Below are positions 1 through 52,856 of a DNA stretch of 52,856 nt, in pieces; within the stretch, counting starts at the first letter, position 1; each line of letters starts with the position of its first letter. The stretch lies in the NCBI RefSeq assembly GCF_013280595.1, contig NZ_JAAATY010000051.1:1-52856 (forward strand), read 5' to 3'. The DNA is from Kibdelosporangium persicum (GTDB taxonomy: Bacteria; Actinomycetota; Actinomycetes; Mycobacteriales; Pseudonocardiaceae). Made by a program: the position numbers and the translations under genes. The notes under the pieces are model-generated. The model was not told the origin of the DNA. It saw nothing but the letters and a program-made list of their open reading frames with translations, and made no database searches.

Positions 1-344
1 CGGGCAGGGTGTGGAGTCTGCCGGGCGCGGCATGCGTTATCGCACCGCCGGGATCGGTGGGTGGCGCCGTTTGGTGCCAATGAGAAACGCGGCTTGACCG
101 CCGATCAGTCCGGCCGTGCAGCGGCCGTACTCGATGTCCGTCGCGCCCACCCCGACGATCAAGTGAGTCGTCGGATCCTCGGCCAGCTCCAGCAGGCGCT
201 GCTTGAACTGGGCCGCGGCCCCGGTTGGAGCCACTGCGATGTCGTAGACCTCGAACCGGCGCAGGTGCAGATAGTCGGTGCCGGGTTCTTGGCGTGGGCC
301 CGTTTGGACCACCCGGAGTGGGGTGAACTCCAGCGAAGCCACGT
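1..344. repeat. Terminal direct repeat, left copy (344 bp)
   Basis: Bases 1-344 match 52513-52856 with no difference found in a line-by-line comparison. The repeat begins and ends inside coding sequence (it covers the 3' part of the NUDIX gene), has no inverted ends and no recombinase beside it. This is how an unclipped assembly overlap of a circular molecule or of a tandemly repeated unit looks, rather than a biological terminal repeat. The implied unit is 52,512 bp. The alternative is two real copies in a linear chromosome. Confidence 0.85.
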
Positions 345-831
345 GGTCGATCAGTTCCGGATGGCCGACCTCGGCCAGCTCTTCAGCCAGCTCGCGGCGC
401 AGGCACTCGGTTGCCGACTCGCGGCCGGTACCGCTGTCGAACCAACGTATGAACTTCTTGACCGAGCGGGAATCGACGAAGCCGCGCAGATCGTGCCGCA
501 TGTGATCGATCAGGCCGGTGGGTTTCGGTTCATCTTTGAATCCCAGCCTCTCCAGCTGTGCCTCGCCGTCGCTAAGGTACTTGTAGGCACCACCGGGTGG
601 CCCGTAGGAACCGGGCCGGTTGATGGCGTGGAACAGTACGTAGCGGTCGTCGTCGCGGATGCGCAGCAGGGCACTGAAGGACACCCGAACTCGGCGCGGT
701 TGGGCAAGCATCCGAACGCGGTACCGCCAGACCACTGCCGCCGTCGCGGTCATCGCCGAAGTGATGAGACCGGCCACGATCTCGACAACCACCGTCACCT
801 CCGACGACCCGTCCGCAATGGCTGTCTTCAT
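37..831 (-). CDS. Membrane-anchored NUDIX protein (SMODS-associated NUDIX-like)
   Basis: 264-residue protein started at the ATG at 831, which places one hydrophobic helix (about residues 11-35) at the N-terminus, followed by a soluble domain. A longer frame from 1023 is open but its extra residues are low-complexity and basic. The soluble part contains a GSYGPPGG stretch and a NUDIX-box-like REL-AEEL-AEVG segment. This resembles the SMODS-associated NUDIX family that occurs as an effector or sensor next to CD-NTases in CBASS systems (known of the family). No CD-NTase is visible here, so a defence role is only inferred. The gene crosses the likely circle junction, and its 3' end is repeated at the right edge of the window. 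It lies just downstream of the lasso operon on the same strand; no good ribosome site precedes its start. Confidence 0.6.
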   Translation of the reverse strand: MKTAIADGSSEVTVVVEIVAGLITSAMTATAAVVWRYRVRMLAQPRRVRVSFSALLRIRDDDRYVLFHAINRPGSYGPPGGAYKYLSDGEAQLERLGFKDEPKPTGLIDHMRHDLRGFVDSRSVKKFIRWFDSGTGRESATECLRRELAEELAEVGHPELIDHVASLEFTPLRVVQTGPRQEPGTDYLHLRRFEVYDIAVAPTGAAAQFKQRLLELAEDPTTHLIVGVGATDIEYGRCTAGLIGGQAAFLIGTKRRHPPIPAVR

Positions 832-1027
832 TGTCACAGTCCGCGCTCGCACCACAAGCGCCGTGCGGGGGAAGTTCCGCTGCCCCAGGCAGGATGGGAA
901 ACTCCGCGCCGGTGGTACATCCTCAGGCCTCATCCTCCAGCACGTGGCCAGAATGCCTCGTCGCTCAACGTGGCCGCCCCGCCCACCTCCAGATACCGCA
1001 GCGTGAATCCATCCGTTCACCAAGAAT

Positions 1028-1744
1028 CTAGATCACGAGCACTTGGCGGTAGGTCGAGTTGATCGGGTCGTCTGAGTTGTCGGTCACAGGGCTGCCGTCC
1101 ACGGCGATCCAGGCGTGAAAGGACAGCGGATCGACGGCGAAGCCGAAGCACCAGTCCACGCGATAGCCGATGATGGCCGCGGCCAGTACCGCGGTCAGGG
1201 ACTCCTCGAGGCAGGCTACGCGGCCAGGGTGGAACCTGCCGGCTCGGCGGGCGGCGGAGAGAACGCCTTGAGCCTCGGCGATTGTGGCCTTACGGCGGCA
1301 GAGGCGGTGTTTCAGGCGTGTCACGGCGGCGGTGGTGACGCGGAATGGCATCTTCAGCAGGAGGAGTGCCACGGGGAAAGCGACGAGCGCGGTGAATCCC
1401 TGCAGCCGGGTATTGGGTTGGCTCGTCGGGGGGAGCGTCATGAGGATTCCGGCGGCTTGTCGGCGGAACAACTCGTCAGGGACGAGTAGACCTCGAGCAA
1501 CCAAGGCGGACACCAGGAGTTCGATGTCGTGCTGGATCTGCCCGGCTGGCACGTCGGGGTGGCGCCGCACCAATGAGTCGATCGCCGTCTGGATGTCCTG
1601 GTGTGCGCGCAATGACTGGTAGAACTCGGCGCCTGTCCGGTTGAGGAGGTGCCAGCGACCGGTCGCCTGGTTGAGCAGGGTCAGGTTCCCCCGGTCGTCC
1701 GGTGTTGCGTGGACGGTTTCGGGGATGACGAATCTGCCGCTCAT
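1028..1744 (-). CDS. Lasso peptide maturation protein B: fused RRE (PqqD-like) and leader protease
   Basis: 238-residue protein that would bind the lasso leader peptide and cleave it. Residues 1-95 form a PqqD-like RiPP recognition element ending in a short winged-helix-like segment (ARGLLVPDEL). Residues 105-238 match the transglutaminase-like lasso B2 protease, with the probable catalytic triad Cys178 (in GRVACLEES), His210 (in SFHAW) and Asp222. A hydrophobic stretch lies near residues 118-132. The ATG at 1744 overlaps the stop of the upstream cyclase as ATGA, so the two are translationally coupled. In many actinobacterial lasso clusters the RRE (B1) and protease (B2) are separate genes; the fused form is better known from proteobacteria. 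No lasso ABC exporter follows. Confidence 0.85.
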   Translation of the reverse strand: MSGRFVIPETVHATPDDRGNLTLLNQATGRWHLLNRTGAEFYQSLRAHQDIQTAIDSLVRRHPDVPAGQIQHDIELLVSALVARGLLVPDELFRRQAAGILMTLPPTSQPNTRLQGFTALVAFPVALLLLKMPFRVTTAAVTRLKHRLCRRKATIAEAQGVLSAARRAGRFHPGRVACLEESLTAVLAAAIIGYRVDWCFGFAVDPLSFHAWIAVDGSPVTDNSDDPINSTYRQVLVI

Positions 1745-3489
1745 TCTGCGTCTCCGGACTGGTTGCGAAGCCACAATTCGACGGCGATCCACTGGTTCAG
1801 TGCGCCCCACGGCGTCGGCAGTCCGTCGATCGCTCGTACGACGGTCTGACGGACGGGTGCGGGCTCGATCAGTCCGTGATCCGCTGTGGCCGGGTTCTCC
1901 AGCAAGCGCCGCAGGACAGGCGCCGCGCGGCGGATGCCTTGGTATGCGTCTGCGGTGTAGTCGCCCTTGGTCGGGCGCGCGAGCACGAGGTCGGGAACAA
2001 GACTGGACAGCGCCGCGCGGAGGAGCGGTTTCGGCTTGGTGATGCTAGATCGCCGCGAGGCCGAAAGGGCCAGACAGGCACGCACGACATCTGTGTCGAG
2101 GTAAGGCGCGTGCACCGCGACGCCACACTGTGCACCTGAAGTCCGCACCGCTCGCTGCGTCAGGGCTTGCAAACGCAGTCTGGCTGAAGTTACGACGTCA
2201 CCGACCGACGCTTCGTCGTCTGTGGACAAGCCGGCCCCGTATGCACGGACGTGCTCGGCGAGCGTCCTTCGCGCGGGTCTGGTCAGCCAGTCGGCCTGCG
2301 GAACAGTCCAATAGGCGACATTGTCCTTCTCCCAGGCCACCTCACCGGTTGGTCGTCCTTGGGCGATTTGACCGGCTAAGTCGGCAAAGGCTTCGCTCCG
2401 GCTGGTTCTCGACATGGCGATGGCCCTGGAGAGTAGCGACATGGGCGATCGGTTGCGTATCCTCGCCCAGCCGAGACAATGCCGCCACAGCCGGGGTAAG
2501 TCCCGTTGCCTGCCCAAGTCGGCAAGATAAGCGGCGGGCGCGGCGAGCACGATATCGCCACCCTCGCCGACGAGATGCAGGTCTGAACCGAGTTTCGCGG
2601 CCACCTTCAGGCGCGCTTTCATTGAGCCCATCGCGACTGCGGATGAATGCGGTTCTTCGGCGAGCACGTCAATACTCTGATACGGCAGATCCGCATCAGA
2701 GCCGAAGACCAGATGGTGTTCGAGTCTGTCGGCGAGTCCCACTACCCGAGTGGCGTGGTCGACGTCGTCCGTGACCGGCCGACTGCTGTTGAGATACGTG
2801 AGAACCGGCAGTCGGGGCGATTTCTGGGCGGCAAGAAACGCGAGCGATGTTGAATCAAGCCCACCGCTGAAATCGGAGGTGAGCGAACCAGCGGACGCGA
2901 CTCTGGCATCGACCGCCCTGGTCAACGATGACTGGAGCCCAGTCGCGGCTTCGGCGAGCGATACATGGGGGTCCGGCTGAAACTCAGTGTAGGGTTCCAC
3001 CTCGACGTGGCCGTTCACGATGCGAGCCAAGCGCCCCGGACTGAGCCGGTCGACCCCGGCGAACATGGAGCGGGTATCGAAAAGATCACCCGCTTCGGGG
3101 CAGGTCAGTGTGGCCAGCAAGGCGACCCGGTCAGGCTCGGCTTGGACATGCTTCGCCAGCGCGGACGCACTCGATCCGAACACCACATCATCGTCGGACC
3201 GGGCCAGGTAAAGCGGGAACTGACCGACCGGGTCCGCGATCAGGGTAGCCGCCTGCGGCTGGAGAACAGCGACTGAATAGCAACCGGACCAACCACTGAA
3301 ACACTCCGGCGCACCGGTTTCGGCGAACTCGCCAAGGCTGCTTTCAAGCTCGTCACGAGAGGCGAAGCAGTGCCCGATGACGACTGCGCACGCCGACGCC
3401 CCAACAACGACTCGAAGTTCATCGGATTCGATGCATTCAAGGACCTGTGGCGTTGTGACACTTCTCGCTGATCGGCCGCTGAAACGCAC
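1741..3489 (-). CDS. Lasso peptide cyclase C (asparagine synthetase-like)
   Basis: 582-residue ATP-dependent macrolactam synthetase. The N-terminal 170 residues are glutamine-amidotransferase-like without a catalytic N-terminal cysteine. The C-terminal half is an asparagine-synthetase fold with the PP-loop SGGLDSTS at residues 208-215. This is the arrangement of the lasso C enzyme (McjC-type), which adenylates the side-chain carboxylate of the core Asp/Glu and joins it to the core N-terminus. The start is GTG at 3489, preceded by AGGGGAG; no ATG is in frame. It lies between the precursor gene (35 bp upstream) and the protease gene (ATGA overlap), giving the order A-C-B. A true asparagine synthetase is unlikely because of the missing N-terminal Cys and the neighbours. 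Confidence 0.88.
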   Translation of the reverse strand: MRFSGRSARSVTTPQVLECIESDELRVVVGASACAVVIGHCFASRDELESSLGEFAETGAPECFSGWSGCYSVAVLQPQAATLIADPVGQFPLYLARSDDDVVFGSSASALAKHVQAEPDRVALLATLTCPEAGDLFDTRSMFAGVDRLSPGRLARIVNGHVEVEPYTEFQPDPHVSLAEAATGLQSSLTRAVDARVASAGSLTSDFSGGLDSTSLAFLAAQKSPRLPVLTYLNSSRPVTDDVDHATRVVGLADRLEHHLVFGSDADLPYQSIDVLAEEPHSSAVAMGSMKARLKVAAKLGSDLHLVGEGGDIVLAAPAAYLADLGRQRDLPRLWRHCLGWARIRNRSPMSLLSRAIAMSRTSRSEAFADLAGQIAQGRPTGEVAWEKDNVAYWTVPQADWLTRPARRTLAEHVRAYGAGLSTDDEASVGDVVTSARLRLQALTQRAVRTSGAQCGVAVHAPYLDTDVVRACLALSASRRSSITKPKPLLRAALSSLVPDLVLARPTKGDYTADAYQGIRRAAPVLRRLLENPATADHGLIEPAPVRQTVVRAIDGLPTPWGALNQWIAVELWLRNQSGDAE

Positions 3490-3524
3490 TTCTTCGCTCC
3501 CCTGCGCGACTCTCCTTCATCAAA

Positions 3525-3674
3525 TCAGTTCTGCTGGCCATTCGCATCGCCACTTCCGTTGCTGTTTCCGTGAGTGACGTCCTGAATCAGGCCGAAATCA
3601 TGGATCGCGGGCGGTTCATAACCACTTTCACTCGGCTGATCGTCGCGGCGCGATTCGGCCCAATCATCACTCAC
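3525..3674 (-). CDS. Lasso precursor peptide A (49 aa)
   Basis: Small gene immediately upstream of the cyclase. It starts at GTG 3674 behind a strong GGGAGG site (3681-3686) and encodes 49 residues. The leader fits the lasso recognition pattern Y-x2-P-x-L-x3-G-x5-T exactly in spacing: Tyr19, Pro22, Ile24 in the Leu place, Gly28 and Thr34, with Thr34 at position -2. Cleavage after His35 would release the 14-residue core GNSNGSGDANGQQN, with Gly1 as nucleophile and Asp8 as acceptor, an 8-residue ring and a 6-residue tail. The tail ANGQQN has no aromatic, Arg or other bulky plug residue, which is unusual for a threaded lasso. Assignment rests on leader spacing, position and the ribosome site; the mature product is inferred. 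Confidence 0.85.
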   Translation of the reverse strand: MSDDWAESRRDDQPSESGYEPPAIHDFGLIQDVTHGNSNGSGDANGQQN

Positions 3675-3910
3675 AAGCCACCTCCCGAGGCTCGACTCCG
3701 GGCTGTCGCGACCCGGTCACAATTGGTAAAGTCTAGCCGTCGCAACTGTCACCCGCCAGTGTTTGACCTTCACCATTTAGTGGCCCTGCATGTGAGTTGA
3801 TGGTGACAAGCTCTAAGAATCCACGGCTACGATTTCCGACCGCACGAGCCTTCCAACTGACGAAGACACGCCCCCCTAGCCAAGGCATGGCTACAGGATT
3901 ATGGTAGAAG

Positions 3911-3927
3911 GTCTTCTAATTGAAGAC
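3911..3927. promoter_or_regulatory. Inverted repeat GTCTTC-N5-GAAGAC, possible ROK operator
   Basis: A perfect 6-bp inverted repeat with a 5-bp AT-rich centre, 38 bp upstream of the ROK start codon. ROK repressors commonly autoregulate through palindromic sites, so this is a candidate operator (inference). Confidence 0.4.
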
Positions 3928-3947
3928 GGCCCGCCGACCGGCGGGCC
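3928..3947. promoter_or_regulatory. GC-rich 9-bp inverted repeat in the ROK leader
   Basis: Two 9-bp arms (GGCCCGCCG and its complement) separated by AC, directly after the AT-centred repeat and 17 bp before the ROK start. No T-tract follows, so a terminator is unlikely. It could be a second operator or an mRNA hairpin near the ribosome site (GGAGG at 3956-3960). Confidence 0.3.
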
Positions 3948-3964
3948 CCTTGACTGGAGGACCC

Positions 3965-5200
3965 GTGGCATCTACGAGTCGGACAAACCATGACGCGCGC
4001 GACCTGCTCTGGACGCCGTCCGACTCGCTTAAGGACGCAAACCGGCGGAGGATCATCCGTGCCGTGATGCTCGATCCGAGCAGCACGCAAGTGAACATTG
4101 CCCGGATCACCGGCCTGTCCCAGGCAACAGTGTCGACCGTGGTGAGCGAGCTCCAAGAAGAGAAGATCTTCCGGGTCGACTCCGGCGGAGGCGAGCGCGG
4201 CAAACGGATCCGTCTGGGCGCCGTACGGGGTTTGGCGGTGGGCATCGAGGTCAACCACACCGGCTTGACCGTGGCCGCGAGGCGCGTGGACACACCCAGA
4301 GTGGAGTCGGACACCGTCGACTTCAGCGCCGATCAGGGCGGCCGGATCTGGGTCTCGGAAAGTGTCCGGCTGATCAAGGAACTCGCGCGCAAGACCGGGC
4401 TTGACGAAGACCACATCGTGTCGATCGGGCTGGGTGTCCCCGCTGCCGTCGACCCGCGTACCGCCTTGGTCACCCAGGTAGCCTCGTCGCTTGAGTGGAA
4501 TCTCGGCGGCGATCCCCGGGAGAGGTTCCACGAGCACTTCCCGGGCGTGCCGATCATCATCGACAACGAGGCCAACCTGGCCGCATATGGCGAATACGCC
4601 TTCGGTGTAGGCAAGGGGGACGCTGGCAAGAACGTCGAAACCATGCTCTTCGTCAAAGCCTCGACAGGCATCGGATCGGGGCTGATCATCGGCGGTCTGA
4701 TCTACCGCGGACGCCACGGTCTGGCGGGCGAGCTGGGCCATCTGACCATGGACCCCACGGGAACCGTCTGCCGTTGCGGCAATCGTGGCTGCCTGGAGAC
4801 GCTGGTCGGCGGAGCGCGTCTGGTCGAACAAGTGCGGCAGGCGTATTCCGGATACCGGATAGATCTGCCCACTGGGCTGGAAAGCATGATCGAAAAGGCC
4901 AAGGGCGGGGACCAGGTGTGCGGCAGGGTGCTGCACGATGCCGGTCGTAACATCGGTCTAGCGCTGGCAAGGGTGTGCAACCTACTCAACCCCGAGATCA
5001 TCGTGCTGGGCGGAGAGCTGGGCCGAGCCTCCGAACTGCTCATCGAACCCGCGGAACAGAGCCTGCGTCTCTATGCATTGCGGGGGATGCTCGACCATCC
5101 CGATCCGACTCGGATCATGGGATCGCAGCTCGGCCTCCTGGCGGGTGCTCAAGGCGCGCTCGGCTTCGCGCTGAAGGCGGACGTCACGGTAGGTGTCTAG
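3965..5200 (+). CDS. ROK family transcriptional regulator
   Basis: 411-residue protein started at GTG 3965 behind GGAGG (3956-3960); an upstream in-frame TTG at 3920 would lie inside the inverted repeats and is rejected. Residues 20-75 form a winged helix-turn-helix (ARITGLSQATVSTVVSELQ). The rest is the ROK fold with an ATP/sugar-kinase-like glycine-rich segment (GIGSGLIIGG), the zinc-site pattern CRCGNRGCLE and the preceding GELGH histidine. ROK regulators usually respond to sugars or sugar phosphates. It is divergent from the lasso operon and upstream of a GT-B protein, so it may control one or both (inference). It is the only clear DNA-binding regulator of the left half. Confidence 0.9.
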   Translation: MASTSRTNHDARDLLWTPSDSLKDANRRRIIRAVMLDPSSTQVNIARITGLSQATVSTVVSELQEEKIFRVDSGGGERGKRIRLGAVRGLAVGIEVNHTGLTVAARRVDTPRVESDTVDFSADQGGRIWVSESVRLIKELARKTGLDEDHIVSIGLGVPAAVDPRTALVTQVASSLEWNLGGDPRERFHEHFPGVPIIIDNEANLAAYGEYAFGVGKGDAGKNVETMLFVKASTGIGSGLIIGGLIYRGRHGLAGELGHLTMDPTGTVCRCGNRGCLETLVGGARLVEQVRQAYSGYRIDLPTGLESMIEKAKGGDQVCGRVLHDAGRNIGLALARVCNLLNPEIIVLGGELGRASELLIEPAEQSLRLYALRGMLDHPDPTRIMGSQLGLLAGAQGALGFALKADVTVGV

Positions 5201-5697
5201 GCTGAGCTTCCCTTCAACCTGATGCTGCAGTCCATGCTGGAGCAGTATTGACTTCGAATCGAAGAGTCGTACCCTTCTGGTTGGAGGCCGCGACGTTTCG
5301 AGGTCGAAGGCGGTGAAGGCAGTGACGCCAATCCCCAGGAGCGCATGCGTCAGTCGATCGATTTACGGACCGGAAGCGCCCGGTGGCCGAAGCGCTGTGC
5401 TGCGCACGACAGCCAACCTGGGCCGCCGCACGAGAAAAGTGGCCGAGTTCGCGGTCGCGAGCTCGCGGTGCGTCCTTCCTGCCCCACCGAAAGCCAGGTA
5501 GTGCCATGTCCTCCCGATCCCGCCGCCGGAGAGCGGCCGAGCCCGTTGACCACGCCAACGAACGCCCACGGCGCCTGACACCACGGAGAGGCATCTCTGC
5601 CGGAAGGCGGACAACGCTCCCCAGCCAGCGCAGTGCCACACCTGACGTGCCGGTTCTCTATCCCACCGCCAGGCCGATCCGCCACCGCTGGTCGACC
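5201..5697. other. Intergenic region upstream of the GT-B protein
   Basis: 497 bp without a recognised gene. It contains a plausible promoter at 5248-5275. A 62-codon GTG-started frame (5313-5501) and the basic N-terminal extension of the next gene are both open but have biased, low-complexity composition and no recognisable motif. I read this as a long leader or decayed sequence. Confidence 0.5.
5248..5275 (+). promoter_or_regulatory. Candidate promoter with overlapping palindrome
   Basis: TTGACT (5248-5253) and TACCCT (5270-5275) are separated by 16 bp, near the actinobacterial housekeeping consensus. The palindrome CTTCGA-A-TCGAAG overlaps the spacer, so a repressor could act there. It reads toward the GT-B gene 420 bp downstream. 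Confidence 0.35.
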
Positions 5698-6870
5698 ATG
5701 AACACAGAACGCACTGTCCTCGTGGGGGTTCACACTCCGACAAGCCTGCTGCGGCTTGAGGACATCACGCTGCTGTTGGAGGACGACCCGCGGGTCCAGT
5801 TGATCTACACCCAGGTGCCTGACCAGCTGGGAAACGGTGTGGCGGAAAAGCTCCAGCAGCTTGAAGTGCGGACGATCCCGTGGCAGGAGGCCGTCTGCCA
5901 GACGTTCGACCTGTCCATCTCGGCGAGCCTGCACCAGATGGGCGAAGTGGCCGCTGCCCGCCGTTTCACCGCTCCACATGGAGCCGGCTACAACAAGCTC
6001 TGGCCCGCCTGGGCCACGGATGAGCCCGGCAGCGAACGGCAGGTTTACGGACTCGACCGCCGGTCCCTGCTCGACGAGCACGACCAGCCGATCTTCGACT
6101 CGATCGTGCTCCCGCACCACGACCACATGGCGACACTCACCCATCAGTGCCCGGAGGCTGTCGCGGCGGCGGTCATCGCCGGAGATCCGTGCTACGACCG
6201 CCTGTGCGCATCCCTGTCAGCCAGGGACAAGTACCGGTCGAGGCTGGGTGTTCGCGACGCCCAGACCTTGGTCGCCGTATCCTCGACCTGGGGGCAGCGG
6301 TCGCTGCTGGGCAGTCAGCGGGATCTCTTGCTACGACTGACTTCTGAGCTTTCGGTCACCCATCGGGTCATCGCGACCCTGCACCCAGCGGTGTGGTCAC
6401 AACACGGTTCTCGCCAGGTCCGCACCTGGCTGCGTGACGCCCGCGCAGCCGGCATGGATCTCATCGATGCCGGGGAGGACTGGCGAGCATTGGTAATTGC
6501 TGCGGACATGATGATCGCCGACCACAGCTCGTTGGCCGTGTACGCATCGAGCGTGAAGGTGCCGTTGCTTCTCAGTCACTTCGCCCATGATGAGATAGAC
6601 CCGCACTCGGTGATGGCTGAGTTGGCCGGCCGAAGCCCACGGCTGTGTCCCTCAACACCGCTGCTTGAACAACTCGACGAGGCCAGGCGAGCGCAGCCCA
6701 CCCAGTGGGACGTGTCCGGTCGCCGGATCTCGACCGTCAAAGGACAGTCCGCCGCCATTCTCCGAAGAGAGCTCTACCAGTTGCTTGGTCTGTCCGAGCC
6801 TTCCACGGCGGCGAACTGGCCACTCGTTCCGGTGCCGCGGCTCGTACGGGACGTGGTCGATCTCCACTGA
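5698..6870 (+). CDS. GT-B fold protein, CDP-glycerol glycerophosphotransferase-like
   Basis: 390-residue protein from ATG 5698; an ATG at 5506 would add a 64-residue Arg-rich extension with no domain, so I prefer the later start, though neither has a strong ribosome site. The C-terminal half carries the pattern ADMMIADHSSLAVYAS, equivalent to the D-x3-TDYSS signature of the CDP-glycerol:polyglycerophosphate transferase family, with an upstream ATLHPAVW segment typical of the nucleotide-binding Rossmann half. The N-terminal half has a Rossmann-like start and conserved histidines (HHDH). Known relatives transfer glycerol phosphate or act as uncharacterised GT-B enzymes. The substrate cannot be told. 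It follows the ROK gene in the same direction and could decorate a surface polymer or the lasso product (inference). Confidence 0.6.
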   Translation: MNTERTVLVGVHTPTSLLRLEDITLLLEDDPRVQLIYTQVPDQLGNGVAEKLQQLEVRTIPWQEAVCQTFDLSISASLHQMGEVAAARRFTAPHGAGYNKLWPAWATDEPGSERQVYGLDRRSLLDEHDQPIFDSIVLPHHDHMATLTHQCPEAVAAAVIAGDPCYDRLCASLSARDKYRSRLGVRDAQTLVAVSSTWGQRSLLGSQRDLLLRLTSELSVTHRVIATLHPAVWSQHGSRQVRTWLRDARAAGMDLIDAGEDWRALVIAADMMIADHSSLAVYASSVKVPLLLSHFAHDEIDPHSVMAELAGRSPRLCPSTPLLEQLDEARRAQPTQWDVSGRRISTVKGQSAAILRRELYQLLGLSEPSTAANWPLVPVPRLVRDVVDLH

Positions 6871-7061
6871 CCTGAGCGGGGCGCTTTCCAGCCTTGTCCG
6901 TTGTGAGTCTTTGCGGCAGTCGGTCATCGCGATCTGGCGAAGTTGGCGAATGTGGTGGTGAGGCCGAAAACACCATCCATTGGCAGTGACTCCCTGTGTC
7001 AGGCGTAAGGGCTCCTGACAGAATGATCACTTGCTGGCGTCGGGCAGGGTTGATGTGGATT
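6871..7061. other. Gene-free sequence before transposase remnant
   Basis: About 190 bp between the GT-B stop and the transposase fragment. I see no gene, terminator hairpin or paired inverted repeat of an intact insertion sequence. Confidence 0.5.
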
Positions 7062-7196
7062 ATGTTCGGGCGTGAGAGGGGTGAATCGACGCCGTGGATC
7101 GTCTCTGACGATCTGTGGGAGCAGATCGAGCCGTTGCTGCCGGTGCTGCCGCGCCCGGCATGCCATCCTGGACGCAAGAGGCTGCCTGATCGTCAA
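7062..7196 (+). pseudogene. Transposase N-terminal remnant (IS5/IS4-like)
   Basis: About 45 codons read WIVSDDLWEQIEPLLPVLP and then HPGRKRLPDRQ. This is the usual N-terminal region of actinobacterial IS5-type transposases before the DDE domain. After the RQ the similarity stops and the frame runs into unrelated sequence (7197-7478), so the element is truncated and inactive. It marks an old insertion beside the NRPS cluster edge. Confidence 0.65.
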
Positions 7197-7402
7197 ATGC
7201 TGTACTCCAGGCGCGCCATGGTGGGTTCCGGCCGAAGGATCCGTCGAGGAGAGCTCACCGCGCCGCTGACCGTGGACACGGACCCCGCTACGGTCGCGTT
7301 GACCTCGTTGCTCGCGCTCGGCTTCGTCCACCATGAAATCGAGTCGATGTCGACTGTCCACTACGGCGGCGTGGCGGTGACCGGCGTCGATGATGGACGG
7401 TT

Positions 7403-7685
7403 GGTGACGACCATGCCGCCGCCGAACGAAACCGAAACCTCGACGCCGACAGCAGCATCCGCGACGGCGTCGCGCTGACCTTGATGGACGTGGCGGGCGC
7501 GACCGTTCCGTGGTGCCGCGATCGCCTTCCACGCACAGCTTCTCGGCTCGCAGTCGGCCGGAGAGCTTGTCGTGCAAGCGTTCGTCCGGGCCTGCGACGA
7601 GCGCATCGCGCGGAGCGACATCAGCGTGTTCGACGCCGGGCACCGGTTGCGCGCGTTGGGAACGGTCGTCTACCGGTTCGCCTGA
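7403..7685 (+). pseudogene. Thioesterase (hotdog, PaaI-like) remnant with frameshift
   Basis: One frame reads DSSIRDGVALTLMDVAGATV, and a second frame continues from about 7520 with FHAQLLGSQSAGELVVQAFV and ends in LRALGTVVYRFA at 7685. Joined, the two make the C-terminal hotdog half of a PaaI-like acyl-CoA thioesterase. A single frame change near 7490-7525 breaks the gene, and no N-terminal part is found upstream, where the transposase remnant lies. Confidence 0.5.
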
Positions 7686-7695
7686 CCGCGGGGTG

Positions 7696-9597
7696 TCAGT
7701 GGGCGAGAGCGGGGACCGGTTTGTACTCCGGGAGCATCTCGCGCAAGTGCACAGTCATTCCCTGGCAGTAGGAGACGTTGTCGTGCAGGGGCTGGTCCTC
7801 TCGGAAGGGGAGTTTGCGGCGCAGGGGGTGACGCATGAACAGTGGCCCGTCGGGGATGTCGTCCATCGGTTCGAGGTCCCTGAGCAGGTCGGTGACGGCC
7901 TGCGGTGCGGTGATCTGGATTCCCCTGTCTTGGAGGGTGACTTCCAGCTCGGTGAAGGTGTGGTCCGGCAGCCGTGGTTTCTCGCGGTAGACGTAGGGGC
8001 GGGCGAGCAGGTCCAGTTCGAAGGCCGCTCTGGCCACCGGGTCGGTCCAGAACTTCTGTTCGGCCACGAATCCGGCGAGCAGCCGGTCGAACTCGGCCCG
8101 GTTGGCGTGCAACAGCATGTGGGTGTGTGTCCCGCTGTTGAGCAGGTGGTAGTTGCCGAGGTTGGCCACGGAGTCGGCGAAGAACCGGCAGATTTCGGAG
8201 GAGTCCTGGTGGCGCTTGAAGTAGTCGACCGCTCGGGCGAAGAGTTCGTCGAAGTCCATCCGGCCGGTGCGGTCGAGGTGGTTGGCCAGGTAGTAGAGCC
8301 CGCGTAGGCAGTAAAGGCTCTGCATCGAGTAGAACAACCAGACGCCTTCGTCGTAGTCCTCTTCACTGACCCACTTCGTGCCCACCACGACGTCGGCTTC
8401 CGCTGCCGCGTCGGGAACTCGCCGGACCTTGATGCCGAACAGTTCGCGGTTCTTGTAGATCGGCGTGTTGTGCAGCAGCAGTTGCAGGTACACGAGAATT
8501 GTGTCGGCGCGCGATCGGCACAGCTCGGTCAGGCCGCGGCGGTACGAGGCGACGGTTTCGCCGGGCAGCGGCCAGATCATCTCAGTGAACGAGCTGATCT
8601 TCTGCTCGCGCAGGTGGCGGTGCAGTTCCGTGTACGTCTCGGCCCGGATGTTGCTGCGGTCGATCAGGCGAAGAACGTCCTTGTCCATGGTCTGCAAGGA
8701 GATCGGCTGGCTGGTCAGCATGCCGCCGTCGATCAGCAGCTTGGTGATCTCGGCCATCCGTTCCGGTTTGTTCTTCGCCGAGTTCATCCCCATCATCAGG
8801 GGATAGCCGGTTCGTTCCCGGTTGTGCACCACGTGTTTGGTGATCTCGACGTCCCGTGGGGAGATTCCCCAGTTGGCGTCGGCGATGTACAGCATCATGA
8901 ACTCGTTGTCGCTGATCCAGTCGATGTCCTGGAGGATCCGGTCGGTCTCGAAGCGGTTGACCTTGGCGTTGGTCGCCGCACCCCAGAAGCAGAAGCCGCA
9001 GTTGTAGGGGCAGCCGCGGTTGGTCTCCAGGATCGCGTAGGTGTACTTGCCCGGCTCGAACACGCCGTTGGTGTACGGCGACGGGATCTCGGTGAGGTCC
9101 TTGATCCGCTCCGCGGGTTCGGTGGTGACCAGTTCGCCGTCCCGCCAGAAGCTCAGCCCCGGCACCGCGGCGAAATCCGGCTCGTCGCTCATCAGCTGCC
9201 GCAGGTACTGGTGGAACGTGCGTTCGCCCTCGCCGTTGCACACCAGCACGTTCGAGCGGTCCGGCGGTACGTACTGCGCGGCGTGGCTCATCACCTGCGG
9301 CCCGCCGAGGATGAAATGGGCGTTGGGCAGCCTGTCGGCCAAACGCTCCAGCAGCCAGGTCATCAGCCCCATGTTCCAGACGTAACAGCTGAACGCGTAG
9401 ACGTCGCTCGGTTCCCGCTCCAGCTCCGCCGCGGCTGCCTCACGGTCGACCGACGAAGCGGGTGCGTCGTAGATCCGGAACGAGAAGGCGTCCGCCACCT
9501 CGGGGTCGTTGGCGGCATAGGACCACAGGTATCCCGCGGCCAGCGGGGTGATCCGCTCGAACGCGGTGAACTCCACCAGCGTGACCGTTTTCGTCAT
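7696..9597 (-). CDS. B12-binding radical SAM enzyme 1 (tandem paralog)
   Basis: 633-residue protein. Residues 1-160 form a Rossmann-like cobalamin-binding domain (FSCYVWNMG near 69, ILGGPQVMSH near 96, VCNGEGERTFHQYL near 119) without the base-on DxHxxG motif. A radical SAM barrel follows with Cx3Cx2C at Cys196, Cys200 and Cys203 (RGCPYNCGFCFWG). The C-terminal about 250 residues match only the two sister genes here. The family uses cobalamin and a deoxyadenosyl radical for methyl transfer or other radical chemistry; the exact reaction is unknown. The ATG at 9597 overlaps the stop of paralog 2 as ATGA. It is the last gene of the leftward operon headed by the large NRPS. Long DNA stretches are identical to paralog 2. 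Confidence 0.85.
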   Translation of the reverse strand: MTKTVTLVEFTAFERITPLAAGYLWSYAANDPEVADAFSFRIYDAPASSVDREAAAAELEREPSDVYAFSCYVWNMGLMTWLLERLADRLPNAHFILGGPQVMSHAAQYVPPDRSNVLVCNGEGERTFHQYLRQLMSDEPDFAAVPGLSFWRDGELVTTEPAERIKDLTEIPSPYTNGVFEPGKYTYAILETNRGCPYNCGFCFWGAATNAKVNRFETDRILQDIDWISDNEFMMLYIADANWGISPRDVEITKHVVHNRERTGYPLMMGMNSAKNKPERMAEITKLLIDGGMLTSQPISLQTMDKDVLRLIDRSNIRAETYTELHRHLREQKISSFTEMIWPLPGETVASYRRGLTELCRSRADTILVYLQLLLHNTPIYKNRELFGIKVRRVPDAAAEADVVVGTKWVSEEDYDEGVWLFYSMQSLYCLRGLYYLANHLDRTGRMDFDELFARAVDYFKRHQDSSEICRFFADSVANLGNYHLLNSGTHTHMLLHANRAEFDRLLAGFVAEQKFWTDPVARAAFELDLLARPYVYREKPRLPDHTFTELEVTLQDRGIQITAPQAVTDLLRDLEPMDDIPDGPLFMRHPLRRKLPFREDQPLHDNVSYCQGMTVHLREMLPEYKPVPALAH

Positions 9598-11498
9598 GCC
9601 CGCACTCCAGCCATTCGGTCGGTCAGCGTCCATTCCGGTAGCATTTCTCGCAGATGCAGCACCATTCCCTCGCAGTAGGAGATGTTGTCGCGCAACGGCC
9701 GGTCGGTCATGAACGGCAGCTTGCGGCGCAACGGATGGCGCAGCAGCAACAGCCCGTCCGGCGCGCCGTCGAGCGATTCGAGGTCGCGCACCAGTTCGGT
9801 CACCGCGGGCGGGGCGAGGATCGCCATGTCCTTCTCCTGCCGGGTGATGTCCAGTTCGGTGAAGACGTGCTCGGGGAGTCGTGGTTTCTCGCGGTAGACG
9901 TAGGGGCGGGCGAGCAGGTCCAGTTCGAAGGCCGCTCTGGCCACCGGGTCGGTCCAGAACTTCTGTCCGGCCACGAATCCGGCGAGCAGCCGGTCGAACT
10001 CGGCCCGGTTGGCGTGGAGCAACAGGTGCAGGTGGGTGCCGCTGTTGAGGAGGTGGTAGTTGCCGAGGTTGGCGACCGAGTCGGCGAAGAACCGGCAGAT
10101 CTCGGAGGAGTCCTGGTGGCGCTTGAAGTAGTCGACCGCTCGGGCGAAGAGTTCGTCGAAGTCCATCCGGCCGGTGCGGTCGAGGTGGTTGGCCAGGTAG
10201 TAGAGGCCTCGCTGGCAGTAAAGGCTTTGCAGGACGTAGTTGAGCCACACGCCCTCGGCGTAGTCGTCCTCGGTGACCCATTTCGTCCCGACCACGATGT
10301 CGGCCTCCGCGGCCTCGTCCGGCACACGGCGGACCTTGATGCTGTACAGCTCGCGCTTCTCATAGATGGGCGTGTTGTTCAGCAGCAACTGCGGATACAC
10401 GACGATCGTCTCGGCACGGGACCGGCACAACGTGGTGAGACCCCTGCGGAACGAGGCCACGGTTTCGCCGGGCAGCGGCCAGATCATCTCGGTGAACGAG
10501 CTGATCTTCTGCTCGCGCAGGTGGCGGTGCAGTTCCGTGTACGTCTCGGCCCGGATGTTGCTGCGGTCGATGATGTCCAGGACGTCCTTGTCCATGGTCT
10601 GCAAGGAGATCGGCTGGCTGGTCAGCATGCCGCCGTCGATCAGCAGCTTGGTGATCTCCGCCATCCGTTCCGGCCTGTTCTTGGCGGCGTTCATCCCCAT
10701 CATCAGGGGGTAACCGGTTCGTTCCCGGTTGCGCACCACGTGTTTGGTGATCTCCACGTCCCGTGGTGACATGCCCCAGTTGGCGTCGGCCATGTACAGC
10801 ACCATGAGGCCGTTGTCGCTGATCCAGTCGATGTCCTGGAGGATCCGGTCGGTCTCGTAACGGTTGACCTTGGCGTTGGTCGCCGCACCCCAGAAGCAGA
10901 AGCCGCAGTTGAACGGGCATCCCCGGGTCGTCTCCAGGATGGCGTACGTGTACTTGCCCGGCTCGAACACGCCGGTGGTGTACGGCGAGGGGATCTCCGA
11001 GAGATCGCGGATGCGCTCCGGGCGTTCGGTGGTGACCAGTTCGCCGTCCCGCCAGAAACTGATCCCGGGCACCGCGGCGAAATCCGGCTCGCCGGTCATC
11101 AGCTGCCGTAGGTACTGGTGGAACGTGCGTTCGCCCTCGCCGTTGCACACCACGACATTGCCCCGCTCCGGCAGGACATAGCGCCACGCGTGGCTCATCA
11201 CCTGCGGGCCGCCGAGGATGAACTGCGCGTCCGGAACCTTCTCGACCAGCTCGTCCAGCAGCCGGGACACCAGTCCCATGTTCCAGACGTAACAGCTGAA
11301 CGCGTAGACATCGCTGGGGTCCCGCTCCAGTTCCGCCGCGACCGCCGCGCGGTCCACAGTCACCGGTGCGTCGTGGATCCGGAACGCGAAGGCGTCCGCG
11401 ACTTCCGGGTCCTTGCCCGCGTACGCGCACAGGCTGCCGGAAGCCAACGGAGTCACCTTCTCGAACGCCGTGAACTCCACCATGGTCACGGTCTTCAT
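9594..11498 (-). CDS. B12-binding radical SAM enzyme 2 (tandem paralog)
   Basis: 634-residue paralog of its downstream neighbour with the same layout: cobalamin-binding Rossmann domain (residues 1-160, FSCYVWNMG, GGPQVMSH, CNGEGERTF), radical SAM core with Cys194, Cys198 and Cys201 (RGCPFNCGFC), and the shared C-terminal domain ending in HLREMLPEW. ATG 11498 is chosen over the adjacent GTG 11501 because GGGGG lies five bases before it. It follows the aminotransferase gene with a 20-bp gap and overlaps paralog 1 as ATGA. Given the neighbouring free carrier protein and aminotransferase, it may act on a carrier-bound amino acid or on the peptide (inference). Methylation is the commonest reaction of B12 radical SAM enzymes in natural-product clusters. 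Confidence 0.85.
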   Translation of the reverse strand: MKTVTMVEFTAFEKVTPLASGSLCAYAGKDPEVADAFAFRIHDAPVTVDRAAVAAELERDPSDVYAFSCYVWNMGLVSRLLDELVEKVPDAQFILGGPQVMSHAWRYVLPERGNVVVCNGEGERTFHQYLRQLMTGEPDFAAVPGISFWRDGELVTTERPERIRDLSEIPSPYTTGVFEPGKYTYAILETTRGCPFNCGFCFWGAATNAKVNRYETDRILQDIDWISDNGLMVLYMADANWGMSPRDVEITKHVVRNRERTGYPLMMGMNAAKNRPERMAEITKLLIDGGMLTSQPISLQTMDKDVLDIIDRSNIRAETYTELHRHLREQKISSFTEMIWPLPGETVASFRRGLTTLCRSRAETIVVYPQLLLNNTPIYEKRELYSIKVRRVPDEAAEADIVVGTKWVTEDDYAEGVWLNYVLQSLYCQRGLYYLANHLDRTGRMDFDELFARAVDYFKRHQDSSEICRFFADSVANLGNYHLLNSGTHLHLLLHANRAEFDRLLAGFVAGQKFWTDPVARAAFELDLLARPYVYREKPRLPEHVFTELDITRQEKDMAILAPPAVTELVRDLESLDGAPDGLLLLRHPLRRKLPFMTDRPLRDNISYCEGMVLHLREMLPEWTLTDRMAGVRA

Positions 11499-11518
11499 CA
11501 CTACCCCCAGACGGTCGA

Positions 11519-12793
11519 CTACAAGTTCGCGACCTCGTCCAATGCCTGGTCCAGCGCGACGACGATCTCCTCAACCTCGTCATCGGACACCACCAGCGGC
11601 GGGATGATCACGATGGCCGGCCACTTGGCGAGGGTGGACACCAGCACACCGCGTGCCTCCATCGCCAGCCGCAACAAGTCCGGTTCGGACAGTTCGATCG
11701 CGTACATCAGGCCGGTGCCGCGGATCGCCGTCACGTGCGGATGCCGTTTGGCCACATCGGACAGACGCTGGAACAGTTCCGCGCCGCTCCGCTGGACGTT
11801 GTCCAGCACCCTGTCCGTGGTCAGGACCTCCACCACGGCCATCGACGCGGCCAGCGCGACCGGGTGCCCGTCGTTCGTCGACCCGATGAAGAACTGCTGG
11901 TCGTAGGGCAACGCACGGACCTGCTCGTAGATCTCGTCGGACAGCACGACAGCCGACAGCGCGGCGTACCCGGACGTGAGCCCCTTGCCGAGGGTGAGGA
12001 TGTCGGGCCGGACACCCAGCTGGCCGCAACGGGTGAACGCGCCCGTGCGCCCCATGCCAGTGGTCACCTCGTCGATGATCAGGTGGATTCCGTTGACACG
12101 GCAGAAGTCCGCGAGCGACCGCAGGTAGTCCTCGGTCAGCACGTGCGCGCCTTCACCGACGATCGGTTCGACGACGACCGCGCTGATCCGCTCGGGACCG
12201 TGATCGGCCATAGCCTGTTCGAGGCCGCTGGCGGTGCCGTCGCCGTGCGTCTCGAACGGGCCGGACCCGTGCAGCACGCCGGGGAGCAGCGGTCCTGCTT
12301 GGTAGTGTACGTAGGGGATTCCGGTCAGCGCACCACCGCCGGCGCCGAGGCCGTGGAAACCACGCCACATCCCGAACACTGTGGTGCGCTCGGGCTCCCC
12401 CCGCACACGGTGCAGGAACCGTGACAGCAGCACCGCGGTTTCCACCGCCTGCGAGCCGTTGCTGCAGTACCGGATCTTGGTCAGGTGCTCCGGTAGGTGC
12501 GGAAGCAGCGCGTTGGCCGCCTCCATCGAGATTCCGCTCGGCCTGCCGTATCCGATCAGGTTGGCGTACGGCAAGGTGTCCAGTTGCTGCTTCATCGCGG
12601 CGATGACGCGTTGGTTGTCGTACCCCAGCGTCACGTTCCACAGGCCCGACCGGGCGTCGAGCAGCCACCGGCCACCTCTGTCGCGCACGCGGACGCCTCG
12701 TCCCTCGACCAGCATGGTCTCCGGCGACACGGTCTTGAGGTAGGCGTTCATCGCCGGGCTGTTCCACAGCGGGTACTCCGCCGGATCGATCAT
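11519..12793 (-). CDS. PLP-dependent class III aminotransferase
   Basis: 424-residue fold-type I aminotransferase of class III (ornithine/GABA type). It has NGSQAVETA (PLP phosphate region), IIDEVTTGMGRTG with Asp241-Glu242, and TLGKGLTSGY with the Schiff-base Lys270. Such enzymes usually transaminate distal amines or carrier-bound aldehydes and ketones. It starts 4 bp after the free carrier protein and precedes the two radical SAM genes in one operon, so a carrier-bound carbonyl is a reasonable substrate (inference). It is distinct from the DegT-type aminotransferase at 29333-30592, so the cluster has two separate amination steps. A standalone primary-metabolism aminotransferase is less likely because of the operon. 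Confidence 0.88.
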   Translation of the reverse strand: MIDPAEYPLWNSPAMNAYLKTVSPETMLVEGRGVRVRDRGGRWLLDARSGLWNVTLGYDNQRVIAAMKQQLDTLPYANLIGYGRPSGISMEAANALLPHLPEHLTKIRYCSNGSQAVETAVLLSRFLHRVRGEPERTTVFGMWRGFHGLGAGGGALTGIPYVHYQAGPLLPGVLHGSGPFETHGDGTASGLEQAMADHGPERISAVVVEPIVGEGAHVLTEDYLRSLADFCRVNGIHLIIDEVTTGMGRTGAFTRCGQLGVRPDILTLGKGLTSGYAALSAVVLSDEIYEQVRALPYDQQFFIGSTNDGHPVALAASMAVVEVLTTDRVLDNVQRSGAELFQRLSDVAKRHPHVTAIRGTGLMYAIELSEPDLLRLAMEARGVLVSTLAKWPAIVIIPPLVVSDDEVEEIVVALDQALDEVANL

Positions 12794-12797
12794 CGGC

Positions 12798-13082
12798 TCA
12801 TTCCCCGGACGCGATGTGCTCTTCGATCGCCTTGGCCAGCTCGGTGATGGTCGGGTTCTCGAAGATCAGCATCAGCGGCAGTTCCACTTCGAACTTCTCG
12901 CGCAGCTTGTAGGTGGCCAGGGTGGCCAGCATGGAGTTGCCGCCGACGGCGAAAAAGTCGTCGTCCGCGCCGAACGTGTTCTTCTTCAGCACTGTCACCC
13001 AGATCTCCGCGACAGTCTTCTCGGTCTCGGTGTCGACGCCGGTCACGGCAGTCGCGTCGAACTCGGCGTTCTCGGAACTCAT
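12798..13082 (-). CDS. Free-standing peptidyl carrier protein
   Basis: 94-residue carrier domain with the phosphopantetheine site [12 protein letters not shown] (Ser in GGNS). An acidic N-terminal tail of about 20 residues precedes the four-helix fold. Its ATG overlaps the NRPS stop as ATGA, and the upstream NRPS ends with a condensation domain that lacks its own carrier. This protein therefore probably supplies the missing downstream carrier in trans, or holds an amino acid for the aminotransferase and radical SAM enzymes (inference). It has no adenylation domain; loading would come from one of the two NRPS proteins. Confidence 0.9.
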
Positions 13083-16000
13083 CGTGTGCTCTTCCTCTCC
13101 GGTGTTCTCCTGCTGTTTCCCGCCGGCATCGTGGACAGCCGGGTTCCCGGGTCGTGCAGCGCCGTCCGCAGCACGTGCCCGAACTGGTCGAACACCCGCT
13201 CGATGCCGGGCGGGTCGAAGATGTCGGCGTTGTACTCGACCGTGCCGGACACGTGGCCCGCCGACAGGGTGAGCGCGACGTCGAGGTCGAACTTGGCCGT
13301 CCCGGTGTAGATGTCGAGCACATCGGCGCGCAGACCGGGCAGGTCCAGTGCGCGGCCACGGATGTCCTGCACCGAGAAGATCACCTGAAACAGCGGCGAG
13401 TACAGGGCGTCCCGCCGTGGGTTGAGGTCACTGACCAGTTGCTCGAACGGCACGTCCTGGTGTGTGTACGCGCCGAGCGCCGTCTCCCGGGCACGGGCGA
13501 GCAGTTCGCCGAAGGACGGGTCGCCGGACAGGTCGGTCCGCAGTACCACGGTGTTGACGAAGAACCCGATCAGCGGCTCGAGTTTCGCGTCGGTGCGCCC
13601 GGAGACCGGTGTGCCCAGCACGATGTCGGTGCGGCCGGTGTGCACGGCCATGGTCGCCTGGAACGCGGCCAGCAGTACCATGAACTCGGTGACTTCGTGC
13701 TCGGCGCACACGTCGGCGAGTTTCTCCGTGTCGTTCCCGGACAACAGGGTGAAGCGGTGCCTGCGGCCCGTACCGGTGGGCCGGACCGGCCGCGGGCGGT
13801 CCGTGGGCAGCTCCAGCCGGGGCAGCCCGGCGAGCCTGCGACGCCAGTAAACCAGCCCTTCCTCCGGTGCCGGGCGGACTCGGTCCGCCGCCGCGAAGTC
13901 CCGGTACTGCGACACGATCGGAGGCAGCGCGGCGGGGCCGGCGCGGTAGGCCGTGGCCAGTTCGGTCAGCAGGACCTCGGTGGACCACCCGTCGAACGCC
14001 GCGTGGTGCACGGTCAGCGAGAGCATGTGTTCGTCGTCGGCGACGCGGATCAGGCGGGCCCGGATCAGTGGTGCCACAGCCAGGTCGAAGGGCTGGCGGG
14101 CGTCCTCCTCCGCGAGCCGGACAGCGTCGTCCACCGACTCGGCGATGGCGTCGTCGACCTTGAACACGTCGATCGGCTCGACGTGCTGGACGGGCCACCC
14201 GTCCTCGCCGAGCGCGAAGCGGGAGCGCAGGACTTCATGTCTGCGGACGATTTCGGTCAGCGCGCGGCGCAGTGCGTTGGCGTCCAGTGCACCGCGCAAC
14301 CGGAGACCGAGCGCCACGTTGTAGGTCGGTCGGCCGGGCTGGAGCTGGTCGAGGAACCAGAGCCGTTGCTGTGCGGGCGACAGCGGGGCTGGGCCGGCGT
14401 GTCGTCCCGTCTCCCGCCGGGGTGCCGTGTCCAGTTCCGCGAGGTGCCGGGCGAAGTCGGCGAGCACGGGATGGGCGAACAGAGAACTGAGCGAGGGGGT
14501 GACGCCGAGCCGCTCCGCGACACGCGCCACGACTTGGGCGGCGGCCAGCGAGTTGCCGCCGAGGGTGAAGAAGTTGTCGCCGGTTCCCACCCGCTCCGTA
14601 CCGACGACCTCTTGCCACACCTGCGCTACCACGATCTCGTGGCTGGTCCGCGGCGCGATGTACCGCATGGCGCGGTCCGGCGCACCGGGCAGCGCGGTAC
14701 GATCGACCTTCCCGTTGGCGGACAACGGCAACGTATCCAGGAGCACGAACGCGCCAGGCACCATGTACCGCGGGATCCGCTGCTTGAGGTAGTGACGCAG
14801 CGCCTCGCCGTCGATCCCGTCCCCGGCGACGACGTAGGCGACGAGTTCGGCCACGAACCCGTCACCCGAAAGCATCACGTACGCGTCCCGCACATCCGTG
14901 TGTTCCACCAGAACCGCCGCGATCTCACCGGGCTCGATCCGGTATCCCCGCAGCTTCACCTGGTTGTCGGCGCGGCCCTCGAACTCGATCAGCCCGTCCG
15001 CCCGCAACCGCACCAGATCACCGCTGCGGTACAGCCGGGAGCCGGGCTCACCGAACGGATCGGGCACGAACCGTTCCGCCGTGAGCCCTGGCAGCCCGTG
15101 GTAACCACGGGCCACGCCCGCGCCGCCGACCCACAGTTCGCCTTGCGCGCCAGGTGGGACCGGGCACAGCCACGGATCGAGAACACGCAGCGTGGTGCCG
15201 CCGATCGGCCGTCCGAGGGGAATGGATCGGGGCTGGGGAGCGGTTCCCGCCACGTGGGTCGCGCAGAACGTGGTCGTCTCAGTGGGACCATAGCCGTTGA
15301 CCACGGTCAGGCCGGGCAGTGCGGCGCTCAACCGGCGGATGTGCGGCGGGGACAGCGCTTCGCCGCCGGTCAGCAGCAACCGCAGCGGGGCCAGGGCCTC
15401 CGGTGCGGTGTCGACGATCAGGTTGGTCAGCTGCGAGGTCAGCCACAGCACCGAAACGCCCTCGGCCGCCAGCACCGCTCCCAGCTCACGCGGCCCGACC
15501 GGGCCGGGCGGCCAGACCGCCAGCCGGGCGCCGTGCACGAGCGGCGTCCAGATCTCGAACGTGGACGCGTCGAAAGCCGCGGGCGCCAGGTGCAGGAACG
15601 TGTCGTCCGGACCGATCCCCAGGTGCTCGAGGCCGTGCACCAGCCGGGTGATCGCCCGGTGCGTGACCTCGACGCCCTTGGGCCGCCCCGTCGACCCGGA
15701 CGTGTACATGACGTACGCGAGGTTGTCCGGATGGACGACAACACCGGGATCGTCGGTGGGCAAGGCGTCGAGGCCGGGCGCGTCGATCGCGACAGCGTGG
15801 TCAAATTCGTCTACTTTGGACAGTGTGGTGAGGACAGCCGTGGCGCCGCTGTCGTCGAGCATGAACCGGATTCGCTCCGCCGGGTAGTCCGGGTCGATCG
15901 GCAGGTATGCTCCGCCGGTCCTGAACACCGCGAGTTGCGCGACCACCAGGTCCTGGCCGGTGGCGTGGATCGCGATGATCCGCTCCGGGCCCGCGCCATG

Positions 16001-19000
16001 CCGGATCAGCAAGTGGGCCAAGCGGTTCGCAGCCGCGTTCAGCTCGGCGTAGGTCATCCGCCCCACGGCGGGGGAGTCGGGTGTACGGGTGGCTTGACGT
16101 GCGACTAGCGTCGCGACCGGCTCGTCGGTTCTCACCGGCGGTCCGGTCAGTCCGGGTGGCGTGTCCGGCGCCAGCATGGCGAGCCGGGAGATCCGGCGAT
16201 CGGGGTGGGCCAGCGCGTCCGCGATCAGGACCTGGTAGTGCTCGGCGAACCGGTCGACCGTCGAGGCGTCGAACAGGTCCGTGCTGTAGCCGATCGACCC
16301 CACCAGCCTGCCGTCCCGGCTGACCTGGATCACCAGCGAGAGGTCGAACTGGCAGACACCGGTGTCGAACTCGACCGGCTCGACGGTGATCCCCGGCAGT
16401 CGCAAGGAATCGGCCGGTGCGTCGTACACCTGGAAAGTCACCTGGAAGACAGGGTTGCGGGACAGGTCGCGTTCCGGCGCCAGCTCTTCCACCAGCCGCT
16501 CGAACGGCACGTCCTGGCTGGCATAGGCGGTGTTCGTGGCTCGTACGGCGCGGGCGAGCAATTCGGCGAACGTGGGGTCGTCCGCGCAGTCCAGCCGCAG
16601 CGCGAGCATGCCGGACAGGAAGCCGACAACCCGGTCGAGTTCGGCGCGCGTGCGGTTCGCGACAGGAATGCCCACCACGACGTCCCTGGAGCGGGAGTAC
16701 CGGGCGAGCACCGCCACGAACCCGCTCAGCAGAACCGTGAACAGCGTGGTGCCCGCGTTCCGGCTCAGCGCGCCCGCGGCCGCACCGACGTCCTCGCCGA
16801 GGGTGAAGCGGACAACGCCACCGCGGTGACTCAGCACGGCCGGCCGCGGCCGGTCCAGCGGCAGCTCCGCCTCGGCCGGTGCACCTTCCAGCGCGGCGCG
16901 CCAACGTTCGAGTTGGGCGTCCATTTCGGACCCGTGGCTCAGCTGGTGCTGCCACCATGCGAAGTCGGCGTACCGGACCGGTGGGTCCGGCAGCTCCGGC
17001 CGGTGACCGGCCAGAAACGCCTCGTAGAGTGCGCTGAGCTCCTCGAACAACACCTCGGTGGACCGCCCGTCGGACACCAGGTGGTGCATGACAAGGCACA
17101 ACACGTGCTCGTTCTCGTGCACGCGGATCAGCGTGGCTCGAAGCAGACGCCCGGACCCCAGGTCGAACGGCACCGCGAACCGCTCGGCGAGCACGTCGTC
17201 CACCGCACGGCCTGAGGTCACGTCCCACTCCACCCGGCCGACGGGTGCGACCACCTGGTAAGGCACACCGTCCCGCACCCGGATCGGGCTACGCAGCGCC
17301 TCATGCCGTTCGACAAGCGCTTCCACCGCACGGCGAAGGCATTCCACGTCCAGCGTGCCGCGCAGCCTGTGCGCCTCGAGCACGTGGTACGCGGCGCGGT
17401 GCGGCACAAGCGAATCCATGAACCACAGCGACCGTTGCCCCGGCGAAAGCGGCAGTTCGCCGTCCCGCGGCGCACGGGGGAGGGGAGCGACATCCTGTCC
17501 GCCCGCCGCGACGATCTCCGCCAATCGAGCCACCGTGGGGGTACTGAGGAACTCGGTCACCGGCACGTCGACGCCGAACTGCTGACGTACCAGGGCGATC
17601 AGTCTGATCAGCTGGAGGCTCGTACCGCCCGCGGTGAACAGGTTGTCCTCCGCCGCCAGGCCCAGATCCGGCATGACCTTGGCCACGCATTCGTCGTGGA
17701 GCCGGCGTTGTAGCCCGGTCAGCCCGGCGGGCGTGGACGGCGGCGCGGCCGGTGGCAGCCGCTCGGCGAGGGCGGACATGTCCACCTTCCCGTTGGCGTT
17801 GACGGGAATCCTGTCGACGGCGACGATCCGGCCCGGCACCATGTAGGCCGGCAGGCGCTCGCTGAGCTCCTTGCGCAGCTCGGCGGGATCGATGCCGGAG
17901 CTCACAACATATGCGACGACTGTCCTCCGGTCGCCCGTGCCCGTCAGGTCGACGACCGCGCTGCGGACACTGGGATGGGCGAGCAACGCGGACTCGATCT
18001 CGCCGAGTTCCACCCGTTGCCCACGGACCTTCACCTGCCGGTCGGCGCGCCCCACGAAGACGATGTCCCCAGCGGCGTCCACCCGAACCAGGTCGCCGGT
18101 CCGATACAGCCGCCCGCCGTCACCGGTGAACGGATCCGCCACGAACCTGGCCGCCGTTCGTGCCGGATCACCCAGATAACCTCGCGCCAGTCCGGCACCA
18201 CCGAGGTACAACTCGCCCACGGCACCGCGTGGCACCGGCCGCAACCACTCGTCCAACACATGGCAACGGTGGTTGTCCACCGGTCGTCCGATGGGCGGTG
18301 GCGTCCGCATGATGCCCGCGCAGTCCGTGTAGATCACACCGATCGTCGCTTCGGTGGGCCCATACCCGTTGACCACTCGGCGTCCCGGCGACCAGCGTGT
18401 CACGAGCGAACCGGGGAACGGCTCACCGCCGACCGACGCGATCCGCAGGTCCGGGAAGCGTGCCGGGTTCATCGAGTCCATCAGCACCGGAGGGAGTTCG
18501 GCCACGGTGATGCGTTCGGCCACCAGTACGCGCGAGAGCTCCTCGACGCTCAACCGCTGTTCGTCGCCCGCGATCCACAGCGAGGCACCGGTGAGCAACG
18601 CTGAGAAGACCTCCTGCACCCACACGTCGAATCCTGGCGAGGCGTACTGCAGCACCCGGTCTTCGTGGGTCAGTTCGAACATCGTCCGCATGGCGTTGAC
18701 GAAGTTGACCACGTTGACGTGCTCGACGATCACCGCGCGCGGTGATCCGGTGCTGCCGGAGGTGTAGATGCCATACGCGGCGTCGCGGTGATGTGCCTTG
18801 ATGCCAGGGGGTTCGGGTGGGTTCCGGGCGATACGTCCGGCATCGGCGTTCAGATCTACTGTGCGCCAAGGGCCATCGAACTGCCGGTCCGTCACGACCG
18901 CCGCGACCTCGGCCTGCTTGAACAGTTCGTCAGCTCGTCTGGCAGGAGTGTCCGGGTCGAGCGGGATCCACGCCGCACCGGCGTACAGCGCGCCGAGACA

Positions 19001-19873
19001 CGCGACGACCCACCGCGGGTCTCCGCGTGAGATGAGGATTCCGACACGGCCGGCGGGCAACTCGTGCGCGAGCCGGCGGGCGTCGTCGGCCAGTTGCCGG
19101 TAGGTCAGCTCGCCGGTGGCTCCTGCCACCGCACGCCGGCCGGGGAACCGACGGGCGATCTCGTCGAACCGCTCGGTCAGGGTCACCGGGGGGACCGGCC
19201 GGACCGGGCCGCTGATCAGTTCCGGGCCGGTGGATTCGAGCATCCACAAAGGACTTTCCGGGCGGTCGGTGCCTGCCGCGAGCAACGCGGCCGCATGGCG
19301 CAACAGCCCTTGGACCGTTTCGGTCTCGTAGCGGTCCGGATCGAACCGCGCCACCACACGGCTGGGGATGTGGTCGATGTCGAGGAGGAGATCCGCGTCC
19401 TGCCACGGGTCCGGGTCCGACAACACATCGGACGGCGTGCGGAGGCGTACCACGATCGGCGGGACGGTGGCGGCTGGTCGCGTTCGCAGGCCCGCCTGCC
19501 GTGCGGCAAGGGCCTGGAACGCTTCACCGCCAACGACTTCACAGGTCAAAATGCCTCTGGCGGAACCGGGGCGTACCGCGCCGACGCGGACCGTTCGTTC
19601 GGCGGAGAACCGGCTCAGTGCGGCCAGAACCGCGGCCAGCGCCGCATCCGCGGACGCGGTGCCGGTGAGCGGCTCAGCGAGGCGTACGCGGCTGGGCGGA
19701 GGAGCGGCTCCGGTGGCCGTGGCCCGAGGGAAACGGGTCGGCGGATCGGCGATCAGGCTGTCCGCGAATTCCATTGTAGACGATTCTGGACCCGCTGTTC
19801 CGACGGAGCGAATGCGGGCGAAGAACCGCGCGCGGCGATCGGTGTCCGCGAACACCTGTGGCCTGCGCGTCAT
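13079..19873 (-). CDS. Nonribosomal peptide synthetase, (C remnant)-A-T-C-A-T-C
   Basis: 2264 residues from ATG 19873, preceded by GGGGGAT; earlier in-frame codons lack a ribosome site. Domains by eye: residues 1-225 resemble only the tail of a condensation domain and have no HHxxxDG. A1 spans about 230-705 ([11 protein letters not shown] at 370, NGYGPTEAT at 502, ANGKVD at 693). T1 has Ser752 in AGGTSLQ. C spans 805-1235 with HHLVSDG at 930-936. A2 spans 1255-1730. T2 has GGNSLAA near 1772. A final C spans 1828-2264 with HHAAFDG at 1956-1962. By-eye specificity residues of A2 read DAFWLGGTFK, one conservative change from the classical valine code. A1 reads about DVQESGGIGK, which I cannot assign. 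A1 has Arg instead of the usual Lys-Gly after SGSTGSP. No epimerase or thioesterase domain. It heads the leftward operon. Confidence 0.93.
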
Positions 19874-20017
19874 TGATCCCCCTACCCCAGCAATGCGGAT
19901 CACGGTCGACTGTACCGTCGCGGCCACTCACTATCTACCCTGCGGAAAGGGTGACACCACCCGGTTGCGGCGGTATGGTCCCAAGTGCGGTGGCGCCGAG
20001 CGGTGAGTGGGGGACGT
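19874..20017. other. Divergent promoter region, NRPS versus acyl-CoA dehydrogenase operon
   Basis: 144 bp between two divergent operons. Both flanking start codons have GGGGGA-type ribosome sites. No clear -35/-10 or operator palindrome was found, but both promoters must lie here. Confidence 0.5.
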
Positions 20018-21088
20018 ATGGACTTCGGCCATACGCCGGAAGAGGCTGATTTCCGCGATCATGTCCGTGATCATTTACGCGGCATGGTGTCCGATGCGGA
20101 AATGTCCGGCGCCGACGAGCGGCCGCTCTACCGGCGGCTGGGCGCTGCCGGGCTGCTCGGTGTGGCGTGGCCGGTGGAATACGGTGGTCAGGGCCGCTCC
20201 ACGGTTTTCCAGTCCATTGTCAGCGAGGAGATCGTCCGGGCGGGAATACCGGACGCGCTATTCGTCAACGGAATCCTGACCGTTGGACGGCTGGTGCTCA
20301 ACGCGGGCACCCCGGCGCAGAGATCCCGGCTGCTGCCCGGCCTCGCGAGCGGCGAGATATTCGCCGGAGTCCTCTACACCGAACCGGAGGCGGGGTCCGA
20401 TCTGGCGGCGCTGAGTACCACGGCGATTCCGGTGAAGGACGGATTCGTGTTGTCCGGGACGAAAGTGTTCGGCCTGAAGTCCGGAATCGCCGACGTCGGA
20501 CTGTGCGCGGCGCGCGTTCCCGGCCGGGGCGGATATGCGGAGATCACGCTCTTCCTCGTCGACATGCGGGCTGAAGGCGTGCACATCACGGCTCTGGACG
20601 GACTGCCTGAAGAGCGATTCCACGTGGTCGAGCTCGACGACGTGCGGGTGACGCCGGACGATGTCGTCGGCGGCCTGGGCAACGGATGGTCGATGGTGCT
20701 CGAGGCACTGCCCTACGAACGGATCGGTTTCGATTTCTCGATACGCGCCGAGCGGTGGTACGGCCTGGTGAGGCAGACCGGTGACGACCCGGCCGATACC
20801 GTCACGTCAGCCCGCTATGCGGCCAGAGTCGAGGCGGCCCGGCTGTTGTCGTGGAAAGCCTCGGCTGCCGTCGATTCCGTGTCCACAAGCGTGGCGAAAT
20901 GGTATGGCAGTGAACTGGCGGCGGAACTCGCGGGCTGGGCGGTACGAAAGCACGCCCCGGATATCCCGGCGGAGGTGGAGCGGGCATACCGGGAGGCGCC
21001 CGGACTGACCCTGTCCGGCGGTACGTCGGAGATGATGCTGCAGACGCTGGCCCAGCACCTGCCGGACACCGTGGACCGGGTGGGCTGA
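20018..21088 (+). CDS. Acyl-CoA dehydrogenase family protein, large subunit
   Basis: 356-residue flavoprotein from ATG 20018 (GGGGGA seven bases upstream). It has the ACAD N-terminal helical domain, the middle-domain signature YTEPEAGSDLAAL for FAD/substrate contact, FSGTKVFG-like strand LSGTKVFG, and a C-terminal helical part ending in GGTSEMM. That is close to, but shorter than, a usual 380-400-residue ACAD, and the C-terminal domain looks reduced. The catalytic Glu cannot be placed with confidence. It is separated by one base from a second, shorter ACAD-like gene, as in heteromeric ACADs of actinobacterial steroid catabolism (known of that group). It could desaturate an acyl or aminoacyl chain on CoA or a carrier for the NRPS product (inference). 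Confidence 0.85.
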   Translation: MDFGHTPEEADFRDHVRDHLRGMVSDAEMSGADERPLYRRLGAAGLLGVAWPVEYGGQGRSTVFQSIVSEEIVRAGIPDALFVNGILTVGRLVLNAGTPAQRSRLLPGLASGEIFAGVLYTEPEAGSDLAALSTTAIPVKDGFVLSGTKVFGLKSGIADVGLCAARVPGRGGYAEITLFLVDMRAEGVHITALDGLPEERFHVVELDDVRVTPDDVVGGLGNGWSMVLEALPYERIGFDFSIRAERWYGLVRQTGDDPADTVTSARYAARVEAARLLSWKASAAVDSVSTSVAKWYGSELAAELAGWAVRKHAPDIPAEVERAYREAPGLTLSGGTSEMMLQTLAQHLPDTVDRVG

Positions 21089-21089
21089 C

Positions 21090-21725
21090 ATGCGCCTGGA
21101 ATACGACGAGAACCAGCGTGACCTCGCCCGTGCGCTGCGCGCCAAGCTGGCCGGGACCGACCCCGACGACGTCCGCGACTGCCTGGCTGAGCTGGACGTC
21201 TACGCCATCGAGACCTCGCTCCGCCTGGGCCTGGGCCTGGGCGTGGTCGTCTGCGAGGAACTCGGCCGCCACGCCGCCCGCGACGACTACCGGGAGAGGA
21301 CCGGCGGCGATCGGACCGGGGAATGGCTCCGGCAGGCCGCGTACCTGCTCGGACTGGCCGCGGGTGCGCACCGGCTGGCGGTGCGTCGCGCGTTCCGGCG
21401 CAGGCAGTTCGGCCAGGCCCTCGCGGACCGGCAGGCCATCGCGTTCCCCTTGGCGGCTCAGTTCGCGCAGTTGGAGGCGGTCCGGCTGCTCGTGCACCGC
21501 GCGGCCTGGCTGGCCGATCACGGTGAGGACGCTGGACAGGCGGCCGCCCGGGCGTTGGCCTACGCCGCCGAGCAAGCCTTGGAGGTCACCGCGTGGGCCG
21601 TACACGTGCACGGTGCGTACGGTCTGACCAGGCATGCCCCGGTGCATCGGTATTACGAACTGGCATTACAGGAGGCCACGCATTACGGCGACCCAGCGCG
21701 GCTATGGCAGATCGCAGGGCCCTGA
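21090..21725 (+). CDS. Acyl-CoA dehydrogenase-like small subunit
   Basis: 211-residue protein corresponding mainly to the C-terminal helical domain of acyl-CoA dehydrogenases. It has RRQFGQALADRQAIAFPLA, the conserved FGxxLxxxQxxxFxLA region, and later VHVHGAYGLTRHAPVHRYY, which matches the Q(M)HGGxGYT-type cofactor segment. The middle beta-domain is missing, so it is unlikely to work alone. It starts one base after the larger ACAD gene and probably forms a heteromer with it. The pair of one near-full and one short subunit parallels FadE-type alpha2beta2 enzymes (established for steroid-degrading actinobacteria); the application here is inference. Confidence 0.75.
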   Translation: MRLEYDENQRDLARALRAKLAGTDPDDVRDCLAELDVYAIETSLRLGLGLGVVVCEELGRHAARDDYRERTGGDRTGEWLRQAAYLLGLAAGAHRLAVRRAFRRRQFGQALADRQAIAFPLAAQFAQLEAVRLLVHRAAWLADHGEDAGQAAARALAYAAEQALEVTAWAVHVHGAYGLTRHAPVHRYYELALQEATHYGDPARLWQIAGP

Positions 21726-21737
21726 CAGGAGGCGAGG

Positions 21738-22478
21738 ATGCGTGTAGCCATAGTGACCGGCGCCGGCCGCGGTATCGGCGCCGCCACCGCGTCACGTCTG
21801 TCCGCTCACGGCCTGGCCGTGGCCGTCCTGGACCGTGACAAGCCCGCGAGCGAACGAACGGCCACGGACATCGCCTCTTCCGGCGGGACAGCGGTCGCCA
21901 TCGCCGCCGATGTCGCGAATCCGGCGCAGGTCAAGGACGCGGTCGCGCTCGTCGCCGAGCAGTTGGGACCGCCGCTCGTGCTGGTCAACAACGCGGGCGT
22001 GACCAGCGACCGGCCGCTGGCGGAGATGACGGAGGACGACTGGGACCTGGTGCTGGGTGTCAACCTGCGCGCGCACTTCCTGATGTGCCGCGCCGTCCTG
22101 CCGCACATGCGGCGCGAGGGCTGGGGCCGGATCGTGAACGTGTCCAGCATGGCCGCGAACGGCACCGCCAACCAGGCCAACTACTGTGCGGCCAAGGCAG
22201 GCGTACAGGGCCTGACCCGTGCCCTGGCCGTCGAGCTGGGCCCCGAGGGGATCACCGTGAACGCCGTGGCGCCCGGCTACATCGCCACGGAGATGACCGA
22301 GACCAGCGCGGGCAAAGCCGGTTTCGCCCGCGCACAGCGCGTGGTGGCCGCGCAGACGCCGATGCGCCGGGTGGGTACGCCGGCCGACGTCGCCGAGACC
22401 ATCGCGTTCCTGGCCGATGTGGACTCCGGGTTCATCACCGGTCAGGTCGTGCCTGTGACAGGTGGCCTGATGGTCTGA
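21738..22478 (+). CDS. SDR family oxidoreductase 1 (FabG-like)
   Basis: 246-residue classical short-chain dehydrogenase: cofactor motif TGAGRGIG near residue 8, NNAG, catalytic Ser in NVSSMAAN, and Tyr-Lys in YCAAK. It has the C-terminal TGQVVPVTGG motif typical of 3-oxoacyl-ACP reductases, and RDK after the second strand is compatible with NAD(P)(H). It follows the two ACAD genes with a short gap and a GGAGG site (the sequence AGGAGGCGAGG before the ATG). Its closest match in the window is SDR 3 (24485-25240), with shared stretches through AGVQGLTR and VAAQTP. Together with the ACAD pair it could run beta-oxidation-like steps on a precursor (inference). Confidence 0.88.
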   Translation: MRVAIVTGAGRGIGAATASRLSAHGLAVAVLDRDKPASERTATDIASSGGTAVAIAADVANPAQVKDAVALVAEQLGPPLVLVNNAGVTSDRPLAEMTEDDWDLVLGVNLRAHFLMCRAVLPHMRREGWGRIVNVSSMAANGTANQANYCAAKAGVQGLTRALAVELGPEGITVNAVAPGYIATEMTETSAGKAGFARAQRVVAAQTPMRRVGTPADVAETIAFLADVDSGFITGQVVPVTGGLMV

Positions 22479-22485
22479 ACTCTGA

Positions 22486-23670
22486 TCACCTGCGGGTGAC
22501 GGCCGTCGGGAGGTGCAGGAAGCCGCGCGCCTCGGCCGCGGCGACGCGGCGTAGGCCGCTGGTGTCGATGTCGTAGTCGCTGAACCTGCTGACGAGTTCG
22601 CGCAGGGCGACGCGGGCCTGCAGGCGAGCGAGACGGACGCCGAGGCAGCGGTGCCTGCCGGTACCGAAGGTCACCTTCGCCGGCGACAGGCGGGTCACGT
22701 CGTACCGGTCCGGATCGGCGAAGACGTCCGGATCCCGGTTGGCCGAGCCGGGCAGCATCAGGACCTTGGCACCCGCGGGGATGACCACGCCGTGCCGCTC
22801 GATGTCGACCACCGCCATGCGGGCGGCGAATTGGTTCGGGGTGTCGAAGCGCAGTGTCTCCTCGACCCATCCGGAAATGTTTCCCGCGAACGCGAGCTCA
22901 CGTTGCGACGGATGACGCCACGCCCAGTACCACGCGTTTCCGAGCAGCTGGATCACAGTGTCGTTGCCCGCCGCCGTCAGCAGGTTCAGAAAACCGACGA
23001 TCTCCTCGGGGCTGACCTTCTGGCCGGGTCCGGAGATGGCCAGCAGGTGGGAGACCAGATCGTCGGCGGGCGCTCGGCCACGAATCTCGATCAGGCCGCC
23101 GAAGTACTCCATCAACGCGAGCGTCGCCTCGATCGCGGCGATCGGGGCGTCGTGGGTCCCGTTCTCCCTCTCCACGACCTTGTCGGCCAGTTCCTGGATC
23201 AGCCCGTGATCATTTTCCGGTACGCCGATCAACAGGCACAGGACTCTCATCGGGAAGCGGTCGACGAAATCGGCCACGAAATCGAACCGATCGGGAACCT
23301 CGTCGAGCAGGTCACGGACCATCCGGCCGACGGCCGGTTCGAGAGACGCTATCCGCCTGCTGCCGAAAAACGTCGTCACCGCCGAGCGGACACGCGTGTG
23401 CATGGGCGGGTCCATGGCGAGAACCGACGCGTACTTGTACGCGTTCGGTCCCCAGCTGGCCGGTTCGATGCTGTTTCCGTTCGCGTTGGAAAAACGGTCG
23501 CCGTCGAGCAGGAAAGCCGTCACGTCCGCGTGCCGCGACACCGCCCAGAAGTCCAGTTGCGAGTTGTGGTACACCGGCGCGGCTGCCCGCAGCCGCGCGT
23601 AAACCGGGTAGGGATCCGCACGCACGTTCTCGTCATAGGGATCGTAGTGGACTTTCTCGGCGATCCTCAT
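22486..23670 (-). CDS. Cytochrome P450
   Basis: 394-residue bacterial class I P450. I-helix AAGNDTV (the acid/alcohol pair as Asp-Thr), K-helix EETLR, and heme loop FGTGRHRCLG with the Cys342 ligand. The N-terminus is soluble without a membrane anchor. It is convergent with SDR 1 (7-bp gap) and divergent from SDR 2 with only 60 bp between starts, so it has its own promoter. No ferredoxin or reductase gene is in the window, so electrons must come from elsewhere. A tailoring hydroxylation of a building block or of the peptide is likely; the substrate cannot be told. Confidence 0.93.
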   Translation of the reverse strand: MRIAEKVHYDPYDENVRADPYPVYARLRAAAPVYHNSQLDFWAVSRHADVTAFLLDGDRFSNANGNSIEPASWGPNAYKYASVLAMDPPMHTRVRSAVTTFFGSRRIASLEPAVGRMVRDLLDEVPDRFDFVADFVDRFPMRVLCLLIGVPENDHGLIQELADKVVERENGTHDAPIAAIEATLALMEYFGGLIEIRGRAPADDLVSHLLAISGPGQKVSPEEIVGFLNLLTAAGNDTVIQLLGNAWYWAWRHPSQRELAFAGNISGWVEETLRFDTPNQFAARMAVVDIERHGVVIPAGAKVLMLPGSANRDPDVFADPDRYDVTRLSPAKVTFGTGRHRCLGVRLARLQARVALRELVSRFSDYDIDTSGLRRVAAAEARGFLHLPTAVTRR

Positions 23671-23730
23671 GTGTCCTCACTCTATGCGAACGATATTCCT
23701 GCGACAAGCGTTCCCTGATACGCTCTTGGA

Positions 23731-24477
23731 ATGGGGTCACCAGCACTTTCCGGACGCACCGCACTGGTCACCGGCGGGTCCCGCGGAATAGGCCGCGCGG
23801 TGGTCGAACGGCTCGCCGCCGACGGCGCGGCAGTGGCATTCAGCTACCGGCAGAGCGAGGACACCGCGATACTCCTCGCCAACGAACTGTCCACCGCGGG
23901 GACACCCGTGCGCGCCATCAGGGCCGATATGGTCTCGGTGGCGGATGTGCGCAGGATGTTCGCCGAGGCGGTCGAATTCCTCGGTGGTCTCGATATCGTC
24001 GTCAACAACGCAGGAGAAACTCTGGTGTCGGCCATCGGCGACACCACGGAAGAGGATTTCGACCGGGTGATGGCGGTGAACGTGAAGGCGACGTTCTTCG
24101 CCATGCAGGAGGCGTCCCGCAAGCTGCGCCGCGGCGGCCGGATCATCAACGTGTCCTCTGCCAACACGGTGCTGCACGCGCCGGGGATCGCCGTCTACGC
24201 CGCGTCGAAGGCCGCGATCGAGCAGTTCACCCTGGTGGCCGCGCGTGAACTGGGCATCCGCCAGATCACGGTGAACACCGTGTCGCCCGGTCCGGTCGAC
24301 ACGGACATGCTGCGCCAGTCACAGCCGCCGGAGGCGCTCGACATGGCGGCGGCGATGACTCCTTTGCGGCGACTGGGAAAACCGGACGACATCGCGGACG
24401 TGATCGCGTTCCTCGCCGGGCCGGGCGCGCGGTGGCTGACCGGCCAGAACCTGCGTGCCGCGGGTGGATTGGCGTGA
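23731..24477 (+). CDS. SDR family oxidoreductase 2
   Basis: 248-residue classical SDR with TGGSRGIG near residue 14, NNAGE, catalytic Ser in NVSSANT and Tyr-Lys in YAASK, ending in WLTGQNLRAAGGLA. It is more distant from the other two SDRs, with a different loop before the active site (LRRGGRIINVSS, as in glucose dehydrogenase/FabG-like subfamilies). The ATG at 23731 has no clear Shine-Dalgarno sequence and lies close to the divergent P450, so its mRNA could be leaderless or have a very short leader. It is followed after 7 bp by SDR 3. Confidence 0.87.
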   Translation: MGSPALSGRTALVTGGSRGIGRAVVERLAADGAAVAFSYRQSEDTAILLANELSTAGTPVRAIRADMVSVADVRRMFAEAVEFLGGLDIVVNNAGETLVSAIGDTTEEDFDRVMAVNVKATFFAMQEASRKLRRGGRIINVSSANTVLHAPGIAVYAASKAAIEQFTLVAARELGIRQITVNTVSPGPVDTDMLRQSQPPEALDMAAAMTPLRRLGKPDDIADVIAFLAGPGARWLTGQNLRAAGGLA

Positions 24478-24484
24478 TGCTCCG

Positions 24485-25240
24485 ATGACCGAGCAGCGAA
24501 CCGCGATCGTCACCGGCGCCGCGAGGGGAATCGGTGCGGCGACGGCCTTGAGGCTCGCCGCCCGCGGCGATCGGGTCGCCGTGATCGATGTGGACGGTGA
24601 GGGGTGCGAGCGCACGGCCGGCCGAATCACGACCGAGGGCGGTACAGGACTGGCCGTGCGAACGGATGTGGCGGTCCAGGAGGAGGTCCGCGCCGCGGTC
24701 GACGAGGTCGCCGACCGGCTCGGCCCGCCCGCGATCCTGGTCAACAACGCCGGAATCGTGCGCGACCACCTGCTCGAGGACATCTCCCGCGCGGACTGGG
24801 ACGCGGTGCTCGACGTCAACCTGCGCGGTGCTTTCCTGATGTGCCAAGCGGTCGCGCCCCACATGGTGCGGCAGGGATGGGGCCGGATCGTGAACCTGTC
24901 GAGCACATCGGCCAACGGCAGCAGGGAACAGGCCAACTACGCGTCCGCCAAAGCCGGTGTGCAGGGCCTGACCCGGACGCTGGCGATCGAACTGGGCCCT
25001 GCCGGGATCACTGTGAACGCGATCGCGCCGGGGTACATCATCAGCGACATGACCGCGGCGACCGCCGCCCGGCTCGGGGTGGACTTCGGTGAGTTCCAGA
25101 AGATCGTCGCGGCGCAGACGCCCGTGCGCCGCGTCGGCACACCGCACGACATCGCGCACACGGTGGCGTTCCTGACCAGCGAGGGGGCCGGGTTCGTCAC
25201 CGGTCAGGTCGTGTACGTCACCGGCGGTGTCGTGCGCTGA
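24485..25240 (+). CDS. SDR family oxidoreductase 3 (FabG-like paralog)
   Basis: 251-residue classical SDR: TGAARGIG, NNAG, Ser in NLSSTSANG and Tyr-Lys in YASAK, with the C-terminal GFVTGQVVYVTGG. The start at ATG 24485 follows SDR 2 by 7 bp, so the two are co-transcribed. It is a clear paralog of SDR 1 (shared GWGRIVN, AGVQGLTR, VAAQTP and RRVGTP segments at the same positions), suggesting duplication within the cluster. It is convergent with radical SAM 3, whose stop is 22 bp away. Two FabG-like enzymes would suit two ketoreductions or dehydrogenations on the same type of substrate (inference). Confidence 0.88.
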   Translation: MTEQRTAIVTGAARGIGAATALRLAARGDRVAVIDVDGEGCERTAGRITTEGGTGLAVRTDVAVQEEVRAAVDEVADRLGPPAILVNNAGIVRDHLLEDISRADWDAVLDVNLRGAFLMCQAVAPHMVRQGWGRIVNLSSTSANGSREQANYASAKAGVQGLTRTLAIELGPAGITVNAIAPGYIISDMTAATAARLGVDFGEFQKIVAAQTPVRRVGTPHDIAHTVAFLTSEGAGFVTGQVVYVTGGVVR

Positions 25241-25262
25241 ACCGTCTGGCGGGGTGGCCATG

Positions 25263-27173
25263 TCAGCCCGCCAGTGCGCCGGTTTCGGCGAGCAGCAGCG
25301 GGGTCCACTCGGGCAGCATCTCCCGCAGGTGCAACGTCATGCCCTGGCAGTAGGAGATGTTCTCCTCAAGGGTGCGGTGCCGCAGGTAGGGCAGTTTGCG
25401 CCGGGCCGGGTGGCGCAACAGCACGGGGCCGTCCAGCCGCTGGCCCGCCATGTCCAATTCGGACAGCAACGTCGTGGCACGCGGCGGGGCGGTCACCTGG
25501 AAGGCGTTGCCACGGTAAGGTTCCACCGTGATCCGCTCGAACGGGTAATCGGGCAGGCGGGCGCGCTCGGAGTAGATGTACGGCCGGGCGAGCAGATCCA
25601 GTTCGAACATCGTACGCGCGTCCGGATCGCTCCAGAAGGGCTGGCCCGCGACGAAGTCGGCCAGCAGGCCGTCGAACTCGGCGCGGTTCGCGTGCAACGT
25701 CAGGTGCGCCAGCCGACCGGCGTTGAGCAGGTAGTAGTTGCCCAGCCCGGCAACGGACTCGGCCAGGAACCGGCAGATCTCGGAGTCGTCGCGGCGCTTG
25801 AAGTACGCCACTGCCTCGGCGTACAGGTCACCGAAGGCGAGCTGCCCGGTCCGGTCGAGGTGGTTGGCCAGGTAGTACAGGCCGCGCAGGTTGTACAGGC
25901 TCTGCATGGCGTAGTAGAGCCAGACTCCCTCGTCGTAGTCCTGCTCGGTGACCCAGTTGGTGGCGACCACGACCTCGGCCTCAGCCACCTCGTCGGGAAC
26001 CCTGCGAACCCGCACGCCGAGCACCTCACGGCTGTTGTAGATCGGCGTGTTGTGCAGCAGCAGCTGTGGATAGACCAGGATGGTGTCGGCCTGCGAGCGG
26101 CACAGCTCGGTCAGCCCGTTCTTGAACGTCTCGGTCGTCTCACCCGGCAACGGCCAGATCATCTCGATGTACGAGCTGATCTTCTGTTCCCGCAGGGTGC
26201 GCTGCAGCGCGGTGTACGTCTCCGCGCGGATGTTGCTGCGGTCGATCAGCCGCAACACGTCGGAATCCATGGACTGCAGCGAGATCGGCTGACTGGTCAG
26301 CAGGCCGCCGTCGACGAGGATCCTGGTGATGTCGGCGACCCGGTCCGGCTTGTTCTTCGCCGCGTTCATCGAGATCACTTGCGGGTACCCGGTTCTGTTG
26401 CTGCACTCCACCATGTGCCGGGTGAAGTCCACGTCCCTCGGCGCCATGCCCCAGTTGGCGTCGGCCAGGAAGATCGTGGTGAACTCGTTCTCGCTCATCC
26501 AGGTGATGTCCGCCAGCACCCGGTCGGTCTCGAACCGGTTCACCTTCGAGTTGGTCGCCGCGCCCCAGAAACAGAAGCCGCAGTTGTACGGGCAACCGCG
26601 ATTGGTCTCCAGGATGGCGAACGTGTACTTGCCCTTCTCGAAGTAACCCGCGGTGAACGGCGACGGGATCTCGGTCAGATCCTTGATCCGTTCCGGCCGT
26701 TCGGTGGTGACCAGATCGCCGTCGCGCCAGAAGCTGATGCCCTGCACCTGTGCGAAATCCGGCTCGCCGGTCAGCAGCTGGCGCAGGTACTGGTGAAAAC
26801 TTCGTTCGCCTTCTCCGTTGCACACCACGATGTTCGTGCGCTCCGGTGGCACGTAACTGCTCGCGTGGCTCATCACCTGCGGCCCGCCGAGGATGAACTG
26901 CGCGTCCGGGAGTGCCGAGCCCAACCGGGCGAGGATCCAGCGCACCAGCTCCATGTTCCAGACGTAGCAACTCAACGCGTACACGTCACTGGCACGGCTT
27001 TCCAGTTCCGCGGCGACCACCTCGCGGTCAGCGGTCACGGGCGCGTCGTAGATGTCGAGCTCGAAAGCGGCCTCGATGTCCGGGTCCTTGCTGGCGTAGC
27101 TCTTCAGGTAGGCGGAGGCGAGCGGGATTATCTTGTCGAACGCGGTGAGTTCGACGAGAGTGACGTTCTTCAT
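25263..27173 (-). CDS. B12-binding radical SAM enzyme 3 (distal paralog)
   Basis: 636-residue third member of the local family: cobalamin-binding part with CYVWNM and GGPQVMSH, radical SAM motif at Cys194, Cys198 and Cys201 (RGCPYNCGFCFWG), and C-terminal part ending in HLREMLPEW. It is more diverged from paralogs 1 and 2 than those are from each other. ATG 27173 is preceded by GGGGGAT at about 10 bases; an ATG at 27191 has no ribosome site. It is a single-gene unit, divergent from the LysK-like operon and convergent with SDR 3. Three homologous enzymes in one NRPS cluster suggest repeated modification of equivalent carbons or of several residues (inference). Confidence 0.85.
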   Translation of the reverse strand: MKNVTLVELTAFDKIIPLASAYLKSYASKDPDIEAAFELDIYDAPVTADREVVAAELESRASDVYALSCYVWNMELVRWILARLGSALPDAQFILGGPQVMSHASSYVPPERTNIVVCNGEGERSFHQYLRQLLTGEPDFAQVQGISFWRDGDLVTTERPERIKDLTEIPSPFTAGYFEKGKYTFAILETNRGCPYNCGFCFWGAATNSKVNRFETDRVLADITWMSENEFTTIFLADANWGMAPRDVDFTRHMVECSNRTGYPQVISMNAAKNKPDRVADITRILVDGGLLTSQPISLQSMDSDVLRLIDRSNIRAETYTALQRTLREQKISSYIEMIWPLPGETTETFKNGLTELCRSQADTILVYPQLLLHNTPIYNSREVLGVRVRRVPDEVAEAEVVVATNWVTEQDYDEGVWLYYAMQSLYNLRGLYYLANHLDRTGQLAFGDLYAEAVAYFKRRDDSEICRFLAESVAGLGNYYLLNAGRLAHLTLHANRAEFDGLLADFVAGQPFWSDPDARTMFELDLLARPYIYSERARLPDYPFERITVEPYRGNAFQVTAPPRATTLLSELDMAGQRLDGPVLLRHPARRKLPYLRHRTLEENISYCQGMTLHLREMLPEWTPLLLAETGALAG

Positions 27174-27381
27174 CGTTCGCGGATCCCCCATTCAGCCCGA
27201 CGACGTCACCGCGCCGCATACCGGCAGGCCTTGCATCCGACCGTCCCAGCATGCACGTTCCCGCACCGCTTGTGAAGGGTGCACGACCAATGCGGCCGAA
27301 GGGTGGCGAAGCAACCGTGATCGTGCGATGGTGGATACCTGGTGGGTGTGCGCACACGGCTGGGGGAAGCGAGGCCGGGAC
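27174..27381. promoter_or_regulatory. Divergent promoter region with 12-bp palindrome
   Basis: 208 bp between the third radical SAM gene and the carrier-protein operon. A perfect palindrome GTGTGCGCACAC lies at 27346-27357, 25 bp before the chosen start of the LysK-like gene. It could be an operator, but short GC palindromes are common in this genome type. Confidence 0.35.
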
Positions 27382-28503
27382 GTGGGTGGTTCTGGGTCGG
27401 CGGCAGCGGAGGCGGAATTCGGCCCGGTCATGTCACTCCAGCGGATGGTGAGCATCCCGTCGCCCACCGGTGGTGAGGGTGAGCTGGCCGATTACCTCGT
27501 GGGTACCGCCCGTCGGCTCGGGCTCGCGGCGTGGCGCGACGAGGTGGGCAATTTCGTCGCGGAGAGAACTCCTGGCGGGACAACAAGATCGGCAGCGGGT
27601 GCGGGGAGTCCGACGGTCCTGTTGCTGGGACACATGGACACGGTGCCCGGCATGCTCCCGGTCCGGCTGCGTGACGGCGTGCTGCACGGACGCGGTGCCG
27701 TGGACGCCAAAGGCCCGCTCGCCGCGATGATCTGGGCCGCGGCCAAGCATTCCAACCGGACTGCTCGCGTCCGCGTCGTCGGCGCGGTCGGCGAGGAGGG
27801 CGATTCGCCCGGCGCCCGGCACCTGCTGGCCGAAGACCGCCCGGACGCGGTGGTCATCGGCGAGCCCAGCGGCGTGGGCAACGTTGTGCTGGGCTACAAG
27901 GGAGTGATCTGGTTCAAGCTGGAGATCACCAGGCCCGCAAGGCATTCCAGCAGGCCGGAGCCGAAGGCCGTTGAGGTGGCGGTGGAATTCGCCCACGACG
28001 TGCGTGCGTACGTGACGGCACACGCGGCCGGTGACCGGATGTTCGACCGGCCGATCGCGACGGTGACCGAGCTGACCGGCACCAGCACCGGCGCACGGGT
28101 GGTGCTGGGCTGCCGGACCCCGATCGGCTTTGACAGCAAGGCTTTCCGCACCTGGTTGCGGGATCGGGCCGGTGACGACGAGCTGACCGTGATCGAGGAG
28201 GTGCCCGCGGTCCTTTCGTCGCGCACCGACCCGATGGTCGCGGCGTTGTCCCAGGCCGTCGGCCGGTTCGTCGGCAGGCCGACGGCCAAGGTAAAGCTCG
28301 GCACGTCGGACATGAACGTGGTGGGTCCGGTGTGGTCGGTGCCGATCGCGGCGTACGGCCCCGGTGATTCCCGGCTCGATCACACCGACGAGGAACGCAT
28401 CGAGGTGGCCGAGTTCCTCACGTCGATCGACGTGCTCAGCCATGCGCTGGACCTGGTCTCGGAGACACTCGCCCGCAGGCACGCGGCGGTGCGGCCATGT
28501 TGA
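27382..28503 (+). CDS. LysK-like [LysW]-amino acid hydrolase (M20 peptidase)
   Basis: 373-residue M20 zinc peptidase that would release the finished amino acid from the LysW-type carrier. Motifs: GHMDTVPG (first metal ligand His and catalytic Asp), GRGAVDAKGPLAAM (bridging Asp), GAVGEEGDSPGA (general base Glu and ligand Glu), IGEPSG, and TSDMN near the C-terminus. The start is uncertain. GTG 27382 fits a GAGG site; the ATG at 27430 is closer to the first conserved residues (MVSIPSPTGGEGE), and upstream in-frame starts run into the intergenic region. First gene of a nine-gene operon, overlapping LysX by 7 bp. ArgE/DapE-like function is the alternative but the LysW, X, Y and Z neighbours favour LysK. 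Confidence 0.85.
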   Translation: MGGSGSAAAEAEFGPVMSLQRMVSIPSPTGGEGELADYLVGTARRLGLAAWRDEVGNFVAERTPGGTTRSAAGAGSPTVLLLGHMDTVPGMLPVRLRDGVLHGRGAVDAKGPLAAMIWAAAKHSNRTARVRVVGAVGEEGDSPGARHLLAEDRPDAVVIGEPSGVGNVVLGYKGVIWFKLEITRPARHSSRPEPKAVEVAVEFAHDVRAYVTAHAAGDRMFDRPIATVTELTGTSTGARVVLGCRTPIGFDSKAFRTWLRDRAGDDELTVIEEVPAVLSSRTDPMVAALSQAVGRFVGRPTAKVKLGTSDMNVVGPVWSVPIAAYGPGDSRLDHTDEERIEVAEFLTSIDVLSHALDLVSETLARRHAAVRPC

Positions 28504-29336
28504 GCGTGCTGTTGTCACGCCTCCGCGTCGAGGAGAAGGCGCTGCTCGAGGAACTCGACCGCAGGCACGTCGCCTACGAAGTGCTGGACACCCGCACCCT
28601 GGCTTTCCGGCTGGACGAGCTGGATCTGCCGTATCAGGGAGCGTTGTGCCGCGAGGTGTCGCACCACCGTGCCCACTACGCGGCTCGTCTGTTGGAACAC
28701 GCGGGTGTTCCCGTGGTCAACAGCGCGGCGGCGATCGCGCTGTGCGGCGACAAACTGCTGACCACGCTCGCACTCCGGCGGGCCGGGCTGCCGACGCCAC
28801 GCACGCTCGTCACGCTGACCGCCGAGGCCGCGATCGGCGAGCTGCCGTCCTTCGGCTATCCGGCTGTGGTGAAACCCGTGGTCGGCTCGTGGGGCCGGCT
28901 CGCCGCGCGGCTCTCGGACGACGAGGCGGCGCAAGGGGTGCTGGAACACCGCGCCGCCCTGCCTGGGGCACACCAGCACATCACATACATCCAGCAGTTC
29001 GTCGGCCGCCCGGGCAGGGACATCCGCGGGCTGGTCGCGGGCGAGGAGGTGCTCGGTGCGGTCTACCGCACGGCCACGCACTGGCGGACGAACACCGCGC
29101 GCGACGCGGTGACGTCGTTGTGCCCGGTGGACGCCGACCTGGAAAAGATCCTGTTGGACACCGCCGCCGCGGTCGGGCCAGGGGTTTACGGCATCGACGT
29201 GCTGGAGGACGCCGACGGGGCGTTGTACGTCAACGAGGTGAACCACACGCCCGAGTTCCACGGTGCGGCGGAGGTACTCGGCACCGGCCTGGCTGACCGG
29301 TACGTCAACTACGTCCTGGACCAGGTGAAGTCATGA
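28497..29336 (+). CDS. LysX-like ATP-grasp ligase loading the LysW carrier
   Basis: 279-residue ATP-grasp ligase (RimK/LysX family). It would join the alpha-amino group of glutamate or aminoadipate to the C-terminal Glu of the small carrier protein. Seen: ATP-grasp lid GYPAVVKPVVGSWGR, the acidic metal site near the end VNEVNHTPEF, and the LysX-like N-terminal domain (LDTRTLAFRLDE). It overlaps the LysK-like stop by 7 bp and the next aminotransferase by ATGA. In secondary-metabolic carrier pathways the amino acid is usually glutamate; here that is inferred from the transketolase and DegT genes, not from the ligase sequence. Confidence 0.9.
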   Translation: MLSVLLSRLRVEEKALLEELDRRHVAYEVLDTRTLAFRLDELDLPYQGALCREVSHHRAHYAARLLEHAGVPVVNSAAAIALCGDKLLTTLALRRAGLPTPRTLVTLTAEAAIGELPSFGYPAVVKPVVGSWGRLAARLSDDEAAQGVLEHRAALPGAHQHITYIQQFVGRPGRDIRGLVAGEEVLGAVYRTATHWRTNTARDAVTSLCPVDADLEKILLDTAAAVGPGVYGIDVLEDADGALYVNEVNHTPEFHGAAEVLGTGLADRYVNYVLDQVKS

Positions 29337-30592
29337 CCGGCAAGCTGGCGATGTTCGGCGGGACGCGGACGGTCACCCTCGACGAGGCGGACCGCAAGCT
29401 CCTCGCATGGCCGATCGTCACCGACGCCGAACGAACGGCGATCCTGGACGTGCTGGAGCACGGCGGTTTCACATCGGTCGGTGCCGGTGCGGCGGTCGTG
29501 CGGGAGCTGGAGGCGAGGTGGGCGGCGTACACCGGGACCCGCCACTGCGCGGCGGTGTCGAACGGGACGACAGCGATCGAGCTGGCCATCGCCGCGGCCG
29601 GGCTGGACCCGGGCGCGGAGATCGTGGTGCCCGCACTGTCCTTCATCGCCACCGCCACCGCGCCGCTGCGGCACCGGATCAAACCGGTGTTCGCGGACAT
29701 CGACCCGCGGAAGTTCACCCTCGCCCCGGCTGCCGCCGAGACCGCCATAACGCCGCGGACACAGGCCATCCTCGCGGTCCACCTGCACGGACTGCCCTGT
29801 GACATGACCGAGCTGCGTGCCCTTGCCGACAGGCACGGGCTGAGGCTCGTCGAGGACGCCGCGCAGGCCCACGGTGCCACGTACCGAGGGCGGCAGGCAG
29901 GTGCGCTCGGCGATATCGCGGCGTTCAGCCTGAACGTGTCCAAGAACCTGCCGACCTGTGGTGAGGGTGGGCTGGTCACCACCGACGACGCCGACATGCA
30001 CGACCAGGTCGTGCTCCGCCGCCAGTTCGGCGAACGCGTCCCCGACAAGGGCGAACGGCCCTACGTGTCGGAAGTGGTCGCGGGCAACGCGAAGCTCAGC
30101 TCGATGCAGGCCGCGTTCACCCGCTGCCAGCTCGACCGGCTGGCCGAGTGGGTCGCCGAACGCGAGCGCAACGTCAGCGGCCTGCTGGCCGGACTGGCGG
30201 ACCTGCCTGGACTGGTGCTGCCCTGGACTCCGCCGGACCGGACGCACGCCTGGCACATGCTGCGCTTCCGGTTCGACGTGGCCGCGATGGGCATGCCGGA
30301 TGTGGCCCCGGGCGCCGCCCGATCGCTCCTGCAGCGTGCCCTGCGTGCCGAAGGTGTTCCGTTGCAGCGCTACCAGTCGATGCCGTTGCCCGCCCAGCCC
30401 GCCCTGCGAGCGGGAAAGTACGACCCGCGAGAGCACCCGGTCACCGCCGCGGTCCTCGACGATTCGCTGACGCTGCAACGCTGGCACCTCAACCCGGCGA
30501 GTGAGCCGGTTCTGCGTCGATGCGTGGAGGCCTTCCACAAGGTATGGGCGAACCTCGATGTGCTCGCTCCCGTCGCCAGGCAGGCGTCATGA
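29333..30592 (+). CDS. DegT/DnrJ/EryC1-type PLP aminotransferase
   Basis: 419-residue fold-type I aminotransferase: SNGTTAIELA (phosphate site), EDAAQAHGA (Asp for the pyridine nitrogen) and the Schiff-base Lys204 in FSLNVSKNLP. In vazabitide-type pathways a homologous enzyme aminates the C6 ketone made by the transketolase while the chain is still on the carrier protein (established knowledge of that pathway). Position between LysX and the transketolase pair, with ATGA overlaps on both sides, supports the same step here. Sugar aminotransferases of this family are the main alternative, but no deoxysugar genes are present. Confidence 0.9.
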   Translation: MTGKLAMFGGTRTVTLDEADRKLLAWPIVTDAERTAILDVLEHGGFTSVGAGAAVVRELEARWAAYTGTRHCAAVSNGTTAIELAIAAAGLDPGAEIVVPALSFIATATAPLRHRIKPVFADIDPRKFTLAPAAAETAITPRTQAILAVHLHGLPCDMTELRALADRHGLRLVEDAAQAHGATYRGRQAGALGDIAAFSLNVSKNLPTCGEGGLVTTDDADMHDQVVLRRQFGERVPDKGERPYVSEVVAGNAKLSSMQAAFTRCQLDRLAEWVAERERNVSGLLAGLADLPGLVLPWTPPDRTHAWHMLRFRFDVAAMGMPDVAPGAARSLLQRALRAEGVPLQRYQSMPLPAQPALRAGKYDPREHPVTAAVLDDSLTLQRWHLNPASEPVLRRCVEAFHKVWANLDVLAPVARQAS

Positions 30593-31401
30593 ACGACGTC
30601 AAAGCCCGTGCGTACCGGGCACGGGAGACGATCCTGGCGATCGGCGCGACCGAACACGGCACGCACGTCGGTGGCAGTCTGTCCGCAGTGGACATTCTCA
30701 CCGTGCTGTACTCGGACATCCTGCGCGTGCGCCCGGACCAACCGGACTGGCCCGACCGGGACTGGTTCGTGCTGAGCAAAGGCCACGCCAGTGCTGCGTT
30801 GTACGCGGTGTTGTCCGAACACGGCTACTTTCCGCCCGAGGAGTGCGAGGCCTACGGCAGGCACGGTGGCAGGCTGGCCGGACATCCGTTGCGGAGACTC
30901 CCCGGCGTCGAATTCCCCACGGGGTCCCTGGGGCATGGCTTGTCACTCGCCGCGGGTGTCGCGCTCGGCGCTCGGCGCACCGGCCGGCCGTGCCGTGCGT
31001 TCGTCCTGCTCGGTGACGGTGAACTACAGGAGGGATCGAACTGGGAGGCGATCATGTCCGCGCCGCGGTTCGGCCTGGACAACCTGGTCGCCGTGGTCGA
31101 TCGCAACGGCTGGCAGATCACCGGCCGTACCGAGGACTGCGTGCCGCTCGAGCCGCTCGCGCAACGTTGGCGCAGCTTCGGCTGGGAATGCGTGGAAGTC
31201 GACGGTCATGATCTCGGCGCGCTGCGCCAGGCGTTCGCCACCGTGCCACGGAGCGAGGGCCGGCCGACCGTGGTCATCGCCAGAACGACAAAAGGGCGTG
31301 GTGTCCCGATCTTCGAGGACCGCCGCAAGAGCCATTACGTCAAGCTGACCGCGCGGCTCTACGAACGCGCGATCGCCGGACTGCGCCGGAGCCGGCCGTG
31401 A
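30589..31401 (+). CDS. Transketolase N-terminal subunit (ThDP-binding)
   Basis: 270-residue first half of a split transketolase. The ThDP motif starts at LLGDGELQEGSNWEA and ends in the Asn of VDRNGWQ; earlier residues SKGHASAALYAVL and GSLGHGLSLAAG match substrate/ThDP contacts. It pairs with the C-terminal subunit encoded next. Such split enzymes transfer a two-carbon ketol unit; in the carrier-protein pathways the acceptor is the carrier-bound glutamate semialdehyde. ATG 30589 overlaps the aminotransferase stop as ATGA. A role in central pentose metabolism is unlikely given the operon. Confidence 0.9.
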   Translation: MNDVKARAYRARETILAIGATEHGTHVGGSLSAVDILTVLYSDILRVRPDQPDWPDRDWFVLSKGHASAALYAVLSEHGYFPPEECEAYGRHGGRLAGHPLRRLPGVEFPTGSLGHGLSLAAGVALGARRTGRPCRAFVLLGDGELQEGSNWEAIMSAPRFGLDNLVAVVDRNGWQITGRTEDCVPLEPLAQRWRSFGWECVEVDGHDLGALRQAFATVPRSEGRPTVVIARTTKGRGVPIFEDRRKSHYVKLTARLYERAIAGLRRSRP

Positions 31402-32366
31402 CGTGGGCCGAGCGATACGCGGGCAGCACACGTGAGGTGTATCGCCGCACGCTGCTCGAACTGGCGTGCGCGGACTCGCGGATCTACTGCGTGGACTCCG
31501 ACATGGGCGGTTTCGAGGACGACTTCGGCGAGCAGCTGCCGCGGCAGTACGCGAACGTGGGCATCGCCGAGGCGAACATGATCGGGATGTCGGCCGGGCT
31601 GGCCGCGGCCGGGCTGATCCCGTTCGCCAACACCATGAGCGCCTTCGCGACCGCGCGCGCCGCCGAGCAACTGAGGCTGGACGTGGCGGGCAACGACCTG
31701 CCAGTCCGGATCGTGGCCAGCCACGGCGGACTCTCGGCCGGGCACTACGGGCCGTCCCACCACTCGCTGGCGGATCTGGCCGTGCTGCGGACGATGCCGC
31801 ACCTGACCGTGCTCGTGCCGGCCGACACCGTCGAGACCGAGTACGCGATCCGGGCCGCGGCTGTCGCGCCCGGCCCGGTCTTCGTCCGGCTGGGCCGTTC
31901 CGAGACGCCATTGGTGTACCAGAAGCCGTACGAGTTCACTGTGGGCAAGGCGGTCGAGCTGGCAGCCGGCAACGCTGTCACGATCATCGCCACCGGCCCG
32001 CTCCCGGTGAACATGTCCCTCACCGCGAGTGCCCTCCTCGAACCGGAGGGCATCGCGGCACGCGTGCTGAACATGCACACGATCCAGCCCATCGACCACG
32101 CCGCCGTCGTTCGCGCGGCGCGCCAGACCGCCGGGATCGTGACGGTCGAGGACCACGTGGTGTCCGGCGGGCTCGGGGCGGCGGTCTGCGAGATCGTCTG
32201 TGCCGAACACCCGTGCCGGGTCACCAGGATGGGCTCGGCCACGGCGTACGTCGACGAAGTCGGCAGCGAACGCGAACTGCTGGTGGCGGCCGGGGTCTCG
32301 CCGGAGCGGATCGCCGCGGCCGCGGCAGAGCTCGCCAACCCGCGATGGAGAAGGGAGACGGCCTGA
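31398..32366 (+). CDS. Transketolase C-terminal subunit
   Basis: 322-residue second half of the split transketolase with the pyrimidine-binding domain (catalytic Glu in VGIAEANMIGMSAGLA) and the C-terminal transketolase domain. ASHGGLSAGHYGPSHHSLAD is the conserved active-site histidine stretch. The GTG start at 31398 overlaps the partner stop as GTGA, giving coupled translation and probably balanced subunits. It is followed directly by the LysW-type carrier gene (TGATG). The pair closely parallels the two-gene transketolase of azabicyclic amino acid pathways. Confidence 0.9.
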   Translation: MTWAERYAGSTREVYRRTLLELACADSRIYCVDSDMGGFEDDFGEQLPRQYANVGIAEANMIGMSAGLAAAGLIPFANTMSAFATARAAEQLRLDVAGNDLPVRIVASHGGLSAGHYGPSHHSLADLAVLRTMPHLTVLVPADTVETEYAIRAAAVAPGPVFVRLGRSETPLVYQKPYEFTVGKAVELAAGNAVTIIATGPLPVNMSLTASALLEPEGIAARVLNMHTIQPIDHAAVVRAARQTAGIVTVEDHVVSGGLGAAVCEIVCAEHPCRVTRMGSATAYVDEVGSERELLVAAGVSPERIAAAAAELANPRWRRETA

Positions 32367-32533
32367 TGGCGTTGAGTTGCCCCGAATGCGAGAGCGAGGT
32401 CTCGCCGCCTGAACCCGTTCGTCAGCACGAAGTCCTGGAGTGCCCCGACTGCCGGGCCGAACTGGAGGTGATCGCGGTCGAGCCGGTGGTGCTCGCGCTC
32501 GCACCGGAGATCGAGGAGGACTGGGGCGAGTAG
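32366..32533 (+). CDS. LysW-type amino-group carrier protein (AmCP)
   Basis: 55-residue acidic carrier protein. The N-terminal half is a zinc ribbon with Cys5-x2-Cys8 and Cys26-x2-Cys29; the C-terminus is EDWGE, the signature of LysW proteins, whose last Glu receives the substrate amino group by its gamma-carboxylate. The start ATG is within TGATG after the transketolase stop, and its TAG overlaps the GTG of the LysY-like gene. It is the scaffold on which LysX, Z, Y, transketolase and aminotransferase act. The short length makes it easy to miss, but motif and context are decisive. Primary lysine/arginine LysW is the alternative; the transketolase pair points to secondary metabolism. Confidence 0.93.
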   Translation: MALSCPECESEVSPPEPVRQHEVLECPDCRAELEVIAVEPVVLALAPEIEEDWGE

Positions 32534-33558
32534 TGACAGGCATCCGGGCCGGAATCCTCGGCGCTTCCGGGTACATCGGCGGGGAACTGCTCCGGGTGCT
32601 GCTCGGGCACCCACGGGTCGCCGCCGTCGTACCGGTGTCCCGGCGGTTGGCGGGCCGCAGGGTGGACGGCGTGCACCCGAACCTGCGTGGCACCACCGAG
32701 CTGGTCTTCCGGTCCATGGACGACGTGTCGCCCTGCGACGTGTTGTTCCTGGCCACGCCGCACACGCAGACCATGGACATGGTGCCGGGATTGCGATCCG
32801 TCGCGCCCTGCCTGATCGATCTCAGCGCGGACTTCCGGCTGCGGGATCCAGTTGTGTACGAACGGTACTACGGCACCGTGCACACGAACCCCAGCCTGTT
32901 AGCGGATTTCGTACCCGGGCTGCCTGAGCTCTATCGCGAACAACTCGAGGAGGCGGACCTCATCAGCGTGCCTGGGTGCATGGCGACCGCGGCGATCCTC
33001 GCCCTGTACCCGCTTTCGGCGGACGGGCTGCTCGACGGAGCCGTGTGGGTGGACGGCCGGATCGGGTCCAGTGGCGCGGGTTCGGCTGCGACCTCGACGA
33101 ACTTGCACGCGGAGCGCAGCGGCGCGATGCGGGTGTTCGCTCCGGCCGGGCACCGGCATGAGGCGGAGGTCAGACAGGCGACCGGCCTGGAGATCACCAT
33201 GAGTGCGACGGGAATGCCCGAGGTGCGCGGCGCTCAGGTGGTGTGCCGTGGACGACTGTCCACGCCGCTGCGGGAACCGGAGTTGCGCCGTATCCATCGC
33301 GAACACTACGCGGACGAGCCGTTCGTCCGTATCGTGGCTCAGCGCCGTGGGTTGTACCGGCTGCCGGAACCCAAGGTCATGCACGGCTCGAACTTCTGCG
33401 ACGTCGGATTCGCCCTGGGGGACGACCGGGATGTCGTCCTGGTGGCCGCACTGGACAACCTGGTGAAAGGAGCGGCGGGAAACGCCGTGCAGTGCCTGAA
33501 CATCCGGATGGGCTGGCCGGAGCGGCTGGGCCTGGCGTTCCCGGGGCTGCACCCGTGA
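32533..33558 (+). CDS. LysY-like carrier-bound acyl-phosphate reductase
   Basis: 341-residue homolog of N-acetyl-gamma-glutamyl-phosphate reductase (ArgC/LysY). It has the NAD(P) motif GASGYIGGE at residues 9-17, the catalytic Cys in SVPGCMATAA, and conserved DLSADFRLRD and NLVKGAAGNAVQC near the C-terminus. It would reduce the phosphorylated carrier-bound glutamate to the semialdehyde that the transketolase uses. GTG 32533 overlaps the last base of the LysW stop. Its order (Y before Z) and overlap with the kinase (TGATG) keep all carrier genes in one transcript. An ArgC role is formally possible but no other arginine genes are present. Confidence 0.92.
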   Translation: MTGIRAGILGASGYIGGELLRVLLGHPRVAAVVPVSRRLAGRRVDGVHPNLRGTTELVFRSMDDVSPCDVLFLATPHTQTMDMVPGLRSVAPCLIDLSADFRLRDPVVYERYYGTVHTNPSLLADFVPGLPELYREQLEEADLISVPGCMATAAILALYPLSADGLLDGAVWVDGRIGSSGAGSAATSTNLHAERSGAMRVFAPAGHRHEAEVRQATGLEITMSATGMPEVRGAQVVCRGRLSTPLREPELRRIHREHYADEPFVRIVAQRRGLYRLPEPKVMHGSNFCDVGFALGDDRDVVLVAALDNLVKGAAGNAVQCLNIRMGWPERLGLAFPGLHP

Positions 33559-34379
33559 TGGTGCCCATGACTGTGGTGGTGAAAATCGGCGGCCGCGGCG
33601 GCATCGATGTGCCGTCGCTCTGCGCGGACATCGCCGGGCTGACCGCACGAGGGACGCACGTCGTGCTCGTGCACGGCGGATCGGGTGCAATGGAGGAGCT
33701 CGCTGAGCGCCTCGGTGTCGGGCTACGCGACCTGGTCGCACCCGACGGCGTCGTCACCCGCCGGACCGACGAAGCCACATTGGACACGTTGACGCTGGCG
33801 CTGGCCGGGCGCGTGAAACCCGCACTGCTGACCGAGCTGGCTCGGCATGGCGTGCGCGCGATCGGGCTGACCGGCATCGACGGCGGCCTGCTGCGTGCGC
33901 GACGCAGGAAGGCTATCCGGTCGGTGGAAGACGGCCGGACCGTCGTGGTCCGAGATGACCACAGTGGACGTATCGAGTCGGTGGACACCAGTCTGCTGCG
34001 TGGCCTGCTCGGCCTCGGGCTCGCGCCGGTGGTGTCACCGCCCGCGCTGACCGAGGACGGGAATCCGGTCAACGTCAACGCCGACCGGGTGGCCGGTGCG
34101 GTCGCGGTCGCCATGGGCGCGGACCGCCTGGTGTTCCTCACCGATGTACCCGGCGTGCTGGCGGACGGGGCCGTTGTCCGTGAACTCCGGTTGCCGGGCA
34201 CGGGGATCACTGGCGGAATGGGCATCAAGCTCGTCGCCGCGGGACAGGCACTGGCCGGTGGCGTATCACGGGTGTACATCGCCGGTGGCGGTGGGAAAAA
34301 GCCGATCTCGTTGGCCCTCGCCGGAAAGACCGGCACCAGGGTCCTGACCGAGGAGGAGGCAGGATGCGCTGTGGAGTGA
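33558..34379 (+). CDS. LysZ-like carrier-bound glutamate kinase
   Basis: 273-residue amino acid kinase family member (ArgB/LysZ type) with KIGGRGG near the N-terminus, VHGGSG for substrate/phosphate binding, NVNADRVAGAVAVAMGADRLVFLTD in two parts typical of NAG kinases, and GGMGIKL. It would phosphorylate the side-chain carboxylate of the carrier-bound glutamate. Start ATG 33558 lies in TGATG after the LysY-like stop. Its 3' end overlaps the LLM oxidoreductase by 16 bp. Regulatory N-terminal extension of arginine-sensitive ArgB is absent, which agrees with LysZ-like use. Confidence 0.92.
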   Translation: MVPMTVVVKIGGRGGIDVPSLCADIAGLTARGTHVVLVHGGSGAMEELAERLGVGLRDLVAPDGVVTRRTDEATLDTLTLALAGRVKPALLTELARHGVRAIGLTGIDGGLLRARRRKAIRSVEDGRTVVVRDDHSGRIESVDTSLLRGLLGLGLAPVVSPPALTEDGNPVNVNADRVAGAVAVAMGADRLVFLTDVPGVLADGAVVRELRLPGTGITGGMGIKLVAAGQALAGGVSRVYIAGGGGKKPISLALAGKTGTRVLTEEEAGCAVE

Positions 34380-35185
34380 GCGTTCCGACCTTCGGTGAGT
34401 TCGCCGACGTGCATGTGCTCACCGAGCTGGCGGTCGAGGCCGAACGAGCGGGGTGGGACGGATTCTTCCTCTGGGACCACGTGGCGTGGCCGTGGGTCGA
34501 CGAACTGGTCGACCCGTGGATCGCGATGACCGCCGTGGCCCTGAGCACCGAGCGAATCCGGTTCGGGCCGGTCGTCACCCCGTTGTCGCGTCGCAGGCCC
34601 GCCAAGGTGGCCAGGGAGACAGTCACGCTGGACCGGTTGTCGGGCGGCCGGTTCACGCTCGGTGTGGGCTCCGGCGCGTTCGCGAAGGAGTTCGACGACC
34701 TGGGCGAGCCGGGAACCGACGCGCGTACCCGCGCCGCGCTGCTCGACGAGTCACTGCGGGTCCTGACCGCGCTGTGGTCGGGGGAGAAGGTCAGCTTCAC
34801 CGGGACGCACCACCAGATCCGGGACACCCGGTTCGTGCCCACACCGGTGCAGCAGCCCAGGATCCCGGTCTGGGTCGGCGGCCAGTGGGCGTTGCCCGGA
34901 CCGCTGGCCAGGGCCCTGAACTGGGACGGGTACGTGCCGCTCAAGGCCGAACCGGTGCCCTTCACGCCCGCCGAGGTCGCCGAGATCGCCGAGCGGCTGG
35001 ACATCACCAGCCGCACGGGTTACGACCTGGTCATCTGCGGTGCGGGCGGCGACGTCGCGGGTTACGTCGAAGCGGGCGCCACCTGGTGGGTCGACACCGT
35101 GCCTGCGTGGGACCCGTCGTTGCCCGCCATCCGCGAGCGTGTCGTCGCGGGCCCGCCTATCGATCGTCCAGGGTCACCAGGCTGA
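34364..35185 (+). CDS. LLM class flavin-dependent oxidoreductase
   Basis: 273-residue luciferase-like TIM-barrel enzyme: WDGFFLWDHVAWPW (cofactor region), GPVVTPLSRRRPAK, and GRFTLGVGSGAFAKEF, the phosphate-binding stretch of the F420/FMN LLM family. Either F420 or FMN could be used; sequence alone does not decide. It is translated from within the end of the kinase gene, so it belongs to the carrier-protein operon and probably oxidises or reduces the released amino acid or the peptide (inference). Its 3' end overlaps the convergent radical SAM 4 gene by 29 bp, so no terminator separates the two operons. Confidence 0.87.
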   Translation: MRCGVSVPTFGEFADVHVLTELAVEAERAGWDGFFLWDHVAWPWVDELVDPWIAMTAVALSTERIRFGPVVTPLSRRRPAKVARETVTLDRLSGGRFTLGVGSGAFAKEFDDLGEPGTDARTRAALLDESLRVLTALWSGEKVSFTGTHHQIRDTRFVPTPVQQPRIPVWVGGQWALPGPLARALNWDGYVPLKAEPVPFTPAEVAEIAERLDITSRTGYDLVICGAGGDVAGYVEAGATWWVDTVPAWDPSLPAIRERVVAGPPIDRPGSPG

Positions 35186-36989
35186 GGATCTGCTTTTCCT
35201 CACGGAAGAGCAGGTGTTGCTCGTCGAACTGGGCCAGCCGCGCCAGCACGTCGTCGGCGGGCAGGTTGAGTTCGGCGGGCAGCCGCTCAGGCTGTACGGG
35301 CGAGGACAGCCTGCGCAGCAACACCCGTGCGGTCTCGTCCAGCGTGACCCGCCGTTCGTCGCCCCACCGGGTGTCAAGAACCTCCTCGCCCCGCAAGGAC
35401 AGCGTAGGCCTGCGCCGGTCCCATGCGTCGCGCCACCGGGTGATCGACGCGTTCAGCACCGGCAGCCACTTCGCCGCGTTGAGCGTGTAGGGCGCGAGCT
35501 TCTGGTCGGTGAAGAAGTACGCGAGGTGTTCGATCGCGGCTTCGTCGAACGGGTACACCAGCTCGTAGAACGGCAAGGGCCGCAAGTCGAGCCCGTATTC
35601 GCCGCGTTCGGTGTGGTACGGGCTGTACCGGTCGAACCGCACCATGTGCGCACCGGTCGGCGGCGGCAGGTGGGTCAGCAGCGGGATGTCCCGCGCGTAC
35701 TTCTCGTACACGCTCTCGTGTTCCTTCGGAAAGCCCACCAGCAGGTTCCAGTCCGGGCTGATCGAGTGCCGCAGGCAGCTCTTGAGGAACTGCAAGTTCA
35801 GGAACGCGGTCGTGCCTTTGCGCATCAGTTTGAGCGTGTCGGTGGACAGCGCCTCGATGCCCGGCTGGACACGCCGGACGTTGGCGCGGGCCATCGCCGC
35901 CATGTCCTTGTCCGCGACCGGCACCTTGATCTCGTAGAACACCGTGACGCCGTCGGGCGCGTCCAGGTGGGCGAACACATCGCGCGGGTAGGACTTCGGC
36001 ATGATGTTGTCCGTGCAGGCGAAGCTCTTGCACCACGGCGTGTACTCGAACAGCCGTCGGAACTGGCGCAGTGCCGTTTCGGCGGACATCGAGCGGTAGC
36101 CCATGCCGAGTCCGTTGAGGCCGCAGAACGTGCAGTGCGAGCGCTGGCCCCACCAGCATCCGCGGGAGGTCTCGAAGAACAGCGTCGGCTCGGTCCGTGC
36201 CGCCTGCTCGCCGAGTTGCTCCCGCCGGGCGGTGAACGCGGTGACGAAGCTGCTGAAGTCGGGTTCGAAGAAGTCCTCGATGTCCCGGTCCCGGCCGACC
36301 GCTTGGCCGTAACGGGCCTGCGTGTAGTTGCGCGCCGTCACCACACCGGGCAGGGTGTGCGCCTTCTCCGGCGTGTCGTCGACTAGGCACCGCAGGAACT
36401 CGGGGAACGTGTGCAGCGCCGGGCCGGAGAACGTGTAGTCCACAGTGGGCACATGCGCGGCGATGACTGTCCCCATGGGAGCTTCGCAGTTGGCACCGCC
36501 TATCACGGTGACCGCGCCGGGGTTGCGGTCCTTGACGACTCGTGCGATCGCGATGCTCGGCACGTTCTGCGCGAACATCGAGGTGAACCCGACCACGTCG
36601 GCGCCGGCCAGGTCGTAGCGGTCGACCAGCTCACCGCAGTAGTCAGCGAGGCCTGCCCGCAGTTCGGTGATCCGCACGCGGAAGTCCCGCCACCTGCGCC
36701 CGCGGTAGTAGCGGCGGAAGTACTCGTCGGCGTTGTCAGCCGACTCCGGGAACGCCACCTGCCGGAACAGCCACTCACCCACACCGGACAGCAGGTGCTC
36801 CAGATCGCCCGCGATGGCCTCGTACGTCTCGACACCGCAGTACTCGACGAAGTCGATGTTCAGGTTGTGCACCTCGGCTCGCGCCGCGCCCGCGAACTCC
36901 CGGCTGACCAGTGCCGAGAGCTGGCTCAGCGCGAACGAGGGCCGGTTCCAGTCGGCGAACGGCATGTTGACGAACGCGACCCTGAGCAT
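35157..36989 (-). CDS. Radical SAM enzyme 4, RiPP-type C-methyltransferase (Cx7Cx2C)
   Basis: 610-residue cobalamin-binding radical SAM enzyme unlike the other three. The N-terminal domain (VGFTSMFAQNVPS, GGANCEAPMG) is B12-binding-like. The cluster motif is RGCWWGQRSHCTFCGLNG with Cys278, Cys286 and Cys289, i.e. Cx7Cx2C, the form seen in the RiPP maturation radical SAM C-methyltransferase family (TIGR03975-like, established family knowledge). A C-terminal domain of about 180 residues follows. ATG 36989 has GGAGG seven bases before it; the gene follows the C-A-T NRPS with a 4-bp gap. No RiPP precursor is nearby in this operon, so it probably methylates an NRPS substrate here (inference). The lasso precursor is 33 kb away. 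Confidence 0.87.
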   Translation of the reverse strand: MLRVAFVNMPFADWNRPSFALSQLSALVSREFAGAARAEVHNLNIDFVEYCGVETYEAIAGDLEHLLSGVGEWLFRQVAFPESADNADEYFRRYYRGRRWRDFRVRITELRAGLADYCGELVDRYDLAGADVVGFTSMFAQNVPSIAIARVVKDRNPGAVTVIGGANCEAPMGTVIAAHVPTVDYTFSGPALHTFPEFLRCLVDDTPEKAHTLPGVVTARNYTQARYGQAVGRDRDIEDFFEPDFSSFVTAFTARREQLGEQAARTEPTLFFETSRGCWWGQRSHCTFCGLNGLGMGYRSMSAETALRQFRRLFEYTPWCKSFACTDNIMPKSYPRDVFAHLDAPDGVTVFYEIKVPVADKDMAAMARANVRRVQPGIEALSTDTLKLMRKGTTAFLNLQFLKSCLRHSISPDWNLLVGFPKEHESVYEKYARDIPLLTHLPPPTGAHMVRFDRYSPYHTERGEYGLDLRPLPFYELVYPFDEAAIEHLAYFFTDQKLAPYTLNAAKWLPVLNASITRWRDAWDRRRPTLSLRGEEVLDTRWGDERRVTLDETARVLLRRLSSPVQPERLPAELNLPADDVLARLAQFDEQHLLFREEKQILSLVTLDDR

Positions 36990-36993
36990 GGGG

Positions 36994-39900
36994 TCAGCCT
37001 CCTTCAGCGAATTCGGCACACGCGCGCACAGTGGCGAGGCGGTACAGGTCGCGGACCGAGATGGCGATTCCCCGCTCAGTCAGCTCCGCGACCACCCGCA
37101 GCGCGATCAGGGAGTCACCGCCGATCTCGAAGAAGTCGTCGTCCAGACCGATGTCGTCGATCTCGAGGATCTCCCGCCACACCGACGCGATCCTCTCCTG
37201 CACCGGGGTGAACGCTGTCTCCGGGGCGGAGTGGTGTACCGGCGGCGGCTGCGGCAGCCTGGCGCGGTCGACCTTGCCGCTCGGGGTGAGCGGGAGTTCG
37301 CCGAGCACCACGACCGTCGCCGGGACCATGTAGGCCGGAAGGCGTTCCCTCAGGTGGTCGAGCAGTTCTTCGCGCCGCGGCGAGTGGGTGCCTGCGGGGA
37401 CCACGTAGCCGACCAGCTCCGGCTCAGCTGCGTGGTGCAAGACGACAACCGCCGACCGGACGGTTTCGTGCGCCCGCAGAACCGTCTCGATCTCGCCGGG
37501 CTCGATCCGGAAGCCACGCAGTTTCACCTGGTCGTCACCGCGACCGAGGAACTCCAGTGCGCCGTCCGGCGCCAGCCTGCGCACGATGTCCCCGGTCCGG
37601 TACAGCCGGGCACCAGGCCGGAACGGGCTCGCCACGAACCTTTCCGCGGTCAGCGCGGGGTTGCCGAGGTACCCTCTGGCCACTCCCGCTCCGCCGATGT
37701 ACAGCTCTCCTTGCGCGCCAAGGGGGACCGGGCGCAGCCGGCGGTCGAGGACGTACACCTGGACACCGTCGAGCGGGTGGCCGATGGGCACCCGGCCGAA
37801 CGGGCTCCGCCGCAACGCCGGGCCCGCGGTCGCGGCCACCGTGCATTCCGTTGGGCCGTAACAGTTCAACGTGACCAGATCGGCGTCGCGCGTCCGCTTG
37901 ACGCGGTCGGCGTCGAGCTGGTCACCGCCGAGGTTCAGGTGTCGTGTGCGCGACAGCGCGGAGCGGTCGTGGTCCGACAGCGCGGCGAACAGGCCGGGAG
38001 TGAGCAACAGTGCGGACGCCGCTGAGGCCAGCCGGTGGTAGTCGGCCGGATCCAGCCGATCATGCCTTTCCGGCAACACGATTTGCGCGCCCGCGCACAA
38101 CGTGCTCCACAACTCGTAGACAGACGCGTCGAATGCCGGTGACGAGTGCAGACCCACTGTGTCGTGTGGACTGGGCGACATGGGTTGGTTGGGAGAGACG
38201 AAGTTCGTCACGCTCGCGTGCGTGATCATCACACCTTTGGGGCGGCCGGTCGAGCCGGACGTGTAGGTGACGTAAGCCAGGTTGTCCGGCCGCATCGGGA
38301 CATCCGGCCGGTCTTGCGGCCAGTCGTGGTACGGCGAGACCTCACGCAACACCACCGCGGGCTGTGCGTCGTCGATGATCTGGCGGATTCGCTCGGCTGG
38401 GAACAACTGGTCGATCGGCAGGTAAGCGCCGCCCGCCTTCAACACGCCCACAAGCGTGACGATGGTCTCGATACGGCGCGGCAGGACCACGCCGACGACA
38501 CGGTCCGGCCCGATTCCCTTGTCCCGCAACATCCACGCGACCTGGTTCGCCTTCGCGTCCAGTTCGCCGTAGGTCAACAGGTCGGCGCCCTGCCGCACGG
38601 CGATCGCGTCCGGTGTGCGGTCGGCGTGCCGCTCGATCAGTCTGTGCACCAGGTCATCGGGAGCGGCGGGCCGTGATTCCCGGTCCGGCTCGGCCATCAT
38701 CCGCAGGTCGGCGATTCGGGCGCCCGGCCGGACGGCGTCGGCCAGTAGGTTCACCAGGTTCCCGGCGAGCCGTTCGATCGTGGCCGCGTCGAACACCTCC
38801 GAGCGGTATTCGACGAAACCCGTGATGCCGGGGCCGGTGTCGTGGAACAGCACGTTGAGGTCGAGCGCGGCGGTGCGCCCGTCCGGCAGGTCGAGCGCGG
38901 CCGCCGGGACGCCGGGGAAGTCCACATCGGACTCGGGAATGGTCTGCACGGAGAACATGGCCTGGAAGACCGGGTGCGCGCTGAGGTCTCGGCGCGGGGC
39001 CACCGCACGGATCAGCCGGTCGAACGGGAGTTCCTGGTGAGCCATGGCCTCCAGGGTCGCCCTCCGGGCCTGCCCGACCAGGTCGTCCACGGTCTCGTCG
39101 TCGCGTACCCGCAGTCGCAGGGGTAGGGGGTTGACCAGGTGGCCGACCAGATCGGCCGCTTCCGGCCACTGCCGGTTGGCCAACGGCACGCCGACGATCA
39201 CGTCATCGTCACCGCTGTAGCGGCTGAGCAGGCAGGCGAACACCGACAGCAGCGCCACGAACGTGGTCGTCCGGTTCCGGGAGGCCAAGTCCCGTACGCC
39301 TTGGACGAGTCCGGGTGGCAGGGTGAAGTGGGTGCAGGCGCCGGAGTAGTCCCGGACCGGTGGCCGTGGCCGGTCCAGTGGCAAGGCGGGTTCGGGCAAC
39401 GGTCCGGCGAGCTGCCGGCGCCAGTACGCCAGCAGCCGGTCGAGTTCCTTGCCTTGCAGAAAATCCTGTTGGCGGGCCGCGAATTCGGTGTAGGACAGGG
39501 GCAACGGATCGAACGCCGGCCCGCCCGATCGCGCGGCCTGGTAGGCGGAGCCGATGTCCCGCCACAGCACCGACATCCCCCAGCCGTCGACCACGATGTG
39601 GTGCAAGGTCAACAGGAACCAGTGCTCACGGTCGTCGAGCGTGAGCAGCAACACTCGCCACAGCGGGGCCCGCGCCAGGTCGAACGGCTTGTTCTGGGCC
39701 TCGGCCAGCAGGTGCCGGGCCTCGGTGGGGCGACCACGCAGCTCGGCGTGGCACCAGTCCACGTCGATCCGGTCGTGCACGACTTGCACCGGCTGACCGT
39801 TGACGAGCTCGAACGAGGCCCGCAGCGGCTCGTGCCGGTCGGTGACCGCGGCAAGTGCCGCGCGGAGGGCGCTGACGTCCAGGTCGCCGAGCAGCCGCAG

Positions 39901-40005
39901 GCCACTGGCCACTGTGTACGTCGCGCCCGTCGAGTAGAGGTTCTCCTCGGCGAACAGCCGTTGCTGCGCTGGTGAAAGCCCGGCACGCCGGACACCGGCG
40001 ATCAT
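36994..40005 (-). CDS. Nonribosomal peptide synthetase, C-A-T
   Basis: 1003-residue single module started at ATG 40005, which overlaps the thioesterase stop as ATGA. C domain residues 8-440 with HHIVVDG at 135-141; A domain about 455-920 with [20 protein letters not shown] and SGKVDR; T domain with Ser965 in IGGDSL. By-eye specificity residues (about DAYLNGCVAK) do not match a code I know, so the substrate is open; an unusual carrier-pathway amino acid is a reasonable candidate. No epimerase or thioesterase domain follows. It is probably a separate elongation or final module from the big NRPS. Confidence 0.93.
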   Translation of the reverse strand: MIAGVRRAGLSPAQQRLFAEENLYSTGATYTVASGLRLLGDLDVSALRAALAAVTDRHEPLRASFELVNGQPVQVVHDRIDVDWCHAELRGRPTEARHLLAEAQNKPFDLARAPLWRVLLLTLDDREHWFLLTLHHIVVDGWGMSVLWRDIGSAYQAARSGGPAFDPLPLSYTEFAARQQDFLQGKELDRLLAYWRRQLAGPLPEPALPLDRPRPPVRDYSGACTHFTLPPGLVQGVRDLASRNRTTTFVALLSVFACLLSRYSGDDDVIVGVPLANRQWPEAADLVGHLVNPLPLRLRVRDDETVDDLVGQARRATLEAMAHQELPFDRLIRAVAPRRDLSAHPVFQAMFSVQTIPESDVDFPGVPAAALDLPDGRTAALDLNVLFHDTGPGITGFVEYRSEVFDAATIERLAGNLVNLLADAVRPGARIADLRMMAEPDRESRPAAPDDLVHRLIERHADRTPDAIAVRQGADLLTYGELDAKANQVAWMLRDKGIGPDRVVGVVLPRRIETIVTLVGVLKAGGAYLPIDQLFPAERIRQIIDDAQPAVVLREVSPYHDWPQDRPDVPMRPDNLAYVTYTSGSTGRPKGVMITHASVTNFVSPNQPMSPSPHDTVGLHSSPAFDASVYELWSTLCAGAQIVLPERHDRLDPADYHRLASAASALLLTPGLFAALSDHDRSALSRTRHLNLGGDQLDADRVKRTRDADLVTLNCYGPTECTVAATAGPALRRSPFGRVPIGHPLDGVQVYVLDRRLRPVPLGAQGELYIGGAGVARGYLGNPALTAERFVASPFRPGARLYRTGDIVRRLAPDGALEFLGRGDDQVKLRGFRIEPGEIETVLRAHETVRSAVVVLHHAAEPELVGYVVPAGTHSPRREELLDHLRERLPAYMVPATVVVLGELPLTPSGKVDRARLPQPPPVHHSAPETAFTPVQERIASVWREILEIDDIGLDDDFFEIGGDSLIALRVVAELTERGIAISVRDLYRLATVRACAEFAEGG

Positions 40006-40775
40006 CGGACGCTCACCTCTCCCGAGTGCAGGCCCAGTCGCCGGCACACCACCTCGGCGATGGCATCCGCCTGGGTGGCGAGGTAGAAGTGCTCGCCGGG
40101 AAGGCGGTGGACCTCCAGGTCCGCGGTCGTGGCCGTGGCCCAGTTCGCGAGATTCCGCCCGGCCAGCAACGGATCGTCGGTTCCGCCGAACACGGTGATC
40201 GGGGCTCGGACCCGAATGCCGTCCAGCGGCGCGTTGCGCACCACCCGCAGGTCGGAACGCAGGATGCCAAGGAACATCGCGCGCAGTTCGGCGTCACCGA
40301 GCATCTCGCGCGCGGAGGCGTCCAGCAACGCGACGGAATCCAACAACGCCTCGTCGGTGGCGGCGTAGGTCACCGCGAAGGGCGATCCCATCGAGATCCT
40401 GTTGCCGGGACCCGGGTGTCCGGACACGAACAGGTGCCGCACCGGGACGTCGTGCCGGTCGAGCGACTGGCAGACCCTGGTCGCCAGGATGGCGCCCATG
40501 CTGTGCCCGAACAGCGCGATGTCCGGCAGTTCGGCGTTCATGACCGCTTCGGTGATCTGGCCGACCAGTTCGTCGAGATCGGTGACCAGCGGTTCGAGGA
40601 TGCGGTTTTCCCTGCCGGGCAACTGAACCGGCAGCACGTCGACGTAGTCGTTGAGCGCGGCGAGCCAGGACCGGTACTTCGACGCCGTGCCACCCGCGTG
40701 GGGCAGGCAGACGAGCTGTACCGGGTGCCGACGCCTGGCCGGGTTACCGAAGATCCATTTGCCACGCATGGCCAT
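40002..40775 (-). CDS. Type II thioesterase
   Basis: 257-residue alpha/beta hydrolase of the NRPS editing type: PHAGGTASKYRSW near residue 25, nucleophile Ser92 in GHSMGA, Asp in FGGTDDPL, His in LPGEHFYL. Such enzymes clear misprimed carrier proteins. Because neither NRPS has its own thioesterase, it could also release the product (inference). ATG 40775 follows GGGGGA; ATG 40769 is a minor alternative. First gene of the leftward operon with the C-A-T NRPS and radical SAM 4, divergent from the exporter. Confidence 0.92.
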   Translation of the reverse strand: MAMRGKWIFGNPARRRHPVQLVCLPHAGGTASKYRSWLAALNDYVDVLPVQLPGRENRILEPLVTDLDELVGQITEAVMNAELPDIALFGHSMGAILATRVCQSLDRHDVPVRHLFVSGHPGPGNRISMGSPFAVTYAATDEALLDSVALLDASAREMLGDAELRAMFLGILRSDLRVVRNAPLDGIRVRAPITVFGGTDDPLLAGRNLANWATATTADLEVHRLPGEHFYLATQADAIAEVVCRRLGLHSGEVSVR

Positions 40776-40947
40776 CTGCCATCCCCCAAGAGTGTCATCG
40801 GGACCGTGCTCCGGCTGAGACCTCCTCTGGCGCTGGCGCCCTTCTGTGCGATTATGGCGGGGAGGTACGCAAGGTAGCAACAAACCGGGCAGTGGCCAGG
40901 TTAATGGCCGCCCGGCGGCGAAATGTGACCCATTGGGGGGACTGTGC
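40776..40947. other. Divergent promoter region, thioesterase versus exporter
   Basis: 172 bp with no gene. The exporter start is preceded by GGGGGGAC. No unambiguous promoter or operator was seen. Confidence 0.5.
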
Positions 40948-42153
40948 ATGCGCGCTTACGTGGCCCTGTTCACCCATTCCGATGTCCGCAGGCTCGCCAT
41001 CGCGGCCGTAGCCACCAGGATCGCGGCACCGATGTTGAGCCTCAGCATCCTGCTCGGGGTCGAAGCGGCGTACGGGTCTCTGGGCGCGGGTGGTCTGGTC
41101 CTGACGGGGTACGCGGCGGCGCTCGCGGTGGGCGTCCCCGTGGCGGGCCGGTTGGCCGACCGGTTCCAGCCGCTCCGGGTTCTGCTGTGGTACTTGGTGA
41201 TCCACGTGATCGCCTACGTGCTGCTGATCCTTTTCCTGTGGCACGCGGTATCCGTCGGCGCGCTGGTCGGCAGCGCGATCCTGCTCGGCGTCAGTACGCC
41301 TCCGGCTGGTCCGATCGTGCGATCCAGTTGGCAGGCGGTGGTTCCGAAAGAACAGGTGAAGACCGCGTTCGCGTTGGACGCGGTGCTCAACGAGACCATG
41401 TTCGTGACCGGTCCGTTGATCGTGTCGGCGTTGGTCGCGATCGCTTCCCCGCTCGCCGCCGTGATCTTCGCGGGCTCATGCACCCTGGCCGGTGTCACGT
41501 TGTTGCTGACAGTGCCCGCACTACGGGCTCGGCAGGCCGGCGAAGCCAAGGACGGCAACCGGTTCCGCCGGTTGCTCGGTCCGCTGGGGCAGGGCCAGGT
41601 CCGTGTTCTGCTGACCATTCTCGTGTGCGACACGCTCGCTTTCAGCAGCATCATCGTCGGCATCACCGCTTTGGCGACCGCCCAGAACGCCGCCAGCGCT
41701 CCGGGCATCCTGCTGAGCCTGGCGTCCGGTGGTGCGGTGGTCAGCGCCCTGCTGTACGGCGCCCGAGAGCGTAAGGGGCAGGCCCAACGCCAGCTGGCCA
41801 TGTACCACGCGGCGTCCGCGGTGCTGTTGGCGATCATGACCCAGGTGGACAGCCTGGTACTGGCCGCGGTCGTGTTGGTGGGAGTCGGCCTGGTCGGAGG
41901 CCCTCGGGACACCCTGCACCAGCTCGTGCTCGGTGAGGCCGCCCCCGCCGACCAGCGAACCGAGGCCTTCGCGTGGATGAGCACGTTCATGTGGGTGGGC
42001 TACGCGCTCGGTACGGCACTGGCCGGACAGCTGGTCACCGCGGCCGACGGCGGGTCGGACACGACGTTCGTGGCGGCGGCGGGCGCGGCTGCGCTGGCTG
42101 CCTTGGCCTCGCTGCTGGTCCGTCCGGCTCCTCAACGGGTCGACATCGCGTAA
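40948..42153 (+). CDS. MFS transporter, likely product exporter
   Basis: 401-residue membrane protein with about 11-12 hydrophobic helices started at ATG 40948 (GGGGGG seven bases upstream). The cytoplasmic loop after helix 2 has GRLADRFQPLRV, the usual MFS loop motif GxLaDrxGrr. The first half is well conserved for drug:H+ antiporter-like proteins; the second half has ARERKGQAQ between helices. It sits at the outer edge of the NRPS cluster and is divergent from its operon, the usual place for self-resistance export. Substrate inferred only from context. Confidence 0.85.
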   Translation: MRAYVALFTHSDVRRLAIAAVATRIAAPMLSLSILLGVEAAYGSLGAGGLVLTGYAAALAVGVPVAGRLADRFQPLRVLLWYLVIHVIAYVLLILFLWHAVSVGALVGSAILLGVSTPPAGPIVRSSWQAVVPKEQVKTAFALDAVLNETMFVTGPLIVSALVAIASPLAAVIFAGSCTLAGVTLLLTVPALRARQAGEAKDGNRFRRLLGPLGQGQVRVLLTILVCDTLAFSSIIVGITALATAQNAASAPGILLSLASGGAVVSALLYGARERKGQAQRQLAMYHAASAVLLAIMTQVDSLVLAAVVLVGVGLVGGPRDTLHQLVLGEAAPADQRTEAFAWMSTFMWVGYALGTALAGQLVTAADGGSDTTFVAAAGAAALAALASLLVRPAPQRVDIA

Positions 42154-42194
42154 CCGCTTGTACCGCTCGGGATCGACCGCGGCTTGGTCGGGTT

Positions 42195-42406
42195 GTGATC
42201 TTGTACTTGGTGTTGGCGTGGACGGGACACCCGCTCGGGTGGTCGCGCCGAGTTTCCTGGCTGCTGACAGTGGGAACGGTGGCTGCGAATGCTTCGGCCG
42301 GGTGGCCTGACCCGGTTGCTGTGGGCTGCACGCAGCAGCGCCGTTGATGTTGCTCCTCATGGTCGAGTCCGGGCGGGCGGTGCTGTTGCGGTGGGACGGC
42401 ACCGGT
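42195..42406 (+). pseudogene. DUF2637-like membrane protein remnant, frameshifted
   Basis: A frame beginning near 42195 reads LAWTGHPLGW and SWLLTVGTVAANASAGWPDP, and from about 42325 a second frame continues LHAAAPLMLLLMVESGRAVL. Joined, they resemble the C-terminal helices of actinobacterial DUF2637 proteins, which often occur on plasmids and integrative elements. The frame change and missing N-terminus make it a fragment. It fills most of the 315-bp gap after the exporter. Confidence 0.5.
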
Positions 42407-42468
42407 AAGGTCACCGGGGAAGCGGCAGGACCTCACCGCGGCAGACGCCAACCGGGGGAAAGTGGATC

Positions 42469-43317
42469 ATGGCCGAGAACTCGAGGGTTGGGAACGACCC
42501 CAGTGACGAACTGGGGCTTCCGGGCGTGGACACCACGAAACCGAGCGTTGCGCGTGTGTACGACATGATGCTCGGCGGCAAGGACCATTACGAGGTGGAC
42601 CGCGAGTTCTACCGGCGCACGATGGAGATCGAGCCGAACGCGCCACTGCTGGCCCAGGCGTTGCGCCGATGGCTGATCAGGGTGGTGCGCTACCTGACCA
42701 CAACAGCAAAGATCGACCAGTTCCTGGACTGCGGGTCCGGGCTGCCCACAGCGGAGAACACCCACCAGGTCGCCCAGCGCGTCAACCCCGAGGCCACGGT
42801 CGTCTACGTGGACAAGGATCCGATGGTGATCGCGCACGGCCGCGCGCTTCTCGAGGAGAACGACCACACCCATGTGGTGGCTGCCGACCTGCGCTACCCC
42901 GATGACCTGTTTGCCCACCCGGTGGTGTCCCGGTCGCTGGACTTCGACCGTCCGATCGCGCTCATGCAGTGCGCCACCATCCATCACGTCGAAGACGACG
43001 AGAACCCGCGTGAGCTGATGGCCCGGTATATCGAACTGCTGCCAGCGGGCTCATACGTCTTGTTGAGCCACTTCTGCGACCCGGACGACGGCAGCGAGGT
43101 CAGCACGCTGGCCAAAGCCATGGAAGCCAATCTCCGCTCCGCGATCGGCAGGGGCCGGTGCCGCACTCCTGCCGAGATCGAGTCCTATCTGACCGGCCTG
43201 GAAATCCTCGACCCCGGCCTGGTCCCGGTCAATGAATGGTGGCCCGAGGGCCCTCGCCTCGCTCCGGCCCTGCCGATCGACTTCATCGGCTGGGGAGCCG
43301 TCGGCCGCAAGCCCTGA
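42469..43317 (+). CDS. SAM-dependent methyltransferase, DUF574 family
   Basis: 282-residue protein of the actinobacterial DUF574 (Methyltransf_19) family: PSVARVYDMMLGGKDHYEVDR start signature, SAM loop FLDCGSGLPTAENTHQ, VYVDKDPMVIAHGRAL and the following QCATIHHVEDDENP. Typical members are 260-280 residues, and the family is expanded in actinobacteria with mostly unknown substrates. The ATG at 42469 follows GGGGGAAAG. It stands alone after the exporter and may or may not belong to the NRPS cluster; I regard it as a boundary gene. Confidence 0.87.
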   Translation: MAENSRVGNDPSDELGLPGVDTTKPSVARVYDMMLGGKDHYEVDREFYRRTMEIEPNAPLLAQALRRWLIRVVRYLTTTAKIDQFLDCGSGLPTAENTHQVAQRVNPEATVVYVDKDPMVIAHGRALLEENDHTHVVAADLRYPDDLFAHPVVSRSLDFDRPIALMQCATIHHVEDDENPRELMARYIELLPAGSYVLLSHFCDPDDGSEVSTLAKAMEANLRSAIGRGRCRTPAEIESYLTGLEILDPGLVPVNEWWPEGPRLAPALPIDFIGWGAVGRKP

Positions 43318-43387
43318 ACTCGCACAGCGTGGCGGCGATCTCGGGCCGGTGTGGCGGGGATGCCGGTAACCAGCCAGCCATCGAACG

Positions 43388-43753
43388 TTGGCCAGCGCTG
43401 AACTCCCTGCCGACGTGCACGCCACGCTCACCACGAGCGTGGCCGAACACCTGACACCGGCCGGACTCGCCACCGAACTGCCGAGCTCTCCGCACTACGA
43501 AGCCGATGGGTACTGGCGAGGTCCTGTGTGGGCACCTGCGACGATCCTGATCGAGGACGGCTTGCGCCGGGGCGGAGCCGTCGACCTCGCCGACCGGGTG
43601 AGCGCCCGGTTTCGCGCGCTGTGCGAGAAGTCCGGCTTCGCCGAGAACTTCGACGCCCTGACCGGACAAGGCTTGCGCGACCGTGCCTACACGTGGACAG
43701 CCAGCGCGTACCTGATTCTGGCCGCGGATTCCCAGACCAGAAGGGCCCGCTGA
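43388..43753 (+). pseudogene. Glycoside hydrolase C-terminal fragment (MGH1/GH63-like)
   Basis: 121 codons open from a TTG but beginning without domain start. They match the C-terminal barrel of alpha/alpha6 glycosidases: HYEADGYWRGPVWAP, then FAENFDALTGQGLRDRAYTW and the end TASAYLILA. The catalytic N-terminal two thirds are absent; the upstream 70 bp is the tail of the methyltransferase locus. It is therefore a truncated gene, probably without function. 43754-43886 has no gene. Confidence 0.7.
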
Positions 43754-43886
43754 CATCGGCACGCCCGACATCCGCTTGTCATCACCTGCGCAGTGATCGG
43801 CAGAGGGTGGTCAGCCAGTCAACCTCCAGGGGAGAGCGGGGGAGTGACGTGGAAGGTGGTGTCCTGCCGCTCACTGAGCTCGATGG

Positions 43887-44678
43887 TCAGCCCGGCAACC
43901 GCGGCCTGCCGGGCTGGACGGAGCCCGCGGCGTGGGAGGCATCGGACGAACTGGCGCTGCCCGGTACGGATCGCAGGGCGTTGTACCAAGTAGTCGCCAT
44001 CTTGCTGTAGCCGGCCGAATTGGGGTGGATGCCGTCGGGCAGGTCGGCGATCGGTACCGAGGGGTACATGTCGACGAGGTGCACGCGTTTACCGGCCGCC
44101 GCCTTGGCGCGCACCATCGGGGTGATGGCGGCGTTGAAGTTCCGGACAGTCTGATCTGCGAACCGGATCGGGATGATGGTCGCCACGAAGAGGTCGGCGT
44201 TCGGCGACTGGGCCGTGATCCGGTCGATCAATGTGGACAGTCGTCGCGGCGCTCCCGCGGGATCGCTGCCATACATGTCGTTGGTGCCGATGTGCAACAG
44301 GATCGTCCGTGGAGCGTAGGTCCGCAGCCAGTTCGCCACATTGGTGTCGATCTGCGCGATCGTCCAGCCGGGGTGCCCCTCGTGATCGCGATCGGGCATG
44401 GTCGCCGGACCGGTGGACATCGAGCCGACGAAGTCGATCGTGCGTCCGGCGGCGCGCAGCTTCGTACCGAGGTCGAGGCGGTAGCCGCCATTGGAGTCGC
44501 CCTGGGTGATCGAATCGCCCAACGGCATGATCCGCACAGGGTCGGCCTGCGCGCCGGGTCTGTCCTCAGTAGACAAACTGGCAGCGGCAGTGTGCACGGA
44601 AAGTGTTGTGAGCAAGACCATCGCCGCGACAACGGCCCGGCGTGGGCGAAGAGGCTTGGCGCAGGAGTTCCTTCGCAT
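43887..44678 (-). CDS. Secreted SGNH/GDSL hydrolase
   Basis: About 263 residues. A basic n-region and hydrophobic core ending in HTAAA form a Sec signal peptide; ATG 44678 follows a weak GGGA site, with ATG 44696 as alternative. Catalytic blocks: PLGDSITQG (nucleophile Ser), FVGS, HIGTNDM (oxyanion Asn) and DGIHPN (Asp and His). Such secreted esterases (CE3-like) deacetylate polysaccharides such as xylan. The C-terminal about 30 residues are Ser/Pro-rich. Two LacI-type operator-like palindromes lie upstream, suggesting carbohydrate control. Confidence 0.87.
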   Translation of the reverse strand: MRRNSCAKPLRPRRAVVAAMVLLTTLSVHTAAASLSTEDRPGAQADPVRIMPLGDSITQGDSNGGYRLDLGTKLRAAGRTIDFVGSMSTGPATMPDRDHEGHPGWTIAQIDTNVANWLRTYAPRTILLHIGTNDMYGSDPAGAPRRLSTLIDRITAQSPNADLFVATIIPIRFADQTVRNFNAAITPMVRAKAAAGKRVHLVDMYPSVPIADLPDGIHPNSAGYSKMATTWYNALRSVPGSASSSDASHAAGSVQPGRPRLPG

Positions 44679-44777
44679 CGAAAGTCCCAACGTCATCGTT
44701 GACGGACGGTCACTGCGCCGACTGGGTCAGCCGGAGCGGAGACAACCTCGGTGTGCGGCCTTGACTTCCCGGTAAAT

Positions 44778-44787
44778 GTAGCGCTAC
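44778..44787. promoter_or_regulatory. LacI-type operator-like palindrome 1
   Basis: GTAGCGCTAC, a perfect 10-bp palindrome with the AGCGCT core of CebR/LacI-family operators, about 100 bp upstream of the SGNH hydrolase. Confidence 0.45.
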
Positions 44788-44810
44788 CACTACCGCCAGT
44801 CAACGACAAA

Positions 44811-44824
44811 TGTGAGCGCTAACA
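44811..44824. promoter_or_regulatory. LacI-type operator-like palindrome 2
   Basis: TGTGAGCGCTAACA, an AGCGCT-centred near-palindrome (one mismatched pair), 24 bp beyond palindrome 1. The pair looks like a tandem LacI-family binding region for the SGNH gene. Confidence 0.45.
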
Positions 44825-45475
44825 TCAGCTCGATGGTAGAAGGGCCATCGAGCCTCACTCGTAACCATCTGGGAGTCCAGGTTTTAGGACATGATGCTGA
44901 CGTTGATGCGCCGGGCGGGCGCTGCAAGTCGGTTGCGTGTGTGAGCGTGAACAGTCAGAGACGGACCGTTCGGTCAGTCTCTGTCCATAGTGGAATGTGC
45001 TGCTTGGGCGAGATGTGCGTGGCTGCTTCTCCCCATGTCGTGGCTCGACCAGATCTCCAGCGAGCTCATGGTCGCCGCCGCGAAACTGCTGCGGGACAAA
45101 GCATCAGCCATGCTCGACGCGATGATGCAGGACTTCGAACGCGCCACCGGGCCGCGGTCATACCCTCGCAGAGCCAGACCGGCGCGCACTCCGGCATCTG
45201 CCGTGGCCGGCCCGCATCCACCGATCGGATGACCACGGGTCATGACGGCCGTCCGCCGAACTGCCAGTCGTGAATCTCGATGTCGGCGTACCGGCCGGCA
45301 GTCCGAACCGCCGCCGTTGGCTGTCAAGCTTCGCCGTCAGCGGATGAGCCGCGGTGCGGTGTCCAGTCCGGCAGTTGACGTTTGCCGGTAGGCGGCCGAA
45401 TAGAGCATTGATTGACTGTTGGTTCTCCACCATGCTGGGAGATAGTTGAACCTTCACACTCTGCTGAGGTGGGCG
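44825..45475. other. Gene-poor interval before subtilase
   Basis: 651 bp. Short open frames exist on both strands (for example about 80 codons at 44990-45232 with a helical segment WLDQISSELMVAAAKLL), but none is recognised and composition drifts. No intact gene is called. Confidence 0.5.
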
Positions 45476-48412
45476 ATGCGGCTCTTCCGGGTGAGATCCA
45501 CGGTGGCCAGGCTGGCCACGATCGCCGTACTCAGTGGTTTGGCGGGCACGGCCATCCCGCCGACGAACGCCGCAGCCCAATCCGGCGCCGCGCCGATCGC
45601 GCTGGAACTCGCTGCCCTGGTTGAGGACGCGGACGAGGGTGCGCCGGTACAGGCGCTGCTGATGTTGCCTAACGTCACTGAGCATGACGGCGGCTACGAC
45701 GCCGTCGTCGACACGCTGCGCAAGCATGCGGCCGACAGTCAGGCCGAGGTCATGCGGCACCTTGAGACCCGCGACGACGTCACCGTGCTGAACCGCCTCT
45801 GGCTCACCAACATGCTCGTCGTCGAATTCCCGGCCGACACCAAAGCCCTTGGCGCGCTTGCCGAAATCCCGGGTGTCGACCACCTGGTCCCCAACTTCGA
45901 GATGACCCTGCCGGGCGTGACGGAATCCGCGGACGTCAAGGCACAGGCGCACACCTGGGGTTTGGACAAGATCGAGGCCGCTCGGACCTGGCAGGACCTC
46001 GGCGTCACCGGCGCCGGCGCGAAGGTCGCGGTGCTGGACACGGGCGTGGCGGCCGACCACCCGGACCTGGCCGGCAAGATGGCCACCACCGACCCCCGCG
46101 ACCCGAAACACCCCGGCGGCTGGGCGGAGTTCAACGCCGCCGGGGGACGGGTCGACAGTTTGCCCCGGGACTCCGGGGAGCACGGCACGCACGTGACCGG
46201 CACCGTGGTCGGCAGTGACACCTCCGGCACAGCGATCGGCGTCGCGCCCGACGCGGAGTACATGCACGGCCTGGTCATCCCTCACGGGCGCGGCACGTTC
46301 GCGCAGATCGCCGCCGGCATGCAATGGGCCGTCGCGCCGACCGACATCACTGGCAAACGAGCGGGCTCACCTCCCGATGTGGTGTCTATGTCGTTGGGTG
46401 CCAACGGTTTTCTCGCCGAGATGATCGCGCCGACGCAGGCCATCCGGGCCGCGGGCATCGTCCCGGTCATGGCCATCGGGAACAACTGCGGCACGGCCGG
46501 CACCGCGAGTCCCGGAAACGTCCACGAGGCGATCGCCGTCGGTGCTACGGACTCGTCGGACAACGTGGCCTCGTTCTCGTGCGGCGGCGTGGTCCGCAAG
46601 GACCAGTGGACCGGCCCGCCCGCCGAGTGGCCGGACGCCTGGGTCAAGCCGAACGTCTCCGCGCCCGGGGTCGATGTGTACTCGGCCTCACCGGACGGCG
46701 GCTACAGCACGAATTCCGGCACCTCGATGGCCACCCCGCACACCGCCGGCACGGCCGCGCTGGTGCGCTCCGCCGCGCCCGGCCTGTCCGTCGACGCCGT
46801 GTTCGCCGCGCTTGCCGACACGTCGTTCTGGGACAACCGCAACTCGCCGAACCGGCCGGATACCCGGTTCGGGCACGGCCGGATCAACGCCTACGAGGCC
46901 ACCGCCCGGGTCGCGGTGCACTCCGGGATCACCGGGACGATCACCGCGGGAGCGTCAGGTGCCCCCGTCGGTGGTGCGACGGTCGTTGTCTCGCCGGGCA
47001 ATCGCACGGTCACCACGGACCCGGACGGCACTTTCCGCACCCGGCTGGAGCCGGGCACGTACAAGCTGGCCGTGTCCGCTTTCGGTTTCCAGGACGCCGA
47101 GGTGTCCGGCGTGGTTGTCGCGAAGAACTCCTTCACGCCGGTGGCCGTCCCGCTCCAGAATGTCCCCAGTGGACAGTTGGCCGGCACGGTGGTGTTCGCC
47201 GAGTCCGGTCACGGCGTGCCCGGGGCGACCATCAGCCTCCTCGACGTGCCCCGGAGCATCTCCGCTACCACAGGCGCGGACGGGCGGTACACGATCCCGC
47301 TCGTTCCGGCGGGCACCTACGCCGTCGAGGTCAGCCATCCGTCCTTCACCGCACCGGATCCGCGCAAGGCGACCGTCACGGCGGGCGGGGCGACCACGGC
47401 GAACTTCACCCTGACCAAGCGACCGCCGTCGGTGGCCATCGTGTCCAGCCCCGAGTCGTACGCCCAGGAGTTCGTGGACGACGTGTTCACACCGGCTGGC
47501 GTCCCGGCGACCGCCTACTCCTACAACGAACTCGAGCTGGCCGCGCGGCACCCCGTCGTGCTGATCGGTTACAACAGTGGGGGAGGCTACAACCGGGCCC
47601 AGTTCCAGGCGATGCTGGACGCCACCGACGCGAGCGGCGCCGGTGTGCTCTTCCTCGACCACCCGACCGGCTCCCTCAACGGGCTGACCCTGCTGTCCAG
47701 GCACACCGGTCAACCCGAGGGAACCTGGTCGACGGCGGGCTGGATCGACGGGGAGGACCTGCGCTACGAGGTCACCGAGAAGCACCCGATCTTCGGGGAC
47801 CGGAAGGTCGGTGACCACGTGATGCTGGCCCCGGTCGACTCGGACCTCCCCAAATGGGCTGCCTGGTTCGCCGGCTACGAAGGCGACGGCAGACTGATCA
47901 TCGGCGCGTTGGGCCGCAACAGCGGTGTCATCGGCGGTGGCGTCGCCATCGACCAGCGCGCCAACAACCGGCACGTGCTGCTGTCCATGCACGGGGCCGA
48001 CCCCGCCGCCTGGACAGCCGACGCGAAGGAACTCTTCCACAACGCGATCGAGTGGGTCGCACCCGAACCGCCGGTGAACGCGCCACACTTCACCCCGTAC
48101 GACCTGACCGTCAGCCCGGAAGCCGTCAAGGTCGGCGAGCCGGTTTCCGTGACGGTGCGGGTGAAGAACGTCGGCAGTTCGGCAGGCACCTACGACGCCG
48201 AGGTGAAGGTCGGCGGCTCGACGTTCGCGGTCACCCCGGTGACCTTGGCCTCAGGCGCGTCGACCACGGTGAGCTGGACGATCACTCCTGATGCCGTCCG
48301 CACGTACCTGATCTCCGTCGAGCACCTCGCGAACTCGTTCCGGGTCCGGGCACCGGTCGTCACCGGGGCGCGGTGCACAACTCACGCGCCGCCAGGTCGA
48401 CGAGCCTGCTGA
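45476..48412 (+). CDS. Secreted S8 subtilisin-like protease with carboxypeptidase-regulatory and CARDB repeats
   Basis: 978 residues from ATG 45476 behind GAGGTGGG; a TTG at 45446 is possible but adds only ten residues. Signal peptide of about 34 residues; an I9-like propeptide follows to about 155. The catalytic domain has Asp188 (VAVLDTG), His236 (EHGTHV), oxyanion Asn336 (AIGNN) and Ser417 (NSGTSMATPH). After about 485 come two carboxypeptidase-regulatory-like beta domains (GTITAGASG, GTVVFAESG), a beta/alpha domain with a GYNSGGGYN turn, and a CARDB-like domain near 880-950. The last about 15 residues (Arg/Cys-rich, CTTHAPPGRRAC) are atypical, so the original C-terminus may be lost. Extracellular protease. 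Confidence 0.93.
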   Translation: MRLFRVRSTVARLATIAVLSGLAGTAIPPTNAAAQSGAAPIALELAALVEDADEGAPVQALLMLPNVTEHDGGYDAVVDTLRKHAADSQAEVMRHLETRDDVTVLNRLWLTNMLVVEFPADTKALGALAEIPGVDHLVPNFEMTLPGVTESADVKAQAHTWGLDKIEAARTWQDLGVTGAGAKVAVLDTGVAADHPDLAGKMATTDPRDPKHPGGWAEFNAAGGRVDSLPRDSGEHGTHVTGTVVGSDTSGTAIGVAPDAEYMHGLVIPHGRGTFAQIAAGMQWAVAPTDITGKRAGSPPDVVSMSLGANGFLAEMIAPTQAIRAAGIVPVMAIGNNCGTAGTASPGNVHEAIAVGATDSSDNVASFSCGGVVRKDQWTGPPAEWPDAWVKPNVSAPGVDVYSASPDGGYSTNSGTSMATPHTAGTAALVRSAAPGLSVDAVFAALADTSFWDNRNSPNRPDTRFGHGRINAYEATARVAVHSGITGTITAGASGAPVGGATVVVSPGNRTVTTDPDGTFRTRLEPGTYKLAVSAFGFQDAEVSGVVVAKNSFTPVAVPLQNVPSGQLAGTVVFAESGHGVPGATISLLDVPRSISATTGADGRYTIPLVPAGTYAVEVSHPSFTAPDPRKATVTAGGATTANFTLTKRPPSVAIVSSPESYAQEFVDDVFTPAGVPATAYSYNELELAARHPVVLIGYNSGGGYNRAQFQAMLDATDASGAGVLFLDHPTGSLNGLTLLSRHTGQPEGTWSTAGWIDGEDLRYEVTEKHPIFGDRKVGDHVMLAPVDSDLPKWAAWFAGYEGDGRLIIGALGRNSGVIGGGVAIDQRANNRHVLLSMHGADPAAWTADAKELFHNAIEWVAPEPPVNAPHFTPYDLTVSPEAVKVGEPVSVTVRVKNVGSSAGTYDAEVKVGGSTFAVTPVTLASGASTTVSWTITPDAVRTYLISVEHLANSFRVRAPVVTGARCTTHAPPGRRAC

Positions 48413-48424
48413 ATCGGGGAGGTC

Positions 48425-48540
48425 TACTCCGAGCGCCCAGCAAGGTGTCGGTGTGGCGCGGTCCGGGCACGCGGAGCCGGTCGGCAAGCAGCTCCTCGAA
48501 TGCCGCCCGCGCTCTCGCCGGGTCTCCGGTTTCCCGCCGC
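48425..48540 (-). pseudogene. Tetratricopeptide repeat fragment
   Basis: On the minus strand, one frame reads GDPARARAAFEELLADRLRV and then a PGPRHTDTLLGARS tail. This matches the repeat found in actinobacterial TPR/AfsR-type regulators. Fewer than 40 codons remain, with no start or stop context. Confidence 0.5.
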
Positions 48541-48560
48541 CATGGAAGGAGTCGACACCG

Positions 48561-48670
48561 GTGCCTGACAGCCGCACCGCGTTGCGGGTCGAGTCGCGCG
48601 CCGAGCCCGGCTGCGCGACTTCGCGCTGGTGCCCGGGATCATCGCGATCGCAGTCGTCGGGCAGGCGACC
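48561..48670 (+). pseudogene. Sugar ABC permease N-terminal fragment (RbsC-like)
   Basis: A GTG-started frame gives a polar N-terminus, and a second frame continues RLRDFALVPGIIAIAVVGQA, like the first helix of ribose-type ABC permeases. Only the N-terminus remains. It lies just before a CebR-type operator and an SMP-30-like gene, which in intact loci often neighbour sugar transporters. Confidence 0.35.
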
Positions 48671-48704
48671 TCTGTTGCCAGACTGCGTCGATGTCGTTAC
48701 CCTC

Positions 48705-48728
48705 GGTTCTGGGAGCGCTCCCAGAACC
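48705..48728. promoter_or_regulatory. CebR/LacI-family operator (perfect 24-bp palindrome)
   Basis: A perfect 24-bp palindrome centred on TGGGAGCGCTCCCA, the consensus of CebR-type operators in actinomycetes (known). It lies 36-59 bp before the start of the SMP-30-like gene. A LacI-family repressor encoded elsewhere would bind it. Confidence 0.75.
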
Positions 48729-48763
48729 GGACTCCACACGACCTTCCCGAGGACGGCACCGGT

Positions 48764-49774
48764 ATGAGCATCCGAGGAAAGCGCCGAGCGATTGTTGTGG
48801 CCACGGCCGTTCTGGCCGCTTTGAGCGTCCCCCACACCTCGGCCGCCGCGCGCGGGGAGCCGTGTCCCGGAGGGCCGTTCGGCAATCCGCTGCCCTCCCC
48901 GGACCTGACCGCGACCAAGATCAAGGACGGGTTCAACTTCCTGGAGGGCCCGACGTGGGACGCGGCGACGCAGACTCTGTTGCTGAGCCACATGTATGAC
49001 GGCACCGGCCCGCAGAACGTCCAGCCCTCGGACATCCTCCGGTTCACACCGGCCACGGGCGCCGTCACCACGTTCATCAAGAACGCGGGCAGCAACGGGC
49101 TGGCGATCAGCCGCGACGGTCAGTCCGTGTTCGCGGCGACGCATGATCAGCGCAGCCTCTCCTCGTACCACCTGGCCACCGGACGGCGGGCCACGGTCGC
49201 GGCGACCTACCAGGGCCGGATGTTCAACTCTCCCAACGATGTCACGGTCGCCGCGAACGGGACAGTGTACTTCACCGACCCGAACTTCCAGCGTGCGAAC
49301 CGGCCGGACCAGATGTCCGGCAAGACAGGTGTCTTCCGCGTCACCAACGGTGTCGTCACCCTGATCGACGACACCATCCGCCAGCCGAACGGGATCGAGC
49401 TGTCCCCGGACGGCAGAACTCTGTACGTCGGCGGCAACGCGACCGGCAAGATCTACCAGTACCCCGTCAACGCGGACGGCAGTACCGGGCCTCGCAGCGA
49501 CTTCGCGGTGCTCAACGGCACCGATGGCGGCACGGTCGACTGCGCCGGGAACGTGTACCAAACCACCTATGGCGAAGGGAAGGTGCACGTCTTCTCGCCG
49601 GCCGGGCGGAAACTGGGCACGATCTCGGCCGGTCGCAACGCCACCAACGTCGCCTTCGGCGGCCCGGACCGGACCACCCTCTACATCACGTCGGGAACTG
49701 CGTCCACCGGTGGCAACACCGGGAACTTCGGCCTGTACAGCATTCGCCTCAACGTCCCCGGCTGGCCGTACTGA
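48764..49774 (+). CDS. Secreted SMP-30/gluconolactonase-like beta-propeller
   Basis: 336 residues from ATG 48764. Signal peptide of about 30 residues ending in TSAAA. The rest is a six-bladed propeller of the SMP-30/LRE family: FLEGPTWDAATQTLLLSH (metal Glu in EGP), NSPNDVTVAANGTVYFTD (Asn-Asp metal ligands), QPNGIELSPDGRTLYV and TDGGTVDCAGNVYQTTYGEG. Members hydrolyse lactones or phosphoesters with a divalent metal; the secreted ones act on extracellular sugar lactones. Transcription is probably controlled by the CebR-type palindrome just upstream. Confidence 0.9.
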   Translation: MSIRGKRRAIVVATAVLAALSVPHTSAAARGEPCPGGPFGNPLPSPDLTATKIKDGFNFLEGPTWDAATQTLLLSHMYDGTGPQNVQPSDILRFTPATGAVTTFIKNAGSNGLAISRDGQSVFAATHDQRSLSSYHLATGRRATVAATYQGRMFNSPNDVTVAANGTVYFTDPNFQRANRPDQMSGKTGVFRVTNGVVTLIDDTIRQPNGIELSPDGRTLYVGGNATGKIYQYPVNADGSTGPRSDFAVLNGTDGGTVDCAGNVYQTTYGEGKVHVFSPAGRKLGTISAGRNATNVAFGGPDRTTLYITSGTASTGGNTGNFGLYSIRLNVPGWPY

Positions 49775-49799
49775 CCTGACGAAGAACCACAGGAGACCC

Positions 49800-49985
49800 T
49801 AGCTGGGACGAGTTGCCCAGCCGGTTTCAACAGTCCCACCCATCGGCGCAATGCGCTGCGCGGTTGCGGCAACGCCCAGATCAGATGGCGCACCATCACC
49901 ATGTCGAACTGTCCGCACGCCACAGGGGCCGCCGCGTTGCCAACCACAAGATCGACGGTCAGTCTGGGCTCGTCGAGCTGGTGTA
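49800..49985 (-). pseudogene. SAM-dependent methyltransferase fragment
   Basis: Minus-strand frame reads DLVVGNAAAPVACGQFDMVM, then VRHLIWALPQPRSALRRW and LLKPAGQLV. This is the class I methyltransferase region after the SAM-binding loop (FDxVxxRHLLWALPDPxxALRRW). Both ends are missing. Confidence 0.6.
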
Positions 49986-50686
49986 CGTCGTGGGTGCAGC
50001 CTGGCCGGTCACTGTCGGTGCCTTTGCCGGCAGGATACTGGGCTCGTCACAACAGTTCCGGACGGTGTGTTCAACACCTCCGGGTAGGAGGTCAGGACCG
50101 CTGGCCTGACCCCCTGATTCGCCGGGGTGCTCAGGCGACTGCGCGACCGTCGAGCTGTTTACCTTGGGAATGAAAGGAATGTCGCGAACTTCAGGGTCAT
50201 TCGCTGACGACGCAACGTCCTGTCCAGTCGCAGCAGGGCGATCTGCGACAAGGTGAACAGGGGCCTGGTGTTCCAAACTCGACCGGCGGCGGCGAGCACG
50301 ACAGTGTCCGGGACATCGGGGATCAGCCGATGTGGGTCGATCGCCCGGACCTTCGAGACCAGTTGTGCCATCGCGTGCGGTTCTTCGTCCCGCAGAGCGT
50401 CCGCCGATGCCTGGCCTGCACATACAGGTGGCTGGCGGCGTGGGCGCGTTCAAGCCACTTGACGCGGATCAATTCGTTTGCGTGGACCGAACAGGTCACA
50501 CAGCTCGAAGCACGGGTGGAACGGAGTCTTGGCGAAGTTGACTGCGGCGACTACTCGATCCGCTGCGGCCACGTCGTGGCGGCGCCTCGGCCGCTGCGTT
50601 AATCGACGATCGAAACCTGCCGCCTGGGCGGTGTTTCTCGCTGGCCGGTGACCATCCGGGTCAACTACTGTTGGCCGATGGCGATC
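49986..50686. other. Decayed interval upstream of AlbA_2 protein
   Basis: About 700 bp. A minus-strand frame at 50159-50371 contains IPDVPDTVVLAAAGRVWNTR and may be another gene fragment that I cannot identify. No intact gene, hairpin terminator or repeat was found. Confidence 0.45.
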
Positions 50687-51997
50687 ATGTGGTCACGGAT
50701 CCATGCCGAGCTGGGGCTGTCTCCGGCGCCGTTGACACACGCCATGGTGGCACAGGCCGTCGACCAGCGTGTCGTCGAGAGCGAAGATCTGGATTGGAAA
50801 CTGGACTTTGCCTGGAAGAAGGAGAACCTGCCGGCGGAGGTCAAGGAGAAGAAGAAGTGGGAGTTCGCCAAGGACGTGACGTCGATGGCCAACACCCGCG
50901 GTGGGCTGATCGTTTTCGGGGTCCGGGAGGACAACGAGCGGCCGGTCGAGCTGACTGGTGTGCCGAACGGTGAACGGGACCGTCAGCCCCTGCGGGCGTT
51001 CGTCAACAAGTACGTGCGGCCGCTGGTGGGCGGACTGCTCATCGAAGCGCTCGACAGCGAGGACGGTTCGCCTGGCTTGGTGGCCGTGTTCGTGCCGCCC
51101 AGCCCAGATGCCCCGCATGTGATCGGCGAGAGGAACGAGCTCGGCGTCCCATATCGCTACGGGTCTGACACGAACTGGATGTCAGAAAGCGAGCTCGAAC
51201 GCGCCTACCGCGATCGTTTTGCACGGCGCGCCGACGATCGAGCGGCGCTGACCGCGCTGATCGACGGCCTGATCCACGAGACCAAAGGGGGCTGGGGCGT
51301 GTGGGTGGCGGTGGCTGCCTGTCCGGTCGCGTCGTTGCCGATGCTGCCCGGTCCGCAGCGCGCCGCAGCAACCAAAGCGATGGATGACGCCATGCGGTTG
51401 GCCGTCGACATCTTCGGATCGGCCAGAGACAGGCATCATCCGATGTTGGACCAGATTGCTCGCGAAGCGGTGAACAACCCGAGAACCGGACTGCGGCGGT
51501 GGGTCATCCGGCCGAACCACTACTCGACGGACCCGACGGATCAGCCCGCCTGGGCTTTAGTGGAGCTGCACCACGATGGCTCCGTCGCTGTAGCCATGAG
51601 GTTGACTGGGGTCATACGTCGCGACGAGATCGCAAGTATGGACTTCGACGCCACATGGGTGCCGGTCAGGTTCGTTGACGCTGTGGTCGCGGAGGCCGTC
51701 GCGTTGTCGTCGGTCCATGTCCGCGGACTCGGCGGCGTGGGAACGATCCTGGCTCGTGCGGCTCTTCTGAAGGAGAACAGTTCAACTCCGCTGGTCGCGA
51801 TCGACAACCAACTGCACGGCAGGATGAACTCGATGTTCCGCCAGGTGCCGGGCACTCGAGCAGTCCGGGAACCGGTGGCTGTGGAGACCGCGTTCTCCGC
51901 CGCCGACGACGTCGTGGCCTTGCGCGGCGCGGCCCGCCAGCTCGCGGATGACCTCGTCCATCAGTTCGGCGTACCAAGTTCGTCCATACCCGACTGA
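50687..51997 (+). CDS. AlbA_2 (Schlafen-type) domain protein
   Basis: 436 residues if started at ATG 50687; ATG 50678 and GTG 50648 are alternatives, none with a good ribosome site. N-terminal residues 1-150 carry the AlbA_2 signature: ESEDLDWKLDF, EFAKDVTSMANTRGGLIVFGV and the following P-x6-R-x3-NKYVRP. AlbA_2 (Schlafen core) domains bind nucleic acids, and several occur in defence or regulatory proteins. The remaining 280 residues have no domain I recognise. The gene is near the circle junction, followed by a frameshifted gene and the NUDIX gene on the other strand. Confidence 0.75.
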   Translation: MWSRIHAELGLSPAPLTHAMVAQAVDQRVVESEDLDWKLDFAWKKENLPAEVKEKKKWEFAKDVTSMANTRGGLIVFGVREDNERPVELTGVPNGERDRQPLRAFVNKYVRPLVGGLLIEALDSEDGSPGLVAVFVPPSPDAPHVIGERNELGVPYRYGSDTNWMSESELERAYRDRFARRADDRAALTALIDGLIHETKGGWGVWVAVAACPVASLPMLPGPQRAAATKAMDDAMRLAVDIFGSARDRHHPMLDQIAREAVNNPRTGLRRWVIRPNHYSTDPTDQPAWALVELHHDGSVAVAMRLTGVIRRDEIASMDFDATWVPVRFVDAVVAEAVALSSVHVRGLGGVGTILARAALLKENSSTPLVAIDNQLHGRMNSMFRQVPGTRAVREPVAVETAFSAADDVVALRGAARQLADDLVHQFGVPSSSIPD

Positions 51998-52038
51998 GCT
52001 CGACGACGGCCTCAGCGTGCACAGCGTTGTGCGGCACG

Positions 52039-52595
52039 ATGTCCTCCGGCTTCCGTGGCCGATCACCGGCAGCGGTCGGAGATCTCCTGCGCGCCGCTGA
52101 GCTGGAGCCATCACGGGCCGGAAGCTACGTCGTCGATGCCCGACTGGCGGCGAACTCGACGGCACGAGCCTTGGGCGACCGAGAGATCGGTGGCAGGGCC
52201 GTTGTGTTGCAGATGCTCGAGGCGATGAGTGCGGCACAGTCCGCCGTGCTGGCCGATGCGCCAGCGGCATTCGACGAGACAGCCACGGCCGGGGTGTCCG
52301 CGGATCTATGTAAGGCACTTGGCGATCTCACTGGTTCCGGAAGGACCGACCGTTCGAGATCACCTTCCGATGGGCCCGCACACAGCCACTGCAAGTGCCG
52401 TCACCTGTCCTGGCGTTCCCGGAGACGTCGGGATCGCTACTGCAGGCGGCGGCCAGACGGCTCCGAGGCCGCGACGGACTGGTGTTGCCGAGTGCGGGGA
52501 TCGGAGCGATGGCGGGCAGGGTGTGGAGTCTGCCGGGCGCGGCATGCGTTATCGCACCGCCGGGATCGGTGGGTGGCGCCGTTTGGTGCCAATGA
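52039..52595 (+). pseudogene. Unrecognised gene with internal frameshift
   Basis: From ATG 52039 one frame encodes a helical protein (AAELEPSRAGSYVVDARLAA ... TAGVSADLCKALGDLTG) up to about 52340. A second frame then continues coherent sequence (FEITFRWARTQPLQVPSPVL, AFPETSGSLLQAAARRLRG) to a stop at 52593-52595. The change lies around 52335-52350. I do not recognise the family. It could be a real frameshift, a sequencing error or programmed shifting. The 3' end overlaps the convergent NUDIX gene. Confidence 0.5.
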
Positions 52596-52856
52596 GAAAC
52601 GCGGCTTGACCGCCGATCAGTCCGGCCGTGCAGCGGCCGTACTCGATGTCCGTCGCGCCCACCCCGACGATCAAGTGAGTCGTCGGATCCTCGGCCAGCT
52701 CCAGCAGGCGCTGCTTGAACTGGGCCGCGGCCCCGGTTGGAGCCACTGCGATGTCGTAGACCTCGAACCGGCGCAGGTGCAGATAGTCGGTGCCGGGTTC
52801 TTGGCGTGGGCCCGTTTGGACCACCCGGAGTGGGGTGAACTCCAGCGAAGCCACGT
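52513..52856. repeat. Terminal direct repeat, right copy (344 bp)
   Basis: Identical by eye to bases 1-344. See the left copy for interpretation. Confidence 0.85.
52549..52856 (-). CDS. NUDIX protein, 3' part (second view of the gene at 37-831)
   Basis: The last about 102 codons of the same NUDIX gene, cut by the window edge. If the molecule is circular this is not a second gene but the overlap of the contig ends. Confidence 0.7.
   Translation of the reverse strand, partial: VASLEFTPLRVVQTGPRQEPGTDYLHLRRFEVYDIAVAPTGAAAQFKQRLLELAEDPTTHLIVGVGATDIEYGRCTAGLIGGQAAFLIGTKRRHPPIPAVR

Follow-up and report, generated by a model that had tools for sequence, protein, structure and literature searches.

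A nonribosomal peptide cluster of Kibdelosporangium persicum that combines an amino-group-carrier-protein operon with CysS-like radical SAM enzymes

Introduction

To our knowledge, few products of amino-group carrier proteins (AmCPs) are known, and the clusters for vazabitide A and s56-p1 are not known to contain B12 radical SAM enzymes. One report names these two nonribosomal peptide synthetase (NRPS) products as compounds for which AmCPs make 2,6-diamino-5,7-dihydroxyheptanoate (DADH) (PMC9303977), and another describes transketolase and aminotransferase steps in the AmCP route to azinomycin (PMC9570651). The portions of the literature covered name no B12 radical SAM enzyme for any AmCP pathway. 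In the iterative methylase CysS, an enzyme of this kind from the cystobactamid system, Trp75 sits under the cobalt, residue 607 contacts the pantetheine arm, H371 and H617 are the proposed SAM holders for cobalamin methylation, and the W271A substitution leaves activity much reduced (PMC12846815). Here we describe an NRPS cluster in which an AmCP operon is found together with radical SAM genes, three of them CysS-like.

Results

The cluster spans about 7.7-42 kb and lies entirely within one 52.9-kb contig of Kibdelosporangium persicum (NZ_JAAATY010000051.1), the whole of which, 52,856 nucleotides, is the window analysed here (Table 1). Its AmCP operon (27382-35185) consists of nine plus-strand genes, all of them open, whose adjacent members overlap by 1-16 bp and whose family matches are far above chance. 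The initial annotation had listed LysK-, LysX-, LysW-, LysY- and LysZ-like proteins, a split transketolase, a DegT aminotransferase and a luciferase-like (LLM) oxidoreductase, with a 55-residue carrier ending in EDWGE, and every one of these is indeed present. LysX, LysY and LysK score above their family cut-offs, LysX by a very narrow margin; LysZ narrowly misses the threshold of the NCBIfam model that it fits best, [LysW]-aminoadipate kinase (216.2 bits versus 223), and clears that of argB (TIGR00761, 178 bits versus 151.3). The LysW homolog is a Zn-ribbon carrier with the C-terminus EIEEDWGE, has matches to the LysW structures 5k2m_E and 3wwl_A, and is the only LysW found in the genome by a PF21344 search.

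Table 1. Features of the cluster in the window
Feature	Coordinates	Strand	Basis
RS1, CysS-like B12 radical SAM enzyme, 633 aa	7699-9597	-	Pfam B12-binding and Radical_SAM (scan done on longer ORF 7699-10281); 40% to ccCysS
RS2, CysS-like B12 radical SAM enzyme, 635 aa	9597-11501	-	Pfam; CX3CX2C and Trp75 kept
AT3, class III aminotransferase, 424 aa	11522-12793	-	PF00202 1e-74
Stand-alone peptidyl carrier protein (PCP), 94 aa	12801-13082	-	PF00550 2e-14; 52-58% to kin PCP
NRPS1, A1-T-C-A2-T-C, 2282 aa	13082-19927	-	Pfam domains
ACAD1, acyl-CoA dehydrogenase-like, 367 aa	19985-21085	+	N, M and C domains; 51-52% to kin
ACAD2, shortened acyl-CoA dehydrogenase-like partner, 211 aa	21090-21722	+	C-terminal part 61-63% to kin
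SDR1, paralog of SDR3	21738-22475	+	PF13561 1e-64; 59-61% to single kin SDR
Cytochrome P450	22489-23670	-	PF00067 6e-24
SDR2	23731-24474	+	PF13561 4e-59; 38-39% to single kin SDR
SDR3, core short-chain dehydrogenase	24455-25237	+	PF13561 2e-63; 62-64% to kin SDR
RS3, CysS-like B12 radical SAM enzyme, 642 aa	25266-27191	-	41% to CysS
LysK-like hydrolase, predicted to release carrier-bound amino acid	27382-28503	+	TIGR01902 283.1 bits (cut-off 163.1)
LysX-like ligase, predicted to load carrier	28497-29336	+	TIGR02144 275.9 bits (cut-off 275.6)
DegT-family aminotransferase	29333-30592	+	PF01041 9e-89
Transketolase N-terminal half (TK-N)	30589-31401	+	PF00456 1e-44
Transketolase C-terminal half (TK-C)	31398-32366	+	PF02779 2e-35, PF02780
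LysW-like amino-group carrier protein, 55 aa	32366-32533	+	PF21344 47.1 bits (cut-off 27)
LysY/ArgC-like semialdehyde dehydrogenase, GTG start	32533-33558	+	TIGR01850 336.2 bits (cut-off 233.6)
LysZ/ArgB-like kinase	GTG 33555 or ATG 33558, to 34379	+	PF00696 5e-34
LLM oxidoreductase, operon end	34364-35185	+	PF00296 4e-43
RS4, TIGR03975-family B12 radical SAM enzyme, CX7CX2C	35160-37019	-	503 bits (cut-off 281.85)
NRPS2, C-A3-T, 1017 aa	36997-40047	-	Pfam domains; A3 code DAYLNGCVAK
Stand-alone thioesterase (TE)	40005-40949	-	PF00975 6e-38; 46-47% to kin
MFS transporter, predicted likely export	40846-42150	+	PF07690 2e-22

Three uncharacterised clusters, from Streptomyces sp. AC550_RSS872, Streptomyces sp. 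SPB162 and S. rishiriensis NBRC 13407, share with the window a core that is held in blocks at 43-79% identity. Like the window, these kin carry LysK-X-DegT-TKN-TKC-W-Y-Z, including the split transketolase and aminotransferase in all three, together with ACAD2-ACAD1, a valine module, an SDR, a TE, an A-T-C-A-T-C NRPS, a PCP and RS4. Identities to the kin are 55-58% for LysK, 64-66% for LysX, 65-66% for DegT, 77-79% for TK-N, 65-67% for TK-C, 72% for LysY, 59-60% for LysZ, 51-53% for RS4, and 46-47% for NRPS1 over residues 30-2267 or 17-2267. The kin differ in having a single SDR (against three in the window), a separate C-A-T module for the valine A domain that in the window lies inside NRPS1, and a full-length ACAD2 of 352-353 aa, relative to which the window copy is without about 140 internal residues. 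This deletion is in frame and retains the RRQFG stretch and the C-terminal part, but with its middle part lost ACAD2 may be dead.

Matches in the three kin clusters are lacking for RS1-RS3, AT3, the P450 and LLM, which among these four clusters only the window carries; RS3 has no match at E<=0.001 in any of the three kin genomes, and at E<=1e-5 nothing in the kin stretches matches the MFS transporter. At E<=1e-90 AT3 turns up in just one of 299 relatives, its own genome, and its best NCBIfam model is daptide_amino (289.7 bits, under the cut-off of 450). Three paralogous B12 radical SAM enzymes, a RiPP-type one, an ACAD pair and a class III aminotransferase had all been put forward as unusual additions. 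Pfam matches, the TIGR03975 score of RS4 and mutual identities of 67-83% among RS1-RS3 leave no quarrel with their presence, and the three B12 enzymes have so far kept their status as unusual. RS4 and the ACAD pair have lost it: because three Streptomyces genomes carry both, they belong, judged from sequence, to the shared core of a family of four or more clusters and are not strain additions. LLM likewise drops out of the conserved AmCP set, to which it had been assigned, since it is without a match in the three closest clusters.

The A2 code of NRPS1, DAFWLGGTFK, is a valine-type code, as had been read before, and such a code is found in all four clusters. The A1 code is DVQESGGIGK (DVFESGGIGK in the AC550_RSS872 equivalent); we know of no specificity code to which either A1 or A3 corresponds. 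The proposal that A1 might load DADH is guesswork based on Glu278 and on conservation.

RS1 and RS2 are 83% identical, and RS1 and RS3 68%. Each of the three is 40-41% identical to CysS, which RS3 matches (PDB 9n1b) with 548 bits across residues 8-633, and in alignment with CysS all three retain CX3CX2C, Trp75 and Trp206. The full-length homology of RS3 and the 4Fe-4S and cobalamin-site residues of RS1-RS3 place them in the CysS-like class; the KedN5 family (NF033712) was rejected at 289-305 bits versus a curated cut-off of 700. The CysS substrate residues W188, W271, S273 and F485 are all replaced, and the H371 and H617 columns are not His. Since the substrate residues are changed and CysS W271A has much lower activity, methylation by RS1-RS3 is not certain. 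Position 607 is acidic (D, D and E in RS1, RS2 and RS3), which may mean little because three outside homologs in the alignment have Y, H and H instead. The closest homologs of RS3 (51-53%) occur in five genomes, next to A-PCP, ACAD-like and TE-like genes.

RS4 scores 23.1 bits with Pfam B12-binding, below the cut-off of 32.1. It belongs to a clade with 100/100 support in which five of five members lie within NRPS clusters. The gene begins before NRPS2 has ended and runs into the last bases of the AmCP operon, so that no space for a RiPP precursor gene is present directly beside it. RS4 looks NRPS-associated.

In a LysX tree, the window sequence falls into a group (93/99) together with 24 further actinobacterial rows, some of which are copies of a single locus, and an NC10 row falls outside. 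This grouping and the single LysW agree with the earlier view that the operon serves secondary metabolism. The window and its three kin form a clade (92/91) that is sister to a 21-row clade (98/95) and not inside it. In that sister clade, TK-C and LysW lie 2.5-3.7 kb apart wherever both genes are present (15 of 15 loci); the few loci scanned encode GNAT and BtrH_N proteins in this interval and, at other positions, a 2OG oxygenase plus an additional M20 peptidase.

Discussion

We think it probable that this NRPS cluster joins an AmCP-made DADH-type residue and valine in a short peptide that is C-methylated by B12 radical SAM enzymes. From the genes, their families, order and kinship, and the cofactor motifs, we infer the following substrates and reactions. 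LysX would put glutamate onto the LysW-like carrier, LysZ and LysY would convert its side chain to the semialdehyde, the split transketolase would add a two-carbon unit, and the DegT enzyme would transaminate the carrier-bound intermediate before LysK releases a DADH-type amino acid. A1, with its Glu278-type code, may activate this residue as starter and NRPS1 would add valine, while extension by one or more further residues and release of the short peptide would fall to NRPS2, the TE and the stand-alone PCP. Desaturation of a carrier-bound residue is the probable task of the ACAD pair, and RS4 would perform a family-wide modification, most likely C-methylation. The strain additions RS1-RS3, the aminotransferase, the P450, two SDRs and LLM should provide further, possibly successive, C-methylation and oxidation. 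More tentatively, and with the odds somewhat against it, RS1-RS3 could methylate a pantetheine-bound residue in relay, giving a branched carbon chain (isopropyl, sec- or tert-alkyl) on the AmCP-made amino acid or its valine neighbour, with RS4 representing an NRPS branch of the 'RiPP' family.

The initial annotation had equated the operon with the vazabitide, azinomycin and ficellomycin set. An aziridine or 1-azabicyclo[3.1.0]hexane peptide of that type, with the radical SAM enzymes as mere decoration, would share the AmCP core and the valine module, and the ACAD pair, a possible maker of a dehydro-amino acid, has relatives of 40-42% in the AmCP regions of genomes G035 and G096, the former in the sister LysX clade. 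However, the proteins encoded between TK-C and LysW in the 15 sister loci have no window match at E<=1e-3, the GNAT, BtrH_N, 2OG oxygenase and second M20 peptidase genes belong to the sister loci scanned, and no sulfotransferase occurs among the 40 window ORFs that were Pfam-scanned, a subset of the total; AlkZ does not discriminate here. The equation goes too far because LysX branches beside the 21-row clade, which may hold the aziridine clusters, and not within it. The product is probably not a vazabitide-type aziridine, and we rate this alternative as unlikely.

It is also conceivable that RS4, or all four radical SAM enzymes, mature a ribosomal peptide, so that the locus would be either a hybrid of RiPP and NRPS genes or two clusters that overlap. 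RS4 does exceed the cut-off of a family named for RiPP maturation, and lasso genes are present at 1031-3489, but those genes are without a match in the kin stretches, and the tight packing of RS4 and its NRPS-bound clade make this reading very improbable. Little more can be said for a decaying cluster that yields no product, with RS1-RS3 as duplicates and ACAD2 broken, which would account for the short ACAD2 and for the adjacent, 83% identical RS1 and RS2. Against it, 20 of the 25 listed genes pass the GC3 filter (ACAD1, TK-N, LysW, LysZ and RS1 fail or sit in longer ORFs), the operon genes are open, the radical SAM cysteines, carrier serines and condensation motifs are kept, and the ACAD2 loss is in frame; we would give decay scant credence. 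Finally, homology to LysK, X, W, Y and Z could point to primary lysine or arginine synthesis, yet the operon contains split transketolase and DegT genes, is embedded among NRPS genes, and has LysX counterparts of >=50% identity in only two of eight genus genomes examined (its own and G005), and we regard this role as practically negligible.

The cluster looks intact, and because no product could be matched to it we regard it as a promising starting point towards a new natural product. Four family strains can be compared, three with RS4 only and one with RS4 plus three CysS-like enzymes, and this contrast makes the role of each radical SAM enzyme directly testable. The data also suggest that NRPS clusters are the home of one branch of the 'RiPP' radical SAM family. 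This has consequences for genome mining, in which a TIGR03975-type gene can be read as a RiPP marker. If the proposed relay is true, its product would be, to current knowledge, the first to unite AmCP logic with B12 radical carbon-chain building.

Among described systems, CysS resembles RS1-RS3 in near full-length homology, the cluster-binding motif, both tryptophans and the 607 acid, and differs in the six replaced residues and in the window's three copies; unlike in the cystobactamid system, p-aminobenzoate genes are absent among the window ORFs scanned. RS4 is like TIGR03975 rSAM_ocin_1, a RiPP maturation radical SAM C-methyltransferase, in score and CX7CX2C, and stands apart in its NRPS setting, its own clade and the lack of any RiPP precursor seen directly beside it. 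The AmCP/DADH pathway of vazabitide A and s56-p1, as described in PMC9303977, has in common with the window a carrier-bound DADH route feeding an NRPS.

The carrier operon and its surroundings

The window is an entire contig (G000:C51, 52,856 bp) of the 10.35-Mb Kibdelosporangium persicum genome, and the cluster as drawn extends from approximately 7.7 to 42 kb, reaching neither contig end. Gene calls and family matches bear out the initial annotation of nine overlapping genes in the amino-group carrier protein (AmCP) operon. The 55-residue LysW-like carrier, described there as ending in EDWGE, does terminate in EIEEDWGE, has the four zinc-ribbon cysteines, matches solved LysW proteins in a structure-database comparison, and is the single PF21344 match in this genome. 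The operon is surrounded by an A-T-C-A-T-C synthetase (NRPS1), a C-A-T synthetase (NRPS2), a free PCP, a TE, two ACAD genes, three SDRs, a P450, a class III aminotransferase (AT3) and four B12 radical SAM (rSAM) genes, RS1 to RS4. A ROK-family protein encoded beside the cluster is a possible regulator. For the nearby lasso peptide genes, visual inspection of the six frames of 3381-3960 revealed no evident precursor. The SMODS-associated NUDIX family, also represented on this contig, is linked to CBASS-type defence.

Features of the window and of loci compared with it
Feature	Position	Strand	Remarks
SMODS-associated NUDIX domain protein	40-1023	-	domain match
Lasso peptide genes: B2 protein with PqqD domain, albusnodin/ikarugamycin-family macrolactam cyclase	1031-3489	-	family matches
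ROK-family regulator	3920-5197	+	directly left of cluster
ACAD2	21090-21722		211 aa
LysK, LysX, DegT, transketolase N half, transketolase C half, LysW, LysY, LysZ, LLM oxidoreductase	27382-35185	+	nine overlapping genes
Schlafen/AlbA_2 domain protein	50648-51994	+	near right contig end
A-T gene, CysS-like rSAM, ACAD-like and TE-like genes in a row	L090 11999-17448		also L092, L094, L095, L097; five genomes
RS4 relative, 51%	L136 12249-14123 (G230:C444)		upstream of large NRPS cluster

A family of four related clusters

One scan with LysX of a contig collection described as 84,980 species returned 31 loci, 22 of them actinobacterial (L029-L050, 54-66% identity). LysW directly follows the transketolase, as in the window, in three loci, from Streptomyces sp. 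AC550_RSS872, Streptomyces sp. SPB162 and S. rishiriensis NBRC 13407 (hereafter the kin). Once these loci were extended, eight AmCP genes proved common to all four clusters (55-79% identity), together with ACAD1 (51-52%), ACAD2 (61-63% over the C-terminal part), TE (46-47%), PCP (52-58%), RS4 (51-53%) and the large NRPS (46-47%, aligned across >2,200 aa). The valine module of the kin finds its closest window match in NRPS1 (43-47%), and the one SDR in each kin stretch, versus three in the window, is 62-64% identical to SDR3. No match to RS1-RS3, AT3, the P450 or the LLM gene was found in the compared stretches of any of the three kin, and a genome-wide search for RS3 at E ≤ 0.001 found nothing in the three kin genomes (two of five genomes matched overall). 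The claim that this cluster carries unusual additions so far holds for RS1-RS3 and AT3, but not for RS4 and the ACAD pair, which all three kin possess.

The LysX tree places the window and the three kin together (92/91), with a clade of 21 other rows (98/95) as their sister group. This tree has 47 rows, the usable segments of at least 200 aa coming from 46 of the 49 loci offered (L024 and L025, whose gene is split over two stretches, and L055 were left out); it is without primary LysX of Thermus or archaea, and its sole non-actinobacterial row, NC10, sits on a long branch. On the sister side, every one of the 15 loci that have both genes shows a stretch of 2.5-3.7 kb between the transketolase and LysW, and the proteins encoded there have no window match at E ≤ 1e-3. 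Among seven of these proteins that were scanned (L034, L041, L044), six belong to GNAT, BtrH_N, glyoxalase-like or glycosyltransferase families and one has no family. Across the class sample, 18 of the 394 genomes (our own among them) carry a relative of LysX at E ≤ 1e-30, although not all of these are proven cluster genes. On one contig (G414:C96), a LysX relative (L105, 50%) and a TIGR03975-like rSAM gene (L127, 33%) lie about 45 kb apart.

As a test based on self-resistance, we considered AlkZ-type glycosylases, which PMC9040887 associates with azinomycin and with clusters resembling those of ficellomycin and vazabitide. The corresponding domain, PF06224, is present in all 13 genomes searched (12 plus our own), with no match on the contig of the AmCP LysX except in G101, a genome whose contig comprises most of its sequence and whose nearest match is more than 1 Mb away. 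We dropped AlkZ as a family discriminator because it does not separate the window family (0/4) from the sister clade (0/9), a comparison that short contigs weaken further.

Synthetases and the ACAD pair

Adenylation codes were read from motif anchors at the classic PheA reference positions, not with a trained predictor. The A1 code is DVQESGGIGK in the window versus DVFESGGIGK in the AC550_RSS872 cluster, and the pocket motifs of the other two kin look alike by eye in the alignment. Because Glu at position 278 is usual in codes for diamino acids, our guess is that A1 may accept the carrier-made residue. The A2 code, DAFWLGGTFK (DAFWVGGTFK in the kin), is of the valine type in both forms, in agreement with the earlier reading. 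The valine domain resides in a separate C-A-T module in the kin and in NRPS1 in the window, where A2 is 56-57% identical to the C-A-T valine domain of the kin versus 49-52% to the kin domain at its own position, so that exchange of an A domain is probable. The third code also differs, being DAYLNGCVAK in the window versus DALWGGCTNK or DPLWGGCTNK in the kin. Sequence inspection shows an HHxxxDG motif in each of the three condensation domains (C1-C3), the carrier serine in each of the four carriers, and a GHSMG motif in the TE.

ACAD1 is full length, and ACAD2 has an in-frame internal loss of about 140 residues relative to the 352-353 residues of its kin counterparts. In the alignment, RRQFG is found in ACAD2 of the window and kin and is absent from ACAD1, which suggests that the two proteins may act as one heteromeric enzyme. 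The predicted fold of ACAD2 alone (mean pLDDT 52) was too poor for use.

The radical SAM enzymes

RS4 exceeds the TIGR03975 cut-off (503 versus 281.85 bits), has a weak Pfam match to the B12 domain, and matches no PDB chain at E ≤ 0.001. Relatives at E ≤ 1e-60 occur in 21 of 394 class genomes, own included, and besides the window only G230 holds one above 50%. The G230 NRPS cluster carries a P450 relative and two DLTKVGEV-type A codes, which we take to be Asn-like; no AmCP gene match was found within the 40 kb compared, and this genome is not among the 18 with a LysX match at E ≤ 1e-30. A 23-row RS4 tree unites the window, the three kin and G230 with 100/100 support, and all five members of this clade sit in NRPS clusters.

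RS1 and RS2 are 83% identical, and RS3 is 67-68% identical to either. All three score below the KedN5 family cut-off (289-305 versus 700 bits). Among solved structures, RS3 matches CysS best (548 bits across almost the full length); CysS is 40-41% identical to each paralog. According to PMC12846815, Trp75 of CysS lies under the cobalt, residue 607 contacts pantetheine, W188, W271, S273 and F485 contact the substrate, and H371 and H617 are proposed for cobalamin methylation. Like CysS, RS1-RS3 keep the iron-sulfur cysteines, Trp75 and Trp206, and position 607 is D, D and E, respectively, an acid absent from aligned outside homologs. However, W188 is replaced by Y, Y and F, W271 by G, G and S, and in all three S273 by N and F485 by L. 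The main cofactor contacts thus look intact, and the altered residues point to a substrate other than that of CysS. Neither proposed histidine is conserved in the alignment, H371 being Y throughout and H617 being V, L and L.

RS3 relatives at E ≤ 1e-40 occur in 14 of 394 class genomes, own included; five genomes carry one with 51-53% identity across 574-633 residues, and a sixth carries one with 41%. The relatives in the first five adjoin an A-T gene and ACAD-like and TE-like genes (28-31% to those of the window), an arrangement that supports action of RS1-RS3 on a carrier-bound amino acid, although the acid at 607 is not shared by the outside homologs in the alignment. Their A domains share the code DALFLGLVVK (five of five), aliphatic-type by its look, and the gene row resembles a stand-alone module that would methylate and desaturate an aliphatic amino acid.

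A proposed pathway and its relation to known clusters

Our own genome is the only one in which we saw the rSAM-rich form: no other genome in the class sample of 394 has an RS3-type relative above 53%, and a search of 298 other relatives gave no AT3 homolog at E ≤ 1e-90. Searches of open-licence PMC literature brought up no paper that we recognised as a description of the four-member family or of its gene set; in PMC7794033, LysW appears solely as a false RiPP precursor.

What the data establish is which genes are present, how they are related and which motifs they carry; all of the chemistry below is inferred. Carrier-bound glutamate would be converted to an amino acid of the 2,6-diamino-5,7-dihydroxyheptanoate (DADH) type, which would start a short peptide continued by valine and at least one more residue. 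The ACADs would introduce a desaturation and RS4 a modification common to the family, with further elaboration in our strain by RS1-RS3 together with AT3, the P450, the SDRs and the LLM oxidoreductase. AmCP-NRPS clusters as such are of a known kind: formation of DADH from carrier-bound glutamate is stated for vazabitide A and s56-p1 in PMC9303977, and a corresponding extension with N-acetylglutamate or a carrier is given for azinomycin in PMC9570651.
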